The notes beneath the pieces are model-generated. The model saw only the letters and a list, made by a program, of their open reading frames with translations, searched no databases and was not told the DNA's origin. Shown here one piece after another: positions 1-64,000 of a stretch of DNA of 64,000 bases. A program made the position numbers and the translations under genes. Within the stretch, counting starts at the first letter, position 1; the number at the start of each line of letters is the position of its first letter. The stretch is from Turritopsis dohrnii (taxonomy: Eukaryota; Cnidaria; Hydrozoa; Anthoathecata; Oceaniidae). Location of the stretch: the NCBI GenBank assembly GCA_027922465.2, contig BQMF02000011.1:248001-312000 (forward strand). The letters are read 5' to 3'.

Positions 1-201
1 TCTCAGGTTTGTAAACATGTCACATAAACGTTGTGCTTTCCTACTTCTGATATTGTTTGATCTATGGTGTTACGGTTTTAGGAAACACTACAATTTCAGT
101 CTAAAAGTGAACTAACCATCAACTATACCGATGAAGAGCCAATAAAGTGACATTCCTTTTGTTGTTGTCAGCGTTCTATTATATATCTGCGAATTTACTT
201 A

Positions 202-3200
202 GTGAATAAAAGCCGTAATTCTTCTCTTAGATTTTGTAAACAATCTAGAGCGTCCTCTGTTCAAAAAAAGCAAGCAGATGTTCATGCAAGTAAATTTTTA
301 AAAGATGAAAACAGAAAGATCCGAAGAGTTTCCTTATCAGAAGATGAAGCTGCTACAAAAATTCAGAAGGCATGGAGAAAACACGTTGTGAGCACTTTTG
401 TATTTTTGTTTGTTGCTTTCCAATCCTGTTCGTCCACCATGTGATGTCTTATTTCATATATGAGTTTACCAAATTATATATCATTGAGAGTGTTTATTAA
501 GTTGACTGTTTTATTGACAACACTGAAGGATTGAATAACTTAAGGACGAATTACTGAAGCTAAGAATGAAAATAATATGAGTATGGAGGCTTGATTACCT
601 TGTTTCTATGAAATCGCACAAAATGAATACAAGAACCCTATGTCCATCACATAATCTGGTATTTACAACCTGGTATTTATAACCTGGTATTTATAACCAA
701 GACCCAAATAGAAGGACACAATAGAATAAGAAAACGAAACCAGGAAAATCTGTACAAAATACACTCTTGAAATCCTAGAGCAAGCAAATGTGACCTTTAG
801 GTATAATCTGTAAAAGAAAAGACGTTCAGTTGACTCAACCTCATGCCATCAACTAAGCATGGTTTTAAGTGATCTAAACCGGAAGGAGTTCTGGGACTTA
901 TTCTGGTTCAGATGTAATAGGGCAATACCAAATCTGTCAGTCACTTGCTACTGTGGAGAAAAGAAGGTTTTTTAGCCCCAGATATAACCACCTTCGAGAC
1001 GTGGCTTAACCCTTGTTAAATAAGGTATGCAGTGATGTTTGACTGAACCCTTGTTAAAGGTATGACATAATGTTTACATTGAGTCAGCTTGATCCCGCCG
1101 AGAAACGATCGCTTTTGAATCAAAAACTGCAAGGACTGTGCAAGAAGTTAGAGTAGCTCTTAGTGCTTGTGGCTTTTGTGTTGGAGATCGAAAAACATTC
1201 TGGGACATAAGGGGTTTTTTTACCAGAATTGTCCACTTATAAAATGTTTACCCTAAGGTGGTATTGAGAGAGAATGTGTGAATGTTCTACACCAAATAGA
1301 CAATTATCAGTTATAGCGTAAATTAAAACACAGATCTCATCTGCATCGTCGAAATCATGTATGTTATGTTTGTGTGGTTTAAGATCAATCAATCAATCAA
1401 AAATAAAATAAAATTGTAATGAATTTTTATTTATTTATTTTGAGTTTCTATGAATTGCAAAATTACTGATAGTTTAATGACAAAAATCTCTATTTCGTGA
1501 AAGAAGTTTTTTAAAAATACCCTTGTGATTATTTTATGTTTAGTCAGCAAAATTCTGTTGTTATGTTTTTGTTTTATATCGTATTACGTAATACACGTGC
1601 ATGTCATTTCCTTGTCTACCGAGATAATACACATTTCCTGAAGTTCAGTTCAGTTTTGTCAGACTTAGTCAAACCCGACTTCGTTTTGACTCTTTATTGT
1701 TATGTGATAATTACTTTATGTTTTTTTCATCACTGGAAATTGCTGTGGACCACGTGATAATTTTCATCAAATTATCACATCAAAATGAGGCGGACTAGTA
1801 CGGTTTAATAAAATTTCGACGTTTGAAAAGTCTAATTTTTCGAAAAGTACTTCGAACACTTTCCGCGCCAGGCTTGATTTTTTTCCATGTAAAACAACCA
1901 CTTCATTATGTCAAAATTGAAAGTAATTATTTATGTATTATAGGATACGCACGTATTCAAATATTACAAAGATTTAATTTCTTTTCGACATGCTGGAAAT
2001 CCTCAGTACATGTTGAGATGTATCAATCCGAAAGAGGTTCGAAGTATTTCTGATTTACTGAGAACGAACTTTACATAAAAACTTATCTATTATATGCTAA
2101 GCACCAGATTCCTTGTAAATAACCGTATCGGTTACTAATGATCTGTCTGTCTGGTAGGGTGATCAGCGATAATCTTGTCGTAATCGATAGATTTCATAAG
2201 TTAATGATAAGCGCTTATCTTTTAGGCTGGTCTTCTTGATGATGGCTCGGGTGTACATGTGCGATTTCGACTTGGAGGTGTAAGACGTTTAACGTTCACA
2301 TTGGTTGTAACAACCCAGTGGGCATATTCTTTTGAAAAGCCACTGAGAAGGAGTGCATTTCTATAGAAATATCGGCACTATTTTACTAAAAATGCTCTTC
2401 ATTGCAGTGGCTTTGATGATTTTGCCCACTGGGAAATTGAATTAAATTGTCCTAAACAAGAATAATCATAGTAGAATATTTTGTTTAGTTTAAATTCCCT
2501 CCCAATGTTTATTATAAAGTTTTTACTCATTTGAACGTGGCTGACATTGGTTCGTTTGCACCAAGAAATTATACAAATGCTTCCTCGAAACAGTTGCCTG
2601 GGAAGTTTGTCCATCACACTGAACTATCTCGGACAGGTAACGACGACGCTGATTGGTTGCTTTTCGCCTCACGTAGTTTCATTTACTTGAATTCTTCTCT
2701 ATGTAGAAGTGGATGAAGAGATAGATTGGTACAAGCGGCAAGAAAATAATGGATGGAGGCTTGTAAACAAAAGAGTGAGTGTTGACATTTTCAATTCATT
2801 CTTATTCCTGTCATTTATTTGTTGATTTGTTTCTTCAGTTTATAAAATCACTTTTACTTCTAATGCGCAACACAAAGATGTTTCTTACATTCTACTTTTC
2901 GTGAGATAGTGACGTGAAACTTTCCCTTTCCTATTTCGATGTATTCAAATTGCTTTCGTTTTCGAATAATTTTTTTTTTTTTACTGTGAAAAGAAAAAAT
3001 ATTTCTACTGGCAACCATGTTGTTTTTGTAGATATTCAAATATCTGGATTCTGATCCTGTTGCCTACGAAACAAAACAGAAAAAGATTAGCTTCCCACAC
3101 GAGAAAGTACGTGTTGCTTCTTCGCAACGCCATTCACGTGGTTAATTGCTCATAATATACTTTCTAAGAAAGAAATTGTTAGTACATAATTACTGCTTTT

Positions 3201-3958
3201 AGAAAGAGAAGCTTCCCTCTTTATAGATTGTAAGACGAAAAGATCTGGAAATAAAGAAGAAGCGCAAAAAGATTGAATGGATGAAGAAAATGTATTCAGT
3301 CATTTTTTCTAATACATTCATTAATGCTTCGTGTCTGTGTTAAACATTTTATTTTCGCGTTTGTTTTGCAGGTATGCGGCTGGCATGTTGCAGACGAGTG
3401 CTGATGTAGATGAAGAAATTCAAGATCTTGTTCAAACGGCAGCCGAAGGTTTGTTGACAGCTGCAGAAGAAGGCGGGGCCGAAGTTGTAGATGATTGGGA
3501 AGTTGATGAATTGCTTCAATGGACACAGGGTTTAAATTTTGAGCGGTAATTAAATGACATCATTTAACTAAATCGTGGTTTGAGTGGCTGTAACAGTATA
3601 ACCATTGTCCTGCATAGAGTGTACTACCGTTAAGTAAAATAAGTGATTTGTTTGGTTTTTTGTAGCTATTTACAAGATTGGAAAGAGCATGGTACGACTG
3701 GCTTTCCTAAAGGTTAAGAATTCCATCTCATTTGTTTATATATTATCAAGTCAGATACGATTGATATTTCCATGGTGACCATGGAAACATATCTTAATCT
3801 CAGAGACGTCGATGTTTTATTTGACATTAACTGTTGGTAAACAAATCTATCATTGTTAATTTCTTGAATTATCTGTTATAGGTGCTGGAAGAGATCCTAT
3901 AGCTGTCATGATAGAAGAAAATTCCTTGCTTAATGTTATTGATAGAGGGAAAAACTGA
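202..3958 (+). CDS. C11orf65/MFI homologue, ten exons
   Basis: Exons read at 202(or earlier)-387, 1944-2036, 2226-2279, 2489-2636, 2707-2774, 3032-3106, 3227-3291, 3372-3545, 3666-3712 and 3882-3958. All join in phase with GT-AG borders and give about 328 aa; the human protein, from memory, is about 313. Exon 1 carries an IQ-type motif (AATKIQKAWRKHV). Later exons match the family in order: YINPKE-like (CINPKE), GVHVRFRLGG, FKFPPNVYYKVFTH, SFAPRNY, WYKRQENNGWR, RRKDLEIKKKRKKIEWMKKM and DDWEVDELLQWTQGLNF. The human protein is described as a mitochondrial fission regulator interactor; its function outside mammals is little known. The start is uncertain: 202 is a GTG in an open frame, so it may be an internal exon (acceptor near 202) with the true start further left. 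The intron at 388-1943 is long, and the one at 2280-2488 holds a small MITE. Confidence 0.87.
656..701. repeat. 14-bp tandem repeat, about three units
   Basis: CTGGTATTTAYAAC occurs three times in a row in intron 1 of the C11orf65-like gene. The rest of the intron (388-1943) shows no coding signal, apart from a short (ATCA)n tract near 1385-1400 that could be the tail of an old retroelement. Confidence 0.7.
2314..2433 (+). mobile_element. Short MITE, family M1, copy 1
   Basis: About 120 bp bounded by inverted CCCAGTGGGCA and TTTGCCCACTGGG. It contains the family hallmark GGAGTGCATTTCTATAGAAA and an AAAATGCTCTTCATTGCAGTGG segment. Five related copies are listed below. It lies in an intron of the C11orf65-like gene. 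Confidence 0.75.
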
Positions 3959-4679
3959 TTTGACGAAACCTTTACGTGGAAGCTGTATTTTGTCATGGCA
4001 ACATGTTTATAGTATGTTTGATATGTGGAGCCAGGGGGGAGGGGTTGCGCTTCCGGAATGTTTTCCTTAAGTGGCATTGTATTACAATCTTACTCTGTAC
4101 CTGTAAAAATTAGATTGGCTAAGTGAAGAGGAGTGAAGAGGAGATCATGTCAACCAAGCTAGTTTTGCGGTGACTTCTTGTCGTGAATTTAACTTTGAAA
4201 AAAAGTTGAAAATTTGGTTATCTACATTTGTGTATATTTCTATTTTTGCTATATTCTTTTGCTTGAATTTTAATGAATTGTTTGAAGAAATTAATATATA
4301 TTAAATTATTTTCGGGATTGTACATTATGTTTGTAAATATTTGGTCTGGTCATGAAAACGTTTGCTACGAAAGTTTACTTAATATTCTTACGATCGGTTA
4401 CTTTGTTGTTGTTACAGGTCTGTTTGTTAGTTCAGCCCACATGTTGGAAGTTTTGGTTTGCTGAAGAAATGAATAGCGTTGACAGATGTCAGCTTTTATC
4501 ACAGCTATCTCTCCATAAAGTCCTGTTATGTTTGCATCCAATATTTTTTCTCTATCTGCAATCTTATCAAACTTTTTATGAAACTTTTCTTTCACTTTTA
4601 TTTCGTTTCACATTAAAGATGAACAATTATTAAATCGAATTCTAAAGAATTAAAATTTGGCCGACATAGATGAGCGACT
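3959..4679. other. Intergenic spacer with a coding-like minus-strand ORF
   Basis: This holds the 3' flank of the C11orf65-like gene and the 5' flank of the next plus-strand gene. A GAAGAGGAGT motif is duplicated near 4123-4142. On the minus strand, 4398-4595 is open for 65 codons with a charged, protein-like composition (KKFDKIADREKIL, then a C-terminal FLQQTKTSNMWAELTNRPV and a stop). It could be the last exon of an unrecognised minus-strand gene, possibly joined to the exon at 6595-6785 with the plus-strand gene nested in its intron. That join is inference only. Confidence 0.3.
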
Positions 4680-6423
4680 ATGTTTGAGCAGACGTACGAC
4701 ATCATCGACTGGAAGTCGTGTGAAACTTACTCATTACAGGACTCCTCTACCGACGATAAAAAGAATATTTTCGGCATTCGTGGCGTGTATCCTTTATCAA
4801 GAGATGATATAGCTTCTACTACAGACATCATTTTCCCCAAACTCTTTCACGAACAAGAGAGCGAAACTAGTATAGTCTCGATACCAGATGAAGAACTAGA
4901 CTTTGGACCGTTACATTTTCACACTGGTCTGAATTCAGAACAAACCGTGTATCAGAAAGTCGCGAATTGGGTGCTGACGCAGCGCAATTACTTTCGAAAT
5001 GTTGACGTGTGTTTGGAAGATGATGAAATCGAAGTTATCGATCCAGTCGATCTGTTTCACGAATCGAGTTTAAACGACTACCTTTTGATCACAGGTACAT
5101 GGTCACACCACTCGTAAATAATTTGGTGAAATTTTTTTTTGTTTTTGACTTTCTTCTTAGTTATTTGTTTATAACATTTTATTTCTTTTATGGCGTATAC
5201 TTGTGTGGCGTATACTTGTGTGTTCTTTCATTTTAGAAGATGAATCTGAACGAAGGATTCTTCTTCGGGACTTCGCGTCACATCGTTACCACATCCAATC
5301 TGCAGCCGAAGCTATGAAAACTAACGAGTATCGTTTCTTACGGAAGCCGAAAGGTGGCATTGAACTTGAGCTCAAACGCATAGTAGACTTACATAAATTT
5401 CACAAATCAATAAATCCAAAACACCTGCGAAAAAGAACAGAATCTTCGTCAACTCTATCACTTATATCCCAATCCTCTGCACCTTCGGACGTTGAGGAGA
5501 CTGAGGAACAGTTACAGTTTCTTGGTGTGCCGAGACTATTGGACAGTTACATCATTTTGAATCGAGAAGGCTATGTGATCAAAGAGGACAAAAAAACAGA
5601 CCTATGGTTATCACCTCTAGAAGTTGGTTTAGTTCCAGAAGTTCAACAAAGACCCACCGATAATGGCGAACTAGATTTCATGTCATCGTGGTTCTCAGAC
5701 GTTTATCAAACTGATTTGAATACTGACGAAGTCCGTACTCTAGTAACTGTTAATACTGATCTGATGGAGAAAGCTACAGTTATTTCTGTCAGTAACCCAA
5801 GTGAAGAAGAGGTGTGGGTCGATGCACCTAACATCCCACACTGGTTTGACGATGAGCAAGAAGAACTTGAGCTATTCAACCAACCAAGCAGACCACTCTA
5901 TTATTATCGTGACCGTATCAAAGGTTGCTATAGAATCATCGGAGTCGAAGACGAAACCGTCGTTTTGTTCTCGGGAAACGACGACGACACAATTTTTTAT
6001 CCTGGTGACGAAATTCCGAACGACACATCGGGATATTCCCCCTCAAGCGGATGGCCGGATGGATATCGGGGTTTGAACGATGCTATTAGGTTCCGTCGAT
6101 CCGATTCGGATCGCAAAACCGACTCAGGCATAGAAGACATTGATGATATGATATCGGAAGAAGTGGCTATAGCCTCGATAGAAATTTCTAAGGACGCTAG
6201 ACTGGACTGTTTTCCCGAAAAAACAGCACAATTACAAAAACTTCATTTCTCCAAGCAATCGGTTGTCGAAGTTTTGTTTGTACTTGTTGCCTTGGTTACT
6301 CTCGCTGTTGCTGTTTTCCTACCAACTTCAAATTCCATAAAACTTTTTCAAACACCAAAATATACCGGTCCAAAGACCAATCATGTGCTAGGAAAGATTT
6401 TGGAAAGGCTAAAAAATCGGTGA
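4680..6423 (+). CDS. Tail-anchored membrane protein of unknown family
   Basis: Two exons, 4680-5094 and 5237-6423, join through an intron with GTACAT and TTTTAG ends to give about 533 aa. The start ATG is the first in the open frame. I do not recognise the family. Most of the protein is acidic and soluble-looking: an N-terminal part rich in Asp/Glu, a basic patch (FLRKPKGGIELELKRIVDLHKFHK), a Ser-rich low-complexity stretch, then a folded-looking region with aromatic and acidic clusters. One strongly hydrophobic segment near residues 480-501 (VLFVLVALVTLAVAVFL) is followed by about 30 mostly polar and basic residues. That layout predicts a single-pass, tail-anchored protein with its bulk in the cytosol. 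No signal peptide is seen. It starts about 720 bp after the preceding gene on the same strand. Confidence 0.72.
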
Positions 6424-6594
6424 ATTTTTCGATCTGCAGAATTCTTAAAAATGTAAAAAAAAATTATGACCTGATTGAAATTAAAACTGTTTCTTCTGTT
6501 GACGTTCTGCTTTTATATTGTTGTTTGAAAATCTTTGGTTAAAATACCAATGAGGATGTTTATTTGGTAAGGTTTATTTGAGTACAAAATGAAA

Positions 6595-6785
6595 CTAAGT
6601 TACAATCGAAGGAATGAGTGTGACTTGTTTGAACTTAGCATGCAGACATTGTTCTGCCAAGTATGCATACTTAACCTCTTCGACGAGACTCGATCGTTCG
6701 TTCATCAAGTAACTTCCTGCAATTTGAAGCTGATCTTCCCTGGGGATTGGGCAAACATTAGCTGTTCTATTTGCATCCTCTAACA
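6595..6785 (-). CDS. Possible terminal exon of an unidentified minus-strand gene
   Basis: On the minus strand an AG (TTTGAAG) precedes an open frame of about 62 codons, ending in TAG and followed by an AATAAA-like signal. The peptide is amphipathic and protein-like (PREDQLQIAGSYLMNERSSL, then VEEVKYAYLAEQCLHAKF). I do not recognise it, and no upstream exons were found between 6.8 and 8.9 kb. A GTAACT just before the stop could be a splice donor to the minus-strand ORF at 4398-4595. Confidence 0.3.
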
Positions 6786-8897
6786 ACTTCAAATAGTATT
6801 AATTATTCCATCAAGCGTCTCTGTTTTGAGTAAGGGCGGCGCTGTCGGACTGCGACGCTTTAGTCAAACAAAATTCTTGAAAGCGAGTGTGTGACGCTTA
6901 TGTCTTAGAAAATACACAATATAAAAGGTGAAATTAAAATTTTATTTACTTAAGCTTCGTTTTGTAATATTTCTTAGATAATTACTGTGGCGCACGACCT
7001 TTAGTTAAATAAGAGTGCTCAGTTGCAAGATAACTCATTAATTTCAAAAAGTTGGTCAAGCTTACATTCTTATTGGGGGTCTTCATCCAAGTCATTTACG
7101 TCGGCTCTGAATTCTGCACTCAAATAGAAATGAGTAGGTGGGTGTGGTAGGAAGCAAGTGACCAAAAACATACTTGGACAGACTACCATAAAACCATTTA
7201 AGTATTGGCAGATTGGCCCTGATTTTCCATGAAGTTGATTTCATATGAAAAATAGTTTCAGATCAGAGAGGTGTGTTTATATAAAAAGCTCTGAAGTCCT
7301 TAAGAAACATCTGAGGTAGGTATGATGGCCAACGAAAGGATTTTTTTAATGACAATTGTCTTCTTAAAAATGCTGATCTACATTGGGGAAGAGTTAATGC
7401 ACCTCAGCAGAGGTTTGTTTTGTGTGGGTCCACATCATGCATGGGGTCAAAAAAAAAAATGAAGATCACTTGAGGATGGGTGAGTTGACTAAATTTTTAA
7501 TGATGAATGAATGGAAAGAAGGAAAAACTACAATATTTTATATTTCACTTATTTTTAAGAAAAAGAAAGAAAGTACCAAACAAAAAGTGACAATCACCAT
7601 TCTGACTCTTTCACGCACACTACTGCACACCACGCGCGGCGCCTGCGTAGAATATTTTCCGTCATAAACTAAAACTTGATACAGTATCGTCAATCCAGTG
7701 AAAGTTGTTTATTCCACAACCAACATGGTAGGACATCCTGGTCGCATAGGATGAGATTACTTCTTTTCACAAAGAAGAATTCACGTGGAAACCGAAACTG
7801 TCTCCTTAATGGAGATTTCAACAAATTTACCTTAGTATTGTCAATGATAAAAATTGAGAGGATATAAATTTAATAAATTATTGTCGGGAAAACTGTGATT
7901 CTGCGTGTCGTGTGGGTCGTTCTTTTTTTTAAAAAAATAGCTACATTCATTATTTATTATAATAATGTCATCGTCAATATACGACGGACACATTTTCAAA
8001 TTATGATGAATACGATGCATAAGGTATTTTTTCAAACATTTTTTTCTAGAAAAGCTAACAAATTTCGCAACAACACTGTTAGTAGCTTGCAATTGATTTA
8101 TCAATAAGTTTGTATATAATAGGTATTTTCCAATTCGATAGTGATTGACTTTCAAATGTTTACATGATCTCTAGTCACTGTTAAAATTGCAGTTGATTGT
8201 TACCTTTGGCTTCTAGCTTTATCTATGTAATTGTGTTACTATTCTTTATTACAGGCAAGTTTCTATTGTTGTAATTATTACAACCCTACACTACACACCT
8301 GCGCTGTTGAAACTAGAAATTAAACATCTTCCACGAAAATGGATTTCAAGTGCTTATATGTATTAAAAGAAATGTTATATTCTTGTCTTTAAAGAGCCTC
8401 CTGATAACCAAATAAGTGAATGAAATCTTGACATGTATAGAGTATAATTTTGCCTAATCTAAAAACAATTCATAGATATTTAAGATAGTGAAAGGCAAGA
8501 AAAACTTATAAATGTTACTCTCTTATGTGGCAGAAATTTTACAGGAGTATAATATGTATGAGAGAAATTGTTAAATTTCATAGTATAGATCGAAATATGA
8601 ATATAATGTATATACATGGTTTGAGAGTTTTCAAGAAAGTCTATAAAACAAAATTTTTCATTTTAATTCAAAAAATCAGTTTTTCTGAAATGGAAAAGTT
8701 TTCACCATAGTTTGATTTCTAAAGTAAGATTGGAGAACAATGAAGAAAATTTGTTAATAATTCTTAAAATTATATTGGATTCTATTGGACCCAAACACTG
8801 TTTGGCATAAAAGATATTTGGGCAAATATCTGTGGGCTTGTAACATGTTAGTTGTATTTTTTAGCATGAACTTAATTACAGCTACTAATTTGTTGCA
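6786..8897. other. Intergenic, no gene recognised
   Basis: AT-rich DNA with A/T homopolymers. The short ORFs on both strands around 7.4-8.2 kb are low-complexity (Lys, Asn, Ile, Phe) and look fortuitous. The promoter of the ANKEF1 homologue should lie at its right end, but I see no clear core element. Confidence 0.5.
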
Positions 8898-14880
<5,983 letters not shown>

Positions 14881-16257
14881 AGAAGAGATAATTGAATACA
14901 CATCAGACTGACAGATTGTCAAGCCGGCAACCGAAAAGTCCACCTCTCCATCTGAATTCGCCAAGTGTTTTCTGGCCAGTTCTTCAGCAGGTGTTTATGA
15001 GTTTTCAAGCTGTAGAGATGCTTGATGACCTAATCGCGACTTCACGAACCCAGTTGATAACATCTATTCTTCTAGTCATATTATTTTAAAATGACTTTTA
15101 AGCATTTAAATGTATATTTATCAAGGGGTTAAAATTATTTTTATAACATTTTCGTAAATTATTTTTTGCTATCTGAAATAAATTATTGTGCATTGCTAAT
15201 CATCTGATTGATGCCACCTATAACCCAGACTCTTTTTGGCTTTTCAATATGCGAACGGCGGCGAAGAGAGACAAAAGACGCTTGGTTCGAGGTTTATAAT
15301 CGATGTCACTGAAAACATTTCTTTCGGGAAACTTAAGGTTTTATTTCATTAGTATTACGATAACTACTTCATTAGTCCCAGAAGTTACACTCTTTTATCC
15401 TGGTTTTGATGAACAAAAACATAAGAAGACTGTTTGGACGAATGAGACATGATAATAAATTCATAACATTTCATAAACAATTTGGGTTGTTGAGGAAATG
15501 TTATTGTTTGAAGAAGTTCTATCAGGTATTCAGATTTGTATGGAGAATAGCGATTCACTAGATTTTCATACATTGATGTTTATTATACAGTAGGGAGACC
15601 TTTTTCTTTTTTATGTTTGATTAAATTTTTTTTTACTTTAAAAGGATACGCACAAGACGAAAGAGAGACTTGGTTCGAATTTGTATTTCATTAGAAAAAA
15701 CCTTCGCAAGATAACTTTTTAATATATGTCATGTTACGTGTTATCACGGTGTACTTAAAGACAGACAGTAAAAACACCCCTCTATGTAAGAACCTCCGCT
15801 CCTTATTCTGGCTTGTTTGTTGATTCCCTACATCATCGGCTGTCTATCTTGTGTTTTGAGTGGGTTTTTTTATCCATATGTTTTACTTTGAAAATAAAGT
15901 GGGTATTTAAACTTGGATAAACAGATGCACGGAAATACATATGTTTCCTCTGATTACACAAGAAAATTCAGGTTTAGAACGTTTGTCGTTGTAAGTTTTA
16001 GGATGAAGTTAATCCTAACTAATACTATGCATTTTACGTTTACCTGTGGATTTTCAGAATGCGCGTTCTCACAGTAAAGTCAATATATCATAGCCGATAC
16101 TTACTTTTAGCAGATATTTTTGCAATTTAACAGACGATGGAAGCAGATTGAAGAACAGCAGATAGATGAAAACAAGAATCTTCAATCTTTTACTTTCTAT
16201 ATTTAATGATAGAAACCTTCACTGCGGATCAGTTTGGGGTAACTTCAAATTGTCGAG
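14881..16257. other. 3' flank of ANKEF1 and spacer
   Basis: No gene is recognised. The ANKEF1 3' UTR probably ends near AATAAATTATT around 15180. Short ORFs here are not protein-like. Confidence 0.5.
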
Positions 16258-16502
16258 TGTAAGTATGGTGCCCTATCGTTGCCACAAGAAAAAAACAGCA
16301 AAAACATATAGAAGAATTAAAAAGAGCGAAAAAAAAGTAAAGAAAATGAAAACAAAAAAATGAATAACTAAATAATAATGTAATTAAAAAACATTACGTT
16401 AAATAAAAAAATTGAAAAAAAAATTCTCGTGGCCCATCGTTGCCATTGCCATTTCTCGATTACCGGCGATTTCTTTCCAGAGAATGCACAAAATAAATAA
16501 AG

Positions 16503-18037
16503 ATGGCGACGAAGATACGCAACGCTGCATGGAAAACTGACGATGCCTTAAAAAAGGCCATAGAATCTTATCTGAAACGAAATTATCTTAGAGCAGAAAT
16601 GCTAGATTACTTGAAAAGGGACTTCAGTCATTATTCCTGGAGTTTGCGAACCTTGGACCGAAGAATGAGGCATTTCGATCTGTATTACACTGACAAGAAC
16701 GTATCTGTGGAAGATGTGAAAGATGTTATTAAGAAAGAGTTTAAGGGGCCTGGTGTTTTACTTGGTTACCGTGCTATGCATCAGAAAGTAAGGCAAGTGT
16801 ATGATATGCGTGTACCACGAGCTGTTGTCCACGCAGCTATGTTTGAAGAAAATCCTGCAGTATTAGAAGGACGGTTACCATGTTTCAAAAAGAAAGTGAG
16901 GAAAGGCTCCTATGTATCCCCAGGACCGAACTGGGTACATTCTCTTGACGGACACGACAAGCTGATGGGGTTCCAGAATAGTACCTTCCCTGCTGCTGTT
17001 TACGGTAGCATTGATATTTGCAGTCGTAAAATCATGTGGCTGAAAGTATGGAGTAGCAACAGTGATCCGCTAATTATTGGCAGGTTTTACCTGGAACACT
17101 TGTTTGAAACTAAAACTATCGCAAGACATATTCGTGTAGACAGAGGCTCTGAAACCATAATAATGGGTGCTATTCATGCGTATCTTCATCGGAATAACAA
17201 AAACGAAGATCCTACTGAAACTATTATTTTTGGTCCATCCACTTCCAACCAGGTTAGATTAAGATTGCTTTGAAATTCACTCCTCTAATCAACTATTTGT
17301 TTATTTCACCATCATGTCCAATACTGATAGAATTTAACCTTTAAGATTATTTTTAAAGATTGAAAGGTGGTGGAAAGACCTTCATGAAAGGCTGGAAAAA
17401 CACTTCAAAGTGAAGCTTGCTTATTTAAAGGGAAATGGCTACTATGATCCTGACAATGAAATTCACAGGTATTTCTACATAAAAACGGTGTCTTAAGTAG
17501 TTAAAATAAAAATAAAACTCTCCATAAATAAATTCATTTTTAGAAACCTCTTAGCTTATATTTTGGTGCCAATCATTCAAGAAGAAGCTGACATTTTTGT
17601 GGAGCTTTGGAACACCCACAGGATCAGAGCCCAAGATACATTGCTTCCCAATGGTGTGCCCAATCACATACATGCCTTTCCTAAAAAGTATGATTTAGAA
17701 GATTGCGGTAAGTTGAAAAGAATTCTTGGAAACCTTTTGTATCACTGTATTGTATTGGTAAAATAAAAACAGCGAAAAACAAATAAAAACAAGCTTCTTG
17801 GAAAGTAACTACGACATAAAATCAAAACTATGTAATGCATGACTTTTTTCAGGGTCAGCATTGACAATAAAAGAACTTGAAGACGCTGCAGAATCATCAG
17901 AAATCTTCACAGAAGATAACAGATTTGACTACATTCCAGCTGATGTCAGAAGAGATTGCGAAAGGTTGTTATCTGTAAACAAAGACTGTGATCTAATAAA
18001 CGGATTTATATTTTTGAAAAATAACTATAGCCCATAG
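16503..18037 (+). CDS. DDE integrase-type transposase, copy 1 (spliced)
   Basis: Exons 16503-17252, 17359-17468, 17544-17707 and 17853-18037 join in phase to 402 aa. This is the cut-and-paste enzyme of the surrounding transposon. Residues 1-70 look like a helix-turn-helix DNA-binding region (TLDRRMRHFDLYYTDKNV). Residues 138-255 form an rve-like RNase H core: D149 in WVHSLDGHDK, D213 in RVDRGSE and E252 in NQIERWWKDL, a D,D(38)E arrangement with the strong IERWW signature. Residues 80-115 (LLGYRAMHQKVRQVYDMRVPR) resemble the helical region before the core in IS3-type enzymes. The C-terminal part is extra. The reading frame is intact, so it may be active. It converges on the alpha-kinase gene, with 131 bp between the two stop codons. 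Confidence 0.85.
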
Positions 18038-18168
18038 AACATAAAAGGTTAATAAAAATGTTAATAAAACATAACATGACAGTATGTAAAATTACTTTTT
18101 GAAACAAACAGAAGAAAGGAACTAAAACATGTGAAGTGCTTCCTAATTAAAGTGTTCACAGAGAACTT

Positions 18169-19482
18169 TTAAATGTCAATGTTCAATTTCATCTCTTTGC
18201 ACCAATCATTGCATTTGTGTTCTGAAAAGAAATTGCTTATTGCTTGCGTAGAGCAATTTCCCATACAAAAATATATATTATTTTCCTCATCTTTTAATTG
18301 GATTGATGCAATTTCTGGGTCGAACAACATGTACTTGCATCCTTGTAGATCTACCACCATAAACTGATTTCCAGAGGAAACATATGTGTAATGAGCAAAT
18401 GTTTCTGCCTTCTGGACTACCTCAGAAATTTCATTTGATATTTTTCCATCGTTGTTAACATATTTAGCAAAATCTCCATCAATGTATTTTTCAATTGTAA
18501 TAAATTTACTTTCCTTGTCAACAGTATACTTCCCAAATAACAACTTTGTAAATTCGAAAGTTTCACCAAAATTACTTGGAATTTCATTTCTAAATTTTAA
18601 AGCAAAATTTCTTGCAAGGCTATGCATTTGCACTACTTTTCTGGTGTGTTCTTCCAGTGAGTTAAACATATCGCTTATTGATTCCAATATTTCACAGTCC
18701 TTGTAAGTCTTAACCACATATCTTCCAAACAATCCTGAAATGCCTGTTGCATGGAACACATCTCGAAATCCCCCACTTGCGAATGGTTCTCTTTCCACAG
18801 AAAATTGACCTTGAAATGGCTCCAACCAATTTTGTGTAATAACTGAAAATTGTTCAATATGCACAGATATGATGTCTTTCTTTGGTTCAATTAACTGCCC
18901 AAATTTTAACATTTTACTAAGTGGCACAGATGCTGCACAGAAACTTGATTTAAAATTAACAGGAGTTAATTCAGAATCAGATTTTCTTTTTAAACCATGT
19001 GAAATTGCTCTGGTAGTGGTAACCGTGCTACTCATTACTTTGCAGCTTTTGTTCTCTTTTCCGCTACGTCTTTCTTTCTCATGGTGAGGAGGAGGAGAAC
19101 CATACTTTTTATCAATAAATCTAATATGCAACTGGTTGAAATTTTTGATTTGTGTGACATCTGTAAAAGATGGACCTCTCTCACCTGCTAGTATGTCACA
19201 TTCCATGCCATATCCAACTTCAAAATGATCTTCGCATGCTAATTTTATGTTTTCCATGGTAAGTTCTCTGTCGAATTTCACCATGGTTAGTGGACCAATT
19301 CGACTATACTTCTGGCATTTTCCTTCTACATTTGCAGAAAGTCGTTGCACGGTTAAATACTCCATGTTCAAACTTGTTGGTTTAGTTTTCTTATTAAGGC
19401 GTTTTTCTTTAACTTTATTGAGAAACTTCTTGAAATCATCTTTTTTATCAGCCGCCATGCTTAACCTTTGGTGTACCCACAT
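18169..19482 (-). CDS. Alpha-type protein kinase carried by transposon, copy 1
   Basis: A single-exon frame of 437 codons. An internal Met at codon 9 (MAADKK, 19458) has the better start context (A at -3, G at +4), giving 429 aa. The C-terminal half is an alpha-kinase domain, the atypical kinase fold of eEF2K, TRPM7 and Dictyostelium MHCK/VwkA. It shows the Gly-rich ASGGFRDVFHATG loop (about 234-246), the catalytic Lys in YVVKTYK, an IEKYIDGDFAKY segment, VVDLQGCKYMLFDPEI (about 376-391), and the zinc-site tail GNCSTQAISNFFSEHKCNDW ending in a second Cys (408-428). The N-terminal half has a basic start and then a region with LTMENIKLACEDHFEVGYG; its fold is unknown to me. All key residues are present, so activity is plausible. 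It lies wholly inside the transposon termini, opposite the integrase. Confidence 0.87.
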   Translation of the reverse strand: MWVHQRLSMAADKKDDFKKFLNKVKEKRLNKKTKPTSLNMEYLTVQRLSANVEGKCQKYSRIGPLTMVKFDRELTMENIKLACEDHFEVGYGMECDILAGERGPSFTDVTQIKNFNQLHIRFIDKKYGSPPPHHEKERRSGKENKSCKVMSSTVTTTRAISHGLKRKSDSELTPVNFKSSFCAASVPLSKMLKFGQLIEPKKDIISVHIEQFSVITQNWLEPFQGQFSVEREPFASGGFRDVFHATGISGLFGRYVVKTYKDCEILESISDMFNSLEEHTRKVVQMHSLARNFALKFRNEIPSNFGETFEFTKLLFGKYTVDKESKFITIEKYIDGDFAKYVNNDGKISNEISEVVQKAETFAHYTYVSSGNQFMVVDLQGCKYMLFDPEIASIQLKDEENNIYFCMGNCSTQAISNFFSEHKCNDWCKEMKLNIDI

Positions 19483-19925
19483 TGAATGATATTATAAACC
19501 ATGCTTGTCACCAACATTGAAAATTTACGGTAGCCGTGTGGCAATGGCAAAGATAGGCCACGGGATTTTTTCGGTTTTTTAAATTTTTTTATTAAAAAAT
19601 TTTTTTTTGTTATTTTTTTTTATAATCATAGATTTTTTCTGAATGTTTTTGGTTTTTTTCTTGTGGCAACGATGGGCCACCATATGTAAGTTCCATCCCC
19701 TAGCACTTTGGTGACAAATAAAGTTAAATTTGACTGATAAAACTAAAAGAAATAGAAAAGTAAAGAAAATGAAAACAAAAAAATGAATAACTAAATAATA
19801 ATGTAATTAAAAAACATTACGTTAAATAAAAAAATTGAAAAAAAAATTCTCGTGGCCCATCGTTGCCATTGCCATTTCTCGATTACCGGCGATTTCTTTC
19901 CAGAGAATGCACAAAATAAATAAAG

Positions 19926-21459
19926 ATGGCGACGAAGATACGCAACGCTGCATGGAAAACTGACGATGCCTTAAAAAAGGCCATAGAATCTTATCTGAAA
20001 CGAAATTATCTTAGAGCAGAAATGCTAGATTACTTGAAAAGGGACTTCAGTCATTATTCCTGGAGTTTGCGAACCTTGGACCGAAGAATGAGGCATTTCG
20101 ATCTGTATTACACTGACAAGAACGTATCTGTGGAAGATGTGAAAGATGTTATTAAGAAAGAGTTTAAGGGGCCTGGTGTTTTACTTGGTTACCGTGCTAT
20201 GCATCAGAAAGTAAGGCAAGTGTATGATATGCGTGTACCACGAGCTGTTGTCCACGCAGCTATGTTTGAAGAAAATCCTGCAGTATTAGAAGGACGGTTA
20301 CCATGTTTCAAAAAGAAAGTGAGGAAAGGCTCCTATGTATCCCCAGGACCGAACTGGGTACATTCTCTTGACGGACACGACAAGCTGATGGGGTTCCAGA
20401 ATAGTACCTTCCCTGCTGCTGTTTACGGTAGCATTGATATTTGCAGTCGTAAAATCATGTGGCTGAAAGTATGGAGTAGCAACAGTGATCCGCTAATTAT
20501 TGGCAGGTTTTACCTGGAACACTTGTTTGAAACTAAAACTATCGCAAGACATATTCGTGTAGACAGAGGCTCTGAAACCATAATAATGGGTGCTATTCAT
20601 GCGTATCTTCATCGGAATAACAAAAACGAAGATCCTACTGAAACTATTATTTTTGGTCCATCCACTTCCAACCAGGTTAGATTAAGATTGCTTTGAAATT
20701 CACTCCTCTAATCAACTATTTGTTTATTTCACCATCATGTCCAATACTGATAGAATTTAACCTTTAAGATTATTTTTAAAGATTGAAAGGTGGTGGAAAG
20801 ACCTTCATGAAAGGCTGGAAAAACACTTCAAAGTGAAGCTTGCTTATTTAAAGGGAAATGGCTACTATGATCCTGACAATGAAATTCACAGGTATTTCTA
20901 CATAAAAACGGTGTCTTAAGTAGTTAAAATAAAAATAAAACTCTCCATAAATAAATTCATTTTTAGAAACCTCTTAGCTTATATTTTGGTGCCAATCATT
21001 CAAGAAGAAGCTGACATTTTTGTGGAGCTTTGGAACACCCACAGGATCAGAGCCCAAGATACATTGCTTCCCAATGGTGTGCCCAATCACATACATGCCT
21101 TTCCTAAAAAGTATGATTTAGAAGATTGCGGTAAGTTGAAAAGAATTCTTGGAAACCTTTTGTATCACTGTATTGTATTGGTAAAATAAAAACAGCGAAA
21201 AACAAATAAAAACAAGCTTCTTGGAAAGTAACTACGACATAAAATCAAAACTATGTAATGCATGACTTTTTCAGGGTCAGCATTGACAATAAAAGAACTT
21301 GAAGACGCTGCAGAATCATCAGAAATCTTCACAGAAGATAACAGATTTGACTACATTCCAGCTGATGTCAGAAGAGATTGCGAAAGGTTGTTATCTGTAA
21401 ACAAAGACTGTGATCTAATAAACGGATTTATATTTTTGAAAAATAACTATAGCCCATAG
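19926..21459 (+). CDS. DDE integrase-type transposase, copy 2
   Basis: Exons 19926-20675, 20782-20891, 20967-21130 and 21275-21459 encode the same 402 aa as copy 1. The only difference seen is the shorter T tract at the last acceptor, which keeps a usable polypyrimidine-AG. The element around it has lost its outer left terminus, so this copy may supply enzyme in trans but is probably less mobile itself. Confidence 0.84.
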
Positions 21460-21590
21460 AACATAAAAGGTTAATAAAAATGTTAATAAAACATAACATG
21501 ACAGTATGTAAAATTACTTTTTGAAACAAACAGAAGAAAGGAACTAAAACATGTGAAGTGCTTCCTAATTAAAGTGTTCACAGAGAACTT

Positions 21591-22904
21591 TTAAATGTCA
21601 ATGTTCAATTTCATCTCTTTGCACCAATCATTGCATTTGTGTTCTGAAAAGAAATTGCTTATTGCTTGCGTAGAGCAATTTCCCATACAAAAATATATAT
21701 TATTTTCCTCATCTTTTAATTGGATTGATGCAATTTCTGGGTCGAACAACATGTACTTGCATCCTTGTAGATCTACCACCATAAACTGATTTCCAGAGGA
21801 AACATATGTGTAATGAGCAAATGTTTCTGCCTTCTGGACTACCTCAGAAATTTCATTTGATATTTTTCCATCGTTGTTAACATATTTAGCAAAATCTCCA
21901 TCAATGTATTTTTCAATTGTAATAAATTTACTTTCCTTGTCAACAGTATACTTCCCAAATAACAACTTTGTAAATTCGAAAGTTTCACCAAAATTACTTG
22001 GAATTTCATTTCTAAATTTTAAAGCAAAATTTCTTGCAAGGCTATGCATTTGCACTACTTTTCTGGTGTGTTCTTCCAGTGAGTTAAACATATCGCTTAT
22101 TGATTCCAATATTTCACAGTCCTTGTAAGTCTTAACCACATATCTTCCAAACAATCCTGAAATGCCTGTTGCATGGAACACATCTCGAAATCCCCCACTT
22201 GCGAATGGTTCTCTTTCCACAGAAAATTGACCTTGAAATGGCTCCAACCAATTTTGTGTAATAACTGAAAATTGTTCAATATGCACAGATATGATGTCTT
22301 TCTTTGGTTCAATTAACTGCCCAAATTTTAACATTTTACTAAGTGGCACAGATGCTGCACAGAAACTTGATTTAAAATTAACAGGAGTTAATTCAGAATC
22401 AGATTTTCTTTTTAAACCATGTGAAATTGCTCTGGTAGTGGTAACCGTGCTACTCATTACTTTGCAGCTTTTGTTCTCTTTTCCGCTACGTCTTTCTTTC
22501 TCATGGTGAGGAGGAGGAGAACCATACTTTTTATCAATAAATCTAATATGCAACTGGTTGAAATTTTTGATTTGTGTGACATCTGTAAAAGATGGACCTC
22601 TCTCACCTGCTAGTATGTCACATTCCATGCCATATCCAACTTCAAAATGATCTTCGCATGCTAATTTTATGTTTTCCATGGTAAGTTCTCTGTCGAATTT
22701 CACCATGGTTAGTGGACCAATTCGACTATACTTCTGGCATTTTCCTTCTACATTTGCAGAAAGTCGTTGCACGGTTAAATACTCCATGTTCAAACTTGTT
22801 GGTTTAGTTTTCTTATTAAGGCGTTTTTCTTTAACTTTATTGAGAAACTTCTTGAAATCATCTTTTTTATCAGCCGCCATGCTTAACCTTTGGTGTACCC
22901 ACAT
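21591..22904 (-). CDS. Alpha-type protein kinase carried by transposon, copy 2
   Basis: Identical 437-codon frame to copy 1, with the same preferred start 24 bp downstream at 22880. All alpha-kinase motifs (Gly loop, VKTYK, VDLQG, zinc-site tail) are intact. It again converges with an integrase gene, showing that the pair was duplicated as one block. Confidence 0.86.
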   Translation of the reverse strand: MWVHQRLSMAADKKDDFKKFLNKVKEKRLNKKTKPTSLNMEYLTVQRLSANVEGKCQKYSRIGPLTMVKFDRELTMENIKLACEDHFEVGYGMECDILAGERGPSFTDVTQIKNFNQLHIRFIDKKYGSPPPHHEKERRSGKENKSCKVMSSTVTTTRAISHGLKRKSDSELTPVNFKSSFCAASVPLSKMLKFGQLIEPKKDIISVHIEQFSVITQNWLEPFQGQFSVEREPFASGGFRDVFHATGISGLFGRYVVKTYKDCEILESISDMFNSLEEHTRKVVQMHSLARNFALKFRNEIPSNFGETFEFTKLLFGKYTVDKESKFITIEKYIDGDFAKYVNNDGKISNEISEVVQKAETFAHYTYVSSGNQFMVVDLQGCKYMLFDPEIASIQLKDEENNIYFCMGNCSTQAISNFFSEHKCNDWCKEMKLNIDI

Positions 22905-23177
22905 TGAATGATATTATAAACCATGCTTGTCACCAACATTGAAAATTTACGGTAGCCGTGTGGCAATGGCAAAGATAGGCCACGGGATTTTTTCGGTTTT
23001 TTAAATTTTTTTATTAAAAAATTTTTTTTTGTTATTTTTTTTTATAATCATAGATTTTTTCTGAATGTTTTTGGTTTTTTTCTTGTGGCAACGATGGGCC
23101 ACCATATGTAAGTTCCATCCCCTAGCACTTTGGTGACAAATAAAGTTAAATTTGACTGATAAAACTAAAAGAAATAG

Positions 23178-24127
23178 AGTTTTACACATGACGTGTTAAT
23201 CGACCATTAAAAATTTAATTACATTTTCCTTATTTTTTCAAAAATCACTTTTTCATTTTTCACAAAAATATACTAGCCGAAAGAACTTGAAAATGGCTTT
23301 CCATTGATGTAAAAACTATTTTGAAATTCGGTATATTTATTTGAAAAAAAAAACAGTTTTGAAATTTCCGTTTCCAACATCCTGAAACACACTGTATAAA
23401 CACTTGACATCATTAAAAACTGCGCCGCCGCTAGAAAATTAGTTTTCCCGTACGCTCCCTTTACGCGCAATGGACTAATTTTTTATTTTTCATAATTGTG
23501 TATAAAGGAAAGTTGGTGTGCCAATTAACATCTTAAATAATAGATGAACGGAATAATTTGTGAAAAATTATACCTTTGTTCTACAAAGAAAAACAAGCAA
23601 ACGAAGAAGGTTTCACAAATAAGCTATATTTATCTTAGCAAAGAAGAAGCCTGGGCTTAATTTCTATATCGGAAACATACTCAGGACACAATAAAACAAT
23701 ATGCTTTTTAGAAGAGGAAAAAGACCAGAAAAAAAAACAAGATATTTTCTTTTCATTTCTTTTATTTAGTAAGTTTTCTGTGAACCTATATATGGTTTCA
23801 TGAAAATCTATTGTTTTATTTTTAAGCAATGAAAATAGTTTCACTTTATGAAAAATAGATGTTTTTTCCCCTCTCTCTTCATTAGTGTTAGATTTTGTAA
23901 TTGTTCTCGTTTTTATAATGTAAGTTGTTAGTCAGTGGTGAAGTTACCTGTATTTATGTTAAGAGCCAGAAATCACATATTTTTTTTATACAACTGTGTT
24001 ATCAAATACCTCAACTATTAATTTTTGGATAACGAAATATGATTATTCGTCCAATTTGTAGGGGCAACTATATACAAGATCCAGCATTATAAAGGATTGT
24101 ATTTCTTGTGTGAATTTTTGATTTGGC
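23178..24127. other. Spacer, no gene recognised
   Basis: This is the right flank of the duplicated transposon block. The DNA is AT-rich and the short ORFs are low-complexity. I see nothing further in it. Confidence 0.45.
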
Positions 24128-24744
24128 ATGTTTCTATGGACTGGCCATTTCGCTCATCGTCCAGATGAACCGACTGGTAGAAGAACCGTCATCAATGCTT
24201 CAAAGCTGACCCCATTGCCAAGCGATAAGTTCCGACCCGCTCCTCCATTGGATAAAGAATTAACCGACGGAATATCTTTTCGATATCCCAGAAAAAATGG
24301 TTGGTATCTGACCATTAAGGAGAATAACTGCTACATCGAACCAAAACGAAAAACGTCTAACTATGGTGAGAATGTTCTTCCAAACGAAGGCCTGAATGCC
24401 ATATAAAAACCTATCCCTTTATCTTCTGATATAAATGGAGAGAAAAACCGGGATTTTCTGGAACATGGGATTGAAATTGTGTTTATTAGAACTTTTATTC
24501 TGTAGATACTTGTAAACATTCACGGAAGGGTTATCTTTTTTGATCTCTGCGTTTATTCTAGAGCGAGCTAGTACATTCCTACCGTTGATTAACCTTTGGT
24601 TTGATGGCTACACTGCGTTTGAATCGTCTGTTAAATCTGGATGGTATCTCCGGATCAATAATTCCAGGCTATTGTTGGATCAATATGACGGAACCGAGGA
24701 TTTCAAAAAAGAAGCAAGCTTTCAAATGGGCAATTTCGAAAAAG
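24128..24744 (+). CDS. Probable AbfB-like beta-trefoil protein, two exons seen
   Basis: Exons 24128(or an acceptor just inside)-24365 and 24561-24744 join in phase through a strong GTGAGA donor and a TTCTAG acceptor. Each encodes one repeat of the type D/E-x-x-S/A-F-x-x-P/V-x-x-S/N-GWYLRI: exon 1 has DGISFRYPRKNGWYLTIKEN, and exon 2 has TAFESSVKSGWYLRIN followed by LLLDQYDGTEDFKKEASFQM. This pattern is typical of AbfB (arabinofuranosidase B-type, carbohydrate-binding beta-trefoil) repeats; the assignment is from memory of the pattern. Exon 2 ends at a GTAATG donor, so more exons should follow. A candidate third unit at 27735-27845 lies past two MITEs. The true 5' end is unclear because a stop precedes the ATG at 24128. 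No signal peptide is visible. Confidence 0.5.
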
Positions 24745-25068
24745 GTAATGTTCTCCTCCTCAGGAATCAGTTCTCATTTCTTTTTACTTTAGGACACCTG
24801 TGATGCAATGACCAGGTTTTGAACGATTTCGTACAATGTTTACATGAATTCATGACAAAGTTCGCAATTCCGGCCAAATTCTCAAAGTTCTTAGATTTTC
24901 ATAAAAACTTCATAAGAATTATATTAGAGAAGGTGCTGATTTTGAATTTGGCCATTATTTTTCGAACTTGGTCAGAATTAAGTGAATGCCTTCGATTTTC
25001 ATAAAAGTTTCAGTCACGAGACGTCTTGTTTCTTCTTTGATTCCTCTTCTTTTAATTTGAAGTTTCCT

Positions 25069-25902
25069 TTAAAGGGGAACTAAACTAAAAAAATTACAAG
25101 TTCATTTTTTTGCCCTATTTGAAACAGCTTTAAAAATGATGAAAGTCAGTTTTTGAATTTTCAAAAAATCTTTTTTCGTTCTTGAGATATTGCCGTTTAA
25201 AGTTTTTTCCCGAAACATGATCTCCATGGCAACGTGACATCACAACGTTCAAGAAGATATTGCTGACAAATAAATATGTGAATAACTCAGAATGTTTTAA
25301 TGATTTATTGTTAGAACATTGCATGTAGAGTGGTAAATAACTGCAGTTGTGAAAACAGCAAAGAAATTTATTGCCACTGTTACCCCGACTCAGTTCCAGC
25401 TCTCTGTCAATTTTTGCTGACAAAGCTATAATAACATCATCCAAAACTATTACTATGATGAATTTCACTTTAACTTATGCCCAGTGAAAACTGTCCCATT
25501 TTCTAAAATTTCGTTTCCCTTACCTGGTAGATCTCCATTTGTAGCTTTGTCAGCAAAAAACAGAAAAGGCCTGGAAACAAGCCAGGGTAACTATGGCAAC
25601 AATTATTTTTAGTGACTTGATACCTGGTACGGGTTTGTCACTATACATACAAAATTTAAGCAGTGCATCACTTATATTTCTTGAGTTATTTACATATTTG
25701 TATGTCAGCAATTTCTTCTTGAACATTGTGATGTCACGTTGCCATGGAGATCAAGTTTTGAGGAAAAACTTTAAATGACAATATCTCGGGAACGAAAAAA
25801 GATTTTTTGAAAATTCAAAAACTGACTTTCATCATTTTTAAAGCTGTTTCAAATAGGGCAAAAAAATGAACTTGTTATTATTCTAGTTTAGTTCTCCTTT
25901 AA
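25069..25902. mobile_element. TTAA-flanked foldback MITE (AGGGGAACTAAACTA ends)
   Basis: The body is 25073-25898 (826 bp) between TTAA at 25069-25072 and 25899-25902. Two inverted arms of about 220 bp (25073-25290 and 25680-25898) contain matching stretches such as GCAACGTGACATCACAACGTTC. The TTAA duplication fits piggyBac or Kolobok-type elements. No transposase is encoded, so it is non-autonomous. Confidence 0.82.
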
Positions 25903-25943
25903 ATTTTCTATTCGTTTTGAATCAGATTTTTAAGCCACACGCA

Positions 25944-26010
25944 ATTTAAAACAAGATGCCCTTGCAGGCATAAGGATTTCTGCGAAACCCAGCTGAAGTA
26001 TGAAAAATGA
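25944..26010 (+). repeat. SINE 3'-tail fragment (family S1)
   Basis: AAACAAGATGCCCTTGCAGG followed by GGATTTCTGC matches the 3' part of the tRNA-derived repeat at 28845-29016 and the fragment at 29297-29340. Confidence 0.6.
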
Positions 26011-26394
26011 AAGACTAGTGACACTCTTGAAATTTGAATATTGAATGACTTCTAATACAACATCACATTTTTGATCACACACTCCCTAGGAATCCATGAT
26101 AGCATAACTGATATATGCTATAGATAAAAAATAGAACTATAATAGTTAATCCCGCTAGAAAGTTTGTCAACTTTTGTTCATTTCCAGGGATGATGGCAAT
26201 TTACCTTTTAAAAGGTGTAAATAGGACTTTAAAACAACAGAAGCTTTTACATACAAAGAAAAGAAATACGCAAAGGTGCGAATCGTAACCATGGATACAC
26301 ATTTTATATGACAGTTTTTAAAAAAAAAAAAAAAAAAAAAGAAACGATGTAAGAGCGAAAAGAAAAAAAACACATACTTTTTCGGAAAAAAAAA

Positions 26395-27315
26395 TTAAGG
26401 ATACAGTATACGTTTTGAGCATAGTTTTTTAAAATTCAATTTTTTTGCCAACTATGAATAAATATTTGTTACATTATATAACACTGAAAAGCATTTTTTA
26501 TAAGCTATCGAATGATATCATAGTTCCGAGTAACTATGATGATATTAATGTTATTTGAAAATTTTGTACTAGTAAAAATGTAGAAGGCTTGGAAATTTTA
26601 CACCCCGTCTTCACAAAAGCAACTCCATTTACAAAACTACTTAGTTTCCAGTGCTCATTCCACTCTTGTCAGAATCACAAAAGATGTGGATAAAAACGGT
26701 TTTTTTTTAATTTTTTGAAAAAGCCTCATTTTCAAGTTATTTCATTTTTCCTGAAAAGTGAATTTTTTCCGTCCAAACTTTAAATTTATTTACTAATAAC
26801 TTGGGAATGGTTCACTTTTCGGGAAAAAAACAAAAACCAGTTTTAGAAAAATCTATATGCTTGAACATGGTGGCAGTCTCCTTAGCAGAGCTTTTTTAGT
26901 TTTGTAAATGGGACTCAAAATGTAGTAGGAACCGTGTTAAAAAACGAACACTGCGAAAAAGCGTTTTAAAAGTTTTGCAAAAGATCACACCTTCAACATG
27001 ATCATGACATAGATTAACACCTTGGCTGGTGATACTATTATTAACAATATTTTAAACAGATGTCCATTTAAATTATGATGTTCATTCAAACAAAAAATTA
27101 AAAAACACGTGTTTACAAAAAATGTACGAAAGATCAATCGAAGAAAATCACGATTAATGAATGAGAAAAACTTTTATTTGGAAATAAACAACTTTTCTGT
27201 AAAAAAATCATAAAATCAACTTTACCACTGAAAAATTCAGACTTTTTTAGGTAGATTGCTGAAAAAAAATTTTTTTTTGTTTTTTTGATGTATGGAACGT
27301 ATACTGTATCCTTAA
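26395..27315. mobile_element. TTAA-flanked MITE (GGATACAGTATACGTT ends)
   Basis: The body is 26399-27311 (913 bp) between TTAA at 26395-26398 and 27312-27315. The ends are inverted: GGATACAGTATACGTT at the left and AACGTATACTGTATCC at the right. No coding capacity is seen. A related, decayed stretch lies around 52.7-53.3 kb (shared GCGAAAAAGCGTTTTAAA). Confidence 0.8.
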
Positions 27316-27499
27316 GAAACAAAGTAAAAGCGAAAAATTCATCAGAAATACTATGTTTTAAACTAACTACGTATCTACCTAACTAAGCTAGTGCTACCAT
27401 TTAAAAATATAGCTTTTAAAAAGTTGAACTATGATATATGAACGACTTTGATGATTTTTTTGGTATTTCTCACGTTTGCCTCAATGCTTTGCTTGGTCA

Positions 27500-27556
27500 G
27501 CTAGGATTAGCTAGGATAAGCTGGAATAAGCTAGGAAGCTAGGATCAGCTAGGGGC
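27500..27556. repeat. GCTAGGAT-type minisatellite
   Basis: Imperfect tandem units of GCTAGGATTA / GCTAGGATAA / GCTGGAATAA / GCTAGGATCA. Confidence 0.65.
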
Positions 27557-27734
27557 TTCCTGGCAAGTCTCACACAGACACAGACCTCACTTTTACTCTG
27601 ATGCCCCCGGATATAATAAGCCTAAATAAAGCAAATGGTGGATAAATAAGCACTAAGGAAAGCCTACCAAAGGATAGAAGTTTCAAATACCGATGTTAGA
27701 GAAGAGAGTTTTCGATTTCTTTCTTACCGCAATT

Positions 27735-27845
27735 ACAACCAGTCGCCAGAAATTCCTCGTGGAAGAGACCTCGTGCTACGAACAAATGGCTTTCCGCATG
27801 GACACTTTCGCAGAAATCCAAGAAGATTTTTACTTGTATGTAGCA
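27735..27845 (+). pseudogene. Possible third AbfB-like exon, frame-disrupted
   Basis: One frame reads RQKFLVEETSCYEQMAFRMD and continues through FAEIQEDFYLY. Just upstream the similar part (REESFRFLSYRNYN) lies in a different frame. Read together they would resemble another beta-trefoil unit of the gene at 24.1 kb, with a one-base shift between. It could be a broken exon, a sequence error or chance. Confidence 0.25.
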
Positions 27846-28034
27846 CCGATGATGATTGCAAACCTTCTGTCTTTGTTTGTCTTAATCTTTTTGTGTATTT
27901 TAAATTTTCTGTTTCCAATCTAAAACACTTTTCAAAAAAGTAAAAAAAAAAGCTGCTAAATTTTCGAAACTTTCACTGGTTCGATAGTCTTACTTACGAT
28001 ATCGGGTTCTTATACAAGCCCTTCTTTAACTGTG

Positions 28035-28149
28035 ACCCAGCCGGCACATTTATCAAAAAATATCTGCGAAGGAGTGCATTTCGATAGAAATATACACACA
28101 ATTTCAGTAAAAATGCTCTCCGCCACTTTTTGAAGATTTGCCCACTGGG
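28035..28149 (+). mobile_element. Short MITE, family M1, copy 2
   Basis: Contains GCGAAGGAGTGCATTTCGAT, AGAAATATACACACAATTTC and a GATTTGCCCACTGGG end. Same layout as copy 1 at 2314-2433. Confidence 0.72.
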
Positions 28150-28525
28150 GAAGGAATTGTTGAAGATTTCTATGGAAGAAACCATTCTTTAATTTAACTG
28201 ATAAACCTTTCTTTAGATAACAGATCTACGGTTCCATCATCCACGAACTTATCCACGTGTTCAATGTGTGATTCTGTAGTATCCAATCAAAATAATGCAA
28301 AAGATGATTTGGCATCTGAACAGAATTGAAACATTGCAAGCATACCAAAACATCTTTAGTTTTAACGTGATTGTTTTCTCGTACATTGTGATAAAATGAC
28401 AATCAAGATAAATATTAGATGATATCATGGAGATAATTACGGAATTTGAGTTGATATTATGGAGATGGGGCGATATTGACGCAATTAAATGGAAGCTGTT
28501 GAAGTTTTTCGAAACCGCCACCTAC

Positions 28526-28567
28526 CAACAACAACAACAAATGAAAATAACAACAACAACAACAAAA
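28526..28567. repeat. (CAA)n microsatellite
   Basis: Two short CAA runs separated by ATGAAAATAA. Confidence 0.8.
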
Positions 28568-28844
28568 ATAACTCGTCAGTTTCATACTAATGAGATCTCT
28601 CGCTAATCATTCCATGAAGGAGTCATTCAAACTTCATTTCCACTTCATGGAAGTGCCCACTCTGAAGAGCAAGCTTAAGAAGAGTTCGACTAATCTTATG
28701 AGGATGTCTTATTCATGACGCGTCAACTTTACAAAGATTCCATTGTAATAACGAAGTGTTTTGTTCAGTTTTGTCCTTCGTATGACTTTTATCAATCCTT
28801 TTTAAAAGCGTGTCATGCTTCAACATAAACATAAAATTAAAACA

Positions 28845-29016
28845 AGATGCCCTTACGGGCAGAAAGATTTCTGCAAGATCTTTTGAAGCATGAAAAATGA
28901 AATATGTTATGAAATTTATAAAATTTGACAGAAAATTTGGAACGACCTAGGTGGGCTCGAACCACCGACCTTCCAGTTATCAGACAAGTCCACTAGCCAA
29001 CTGCGCCACGGAAGCA
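28845..29016 (-). mobile_element. tRNA-derived SINE, family S1
   Basis: Read on the minus strand, the head (about 29016-28945) has an A box (TGGCGCAGTTGGCTAGTGG) and a B box (GGTTCGAGCCC) spaced as in a tRNA gene. The acceptor and anticodon stems do not pair well, so it is not a working tRNA. The body ends in a short hairpin (CTGCCCGTAAGGGCA) and ATCTTGTTTT. Tail fragments recur at 25944-26010 and 29297-29340, which supports a dispersed SINE. Confidence 0.68.
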
Positions 29017-31358
29017 CGTGTAAGTTTTTTTGACTCTTCTGTTTACAAAACGTTGAGAATTTATTTTCAGTAAGAAACGATGATCACAGTCCAAGATGGT
29101 TATTAGTTTCTTCTACAAATTTTCTTTTTTAACTGAAAATATGTTTTATGTCTTAAAATATATTTAATATTGATCAAAGAAACTTTTGTAAATATATCGC
29201 TGACATGCCATGCACGGTGCCTTGGTTTCATGTAAGTGCACGCACGAAATTTCAAAAAACCGCTAGGTTTGGACAGTAAGAAAAAAACGAAGAAAAACAA
29301 GATGCCCTACCGGGCAGAAGTATTCCTGCAGATGACTGGAAGACTTTCTAGAAAGATTTCAGAAAGAACTGATATTAGTTCATGCTTTAAAAAGATATGC
29401 AGAATGCAGAATGATGTTTGCAGTATTTTACATTTTAACTTTTAACAACGATAACAATTAAACTTTGTTGTCTCATAAAACTTCAGTCTTATTTCAATTT
29501 AGAGATTTTTTAAAAAAGATTTTAATTCAAAGTTGTATTCCCTAAAGAATCTTCAAGAAGTAATTAAGTAATAAAAAGTTTGTCGCGTCAAGAAAAGTCT
29601 GTGCTTAAGAAGTAATAACTTCGAATTCATTTAATTACATTCCCGTGAGCATCATAAAAGTTAAGAGACTTTGAAAATGTTTGCCGGAGATCAAGCTTAA
29701 AAAGGAACACCGTCAGTTTAAAAATCCATTAGAGAACACTCTTCCGTGGACGTTTCAAAATACTCCTTTTAAAACTATACAGTATGAAAATCTTTATGTT
29801 GTTTGTACCTGAACTTCATAATAAAAACTTTTACTTGGCCATGCGAAATAATAAAAATATCTGTGTTTCCTTTTTATCGTCAGCTTGATAGTATACAAAT
29901 TTTAGAATCATACAATATTTTAAATTCGACTAGACAATTAAAAAAGTGGTCATCAAATGATAAATAAAATAGGTAGAAGTTGATGAGGAAGATGAGCTGT
30001 GCTTCATGATTCCAGAGCTTTATAAAAACAGGGTAGCTTATGTAGGAACATGAATTAAACAATTGTATTATATTTAGAAAGACTAATAGAAACCTTACGC
30101 ATTAAATCGATATAAACATACCCTATTGGTAGTCGTTCATATCTGTTTTGAAGCATCAGGAACTGCTTATTTATCAAGAATGACTACTAAGAATATTAGT
30201 TTCACGTAGATTATCAGTTTGGATCATAAATGTTCTTGATTCTTTTAAGTTTTACAGCCGTACTACAACCTCTTCTATATCCATATATTCAACAAAGAAA
30301 CTTTCACAGATCTACGCATGCTTCTTCGCTTCCATTTTTAAAACAACTACGGAAAACTTAAGAACGTTGCATAAGACTCACATGAAACAACATTTCCACC
30401 TTGGCATCTGCGATTTAGCCATATGTTAATTATTCGTTTCACTAGAGCCTATATTTTACACTTTTAGAGTCTTTTCAAGCAAAGTACTTGTATACAATGA
30501 ATATAGTGTGAGTTTAGACTGTTAAATCATAAAAAGAATGTAAGTTGGGAACATTAATGATTTGAGTGGCTATTTCCCATCGACAAAAATTGGTCTAGGT
30601 TTGGACAGTGAAAAAAAAAAAAAAAAAAAAAAAACAAAAAAAACACGAACGGTTTCAAAGTATTCCTTGCTTACGCAGGAATACAAAAAAACGAAAGCCG
30701 GTTGTAATAGCTTTCTTGCTTTCGCAGAAATCTAATAACAGCTAAAAAAAGTAAATGTGTGTGCAATGAAGAAGTATGTTCATCTCACAACTCATAATTG
30801 ACACAGTAAAAACACTTATAAAAGTATTTGAATAAATAAGGCCAACCCTGAACCTTACCCTCACTAACCCAAACACATTTTACAAGTCCGATGGAAACGA
30901 TTTGACGTATGGAAGCATGCACCGTACATTCGTATTTCCCCACCAACCTCGCACCAGTGCTTTCTTAAGGCATTAAGGTGCAGATTACAAAGATGAGCCT
31001 ATAAGCGTAATATGGGGTATGATGGGTCGGCGGGGCGGTAAGTCGGGTCACTGTAACTTGAAGTGTAGATAGAGCCTTAGAAACCGATATTTTTATCGGA
31101 ACAAGACGGTAGGCGAGTAGTGACGGTTGTTATGTTTACAAAAACAACAACTTTGTCTTGCAGAAACGTTTTTGGTGAGAAGAAAAATTTTTGGAAGTAG
31201 CATTTTTTTTCTTATGTGACTCGTCTTTCCCCGTATTACTATACTTCATTAAAAGACTTAATCGAACGTTAGAACACTTTTACACCAATCAAATGTTCTT
31301 CAGTCCTTGAACAGTACTTCAATGAAAACTTTTAAATATTGTATTTAAGTTACAGGTA
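29017..31358. other. Repeat-rich spacer, no gene recognised
   Basis: Contains an S1 tail at 29297-29340, two copies of CTAGGTTTGGACAGT followed by A-rich runs (near 29266 and 30594, probably retroelement tails), and AT-rich DNA. Short ORFs look fortuitous. Confidence 0.5.
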
Positions 31359-31478
31359 TCCAGCGAGGAAATTTGTTGAAAAATCACTACGGAGAAGTAC
31401 ATTTCTATAGAAATTTACACACTATTTCATTAAAAAAGCTCTTCGACGCATTGACTTTGGGCGATTTTGTCCACTGAG
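31359..31478 (+). mobile_element. Short MITE, family M1, copy 3
   Basis: Diverged copy with CATTTCTATAGAAATTTACA in the centre and a GATTTTGTCCACTGAG end. Confidence 0.65.
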
Positions 31479-31639
31479 AAAAGAAGTACATTACTCCGAG
31501 CTTCACTCCACTCGAAAGATGTGTATTATGTAAAATGTTATCTTTCAGATTATTCAGACATTTATCTAAATCACAGATTTAAGACGCAATCCTCGTCCTT
31601 TTGAGAAAGCGCACGAAAACCATTTGATGTGCACAAAAA

Positions 31640-31800
31640 GGCATTGCAGCCTGACTGACAGGGACGAGTTCTCGCTTCCCAATTCGGGCGGTTGTGGGTT
31701 CAATATCAGACGACTCCTGACAGCGACAGTGTGAGTCATACCTCTCTGCTCAGAGCTCAGAATAAGAATAAGAATGACGTCTAAGAGGGTTGTCTAGTTA
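31640..31800 (+). repeat. Possible tRNA-derived SINE fragment
   Basis: A B-box-like GTGGGTTCAATATC lies downstream of a poorly conserved head, followed by an AATAAGAATAAGAATG tract. Only one copy is present in the window, so the call is tentative. Confidence 0.35.
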
Positions 31801-31843
31801 TACGATTGCTGTCAGGACAGCTTCCCTAAACCCAAACATATTA

Positions 31844-32492
31844 CACTCTTATTTTTATAAGAACCCTTTTTATAAGAATCATTAGGCTCAGATTGCCCAA
31901 AAATTAAGAATAATTTAAGAATCATGCTCAGGCTCAAAATATAGATTTCAACATTTCAAAAAGAGGATGATCGTGTATTGAATGCACCCTATTGTGGGAT
32001 GCGTATGAAAATTCTTTATGAAAGTGGTTTAGGCAGGGCGGGAAAATTAATTACTATAATGATCATCTTCAAAAATACTATGTTACATTTGATGATGATT
32101 CAGAGGACCATATTGGTGCAGATGACATTGACATGGTTGAAGTGTGCGTGTTTTAAAGTTGCTGGCTAGGAATGTTTTAAAAGTTGTTTTTGCTAACAAA
32201 TTTCAAGAAAAATATGTTATGATTTGTTATAAGATATGTTATGGTTTCTGTAACTTGCGATTTGTTGTTTTTTCATATCCCTTTCCCCTGCCGTCATTTT
32301 TACTTTTTAAGAATTCGCACCATTTCCGGACAGTTTTAACGACTTATAACGCCATTTTTTTTAAGAAATATGAAAAAATTCAAGTAAGAAAATTAAGAAT
32401 CACTCTAGAATATTTGAGGCTCGTTTATTATGAATTTTTAAGAATCACAAGGCTTAGCTCGAATTATGTAATTCTTATAAAAAAAAAGAGTG
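31844..32492. mobile_element. TA-flanked MITE, family M2, copy 2, with a captured-looking coding fragment
   Basis: Inverted ends CACTCTTATTTTTATAAGAA and its reverse lie between TA at 31842-31843 and 32493-32494. The size is 649 bp, and the family matches 10539-11123. Inside, around 32043-32140, one plus-strand frame reads NYYNDHLQKYYVTFDDDSED then HIGADDIDMVEV, with MRMKILYESGLGRAGK in a neighbouring frame just before. This looks like a decayed Tudor/chromo-like fragment. Confidence 0.7.
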
Positions 32493-32659
32493 TACCCAAA
32501 AATATTCGAACCGTTGATAACATTAACTTCAGGAAATCGTAAATAAATAATTATGAAGTAATCAGAAAATAAAGAATTTTTCCAAAGAGAGTTTTAAAAA
32601 AGATAAAAAAAATTATCTTAATTCCGATCCGAAATGTTCTTACGAGAAATGGCAATATA

Positions 32660-34216
32660 ATGGTATCATTCAATATCATAAAAACTAATGCGCTGATTTT
32701 ATCTGACGTCAAATTGATAATAGAAATAGTTACAATTCATTTTGCGTATCAGCAAGTGATTAAGTTAAAGATGTTTCGCTACTCAATATTTCGAAATATC
32801 AAAAGGAATTTGAAGGCAGGTGATGAAAAAGAAAAAAGTAACACTAACTCTCTTTTAAATGAAACACCAACCAAAATGCCGGCCAATGACCGTTCCCTAT
32901 TGCTAACACGTGGTTACGTATTGTCAAATTATAAGCTTGGAGAAGGCAGCTATTCTAAAGTGAAGAAGGCATATTCAAAATACCGTGATGAAGATGTTGC
33001 AGTTAAAATCATCAACAGGAAAATAGCACCACAAGACTTCCTGGATTTATTTTTACCAAGAGAACTTGAAGTCATCGGTCATTTGGACCATCCTAACATT
33101 TGCAAGTTCTATGAGGTTTTTGATACTGGAGACAAAGTATATGTTTTCATGGAACACGCAAACGGAGGAGATCTTCTTGATTATATTCAAAAAAATAAAT
33201 ACATCAGTGAAGATGCCGCGAAGAACTTATTCCGACAGGTTTGTTGAAAATTTAATTGAGAATGTGAAGAAGTTCTAACGGACAGAGCGTAGAGTTCAGT
33301 ATACAAAATGAGCGTTTCATTGGTTTACTTTGGCCGACTTCAGTTTCAATGTCCCAGCTTCGCTGAATAAACTCTTTGTGTTTTGAGGATTCTAAGTTAC
33401 CAACTGACGTGGGTGAAGGGAACTTTTATGCTAGCATTACATTCGATTCAAACCTGAGGAATGCAACCTGCTCTCTATATATATAATTCGAACAAATTTC
33501 ATGGTCCAATTCCCTATTATTTCTTATGAACTTCGACTTTCCATAATTCGAACGTTTTTTTCGATCCTTTGAGTGTTCGAATTACAGAAAGTTTACTTAT
33601 TTACTTTTAGATCGTCCAAGCCATCAAATACTTGCACGAACGCAATATATTACACCGTGATCTGAAATGTGAAAATATTCTATTGACAAATAACTTGAAG
33701 CCGCTATTAACAGATTTCGGGTTTGCCAAATATGCACCAGAGATCACAGACCTTAACAAAACATACTGCGGCAGTTCTGCCTATGCTCCAATTGAAATAT
33801 TAAAAGGTAAAAATATTTCAATGTCTGTAAGTTTCATATATAGTGACATTGTCATAGGCAATATCACAATTTTCAACGATTCGCAAATGCTTTAGATTGA
33901 CACTAAATGTTTTCCATATTTCTATGTAGGTATTCCGTATGATGGACAGAGTTCAGAGGTCTGGAGTTTAGGTTGTATTTTATACATTATGACAACAGGA
34001 ACAATGCCATTCGATGATAGCAATAAAGCTGAACAAATCAAGCAAATGGAAAGGGGACCAACATTTTATAAAACAAAACAACAAATCACTAAAGCTTTAC
34101 GCTCACTCATTGTTAGCATGTTAGAAATAAATGCAAAAAGTCGCGTAACAGTGACAGCAATAGAGCAACATCCTTGGTTAGCACAGCGACAAAAGCAAAG
34201 AGGCAATAACATATGA
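32660..34216 (+). CDS. TSSK-like serine/threonine protein kinase
   Basis: Exons (32660, 32771 or 32876)-33238, 33611-33806 and 33930-34216 join in phase, giving 353, 316 or 281 aa depending on the ATG. The last (MPANDRSLLLTRGYVL) sits closest to the usual kinase start. The domain is nearly the whole protein: Gly loop LGEGSYSKVKKAY, VAIK-type Lys in DVAVKIINRK, helix-C Glu in ELEVIGHLDHPNI, HRDLKCENILL, DFGFAK, EVWSLGCILYIMTTGTMPFD and a C-terminal HPWL. The overall look (LLTRGY start, CGSSAY activation lip, short lobe) fits the testis-specific serine kinase group, which acts in spermatids. The APE motif reads PIE (AYAPIEIL), an unusual Pro-to-Ile change that could weaken the lobe. Mammalian TSSKs are often intronless; this one has two introns. 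Confidence 0.83.
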
Positions 34217-34324
34217 AAACGTAACTGGATTTTTTTTTGTATAAATGTGCTTAATATATTATCGTAACAAAATGATGCTTTCATAGGCTCTTTTCTTTTG
34301 ATATACATTATTCTGTGATTTAAT

Positions 34325-34420
34325 TTTTTATCACACGGGGTATGCACACGGGAAGGTCGGATTTGACACATCGTTTTCGAAGTAAGACACGGTAAAACTT
34401 TTTACCTGGGATGCTAGTAT
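34325..34420 (+). repeat. Dispersed repeat shared with 43105-43195
   Basis: The segment from CACGGGAAGGTCGGATTTGA through TTTTTACCTGGGATGCTAGT matches, with some differences, the segment ending GGGATACTAGTG at 43190. Confidence 0.6.
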
Positions 34421-34822
34421 ATTAGTATTTATCAATCATCTTACCTATAGGATGGCTAGTGGATAAAAATTAACGTCGTTTTTTCTTCGATGTGTCTACT
34501 CGCACCACTACGACAATCACGATAAGATGTGCTTTTGAAGTTTCTATCAACCTTGTTCCGAGGCCTTCTTCGATAGGATTCGTCGAAAAGACAAAAAAGC
34601 GCTTGTCTTTTTAAATGAGACTGAAGTCTTATAGTAATTAAACCCTTCTTATTTTCTGCATACTTCAACCGTTCAAGTTGACACAACCACCTGGACAACG
34701 AACCCGGTTTCTAGCTGTGTCAAAAGTGTTATGGTAATTTATATTTATATAACTGAATATTTTGAACTCTTTTCATGCACAAAAGTCTCATTGGTATGAA
34801 CTATTCAAGTTCTATCTAGCCA

Positions 34823-35056
34823 ATATGCAGCGATGGTGTAGTGGTTACTACCTTTGAGTGCGACTGCTAAGACCCGTATTCCAGTCCAATCATGTCGTAT
34901 CTCAATACTCTACCTATCAGCCCATTAGGAGCGATCGACTGACAGTTAGAGCATTGCTATACGTATCTCTCGGTAAGTCAACTACTAGTAGCAAGTCGAG
35001 TGGAAGAGCCAACCATTACGGATGGAAGCCCAAGGACTAAAAACTCCCAGCTACTT
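34823..35056 (+). mobile_element. tRNA-derived SINE, family S2, copy 1
   Basis: The head shows an A box (TGGTGTAGTGGTTA) and a weak B box (TATTCCAGTCC). The body contains CCTATCAGCCCATTAGGAGC, GGTAAGTCAACTACTAG and AAGGACTAAAAACTC, all repeated with changes at about 50165-50372. The LINE at 35.1 kb inserted just beyond its right end. Confidence 0.68.
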
Positions 35057-35082
35057 ACTGGCCAAAAATTAAGAGAACCACA

Positions 35083-35120
<38 letters not shown>

Positions 35121-35279
35121 AGAAAGAAGTTACAAAACATCAAGTTACAAAACGGGACGTAAGACTGAACACCTTCGAAGCACCAGAAGGTGAGATCGCC
35201 AGGTATTCAGCCTTGAAACAAAAAGCTAAGACAGAATAAAAAAAACACACACACACAACGTATAGCATGGAAACAGACT

Positions 35280-38200
35280 CTAAAATGGTGTATCGATAAA
35301 AAGAGACAGACTGAAGCGCTCAGTCCCTTTGATAAACTTAGCAATCGATCTAAGAATTTGACGATTGGTTGCATCCTTAAACATTGGATTTCCATACAAA
35401 AGCAGTCGGACAAGAGCGTTTCTACAAAGAGGCATAAAAGGAACGTTCGCATCATGGAGGTCATTAAATAAAACAATACGTAAGTTTGAATAATTTGGGC
35501 AGTGAAGCAGGTAGTGCTCAGTAGATTCCTCCGAATTAGTACGGCACGTACAGAAAGGGTCAAGCGTATCGATGAAGTTGTGCCTGAATCTATGTGCTTT
35601 TAAGTGACTAAAGCCTACTCTTAGTCGTGTAATCAAGGTCACTCCAGGTATGTCATCTAGCCCATAGATCGAGTTGGGCATAGGTTTACGACCTTTCAAA
35701 ATCTCCCTTTTGAACATTAACAAATTTGGAAGACCCGTTAGCCCAGCGTCAAGCTTGTTCCATTCACTTATACAATAAGGAAAAAAAGAATTTCTGAAAG
35801 ATTCAACTCGACCAAACATTGGGGGTATTGCGTTGGTAGCCCTTAGAGGGTACCTTTGGGAAAAAGTCCTTGGTAATATGTCTTGTAAGTATTGAGGGGC
35901 TGTGCCATTTACAATTTTGTAAAACATGCACATTCGTCTACAGTACCTTCGGTCTGACAATGACTCGAGTCCAAGTTCATTGTATAGTTTCTCACTTGAA
36001 GTTCCACGGAAACATCCAGAAATGGCTAGAGCAGCTTGATATTGAATGGATTCAAGACGCCGGGTAAACGAGTCATTTCCAGGATTGTCGTAAATCACAT
36101 CACCGTAATCAAGATGTGGCCTAATAAAAGATTTATATATTGTCAAAAGAGTGTCTCTTGGCAGATTACCTCGCAGTCGCTTTAACATTCCTATGTCGCG
36201 ATTGACTTTAGATATCTTCTCATTCAGATGATGACGAAAGTTTAGCTCTTTGTCTAAGTAAAGGCCAAGATGTTTTTGAACATCTTCGCAAGCAACAGGT
36301 ACACCGTTGAAATAAATATCATAAGTTGTGGCAACACTTATCCTTTTCGAAAATAAGACCTCAACGGCTTGTTTAGATGGATCCGGATTAAAAGACATTT
36401 TCCACTGACGAGCCCACTCACTCACTCGACTAAGATCAGCATTTAGTTCCCTAGCTGAGACAGCAGCATTTAGTACCAAAGAAAATAGTGAAGTGTCATC
36501 AGCAAAAATATCGACTGTCGATTCCATATTTTCGGGGAGGTCATTTATGTATATTAGGAAAAGCAATGGTCCGAGAATCGAGCCTTGGGGTACACCTGCT
36601 ATGATTTGCTGCCATTCAGATTCTTTGCCATTAAGGACAACCCTTTGAAACCTAATAGACAGGAAGTCCGTCAACAATTTCAAAAGTTTGCCAGTAACAC
36701 CGTAAGTTTCCAATTTAAAAACAAGTCCTTCATGCCAAACCCTATCGAAAGCTTTTGAGATATCAAGGAAAACCCCTCGAGTGTCTAGCGGTGGGTTGAG
36801 GTTAAAGCCTTGAAAGATATTATGCGTTATTGAAAGTAACTGAGATATACAGGAATCATTCTTGCGAAAGCCAGATTGACTTGAGGAGAAAAGCTTGTGC
36901 TGCTCAAAGTAACTATAAATCTCGTCATATATGCATTTTTCAAAGATTTTACCTAAGACAGGCAGCAAAGATACTGGTCTATAGTTTTTCACCAATGATT
37001 TGTCTCCCTTTTTGTGACAAGGAGTAAGATTACCCCTTTTCCAATGGCTAGGATAAATACCACTATCATGAGATAACTGAAATATGTCAATGAGTGGCTT
37101 TACTAAAGATTTATCACACATTTTGACCATTCGGGCAGATATCTGATCCCAGCCATGGGATTTGTTCACGTCAAGAGACCTGATGATGTTAAGCACCTTA
37201 TCCGGTTCGAATATAATGTCTTCCAGTCGATGATCTGTCAGAAAATATGGGGCAGGTAAGTTACTATCAGTTTGAACTGGGGTGCATTGATCAGCATAAA
37301 AATCGTTGAAAATATTTGCCTTTTCAAGTGGATCAGTTATGACCTTGTTTTCATGGTGGATGGGGGGAATTTGGGATGTTTTGCGTTTGTTTAAGAATCG
37401 ATTTAAGATAGACCAGTATTTCTTCGAGCCAATGTTAGGGTCATTCAGGGATTTAGCAAGGTTTGCGTAGTAAATGTCTTTTACCTGTTTAATTGCAACT
37501 TTACAACGAAATTTGATTTCTCGCAGCTGCTCGAAGTCAGAGACTTTGCGTCCATGTTTAACATATCGTCGATATATCTTGGCTTTCTCAAGAATCATGC
37601 CTTTAATCTCGGGTGTCATCCAAGGTGCATCTTTGTCTCTAATGGTTACAATTTTGTTGGGAACGTAATTACTGAAAATATTGCGGATACAATCCGATAG
37701 GAACTCAACCCGCTCACTAACGCCAAGATTCAGAAATATGTTGTTCCACTCAATGGCATTGATGGCATTACGAATAGCAGTTGTATCAGCTTTTGCATAA
37801 TCCCATATTCGCCTCTGGTACGCCGGAGGGAATGGGATTTGGAAATTAACAGTCGCAAATATCACTTGGTGATGACATCTTGGATATAATGACGGGTAAA
37901 CCCCTGAATTTAAAGTATATCCGTTAGCCGATGTAAAAATAAGATCAATACATGATGCAGAATTTGGCAGTAAATGGGTGGGCTCATCAATAATCTGGGA
38001 TAGACCATTTTGCAGGGTTAGGTCTGACATTGCAAGTCCTTGCGCTGTTGTTGTATCACCATTCCACCAGTTCGCATTTCTGACGTTAAAATCACCCAAG
38101 TAGAGAGAACAATCAGGCGAGCAACTATTGATGTTAACAATAGTGTCTTGAAATTTGTCCATAAAAGTAGAAAACTCATCTGCAGATTGACTAGGAGAAC

Positions 38201-38825
38201 GGTATAGAACAGTAAGGTAAAGCGTCTTGGAACCAAATCTAAGTGCACACACTACACACTCAGATAGGGTTGTTAGGTCAGACCTGCGAACTAGTGGTAT
38301 GTGCTCCTTAAAATAAATACAAACACCGCCTCGTTTTGTGTCGGCTGGATGATCACAACGTAACATGTTATACCCTGTCAGAAGAAGTCGTGGGTCATCA
38401 TCTGAAATGGAAGAGTTTAAAAACGTTTCCGAAATAGAAAAAATATCAAACTTTTGAATTGACAAAAATGTGGCGATATGAGAAAGCTTCGCGAAGTCAT
38501 CAACCGAAAGACCGTTTAGGTTCCAATGACAGACCGAGAGTGACTTGGATTTACTATTTTGCGGTCCAGGATTACGCTCGACATCACCAGATAAAAGAAT
38601 GAGGCAGAAAACGAACAATAAGTGTAAAATTTGGGGTATAAGAAAAAGCCTCAATACACCTAATAACAAAAATCGGACAGCACGCTTGCGCAATTCAGCA
38701 CAGTGAAGAAGTAAAAAACATGTGGTAAAATCAAAACTACCCACGACTGCCCTATACTGCTCAATTGCTATCCCCATGATGGAGTGCAGAAGGTGACCCT
38801 CCAAACACGAACAGTCCCATTTCAC
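35280..38825 (-). CDS. LINE ORF2: signal/2A leader, endonuclease, reverse transcriptase
   Basis: 1181 aa. Residues about 52-78 are strongly hydrophobic (FLLLGVLRLFLIPQILHLLF) and lead directly into GDVERNPGP (80-88), a 2A-like motif where ribosomes skip the G87-P88 bond. The APE endonuclease follows (CHWNLNGLS, ISETFL, YLGDFNVRN, CIDLIFTS). The reverse transcriptase has GWDQISARMV, YRPVSLLPVLGKIFEKCIY, FLDISKAFDRVWHEGL, AGVPQGSILGPLLFLIYIND and the catalytic FADD near residues 774-777. The C-terminus has a Cys/His cluster (CTCRTNSEESTEHYLLHCP). The product would nick target DNA and copy the element's RNA into it. With 2A skipping, the endonuclease/RT is freed from its leader; a fraction that fails to skip could be exocytic, as proposed for other 2A/signal elements. 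No frame breaks are seen. Confidence 0.93.
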   Translation of the reverse strand: MKWDCSCLEGHLLHSIMGIAIEQYRAVVGSFDFTTCFLLLHCAELRKRAVRFLLLGVLRLFLIPQILHLLFVFCLILLSGDVERNPGPQNSKSKSLSVCHWNLNGLSVDDFAKLSHIATFLSIQKFDIFSISETFLNSSISDDDPRLLLTGYNMLRCDHPADTKRGGVCIYFKEHIPLVRRSDLTTLSECVVCALRFGSKTLYLTVLYRSPSQSADEFSTFMDKFQDTIVNINSCSPDCSLYLGDFNVRNANWWNGDTTTAQGLAMSDLTLQNGLSQIIDEPTHLLPNSASCIDLIFTSANGYTLNSGVYPSLYPRCHHQVIFATVNFQIPFPPAYQRRIWDYAKADTTAIRNAINAIEWNNIFLNLGVSERVEFLSDCIRNIFSNYVPNKIVTIRDKDAPWMTPEIKGMILEKAKIYRRYVKHGRKVSDFEQLREIKFRCKVAIKQVKDIYYANLAKSLNDPNIGSKKYWSILNRFLNKRKTSQIPPIHHENKVITDPLEKANIFNDFYADQCTPVQTDSNLPAPYFLTDHRLEDIIFEPDKVLNIIRSLDVNKSHGWDQISARMVKMCDKSLVKPLIDIFQLSHDSGIYPSHWKRGNLTPCHKKGDKSLVKNYRPVSLLPVLGKIFEKCIYDEIYSYFEQHKLFSSSQSGFRKNDSCISQLLSITHNIFQGFNLNPPLDTRGVFLDISKAFDRVWHEGLVFKLETYGVTGKLLKLLTDFLSIRFQRVVLNGKESEWQQIIAGVPQGSILGPLLFLIYINDLPENMESTVDIFADDTSLFSLVLNAAVSARELNADLSRVSEWARQWKMSFNPDPSKQAVEVLFSKRISVATTYDIYFNGVPVACEDVQKHLGLYLDKELNFRHHLNEKISKVNRDIGMLKRLRGNLPRDTLLTIYKSFIRPHLDYGDVIYDNPGNDSFTRRLESIQYQAALAISGCFRGTSSEKLYNELGLESLSDRRYCRRMCMFYKIVNGTAPQYLQDILPRTFSQRYPLRATNAIPPMFGRVESFRNSFFPYCISEWNKLDAGLTGLPNLLMFKREILKGRKPMPNSIYGLDDIPGVTLITRLRVGFSHLKAHRFRHNFIDTLDPFCTCRTNSEESTEHYLLHCPNYSNLRIVLFNDLHDANVPFMPLCRNALVRLLLYGNPMFKDATNRQILRSIAKFIKGTERFSLSLFIDTPF

Positions 38826-38973
38826 GTATTAGAGAAAGAATCCATGCATCCATAAAATTATAAACAAAGAAATAAATAACAAATAGCACACAAATTACCT
38901 CGTGACCACGAGAAATTATCATAACAATCTATGACAATTTATCTATTGTAAAGCACAACAAATTGGTGATAAA

Positions 38974-39699
38974 TTAAGCAATTAATGAGCTAAACTCATT
39001 CTCTGTGTTAAAATATTCAATGGAATCGTCACTGAACTTGATACCCAGGGAACAATTAATGTCAGCAAAAACAAATTTAACATCTTTATTACCTTCAATT
39101 ACTCCCTTGGCAGTCTTTAACAGTTCATATCTTCTTTTCGTCAGATCAAGACTTACAGAAAAAGGTTGCATACCTGGTTTCTTTACGCCATTTACGTAAG
39201 ACTTCGGTCTTGCTGAATATAGCTTTTTTCTAGCTTCCCAGTTTTTAAACTTTACAATGATTGACTTTACTTTAACTTTCTTAACATCGTCAAATCGGGC
39301 TTTACCTATTCTATGCACACGGTCAATTTCTGCTTTATCAAACGGTAGTTTTAGCTTGCTGTAACAATTCTTGAGAACATCCATAACATCCTCTCCTTTT
39401 TCTCCAGCTTGAACGCCGTGAATGCGTAAGCAGCTACGCCGACTGTACTGTTCGTTATCGTCACATTTTATTTCTAGTTTGGCAATAACTGTTTCCTGTA
39501 TTTTTACCTTTGATTCTAACCTTTCGATTTTTTCATCCTGTTCCTTGAGTCTCTGTTCAAACCTATCGATAAGGTCGTTTTTCAGGATTGTCAGCATTTC
39601 TTCAAGTTTTGCATTAGTCACTAGTGGCTTTATAAGGTTGTCCAAATGTTGAATCATCTCTTCTGAGAAAGACATGCTCTGTGATCTTGTGGTTGGCAT
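38974..39699 (-). CDS. LINE ORF1: coiled-coil nucleic-acid-binding protein
   Basis: 241 aa. Residues about 40-85 form a heptad-rich coiled coil (RLKEQDEKIERLESKVKIQE). A compact domain with RSCLRIHGVQAGEKGEDVMD then IDRVHRIGKARF follows, resembling the RRM/C-terminal region of L1-type ORF1 proteins. Such proteins trimerise, bind the element's RNA and act as chaperones during integration. It is intact and lies 148 bp upstream of ORF2 on the same strand. Confidence 0.85.
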   Translation of the reverse strand: MPTTRSQSMSFSEEMIQHLDNLIKPLVTNAKLEEMLTILKNDLIDRFEQRLKEQDEKIERLESKVKIQETVIAKLEIKCDDNEQYSRRSCLRIHGVQAGEKGEDVMDVLKNCYSKLKLPFDKAEIDRVHRIGKARFDDVKKVKVKSIIVKFKNWEARKKLYSARPKSYVNGVKKPGMQPFSVSLDLTKRRYELLKTAKGVIEGNKDVKFVFADINCSLGIKFSDDSIEYFNTENEFSSLIA

Positions 39700-40431
39700 G
39701 TGGAAACCACCCGCTTCACGTAAGATTTGTTGATATGAAACACTTCAAGAGACGAGAGAAAAATATTTTATAAAAAACTCCTTAAATCAGTTTATTCTTC
39801 ATGAATATTCAATCGCATCTATATTAAATACACTCCATTTTCCACCAATTTGTTTGTGATAATAGTCTACTACATTTTCTATTATTAAAACCACGTAAAA
39901 CTGTGAAAAACAGTAGAGTTACTCGCGAGCGTTTCAGACGACGTCCGCACTCTAGCACTCTAGCACGACCAAAAGAACCACATCTTATATTATATTAAAT
40001 ATTGAAATAAATACTTTTATTATGAGCATCAACTGGAATTGTTCTTTTGATGTCCAGTACATAGTTAGTCCAATATAAATATCTATGAAGTTGGATGACT
40101 TCATTAATGTATAGCTGGATTCACAATGTGCTTCCTTATAACATTATAATACTATCTTTTGTGATTTTAGGCTTACTTTCAGGATTGTTAAACATTGTCA
40201 TAGTTTTATTACTATCACATGGTTTTTATAATACTTTATCCACTTCAACACTTTTTTAACTCTAAAACTTTGGTCTACATAGTCTATCACGTGACAAGGT
40301 CAGACTCGATAGTTCAGTTGGTTGATGTTGACCAGATGTAAGCGCGGGAAACCGAAAAGAAAATTAACATGGCAGCTGTTTTATGATGGACTTCACTGAA
40401 TATTTTGAAGGCTTAGAATTGTTTCTTTCGT

Positions 40432-40676
40432 TTACCTGTTGAGTGCCTTTTTCCACCCCAAACTTCTAATGCTGTTAAAAAAGTTCCTGAAACTTTTGTA
40501 TCTTCTGCAGTGGGAGTACGCTGCCCACTTACTGTACAATCTTCCAAGTGACTGTTCAACTGTTTCTTCAGATGATGCACACGACTCTACTTCTGGCACA
40601 ATTCGCTTAGCTGCAACAACTAGCGAATGTAAAGTGTCCACTTAATTCTTGCTCTGCTTCCTTACGATGCGCCATT
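40432..40676 (-). pseudogene. Short unidentified coding-like sequence with frameshift
   Basis: On the minus strand an ATG at 40676 starts MAHRKEAEQEL, then the frame shifts by one base near 40642 and continues open (VDTLHSLVVAAKRIVPEVES, then EETVEQSLGRLYSKWAAY) to a stop at 40432. Its composition is protein-like but I recognise no family. It could be a small gene with a sequence error, or a relic. Confidence 0.3.
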
Positions 40677-41025
40677 TTGATCATTATGTTTACATCAACA
40701 TTTGCAGCAGCACGTTTTTTCAGAGATATTGGGTTATCGAATCAGACTATCACGCGCGACATAAAACCCAGGGTTTTCAAGTAGACCGACGTATTATATA
40801 ATCGGACAAATTGCAGAAGTATTAAAAACATGCATAAGTATCGTCACTAAAAGTTACTATTATGATAATGTGGAATAGTACTATTATATTATTATACTAT
40901 TATCAACAAAGTTATACTGTTTATAACCCAACAGAATTATATCATAATCGCAAGTAATAGTTATATAATAAACAGATAGTATAGGAATCATGCACAAAGT
41001 ATTAAATCGGTTTTTGGCGCGCGAT

Positions 41026-41106
41026 AGTGTACGGCTAACACACTTGATAAGACGTTGGCTTGTAATACAAGTGTGACAGTTTGTGGTGGTTCAAATCCCC
41101 CGGCAC
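41026..41106 (+). repeat. tRNA-like sequence (pseudo-tRNA or SINE head)
   Basis: CTTGTAATACAAG resembles an anticodon arm (TGT in the loop), and GGTTCAAATCC is a good B box before CCCCGGCAC. The D arm and acceptor pairing are poor, so a working tRNA is unlikely. Confidence 0.4.
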
Positions 41107-41148
41107 AATGCTATAGTGATATGAACACTATGGAATAATGATGTATGT

Positions 41149-41625
41149 ACCGTATTCTCTCTAACTAGCGCCCCTCTCTCCAGTAAGCGCCCCTCTCTAA
41201 TAAGCGTCCCCTCTTCTAGCCAAAAAGTATTTTTATAAGCGCCCCTCTCCAATAAGCGCCCAGGCGCTTATTAGAGAGTGACTTAACATTGCTCAGAAAT
41301 TAATAAGCGCCCGGTCAGTAATTAGAACTTTGAACAAAAACCGAATATTCTGTAATAGAAACGGAAGGCTATATTTTTGTGACGTCTAAATTTAAGTTAT
41401 AAGTACAAAATCTTATTTCCGCCCGCTGCCATGAAAAATACAGTTGTTTTTACTCTTTTATATGATAAAAGCAATGCCTCGTTCACAGCTAGCACGACCA
41501 TTTCAAAATGTTTTTATAAGCGCCCTTCTCCAGTTATCGCCCCTCTCTAATAAGCGCCCTCCTAATTTCTAAAAAAAAATTTATAGGCGCCCGCGCCCGG
41601 GCGCTTTTTTGGAGAGAATACGGTA
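41149..41625. mobile_element. TIR element with repeated CTCTAATAAGCGCCC motif
   Basis: The ends are inverted: CCGTATTCTCTC at 41150 and GAGAGAATACGG ending near 41621. Inside are six or more direct and inverted copies of a CTCT(A/C)ATAAGCGCCC-like motif, including the palindrome around AATAAGCGCCCAGGCGCTTATT. No transposase is present. Its right part (from about 41513) also occurs at 43193-43305. Confidence 0.65.
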
Positions 41626-43917
41626 TATATACTAAACTTAGAAAACACAGATTTTATAAATCACGATATTTCGACAAACTATGTGTCTTTATCAAGTGTT
41701 TTATATATGTATATATATTATGTACATGATGTGACGTAATAAACAAGAGCCCAAAGCCAAAATTACATAAATATAAACCTCACCTATATCAATCTGAGAC
41801 CTAATCTGAGACATACATTCCCACCAGTGGATTATATACACTGCCAGTTCCCTCCTCCAGTCTCGTTAAAATAGATTTTTTAAAAAGGTGTGGAGCGACT
41901 GGTATTGTGTGGAAAAAATCGTTGAGTTCCGCGTGCCAGGAGAAGAGCCACCCAAAAATCGCGCTAAAATGAACATTCCATAACTTGGTATATCTTGCAC
42001 TTTGTACGAGCAATAACAATACTCAACATGGTGTACAAATTAATAGCTTTGGAAAGATTATAACAATAATGCCGATAGTCACATGAGAAAATGAAAAAGT
42101 AAAAATGGCAAATGATTGAGATGATATTGGACATTAATCAACGCTGGTAATCTTTTCAAAAAGAAATGTCAATCTGCTGGAATTGCATTAAATGATATTA
42201 CTTTTTATATACCCATTATATATTTATTATAATATTTAAATCCAATGAGACTCTGTAAAACTGCTGAATCAATCAATCAATCAATCAAAGAACTCAATCA
42301 TAATAATCATTATCATTAATAATCATTTATCATCAATAAACATCTATTTAGTTATCAAATCAGTCTAAAGATAATTGGCGCGCTATTTATTGCAATGTCA
42401 TACCCCCTAGGGGGTACGAAAGTGCAACAGTGCCAAATAATTATTGCCACAACAAATCTTCTTGTGTGTCTCTCTCAGAAACGGAAGGCTATATTTTTGT
42501 GACGTCTAAATTTAAGTTATAAGTACAAAATCTTATTTCCGCCCGCTGCCATGAAAAATACAGTTGTTTTTACTCTTTTATATGATAAAAAGCAATGCCT
42601 CGTTCACAGCTAGCACGACCATTTCAAAATCTTATTATAATAATCCGCGTTGTGCATCCCACTTTTATTTTAGAGAGTGATATATTTGTTTAATTTTTAC
42701 GGTCATCGTCCTCTTATGTGCGCGTAAAACCACGTAGATGCGAGACACTTTTTTTCACGATCATTCCAAAAGCACGTGGCATCATTTGACGTCAGTTTTT
42801 TATGATCACGGGGAATCATTGCATTGCATCCCCAATCGAACGCGACGTTTTTGGGGAAACATCTCAAGAACCAATAGGAATAACTGACGTTTTTTGGGGT
42901 CAGCGATACGGGTGATGGGGTGACGCATCATTTGGGCCTAAATTTTATTTGGTACTGCGGATATGACGTCATCGAAATCTTTGATCAGTGATATCTCCGC
43001 AACGGTTGGTCGTAGCGAAACGATCCCATACATTTTTTTGATCAGTTTTTCAAGCTCTACAACATGGTTACATTTTCGGTTTCCAATTCCTAAATTGAAA
43101 TTTTCATCACGGGGATTGTTCACGGGAAAGGCGATTTTGACCCATCCTTTTCGAAGTTAAGTTCGGTAAAAAGTTTTTACCCGGGATACTAGTGTTTTTA
43201 TAAGCGCCCTTCTCCAATTATCGCCCCTCTCTAATAAGCGCCCCCCTAAGTTCTAAAAAAAAATTTATAAGCGCCCGCGCCCGGGCGCTTTTTTGGAGAG
43301 AATACGGTATATATACTAAACTTAGAAAACACAGATTTTATAAATCACGATATTTCGACAAACTATGTGTCTTTATCAAGTGTTTTATATATGTATATAT
43401 ATTATGTACATGATGTGACGTAATAAACAAGAGCCCAAAGCCAAAATTACATAAATATAAACCTCACCTATATCAATCTGAGACCTAATCTGAGACATAC
43501 ATTCCCACCAGTGGATTATATACACTGCCAGTTCCCTCCTCCAGTCTCGCTAAAATAGATTTTTTAAAAAGGTGTGGAGCGACTGGTATTGTGTGGAAAA
43601 AATCGTTGAGTTCCGCGTGCCAGGAGAAGAGCCACCCAAAAATCGCGCTAAAATGAACATTCCATAACTTGGTATATCTTGCACTTTGTACGAGCAATAA
43701 CAATACTCAACATGGTACAAATTAATAGCTTTGGAAAGATTATAACAATAATGCCGATAGTCACATGAGAAAATGAAAAAGTAAAAATGGCAAATGATTG
43801 AGATGATATTGGACATTAATCAACGCTGGTAATCTTTTCAAAAAGAAATGTCAATCTGCTGGAATTGCATTAAATGATATTACTTTTTATAGACCCATTA
43901 TATATTTATTACAATAT

Positions 43918-45907
43918 TTAAGGGGGAACACCCCTCAAATTTTTAAAAAGACTCAAGGAAAGCAATTCATATATTGACAGATCAATGTTGATAAGTTATT
44001 CCAAAAAAAATGAAAAAATCATCAAAATGGCAGACTGTTGCTATGGTAACCACAATAAAACACAAAAACAGGTCAAAAATTGATGCTAGCCTGGAACAAA
44101 TAACTCAGCATTGCTACAACAGTTTTGTTTGAAACTTTAGCAGATACTTTCCATAATGTATACCTATGGGATGAGTGAGTTAGATTTTCAAAAAAACTTT
44201 GCAATGCGCTTCACCGCAGAGGTAAATTTTCATTATAAAATCATAGATAGATTTGATGAAGACGTCGACAATCAAAGTTTCATTTTAAAAATGTGATTCA
44301 CTCATCCCATGGCAATCAATATGGTGCACATTCTCTGAAAATTTCAAGTAAAAAGCTTGTACGGTTCTTGAAATATTTATTCCGGCAGCCAAAAAAGTTA
44401 AGTTTTGAGAAAAACGCATTTAAAGTAAAAAATACCAAAAAAGTTTAGCTTCTATGTATATATCAATTTCAAATACACTGTTCTGTGGTCAAAAACCACC
44501 AGGGACATATGTAGGTCCTTCTTCCTGATTTGTTTTGTCATTTTTCTTTAATTTTTTGCCCCGTAGTAACACTTGTCGCCTGGTTATGTTGCACTTGAAA
44601 CTTTTATACAACGATCGCTTAACTCTTTTTTCATTTATCGTTCTGCAACCTTTCAATGTAAATTTACCAGGGATCATTCCTAGTTTTTCATAAATAAGAA
44701 TGCTGGACTTCATACCAATATTAAAATGTGCGACAGCATCATAAACACCCATTTTAAGAATCCCAAGTGATGCAAATTTTGACTTCGGGATGCATTCCCA
44801 TATGCGTTTCCATCACAAGATACACCAACATATACTACACTATCTTCTGAATCTACATTAGCTCTAAGCTCTTCAGATGCATCTTCCATTGTCTCAAAAG
44901 CAACTTCCTTCACTGCAGTTTTTACTCTTTTGTTAATTTGCTGAAAATTTTTCAAAGTCATTGCTTTCGGCATATCCATCAAATGTACAAATTTTTGGAT
45001 ACCTGCATGACCATGTCCTAATGTGCGCATTGCATAAACCATCCGGTTATTAACATCATAGGATTTATATACCTATGTTGCATGTTTTTGAAGAAAAGAA
45101 TTCTTCAGCAAAGTTACAGTTTGTACAGTGGAGGAGAAGTAGAGATGCCAATCCTTGCTTCCGTGACAGTCGGTCACTCAGATACAATGACTGTGTCTCA
45201 CATTGTGGGCATAATAATAGAGAAAAAACATTGTTCAAAATGTTCATGTCCATAATTCGGTATCCTGTTATGTTATCAGTTTCTTTTGGTGTCCTTGATT
45301 CAATCGGTTGGACTTTATTGAATGAAACTGAACTTACAGTAGGTGTTAAGGGATCAACAATGGGAGCAACATCAACAACAATGTTTGCATGACTTTCTTC
45401 TGCTGCTTCTTTCTTCTTTGCTCCACAAAACCCTTTTCTCTTTTTGTACTTTCTTGTAGATTTCTTAACTCTGTCCTGTTTAGTTCCTACTGAAGGAATT
45501 TTGACAGCGTCATTGACTTTCATTTGTTCTTGATGTTTACTAGGAGGTGTTTCAAAAGTTGGCTTCATCTTGCTTTGTAACTTGTAATATAAATGAAATG
45601 TCAGGTTGAAATATGCTTTTTAGAGCGTGAAAGCAAAGTGGAAGTGAAAGTGAACCATTAAACCTAAGGGCTCCAACATCTATACGCGGGTTTTCATCAC
45701 GTTTTTGGGGCATTAAATACGTTGCTAGGGGCGTTGCTAATGTAAATAACTTTGGATGGCCTTAGTTAAAACCCCCAATACTTCAAAACTAACGTAAAAT
45801 TTTTAAAACGGTTTTCAGATTTGAAATCTGCATAAAATGTTGAACCAAAACAGCTGAAAAAAATTTTTTTGAAAAAAATGAAAATTTTGAGGGGTGTTCC
45901 CCCTTAA
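43918..45907 (-). mobile_element. Kolobok-type DNA transposon, internally deleted
   Basis: The body is 43922-45903 (1982 bp) between TTAA at 43918-43921 and 45904-45907; the duplicated unit without it (around 42237) has a single TTAA. The ends are inverted: GGGGGAACACCCCTCAAA at the left and TTTTGAGGGGTGTTCCCCC at the right. It carries pieces of a transposase on the minus strand (next entry). TTAA targets and this transposase type fit the Kolobok superfamily. Confidence 0.88.
44489..45568 (-). pseudogene. Kolobok/'mutator-like' transposase, broken
   Basis: Three minus-strand pieces. 45568-45065 has a basic N-terminus (KKSTRKYKKRKGFCG) and a C..C/C..C zinc-ribbon-like part (LLCPQCE, LLHCTNC). 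45042-44710 continues the family pattern (YAMRTLGHGHAGIQKFVHLM, then VSCDGN). 44752-44489 matches the usual C-terminus (GVYDAVAHFNIGMKSSILIY, then a basic tail with KKNDKTNQEEG). Stop and frame changes separate the pieces. The segment after VSCDG, where the remaining catalytic residues should be, is missing, so the element is non-autonomous. Confidence 0.8.
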
Positions 45908-46183
45908 ATCCAATGAGACTCTGTAAAACTGCTGAATCAATCAATCAATCAATCAAAGAACTCAATCATAATAGCTATATAATCATTATCATTAATAATC
46001 ATTTATCATCAATAAACATCTATTTCGTTATCAAATCAGTCTAAAGATAATTGGCGCACTATTTATTGCAATGTCATACCCCCTAGGGGGTACGAAAAAG
46101 TGCAACAGTGCCAAATAATTATTGCCACAACAAATCTTCTTGTGTGTCTCTCTCTTTTTTCTCTGTCTCTTGTATACCCAAGG

Positions 46184-46285
46184 TGGGCGCTATTTCCTTT
46201 TCGCACCCCCCCTAGGGTCAGGGTTAGGGTTAGGGCTAGGATCAGATACAGTTAGGGGGGGGTGCGAAAAGGGAATAGCGCCCCC
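46184..46285. repeat. Hairpin with TTAGGG-like core
   Basis: About 31-bp inverted arms (GGGCGCTATTTCCTTTTCGC and its reverse complement at 46262-46284) enclose GGGTTAGGGTTAGGGCTAGG, resembling interstitial telomeric repeat. No coding potential. Confidence 0.75.
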
Positions 46286-46439
46286 AGCCAAGGTGCCTAC
46301 TATTTTTGCTCAGCAGGCAAGGGAAACAAAATCTTAGAAAATGGAACAGTTTTTACTGACATAATTTAAAGCAAAATTCACCCTGGCACCCAGTAGTGTT
46401 GAAAATTGATTATCCGTGGTTGAAATCGTGGCTACTAGG

Positions 46440-46730
46440 AGGTCCTGACAGGATCTTAAAGGATTCCTAACAGGATGCTATGTAAGATCCTATGGGATAC
46501 TTTAAAGATCCTACAGGATCCTATAAAATACTGCACAGTATGTATCCTGTAGGATCTTACATTGGATCTCGTAAGATCCTGCACAGCAGATCTTGCGGGA
46601 TCCTGCAGTAAAGATCTTGTAGGATCCTGCAGGATCATGCACAGGTTCCTGTAGGATCCTGTTCCTATGAGGATCTTACAAGATTCTGTAGCATCTAAAG
46701 TATCTTGTAGAATCCTGTCAGAATTTTAAC
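46440..46730. repeat. GATCC-rich short-period tandem repeat
   Basis: More than fifteen imperfect units of AGGATCCTGY / AGGATCTTAC in both orientations (the unit is nearly palindromic). Confidence 0.75.
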
Positions 46731-48103
46731 CAGAGATACAAGTCTCAGCAAAGAATAATAGAGATTTGGGCCTGAGCCAAAGTAAGGATGACAATAAATT
46801 TCTTTGCTAATTTTGCAACTGTAGTTATTTACTACTCTATATGCAAGGTTCTAATTAAATATTATTGAAACTGCCTTTTAGTTATTTGCATATTTGTGTT
46901 GAGTTTTATTCCCCTAAAGCGCTCATCAAGACTAAGATGTTATGTATTATGTAAATACAATGTTTTCACTCAATTATGTAATGATGCCAATATTAACTAC
47001 AAACCATATAATCATTTCTCTGATTCTTTAGATATATAAGCGAATTTGATGTGAGTGAGGCTATCCGATGTACTAGATGCGCCAGACTCCTATATAGACA
47101 AGTTTGATAATGTTAATTACATATTACTACCAAATTTTAATGTGTCTTAATTACCTGCATAAATACATGAACAGGAAATGAACTTGACAAATTAGCAAAC
47201 TTGTAGCAAACTGCAGTTATCAAACAAAGCATACTTACAAAAACATAATCATTACTTGGGAACCTATATCTTTTAACACAGTGTAATAACTAAAGAGTTT
47301 TCCCACATATTTAAGTATTTGTATATAGATAGTATGTAATAATCTAGAAATCAACATAACCATTATTACAGTTTCGAGAACTTCATCAACGGAACACCAA
47401 GTGAAGGTACCTAAAACCTAAATGTGTAATTCAGTTGTTTTTGTGTATTCATAATCCCATGAGTAATAACCTAAATTGGTTGAATTCCTTAAACTACTAC
47501 TCACAACCCTGGATAACACCCTGTGTACACTAAAGGAAATCAAAGGATGTTGAGATCCTTAGCAAAAGAGAGAGGACAACACTCTTAATTAGAATAAGGT
47601 TAAGATACTAAAACCTCGAATATTGAGCCTCAAAGTAAGATGTTTTCATTTTGTTCTTATCAAAAATGCATATCAAACTTTTTTGCCACCTAAAAATTAT
47701 TTTTATATAGGTTTCTTCATGCTGTTTCAAAAGAGTTATATTGGAATTTTTACTATAGATAATGGTATTCTCTACATAATCTACATAGCTAGATAATGCA
47801 CTACTCTTGCAGCAACTTCATCATTTATAGTGAATTGTAGATATTACCGGATCCCTTAGTTTATTTGTAATTGGGTTCACACTTTTTATCTAAATAATGT
47901 AAAGAGAGGAAGTCATCTTTAGTTTGGTAAATATGGTATCATGATGAAATTAAAAACAACATTATTGGCTATTATTTCTATATACAACACCTAAAATAAT
48001 CCATCACCTTATTGTGTTAGTTTTATACCTGAAATGAAGAGGTGATTGTAAATCTATGATTTTATTATTGGATGTTATTGTTGTGATGAAAATTTAACAA
48101 CAA
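46731..48103. other. Spacer, no gene recognised
   Basis: AT-rich DNA with short meaningless ORFs. A relic around 47580-47665 (ACACTCTTAATTAG ... TTTTGTTCTTATC) may derive from the M2 MITE family. Confidence 0.45.
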
Positions 48104-48348
48104 CAGGGTCTAATCTAGGCCAAAAGAGCATCTGTTGATTGGACACTGTCCTCTATGTTTTTTGGGTTTTTTTAATTTATTTTGCTTTAAAAATTTCAAA
48201 AGTCACTCCTTGTATAGAGGGGTCACAGGTTTAACCCACGGAAATAAAGCTTAGGTTGCCTTTCCTAAAAAAAGTGCCCTTTGGATGCTCATAATGTGCC
48301 CTTTTCCCCTCTGCCGGACGCTTCCCTTCCATTCTAGATTAGACCCTG
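48104..48348. mobile_element. MITE with CAGGGTCTAATCTAG ends, just upstream of SLC49A4
   Basis: CAGGGTCTAATCTAG at 48104 is inverted as CTAGATTAGACCCTG at 48334-48348, with a shared AACAA on both flanks. It ends 52 bp before the SLC49A4 start codon, so it lies in the 5' UTR or core promoter. Confidence 0.7.
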
Positions 48349-48400
48349 AACAATAGAATGTGTTACAAGCATTGAAAAAATGTCTTTTTAGTGTAATATA

Positions 48401-50965
48401 ATGTCATCATATGATAATGAAAAAAAACCGCTGCTGCATCGAGAAATTCGAGATGATTATTACAATGGAAGCATTGGAGATTCAATTACATCAGATGACT
48501 ATAATACGTATATAAAACCTTATGCACATACAGAAACAGCAACATACTGGTTTGTAATATTCTTTCTTTTCTTTTTTTTATACCAAGCTATTTGCCAAGC
48601 CAACCTACATAAAGGATCTGATTACTCTCTTTATCTTCACATGTATTTTTGGGGTTATTTAGGTATCGCTGGTATATTTTAGCTTTATACTCATGTATTG
48701 CTGCAATGGGCAACATAGCGTGGAATACATGGGGTCCAATAGAACAATCTGCACGCACTGTGTTTGGATGGTCACGTGGAGACATTTCACTCCTATCTGA
48801 TTGGGGCGCAATAACATTTGTTCTATTTGTGTTTCCATCCTCATATATTCTGGATAGATTTGGTAAGGAAAGCATTTCTAAAGTAAACATAAAATATTGC
48901 ATCTAATGATGAATTTACATTTGTTAATTGTAGTCTATAAAATAAAGCATCTATATATGATATAAATCATTGTAATTTGGATTCAACTGACATTTTACGA
49001 TAGTTCTGTTTGGTGTGCGACACACTTTACAAAGATTTTCGATCGAAATATTGTGAATCGCTTATGTGTTTTTTTTGTTTTATACTTATAAACATAAGGT
49101 ATGGTTAACATTCTAAAGTTAATCAGCACTACTGATGATTGATGGAAATCTCTAGAATAAAGAATGTGTCACAGAAAATATTGTTGTTTTTTCTTCAATT
49201 TCGAAAAAAACTTTTGAGTTATTTGAATTCATGTTTATGTTATAAGATGTCATAATCAAAGCGATAGGACATAGTATTTAAAATGTTTGTTTACATTACA
49301 CCTGAATACATGAAGTGAGGATTTAATATGATTTCTTTTATTTTTTTTTTTTTCAGGATTACGAAAAGCTGTTTTACTGTCAACTTTCTGTCTCCTATTT
49401 GGTAGCGGTCTTCGTTGTATTTCTTCTGATGAAAAGATTGCAAAATGGTTGATACACACTGGTCAAATCTTTATTGGCTTAGGTGGCCCAATTTGCCAAT
49501 CAGCAGCAACAGCACTGTCTAGCACATGGTTTCCTCCCAAGCAACGTACCACAGCAACTGCCATAGCTTCGTTAGCCAGTTACTGTGGTACAGCTATAAG
49601 TTTTGTAATTGGACCTCAATTAGTAAGTCCAGTTACGAATTCAAAAGAAATAGACAAAGGCAAAAAAGACATAATGAGATTCATGTATATTCAGTCTGGA
49701 GTACTCGGTGGCTTAATTCTTTTAATAGTCATTTCATTTCCGCAACGGCCACCGAAACCACCAAGTGCAACCGCAGTTATGGAACGTGTTGACTTTAAAG
49801 GTGGTTTAGTAAAACTTTTCAAAAATCCACAATTTCAGCTTATAGCATTTGCTTATGGGTTGACAACTGGTGTATACAGTGCATGGTGTTCTGATCTGGC
49901 AATCAATCTCAACGCATTTAATATTGATGACAAGACTGCCGGTTGGATCGGCTTTTGGGCTGTTATAGCAGGATCTATTTCTGGAGTGTCCTTATCCTTG
50001 TAAGTTTCTCTACATAAGTTCAAAACCACTTTTCAAGTATAGGTTGGTTTACTTGAAATTAAAATCATTATCCACTTCAGCCGATTGCAAAACATTCATC
50101 CTGATTAAGTGTTGCGGAGAAGTGTTGTGACGTGTCACTGTTAGCACTGCTATGACCAGTTTTCGAGTGTCACATGTCACATCTCAATTCTTCGCTCTGA
50201 TGTGCTTTAAACACAACCTATCAGTCCATTAGGAGCCATTGACTGACTGCAAACTGGCCACCCCTCAAGTTTAAGCCATGCTATACTTATCTAGTAAGTC
50301 AACTGCTAGTTCAGGATACATGAGAAGCAAGCATTGGGCGGAAGGCCAAAGGACTTAAAACTCGCAGTTACAAGAATAAATATTTCTTATTCCTTAAATA
50401 GATGACATTTCTCCAATGTCGAGGCTTTCATTTTGGATATTGAAACATTTGAATTCAGACATCAACTGTTCATCTCGTCTTTGTTTTGTTATTTTTTAGA
50501 ATGGCAGACCGACTTGGTGCACTGAAGTTGCTAATTATCATGTTATTCATTGTAGCAACTGCTGCATTCGCTGTTTTTAGTTTGATCTGTGCAAATGTTA
50601 TACCGCACTCCATGGCATTATTTTACGTGACTTCTGTTGTTGGAGGCTTATGTTTAAATGGCTCCATCCCACTTTTCTTTGAATTAGCAGTCGAGTCGAG
50701 TTATCCGGTAGCCGAAGGAATCAATACTGGTGCCATGACTTTTTCTAACAACGTTTACTGCTTGATATTTTTATCTATTCCCTTAATTCCTGGTACTGGC
50801 ACCTCTTGGATGAACTGGTTCCTTGTTGCTAGCTGTATCTTGTGTTTACCAGTGATGATGATTTTCAAAGAACGATACAGGAGGTTAGAGATCGATCTGG
50901 TTGAAAGTGACACTGAAGGGAAACCCACAAATGTCGATGCATTGCACTATCCAGTTATTGACTAA
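48401..50965 (+). CDS. SLC49A4: SLC49A4 (DIRC2) homologue, major facilitator transporter
   Basis: Exons 48401-48549, 48663-48862, 49357-49999 and 50500-50965 join in phase to 485 aa; human SLC49A4 is about 478 aa. The N-terminus has an acidic/dileucine-type sequence (EKKPLL) before the first membrane span, as expected of a lysosomal sorting signal in this protein. Family landmarks are RWYILALYSC, the hallmark AWNTWGPIEQSAR, the loop 2-3 motif LDRFGLRKAV, FIGLGGPICQSAATALSSTW, ATAIASLASYCG, DKTAGWIGFWAVIAGSISG, MADRLGALK and a last span before RYRRLEIDLV. SLC49A4 is an electrogenic lysosomal membrane carrier, reported to export pyridoxine; here substrate is inferred only. The start is the only ATG fitting this length. 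Confidence 0.93.
50165..50372 (+). mobile_element. SINE, family S2, copy 2, inside SLC49A4 intron 3
   Basis: Shares CCTATCAGTCCATTAGGAGC, TAGTAAGTCAACTGCTAG and AAGGACTTAAAACTC with the copy at 34823-35056. The tRNA-like head is not recognisable here. Confidence 0.62.
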
Positions 50966-53900
50966 TATACAAGTTGTTTTTCAATTCGCTTTAACATTTT
51001 TGTTACTAGGTACTCACATTTATTATTTTCCTCCATGACTGGATCAGAAACACACTTCTACTTACGAAATGCGCTAAAGTTGCAATCGTGTCACATCAGC
51101 GTATTTGAAACACATTTTTAATGGCTCAAAGTAGTGAGTTATCACCGAGATGCCTTCAAGTTAACCTTATCGTTTGTTAAGTCGAAGTACTTCTAATCAA
51201 AAAACTGTTACCGTTTGTTATAAATTTTAACCAATTTATTATTATAATATATTTGACAGCCATTAAATGGAAAGTAATCTAAACATATTCCACAGTGGAG
51301 GTGAAACGTTTTTTCACCTACGAAACAAGTGAATGATTTTCCTGAGATGGCTGACCTTGTGTCTCTTTGAATATTATATATGTTTACGCTTTTTATCAAG
51401 TTTTAATATGTGCAATAATTTTATCGTTCTGGATATATTTCGTGGTGACTGCTTTTAGATTTTAACTGTTCACTTTAGTTTCAATACTGACTTTTTGGTG
51501 ATATGTTTATATGAACACGGATTAGAAATTGAATAGAAAATTTCCCTGATGATGTGACGTCAAACGTTTCCATAATTTTTAAAATTCTTCGTTTTCCTTG
51601 CGGTTATTAAAAATCTGTGAAATGTTAATCGATGTTTTATGCCCTCCGCTCCATATCCATCTTTGTCTTCTGTTCTTAAAGATAATGAACTGTCATAAGG
51701 TCGAGGAAAAAGTGTGTCAGCAGTTTTCTTGTGAGATAATCTCCACGAGAGAGCCAATCATTTTTTTACTTTGTTTGAGCGCATTATTAATAATAAACAG
51801 CTTCCAGCAAAGTGCAACCCTCAGCTCTACATGTAATAGTTCATTATCTTTAAATATTTTATTATTTTAAAGGAAATATCTGACAGTATTTTATCTGGAA
51901 GAAGCCACTGACTGTGAACGCTAATATTGTCACTTCTAAACATTCTTGACACACTGACAAGTCTGTTGTTAAGACTCCTTGTAGAGGACATCTTTCTTTT
52001 AGCAAACAAGTTTTATTTGTTCGTACAATCTTGTTCATCTGCTTTAGGGTGTTTTCAGGCGTCTTCGAATATATGCAAGTGTTATCATCGTGTACTTGTC
52101 CAATTTCCACTTCAAAAATATATACTTATTTTTTTATGGGATTGAATAAATGTTGAAAATAAAAGTTGTAGCAAGTTGTTTCCCAGTTTTGAAACCGCCC
52201 ATCATTGGAAACTAGTTGGCGTTAATAGATTTCCTCATGAAATATTTGTTTGTCTCATAATATAAAAATATAATTTCTTCGGTTTCGAGAGAAGGGCTCG
52301 TAATTTATTTTTTAACGTCGAATTTTTCGCGAGGTCAGGGCAATAACGAAAGTTTTAACTTCTGCCAAAAAATTATCGGAAATTATTGTCGTAAAATTTT
52401 ATTAATCTTGCTGTTTCCTTTTCGGATAAAGTCACATATTTCCTCTGACGTGGACGAACGGCGATTCAAAGAATCTGTCAAAAATTCCATTCTCTTTTTG
52501 AAATCTTCATTTTTTAAGGCGCGAGTAAGGGAAAAAGCATGATTTTTTATATCCTTAATTTCAGTGTAAAAATTGTTTATTTTGGTATCAAAATATATAT
52601 TTTTAGAAAACCGTGAATCTGCTCTATCAGAAAATGTCAAAATTATTTTGAAATAATAATAATTTCAGGTTTTTGAGGCCAATAAAAAAGAGGTGTGTAT
52701 TTTATATTTGAAGCTTCATTGTCAAAACGGCTGAAGTTACACTTATCATGTTCATTTTTACGGAAAAAAATAAAAAACCGTTTTTAGATCAGTTATTATT
52801 CAGCTTGAATTTATTGCTTGATCTCCACCTCAGAGCTCTTTTCGTTCTTACATTGGGGGCTTCAAATGTATCAGTCACTTTCTTAAAAAATGAACATGGC
52901 GAAAAAGCGTTTTAAAGTTTTTATAGAACATGCAGAATACATAATCATTATTTTGATCTCTGACTTTAACATGAATGACGTGTCTGTGTTCATTCATTTT
53001 TATTTGATAAAAATACACAAACAATGGTTAGTTTTTCTTCACTGACTATTTTATCTTCAATGAGAGTTCTCGTGCCAGGTATTTTGATCGTATGTTTTGT
53101 TTATTTGATACATGATTAATGAAGTGATAAACAGGAAAAGGAATGTTTTAGTGAAAAAAAAAAAAATCCAATTTATTTTTCCATAAAAAGATTGCACCAT
53201 TCGAAAATTCAGGTCATTTGACATCGGATTAGTGAAAAAAAATAAAAAAGCAAAATTTTCACGAAAGTTTCCTTTACTCACGCTTTAAATTTTTTTTTCA
53301 TTCAAAGTATCAAAAATATAAAGAAACAACCGTTCGTTTACGTGCTCGTTAACCGAATACAAAATTTGGTGCCAAACTTATGCAAATTTACCAGTACCGC
53401 TTATTCTTCCGTGTTTTTATTCAAATATTTCGAATTAGCTATCAATGATGTCAATTTGTTACGCCAATTTGTTACACATTAAACTAATACGACTGCTTTC
53501 CTGTTGTGTGGTTAAATCAAACTTGCCGGAAATTTTATTATTAACGACAGATTACTTCTTTTGTTATACTTATTAATAATATTTTTCGCCATATTAGTTC
53601 TAAAATAATTATATTGCAAGACAATACAAAAAAACAGCCAAAAATTCACCAACAATCTGGGCAAAACATCTCCCAATGTTTGATCATAATTTACTTAAAA
53701 GCAGGGAGCCCTCATTTAGCTTAACGCATTATTGGTGTTATATTGGCGTTATATACGGCGACTTGTTTCTTAATCTTCATCGCTTGTTGTTTTGTTATTG
53801 TTTATGCTTTGTTTACGAAAGAGATAAAGAGATTAAATTAAAGACAGACGTTTCCTATATTTAGCACTTCTTCAGGACTTCTCCTAAAATAACCTTAAGT

Positions 53901-54112
53901 GATAATGAAGCTGGATACCCTACGCAAATCAATAGCTTGCTCAGTTTCACATACGGAAGGGATTAGGGCGGTATGGCTGATTAAAAGAGAACTAAAATGA
54001 AAGGATGTCCTTCAATGCAAACACATATCATGTGATACATATTATAAATTATAAGTACAGTAGCTTTATTTGACAATTTATTTTTCTCTCTGCAACTCAC
54101 TCGAGAGCCGCC
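50966..54112. other. Spacer with unassigned minus-strand ORFs
   Basis: No recognised gene. Minus-strand frames at 51827-52110 and 52383-52640 look somewhat protein-like (the latter has KNEDFKKRMEFLTDSLNRRS and a Lys-rich C-terminus), but no splice structure or family was found. Around 52.7-53.3 kb the DNA resembles the interior of the TTAA MITE at 26.4-27.3 kb. Confidence 0.35.
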
Positions 54113-54305
54113 ATGATCAAAATTACAGAAGACAGCAGCAAAGATATTGCATTCGAAGATATCAAATATGCTTTACCAACAAAAGTTGTTCATGAACTAG
54201 CAGATACTATACATTATTGTATTCCTAAATTAATGAAAGTGGAAATGGAGCCTAATGTTACGATCGACAAATTTCATCAAACATTTGCAGTGAAGAATGC
54301 CATTG
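54113..54305 (+). CDS. Candidate first exon of an unidentified gene
   Basis: An ATG in good context (GAGAGCCGCCATGA) opens a frame of about 64 codons ending at a strong splice donor (ATTG|GTAAGC, near 54306). Reading through instead gives a 96-aa ORF to 54403. The peptide is acidic and protein-like (EDIKYALPTKVVHELADTIH). I do not recognise the family, and no following exon could be placed confidently; a weak candidate donor-bearing ATG lies at 57369. Confidence 0.4.
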
Positions 54306-54544
54306 GTAAGCCTGTATACTCGAAAAGGTCTGCTGAAGAACAACACGGGGAACATTCATACCAGAACAAGCTAGCTAACGTGTCAGATAACGGTAGAAGA
54401 TAGTTGGTTTTTCATCTTCCTGGCAATGGTATTCGAAAGAATTTAGATGAAGCATTTTCTGATTTTTATTCATATTTATATCTTATTAATTGTTAATGGT
54501 ATTTTTATATCTTCATATTTAATATATCTTGTAATTAAATCTAC

Positions 54545-54650
54545 TCTGTGGGCAAATTTTTTGAAACAAAAATACTGTGAAGGAGTGTGTTCACATTTTT
54601 TCAATAAAAGTGCTCTTTGTTGCAGTTTTTTTTGTAATGATTTTGCCAAT
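54545..54650 (+). mobile_element. Short MITE, family M1, copy 4 (diverged)
   Basis: GTGGGCAAATTTTTTGAAAC start, GTGAAGGAGTGTGTTC, CAATAAAAGTGCTCTTTGTT and a GATTTTGCC end. The central TTCTATAGAA part is deleted. Confidence 0.6.
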
Positions 54651-54790
54651 ATTTTATTGTAATATTATATTTATTATTGCTAAATAACTATGTAACGGAA
54701 AGTTAATTTATACCCGAAATCCATTAAAAAAACCAAATTCTCAAACGCATTCATTGAAGTTGTTTTTTTTTTTTGAAAATCCGCGCACCG

Positions 54791-54910
54791 CCCCAAGGGC
54801 AAATTTGTTGCTAAATGACTGCGAAGGAGTGCATTTCTACAGAAATATACACAGTATTTCAATAAAATCACTCTTCATCGCGGTGATTGATTGAAGATTT
54901 TGCCCACAGG
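54791..54910 (+). mobile_element. Short MITE, family M1, copy 5
   Basis: GGGCAAATTTGTTGCTAAAT, TGCGAAGGAGTGCATTTCTA, CAGAAATATACACAGTATTT and a GATTTTGCCCACAGG end. Confidence 0.7.
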
Positions 54911-55088
54911 CCAACTCTGAATTACACGGCCTATTCAAAGGAAAAAAAGGATAATGTAAACATAAGACCATGGTGAAAAAAGGATTTTCATCATATCGTT
55001 TCTTTTTATCTTTCTTTTTAAAAGATGGACGTGTTCATCTTTCATCATCTTTCTAATTCAATCCTTCTTATACGATTGTCCCGAAGTG

Positions 55089-55160
55089 TCACAGTTCTCG
55101 GTTTTGTACAGACAGTTCTCGAGTTTTGTACTGACAGTTCCTGAGTCTTTACAGACAGTG
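55089..55160. repeat. About 23-bp minisatellite, three to four units
   Basis: Units of the form ACAGTTCTCGAGTTTTGTACTG follow one another with small changes. Confidence 0.65.
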
Positions 55161-56822
55161 CCCCCGTTCCCGGATTTTAAGAAACAACTAGCTACATTTG
55201 TTAGGGGGTGGGGACCACATCAAAAAAAACTGTTTGGAATAATATTTCCCTTAGTTTATGACAATGATTGTAGTTCAAAATGTGAACTGGATTCCTTGTT
55301 TATATTTAACTTAAAAAGAACTAAAGTACAATGGACAACTTAGATAAGTTTTTAACCGAATTGTTTCATTTTTATTTAATCCCTTACGTTTGAGTCATTT
55401 TTGGATCCCGATCTAACATTCTGGTAGCGAGTACCGATTGCTTGGCCACTAGTCGGTATAAGTAACATATCAATAATGTAGAAGACTGGACCCGAACTGG
55501 ACATAACAGGACTTTGATTAGCGAATTATTTTCACACCTTTCACTTCACACTGTCCATAACAAAAAGAACAAAATGATACGTTTTTTGTCCTTTTCATCT
55601 AAGATGTATAGACAGGAACACCCAGTCTTTCAAATCTTCCTTTTAAAAGGATCGTGTAATTCCAGAGGCGTATTCAGGGTCAGTCCCGCATTATGTTATT
55701 TCTGTCCAGTCTTTAGTGTCGCTATGGTTACTTACATGTTTTTCTGTTCTATCTTTAAATGACTAAACACTCCTCCACAAACTTTGACTGACCTCCTGGC
55801 TACGCCGACGCCACGTCACGGATCTTGAAACGTCATCAAGGACCGGTATAAAATGTTTCATTCAATGGCATTTTTTCCCTGTTATTGAAATTTTCCTGTC
55901 TGTGGTAAGTGTTGCATGAAATGTAGGATTCAAATACGTGACTTCCCCTGTATGCAGAGAAATTACCTACTTCCTAAACGTTAAAAGAAGAAACAATGAT
56001 TTGTCGTCAGTTGATTCCCTTTAAAATAATCGAGGTTCGAATTTGACAAACTGGAATAGCTATATTGATTGATTTGCTAATTGGGAATGAATGAAAATGG
56101 CATTACTGTTTTTCGATGCGTATCCGGATTATTTTCTGAACTCGAAACCGAAACTGTATTGAAACTGAAGCTGTAAATAGTGTAATAACGCCCTCGATCA
56201 AAAGTCACATTTATATAATCATAAATCTTTTGTTCGCCCATTTCCGCCATTGTAACATCGCAGGAACTAACATATATACACTTTAACGCAAAACCAAGCA
56301 AACTCGAGTTTTTTTATAAGCAACCAAGGTCAGGCTTTAGTAGTAATGTTGCTTAATTTGTTGCTAAGGATTAATTGAAAAAATATTTATTTACAGTCTT
56401 GAAAACCTTTGTCTAAGCTTAAGAATCTAAGTACAAAGTCTAGGACATAGCACTGCAACCTAGTGTAACCACTTAGTGTGGCAATTTTAAGAAATGTGCT
56501 TTAGCTATGCTAGTGCTGCATTATTTCAAAATTTCATGTTGCTAATTTATGTAAGATCCATGTAGTACTGTTGCTTAACTTTTTGAGAAAATTTACTAGT
56601 GTTGCTTATATAAAAAACGTGTACAATGTTATGTTATGTTGTGAATTTGAATTTTGTCCTATAGGTGGATAAAATCCACCCCTGTAGCTATAAAAGCAGA
56701 TGCATTGAAAGATCGATTAGTCCCGCCGACAACGTTTATATGAAATCGCAAGGAATTAATTTTTTAAAAAATGCAAATCTGTGGGAACATTGAATGGTAT
56801 CAATTAAGTCAACAAACAAACA

Positions 56823-57052
56823 AAACAATTTAAACTGATCCGTTAAATTGATAATGTATTTCAAGTGTTGATGTGAAATTTCTAATGACTTTGTAGGGAA
56901 AAATTCACGAACATGTACATGTACCACGTTTTCTTTTATTTCAAACAATTTAAACTGATCCATTAAAATGATAATGTATTTCAGCCTTTAGTAGAGTTGT
57001 TCGTGAATTTTTCCCTACAAAGTCTTTAGAAATTTCATATCAACACTTGAAA
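56823..57052. repeat. Inverted repeat overlapping a direct repeat
   Basis: About 55-bp inverted arms (56862-56915 and 56999-57052, sharing GTAGGGAAAAATTCACGAAC) flank a second copy of AACAATTTAAACTGATCC (56823 and 56944). Confidence 0.7.
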
Positions 57053-57451
57053 CAAGCGTGCAAAGTAACACGATGTTTCTTTTAATACAAGAATAGCCTT
57101 TAAATCTCTGAAGTACCTATTTAATTGAACAGTTTTAAAAAAATTCTCACAAGTAATTGATTTTGTTCGTGCAACAGGTTCGTCGATTTTACAAATCTCT
57201 CTAATACCAATGGAGTTCTCGCTCACCACCGCTGGGATCATTATTTGTCAACATGTGATGATCCCGTACATTTTCAACATGGACACTGTTTTCTTTCACG
57301 ATTCGTAGATCGAAAAGATTCGTGCGATTCTAATTCCCTCACAGTTTTAGTGTTTGGAGACAAAAACCATGGGTGGTCAACAAAATGGTAGGCGATCTTT
57401 TTCAAACGATCTATTCAGAAATTACACTATTGCATAAATCGTTCCTACGCT

Positions 57452-60116
57452 TTGATTGATTGATTGATTGATATATTTTTAGTTAAGAAACATTACAAGT
57501 CCGTAACTGTTAAAAAATTTTCAATTAAAAGTCTTTATCATAATAGTAGATATAAGAATGTTTACATAAACTATCTGAAATATAGATCGTCCTTGTACAT
57601 ATTGTTTCAAGTAACACGGGAAACTCGTAGAAGATCATGAATGATCTTATCGCCGAGAACCGAGTGATTACACAGCGTAAATGTTACAATCTTACAATTT
57701 TATCAAACTGTTAAAAAGGAATAAGTATGTAACTAGACTTGACTTGAAAATTGATCAAAAATATTGAAGGATATTTTCAAATTTGATTGTTTTTAATAAT
57801 TTCTTAAATTGAGGAACATATTCAATATCTGAAAGAATATTCGATGATGAAACGAGAGCATTCCACAAGTGTGGTCCACGATATGAAATATTAAATTGAC
57901 TGAGCTTATTTTTGAACATCGGCTTAAGCAAAATTCTTGAATTTCGAGTTGTATATTTGTTTTGGGGTTTGAGCGTGTAAAGACTATAAAAAACAGATGG
58001 CGATTGCTTCGTTTTGCACTTTAACATAAAAATTAGAGTTTGGAAGATGTTAAGTTCGTATAGTGTTGGTATGAAGGATTCTGCAAAGAGAGGCTTTGTA
58101 TGAGTAAAACGATCTTTTAACTCTGATGGCATGCTTCTGACGTTGGAAAAGAGATGTTAGTTTACTTTTTTGTGTGCTAGCCCATATGACATTTGCATAG
58201 CTTAAGTGACTATGTACAAAAGAATAATAAAGTTGCTTTAATAGGTTTGTTCAAAATGGTTTTAGCTTTATATAATGCGCCAATTCCTTTGGATACTTTT
58301 GAGTGCACGTACTCAATTTGATTCGTCCATGTCAGATTTTCATCTACATAAATTCCAAGGAACTTTGTGACTGTTTGTCTGGTTATTTTTGTGTTATTTA
58401 TTTCTAATAGTGGAAGATTTAGTTCTATTGTATTTTTTTTCTTGGAAGTATGGAAAAGTGTAAAGTTTGTTTTCTTAGCATTTAAAGATAATTTATTTAC
58501 CTGAAACCACAACGCTACATTTTTTAATTCTTTGTTCATGTTATTAAAAAGTTTAGGAATATAAAAGTTTAGGAATAATAATATGTCTGAAAGGAACAGA
58601 TTTGTATCGTCAGAACTGGTTTCAGTATTGACGAACAGTTTACAAAATCGTTTACATATATCAAAAATAGTAAAGGACCTAATATTGAACCCTGGGGTAC
58701 TCCGCATGTCATATTTAATGCTTTAGTGATGTTATTGCTGCCATAAGTCACATGTTGTCTTCGATTTGTAAGGTAATTTTTCAAAATATTGTATGAATTT
58801 CCTCTGATGCCATAGTATTTAAGTTTTTTAAGCAAAATTTTATAATCAACTGTGTCAAATGCTTTTGACAAATCAATGAATATTCCAAGTGTATGTTTTC
58901 CATTGTTAAAAGATTCAGTGATGTCATTAACCAGTTGAAGTATTGCATGCTCTGTAGATACATTTTTCTGAAATCCAAATTGTTTATGGAAGAGTAAATC
59001 TTTTGAGGTTAGATGATCATAAATTCTATTATATAGGATTCTTTCTAGAATCTTTGAAAAAGCTGGCAGTACAGATATAGGTCTATAGTTGTTTATGGTT
59101 GTTTTGTCACCTGTTTTGAAGCTAGGTATAATTTTTGCTATCTTTAAGGGCTCGGGAAAAACTCCTTCGTTGAAGCAATTTTTGAAAATATTATATAATG
59201 GCTTCCTTATCTGTTCATACACGTCTAAAATTATATCACCACTTATGCCATCGATCCCAGTTGCCTTGTTTCTACTTAAGCTCTTATAGGCAAGTTCAAA
59301 TTCGTGAAGAGTAATTTCTTTATTTTCTAATCTTGAATCACTTTCTTTCAGATAGTCTTCAAATGTTTTATTTGTTATTGGAATCTTTTCTGCTAATTTT
59401 GGGCCTATATTTGCAAAAAAGGAATTGAATTTTTCTGCGATTTCTTTTTTATCATAAAGGGTTTCGTCATCCGTTTCAATCATGTTTGGTAAAGAATTTG
59501 AATTTGTCTGACATTTTCCAGTAAATTCTTTCATTAATTCACAAGTTTTCTTGCTGTTATATTTATACTTGTCAATTTTATTTTTATAGTAGTTTGTTTT
59601 GGCTTTTCGTTTCAGTTTTTCAAATAGGTTTTTGTAGGCTTTGTATTCATTTTCTGCGTGTTCTGTTTTGGTTTTAAGATATTTAACGTAAATTTTTTGC
59701 TTTGTTTTGGAGGATTTTTTGAGGCCTCTTGAGATCCATGGTGACTTAAGATCTTTTGGCTTATATGAAAATTCTATAATTGGAAAGTGTTTGTTATGGA
59801 GTTCAGTAAAAACTTCAATAAAACCTTCATATTGAGCATTGGCATTTAAAAGATTATCGAGAAAGTCCCAGTTTGTACGTTCTAAATCTTTTTTAAAATT
59901 AATTCCAGAGGATTTCTTATAGAGACGTTTTTTTATTTGTACGGAGTCTTTATTTTGAATGGAATAGTTGAACGAGACGAATATGGGAAAGTGATCTGAT
60001 ATATCTGATTTTATTATGCCTTTAGCTTGATATTCATTACGTACGCGCAAGCTTAATAACAGCATTTTCTTAAACATCTTTCCTTGTGGCGTCATTACAC
60101 TTTGTAAATAACGCAA
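57452..60116 (-). mobile_element. 5'-truncated, decayed LINE with (ATCA)n tail
   Basis: On the minus strand the element starts within the end of an endonuclease domain (SDISDHFPIFVSF), runs through a reverse transcriptase and its 3' domain, and ends in a short (ATCA)n/(TTGA)n tract at about 57452-57473, a typical tail of CR1/L2/RTE-like elements. At least two frame breaks are present, so it is inactive. Confidence 0.87.
57755..60116 (-). pseudogene. Reverse transcriptase pseudogene
   Basis: Piece one (60116-58569) carries the endonuclease end and RT motifs NNYRPISVLPAFSKILERIL, FGFQKNVSTEHAILQLVND, GIFIDLSKAFDTVDYKILL and CGVPQGSILGPLLFLIYVND. Piece two (58707-58210) resumes in another frame at DDTNLFLSD. 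The bases encoding the residues just before the catalytic Asp pair are deleted (the expected F/Y-A-D-D reads S-S-D-D), which kills the active site. Piece three (58132-57755) is the C-terminal domain (YELNIFQTLIFMLKC, GPHLWNALVSS) in yet another frame. Confidence 0.87.
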
Positions 60117-60573
60117 GCGTCGTAGTTATAGTTATACTGAGAGTGAGACGTTGGATGTTTATGAAAAGGTCTTTTGTAAAAACTGAAATGAAACGAAAAC
60201 GTTAAGAACGCACTGTAAGAACTGCTTGTACAAATTCCCTCCTATAATGACATTCGCATTATAATCACAAGAAATTAGAATTCAGGGACAGGGTTAATTA
60301 GAAGAGATGAAAATATCAAATTATTTTTTAAAAAAAAGTCTAACCGCAAGAATGAGAAAAGATAACTGACAATTAAGTACAACTAAGGATATTTTTTCCC
60401 TAACTTAGATGATCATATACGCAGTTATGCTCGACGACAAAATAAAAAGCAGAAAATCAACTCTGCTGTTTTTAAACTATTTCATTTGACCTTTCTTTAT
60501 AATTCAAAAGTAACCCTAAAAATAAGACTGGAAGATTAAGAAAGATTTCTCATAAAATGTAACGGAGTTATCT
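60117..60573. other. Spacer, nothing recognised
   Basis: AT-rich, no coding or repeat signal seen. Confidence 0.4.
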
Positions 60574-60645
60574 GGCGCCGTAGTATAGTGGTTATCACTC
60601 TCGTATTTCATGCAGGAGGTCGGGGTTCAATTCCCCTTGGCGGCG
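60574..60645 (+). tRNA. tRNA-Glu(UUC)-like gene or tRNA-derived SINE head
   Basis: A 72-nt sequence with an A box (TAGTATAGTGGTTATCAC) and a good B box (GGGGTTCAATTCCCC). The acceptor stem pairs at six of seven positions, and TTC sits at the anticodon site (60607-60609). The anticodon and D stems are weak, and no T-run terminator follows closely. Instead a structured-looking body runs to about 60790. It is therefore more likely a tRNA-derived SINE or pseudogene than a working tRNA. Confidence 0.45.
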
Positions 60646-61710
60646 ATTCACCATGCGCGAGTGAATGAACCATAGCGCCAAGTTCACCCATGCCATGAGG
60701 GAAATTGGGTAGATGATACGTCGGGTGTTGCAGAAGGTAATCCAGAAGAGCACAGGCCCTGTAAAGGCATTCATCTTTAGTTCAGGTGTTTTAAGTGTTT
60801 TTCTTTGTTTGGCATTTTTCATGTATTTTTTAGTATTATTTGTAATTCTGTGTACTTTCTAGTCTTGGTTAATATATATTTTATGTTAATTTATGTCATT
60901 TTGTCATTTTTACATATTTAATTCTAGGTCTGTAAATTATACTCTTTCTCACGTGTCACTATAAAGCTCCCACTTTCACTTTCTCAGTCACTTCATAACG
61001 GACCTTCAAGGAGTGAACATCAACTTGACTTAGTTATTTTTTAACACTTGGACTTAGTCATCAATTTCAAGTCAATTTTCAGACTATGAACTTTTAAAAT
61101 AGTCTACTACTCTTCATGTGTAGTCAACACTCACTTATATGAGACTCACATCAGATCAAAAATTTTTTAAAAAAAATTATTTAAATTTTGATCAGATCAG
61201 TTCGTCGGCAGAACAAACCGTGTCCCATTATTCTGAAAGGAATGAAGAGTGCTGTTTCTGAGATTTGACAAACAATTAAAAACACTATTCACTTTCTATG
61301 GATTCTCAGATGTGCAGAATTCCAATAATCTATTTCGATTGAATGTTACCTAAAAGTTTTTATCAAAACTTTATAAATAATACACATCACAATAAAAACA
61401 TCAACTTGGCTACCAGTCCCTTACAATTCACTATTCCGGCCTATTCTTGAAATGCCTTTAGCATCCTTCGTATTCCGATTTACTCTAAAATGAAAACCAA
61501 TGAAAAACATCATCAACCAAAAGTCAGGTATAGTGTAGAAGTCAAAGGCATTGTCTTTGCGATACTCGTGCAATAACTAACACTTGTTCTAAACTAATTT
61601 GAAATGGTATGGTTAATGAATAATGTCTGATAGTAAATCACAATCTTAATGAAAAAATGTGATCAAACATCTGGAATAAGTCACGGTCAGTAAGGAACCC
61701 CAGAGAAGCA
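60646..61710. other. Spacer with a possible SINE body
   Basis: The first 150 bp may be the body of a tRNA-Glu-derived SINE. The remainder is AT-rich with no gene recognised; a small imperfect palindrome (ATCAGATCAAAAATTTT ... AAATTTTGATCAGAT) lies near 61150-61198. Confidence 0.4.
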
Positions 61711-61955
61711 TTAAGCGGGATTTCCACTTATACATTTTGATATGTGTATCGTATGAAAATTTAACATCTGATTGGCCAGATTGATTGGTCTTGATACGTT
61801 TTGGTACGGTAAGTTAAAAGTTAAAATGAATTCAACTTTTTCAATGCAATACGCGTATCGAAAGTTTTTTAAACAAAAGAATACTAAGGAGTAATGAATG
61901 AACTCAAAGGGATACATGTTCATACACGTATCAAAAAGTGGGAATCCCGCTTTAA
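61711..61955. mobile_element. TTAA-flanked MITE (GCGGGATTTCCACTT ends)
   Basis: Left end TTAA|GCGGGATTTCCACTTATACA at 61711. The right end is the inverted match AAAAAGTGGGAATCCCGCTT followed by TTAA at 61952-61955. Length about 237 bp. Its right terminal repeat overlaps the 3' end of the helicase reading frame. Confidence 0.75.
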
Positions 61956-63924
61956 ATCAATTAAATGTTCATACTCGTCACTAAAATTGTTGAAAAAAAT
62001 TACTTGGATTTTTTCTGTGGTAATCAAATCTATGATTGCTTGTAATAGTTTATCGTCACGTGATTCAGTCATGCTACCAATGCTCAACTGCATGGAAGGA
62101 TTTTTTATTTTCCTGCTCAGCAAAACATCTAGTTCATGACGCAGATCCTAAAAACGAACTTTTCCTTGATAAGATCTCTGGTTAGATGTATTCGAGGAAG
62201 TAGATCAATATACGGGAACGTAAAAATGATCAATGACGCAGCAGTCTGCGAACAGCGGCTGCTGTTGTCAATCAATAATTATATTTTATCTCTAAGCTTT
62301 CGCTGTGTGGGATTGGTAGATTACAAGCCAATCAGCGAACCAAGGGCCTTTCGTTGTGTGGATTGGTAGATTACACGCCAATTAGCGAATAAAAATAGTA
62401 ACACGTGCTTGAAAATGTTTTGTGGCTGGGTAGAAAATAATATCAACACCTTTACTAACTGTGCTATCTTCACAGAAGAATGAAATTTAATGCCGCTATC
62501 AACTTGAATTGTGTCCAGTCCATTTTCTTGATGAACACTGATGACACCACCAAAGAACAGCAATGGAAAAGGTGAGATCATGGTTGTGTCATATAGGAAG
62601 AGCTATAAAAGAATACCAACAGATTTCCCAGTGTGCAAATTTGATGAAAAATCACGGCGAAGGAGTGTATTTCTATAGAAATAAACACACAGTTTCAATA
62701 AAAATGCTCTTCCTCGCAGCGGTTTTTGACGATTCTGATAATATTACCTTGGTGGTTTTCATCTTCTCGTGGTATATCAACCATTGACTTTCAAAGAATG
62801 TGACTTCACTGTTGACTGATTTGGGATGTATGAAAACAGGACCGAAATGCTCAGTGGTTAATTTCGGCGGCCTGAAACGTGTTAAATATTGACACCTTCA
62901 TACGCAAATCCTTTTTTTATGAGAAGCTAGAGTAACTTTAGTGCTCATACCTGTTAGAGTATTCATTAATGTTAGGTTGTATTTTTGCAACGTTCGGATA
63001 CAAGCCTGCACATACGATAGCTTTGATCAAATTGATATTACCTGAAAAATAAAAGCCATGGTTTCTACACTTACTTGATAGAGCATAAACAAAATTATCT
63101 TGTATTAAAGAAGATTTAGTATTAACAACAAAAAAAAACACAATATAATTGTGCCGACTTGAAAAAAGTGGACACCGGAAAGCTTTTCTCAAATCTTTCG
63201 ATCACTGTAAGGGCAGAAACTTTCGCTTTTTTGGGTCATTTTCGTGAATGTTTGTTCCGTTGGAAACTTAAATCAATGAAACGCAAAAATTTTTTAAGGT
63301 AAAAAAAAATCGTTTCCATCCGTGGAAATAAAAATTGGAAAACAGACAATTAATTTAGTCACATTTAAGTACAATTTTGATCGTGATAGAGAAAAAAATC
63401 TAACTAGAACGTCAAAGCAATATTCAAAAAAAAAAAGAAACTTTAAAAGAATACCAGAGAAAACAATGAGCTGGAATTAATGTCATCAATCCACTTTACC
63501 TGATTGCGTGTTGTGTTGCTTGTCATGAACATTGGAGTTAGTAAGGAATCCAACATTGTACAGATAGTAAGCGAATTGCTTTTTCATGCTATGTATCATC
63601 TACAAGCGAGTTAAAAAAATATAGCCGCGAATTCAAAGTTTATACTCGACTTGAAGAAAAGTTCAACTCGCGCGAATCAACCTGACCTTTAACGTATTGA
63701 CAGACAGGAAATTTTGCCAACAAAATCTTCCTTCGTTTCCATGAAATCGGGCATCTTCCCAACCCTTGTAAAAGAAGAAATAAAACAATAAAATCATGCC
63801 CAAGGAAAAAACTGTTAGAAAACCATGATCTTAAAACCTTGAAAGCATTAACAAGCATGATGTGATCACTTTTCGAATGTTTGGAGAGTTCCATCTTTTG
63901 TCGATCTGCATCTTTTTCTTTGTG
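61920..63924 (-). CDS. DHX36: DHX36-type DEAH-box RNA helicase, C-terminal part (gene runs off the right edge)
   Basis: Seven minus-strand exons: 63924-63838, 63764-63687, 63599-63500, 63041-62951, 62871-62748, 62602-62450 and 62147-61920, all in phase, giving 286 aa. They follow human DHX36 in order: SKSDHIMLVNAFK, GRFCWQNFLSVNTLK, MIHSMKKQFAYYL, NINLIKAIVCAGLYPNVAKI, HPKSVNSEVTFFESQWLIYH, LLFFGGVISV, KIAQLVK and the LQAIIDLITTEK C-terminal helix. DHX36 unwinds G-quadruplex DNA and RNA; these exons cover the helicase-associated and OB-fold regions, while the motor core lies beyond 64000. After TTEK the family normally ends in a short tail. Here the frame continues about 28 codons and uses a stop at 61920-61922 inside a MITE terminal repeat. 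A GTAATT after KIQ could instead be a donor to a further exon. Confidence 0.88.
62627..62741 (+). mobile_element. Short MITE, family M1, copy 6, in a helicase intron
   Basis: CCCAGTGTGCAAATTTGATG start, GCGAAGGAGTGTATTTCTAT, AGAAATAAACACACAGTTTC and AAAATGCTCTTCCTCGCAGC. Its right end is degraded. It fills most of the 145-bp intron between helicase exons 62871-62748 and 62602-62450. Confidence 0.68.
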
Positions 63925-64000
63925 CTTCAAAATTAAAAAATGAAAAAAAAGACATAACATAAACGGCAGGAAATTTATTTATTTAATTATGATAATTATG

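Follow-up and report, generated by a model that had tools for sequence, protein, structure and literature searches.

Transposons of the IS3EU superfamily have TA..TA ends and target-site duplications (TSDs) that are usually 6 bp long, and they are not separated from GingerRoot elements in the tree of PMC10045372, as far as the available part of that source goes. In rust fungi, the accessible portion of PMC12730594 gives IS3EU elements a 6-bp TSD, terminal inverted repeats (TIRs) longer than 30 bp and ends of the form TAYGG..CCRTA. The same portion of that source (2025) reports that in all TET+ fungal IS3EU families a TET gene lies between a transposase and an alpha-kinase, the two being oppositely oriented. 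The initial annotation of the present locus had held that there was no standard description of an alpha-kinase as a transposon gene, a statement that gives way to this report; among the matches listed in a search of the open-access literature, PMC12730594 is the only prior description that combines an alpha-kinase with IS3EU. It is unusual for a transposon to have a kinase among its conserved genes.

Within the window (the whole 64-kb stretch of DNA analysed) we find an element of 3,421 bp (16264-19684, TSD excluded) whose ends, 6-bp TSD and opposed alpha-kinase match IS3EU and so place it, as an animal example, within a known kind of transposon. The host animal is most likely a cnidarian, to judge by the nearest relatives that bear names for both proteins. 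Judged by its features against the published descriptions, it is very probably an autonomous IS3EU-superfamily DNA transposon that carries the kinase as a gene of its own.

From left to right, a first TSD copy, TGTAAG (16258-16263), precedes a 33-bp left TIR (16264-16296, + strand) that starts TATGG; at the other end a 33-bp right TIR (19652-19684, - strand), identical to the left at 31 of 33 positions and terminating CCATA, is followed by a second TGTAAG (19685-19690) that matches the first perfectly. These are the perfect 6-bp repeats and inverted ends first reported for the locus, and they conform to the published pattern in TSD length, in TIR length (more than 30 bp) and in sequence, since TATGG..CCATA fits both the general TA..TA form and the rust TAYGG..CCRTA form. 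A 17-bp motif, GTGGCCCATCGTTGCCA, is present in each TIR (15/17 in the left) and is repeated subterminally in the same orientation, as a perfect copy on the left (16429-16445, + strand) and at 15/17 identity on the right (19545-19561, - strand). Repeated motifs at element ends are often transposase-binding sites, and the left subterminal copy is a putative site of this kind. Between the ends lie two genes, an integrase and an alpha-kinase, which had been described as intact and convergent and proved to be both: the kinase is oriented opposite to the transposase, the stop codons are merely 131 bp apart, and no TET/JBP gene lies between the two genes. Read from its sequence, the element is intact in its TIRs, 6-bp TSD, D,D(38)E integrase and convergent kinase alike.

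A 3.42-kb tandem duplication, absent from the initial annotation, extends this locus to the right. Positions 16334-19756 recur at 19757-23178, the sole difference being 1 bp, a single T in a run of Ts (17844). The second copy (19757-23178, + strand) runs from element position 71 to the right end (23106) and on through 72 bp of right flank including the TSD. It has this same 72-bp right flank and no left TIR, and an independent insertion was rejected on those grounds; we regard the copy as a duplication in place, whether real or produced by the assembly, and count one independent insertion of the element in the 64-kb window. The length of the tandem unit (3,422-3,423 bp) is close to that of the element (3,421 bp), a resemblance for which chance is the only explanation we offer.

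Other parts of the window carry further features. A LINE-type element occupies 35280-39699 (- strand), where a 1,181-residue ORF contains endonuclease and reverse transcriptase; a 241-residue ORF upstream of it may be the first ORF of that LINE. A second reverse-transcriptase element, probably damaged, lies at 58210-60116 (- strand) in two overlapping ORFs, with RVT_1 in 58569-60116, the ORF scanned. An ORF at 32660-33247 (+ strand) contains a partial ordinary protein kinase domain (PF00069) and is probably an exon. Two ORFs at 49449-50965 (+ strand) contain parts of a major-facilitator transporter (PF07690), the second scoring below the curated cut-off. Several direct repeats of 164-731 bp (95-99% identity) fall in 41357-46154, and a short ORF at 45065-45568 (- strand) gives a weak Mutator-like transposase match, below the curated cut-off.

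The integrase gene (16503-18037, + strand) comprises four exons (16503-17252, 17359-17468, 17544-17707, 17853-18037) that encode 402 residues, and all three introns are bounded by GT..AG. The catalytic triad is D149, D213 and E252; 38 residues separate D213 from E252, which bears out the earlier reading of a spliced D,D(38)E integrase. PF24764 (integrase core) matches the protein at E 6.4e-22 and was its only match; HTH_21, IS3 and IS481 gave none (threshold E 0.1 for IS3 and IS481). When 20 relatives were scanned, PF24764 was found in all 20, HTH_21 in 3, IS3 in 2 and IS481 in 1. Compared with solved structures, the integrase profile returned nothing at E 1. A protein search yielded 412 matches, the best 120 of which were analysed; named relatives among the matches listed are the cnidarians Exaiptasia, Dendronephthya, Clytia, Actinostola, Acropora and Porites, together with the non-cnidarians Patella and Ciona. 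In an alignment of these best 120 of 412, D149 is conserved throughout (120), D213 in 119 and E252 in 84, and 83 sequences have all three. Exon 1 ends two codons before the catalytic E252. Among the same 120 ORFs, 31 run past a STSNQ motif into V, the reading expected from an intron placed like the one after exon 1 of the window gene, 71 continue to the glutamate and 18 are without the motif; the 31 read-through ORFs suggest that many relatives, though not all, share an intron immediately ahead of the catalytic glutamate.

The alpha-kinase gene (18169-19482, - strand) is an intact ORF of 437 residues from the first ATG and 429 from the second. The second (19458) lies near the start of many aligned homologues and is the probable start of translation. 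The protein consists of a basic N-terminal helix, a putative ubiquitin-like domain of beta-grasp fold (~42-124), a variable linker (125-183) and an alpha-kinase domain (~234-433). The initial annotation had credited it with a complete set of kinase motifs, which is true of nine catalytic and zinc-site residues (K258, E331, H364, D378, Q380, D388, H422, C424, C428) and of the domain as a whole (PF02816, E 7.8e-37), but not of the C-terminal glycine-rich loop, which is noncanonical, CMGNCS against GPANLG in TRPM7. By analogy with TRPM7 we presume that the nine include the ATP lysine, the catalytic D and Q, the metal D and the His/His/Cys/Cys zinc site, and we likewise take the CMGNCS site to be the position of the canonical loop. 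In 120 homologues (best 120 of 148) the usual form of the loop is G-N-L-S, 103 of the 110 letters counted at its fifth place being L and 97 of the 109 at its sixth being S, window included. Because the PF02816 match is far over its cut-off, membership in the alpha-kinase family stands despite the altered loop. The predicted structure has a mean pLDDT of 80.9, and its best Foldseek matches are TRPM7 ChaK (E 3.1e-17) and MHCK-A (E 1.4e-16). Searched alone, the N-terminal domain matched no Pfam family, and a Foldseek comparison with predicted viral proteins gave no match under 1e-3; this putatively ubiquitin-like domain appears to be new. Pfam has no model for it, and its conservation exceeds that of the kinase domain.

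Two protein searches with the kinase, which admit only lengths of 0.55-1.75 times the query, returned 148 matches (the best 120 retained) and then 90, of which 69 were new, making 189 relatives for analysis. Those among the matches listed are compact, mostly ~400 residues within these search bounds, and their database names include TRPM6, myosin heavy chain kinase and alpha-protein kinase 1. Sequences that carry a species name, a minority of the matches listed, come from cnidarians, two weak fungal matches, from Psilocybe and Agrocybe, being the exceptions. The fungal kinases P0307 (E 1.8e-7) and P0309 (E 6e-4), obtained in a profile search, were set aside as too distant to address a common origin with the window kinase. 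Gaps at some catalytic or zinc site affect 32 of the 189 homologues; among the 157 that span all nine sites, 145 keep all nine residues and 12 differ at one or two, so that some copies look inactive. Mean identity to the window kinase is 54.5% in the ubiquitin-like domain (measurable in 169 of 189), 44% in the kinase domain (168 of 189) and 11% in the linker (134 of 189). By these comparisons the proteins form a large kinase family, new here, in which every close relative with a species name is cnidarian.

Association of kinase and integrase in other genomes was approached through a proxy, the occurrence of same-size contigs among the listed kinase and integrase matches; the sample was restricted to the 95 kinase and 76 integrase clusters whose longest contig measures 5 kb or more. 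A contig of 268,778 bp is recorded for kinase P0065 as well as for integrase P0204, and one of 17,739 bp for kinase P0255 as well as for integrase P0168. These are two exact size matches against an expectation of 0.022 when sizes were jittered by 5%, both having been spotted by eye before the count. The pair P0065/P0204 is nearer to the window than P0255/P0168 by identity in both proteins (kinase, 38.5 vs 35.0%; integrase over the exon 1 stretch, 56.6 vs 47.6%), although full-protein bit score reverses the integrase order because P0204 is a partial ORF. A 2,183-bp match between P0082 and P0194 was dropped, being short, from different sources and unable to fit both ORFs end to end; P0061/P0234, P0065/P0218 and P0253/P0176, near but unequal in size, were left out of the count. 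The size matches are suggestive, if indirect, evidence that the two genes move as a pair. Ciona and Patella are named among the listed integrase matches and not among the listed kinase matches (where named entries are a minority), so some relatives may lack the kinase. Viral contigs scanned with the window kinase, the integrase alignment and the kinase alignment, and prokaryotic genome contigs scanned with integrase and kinase, gave no further locus; these null results say little about other loci, since the collections are viral or prokaryotic.

Position argues that the kinase is a transposon gene, as the initial annotation proposed, and not a host gene around which an element happened to land: it lies within the TIRs, with an intact TSD outside them. 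A stationary TRPM6/7-like or MHCK-like host kinase would account for relatives named TRPM6, myosin heavy chain kinase and alpha-protein kinase 1. Those listed are, however, compact within the length bounds of the search, and some cnidarian TRPM6 names are misannotations of kinase-only sequences according to the available part of PMC13143021, and this explanation is scarcely credible to us. The kinase might instead be a functionless passenger, recently captured by one element or family, as a single insertion in the window and a linker free to vary would allow. Against this stand 189 listed divergent homologues of the same build, retention of the nine residues in 145 of 157, the two same-size contig pairs (indirect as they are) and the like-oriented kinase of fungal TET+ IS3EU elements (PMC12730594, in the portion available), and we consider recent capture highly improbable. 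The kinase would rather be a standing second gene of this lineage than a chance passenger.

How the two proteins might act can be sketched from these features. The integrase would bind the 17-bp motif twice per end, at its terminal and subterminal copies, excise the element and join it to staggered 6-bp cuts in the target, a cut-and-paste movement implied by the integrase family and the TSD. The kinase would be a selected accessory protein, its ubiquitin-like domain docking on a conserved partner that the alpha-kinase domain would then phosphorylate. We tentatively favour as that partner, at a little below an even chance, a factor of the host nucleus or chromatin that holds the element in check. 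The partner could also be the element's own integrase, with phosphorylation setting its activity or timing; in elements with two genes, one often codes for a protein that partners the transposase, and kinase and integrase agree on the ranking of the two putatively linked pairs. Yet the ubiquitin-like domain, the most conserved part, could equally bind a host protein, and we regard an integrase target as possible if somewhat doubtful. That same conservation (the 54.5 vs 44% given above) would suit a kinase whose ubiquitin-like domain matters most, for example as a decoy or adaptor in a host ubiquitin/SUMO pathway, with phosphorylation secondary, which seems to us decidedly unlikely.

A broader form of the host-factor proposal is that IS3EU elements of fungi and animals alike have, as an ancient and nearly standard second gene, an alpha-kinase with a ubiquitin-like domain, retained because it phosphorylates a host nuclear factor and thereby shields the element from silencing; we rate this as rather unlikely. 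If it were true, much of the alpha-kinase expansion in cnidarians and rusts would be transposon cargo. More immediately, the names TRPM6 and myosin heavy chain kinase have probably been given to some cnidarian genes that belong to transposons and should be masked, and the element kinase family offers a reason for at least some of the TRPM6 names that belong to kinase-only cnidarian sequences (PMC13143021, available part). Something similar may hold for rust genomes, whose alpha-kinase family is described as highly expanded in the accessible part of PMC4469406; PF02816 also appears in a domain table for wheat rusts in that of PMC5295586.

Set beside known systems, the window kinase shares the kinase-domain fold and the catalytic and zinc residues with TRPM7 ChaK and Dictyostelium MHCK-A, from which it differs in its ~20% identity, its putative ubiquitin-like N-terminus and its altered glycine-rich loop. 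TRPM7 carries a channel part and MHCK-A a WD-repeat part, and the window kinase has neither. Among elements, Styx of Zymoseptoria is likewise IS3EU-derived and is modelled as beginning with a two-protein IS3EU ancestor, but it has four coding sequences, with no alpha-kinase named in the available part of PMC10853768. The fungal Intons also descend from IS3EU and encode further conserved proteins, five to six in all, whose names are not given in the available part of PMC3520738. GingerRoot elements resemble ours in their 6-bp TSD, mostly TA..TA (or TG..CA) ends and integrase-like transposase, whereas the word 'kinase' is absent from the main text of PMC10045372 as available; the window element fits the GingerRoot features, which do not set GingerRoot apart from IS3EU. 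TET+ fungal IS3EU elements, in the portion of PMC12730594 at hand, differ from this one in having a TET/JBP gene and in host, ours being an animal, and share with it a DDE transposase, an opposed alpha-kinase and, in rusts, the 6-bp TSD, TAYGG..CCRTA ends and TIRs longer than 30 bp.
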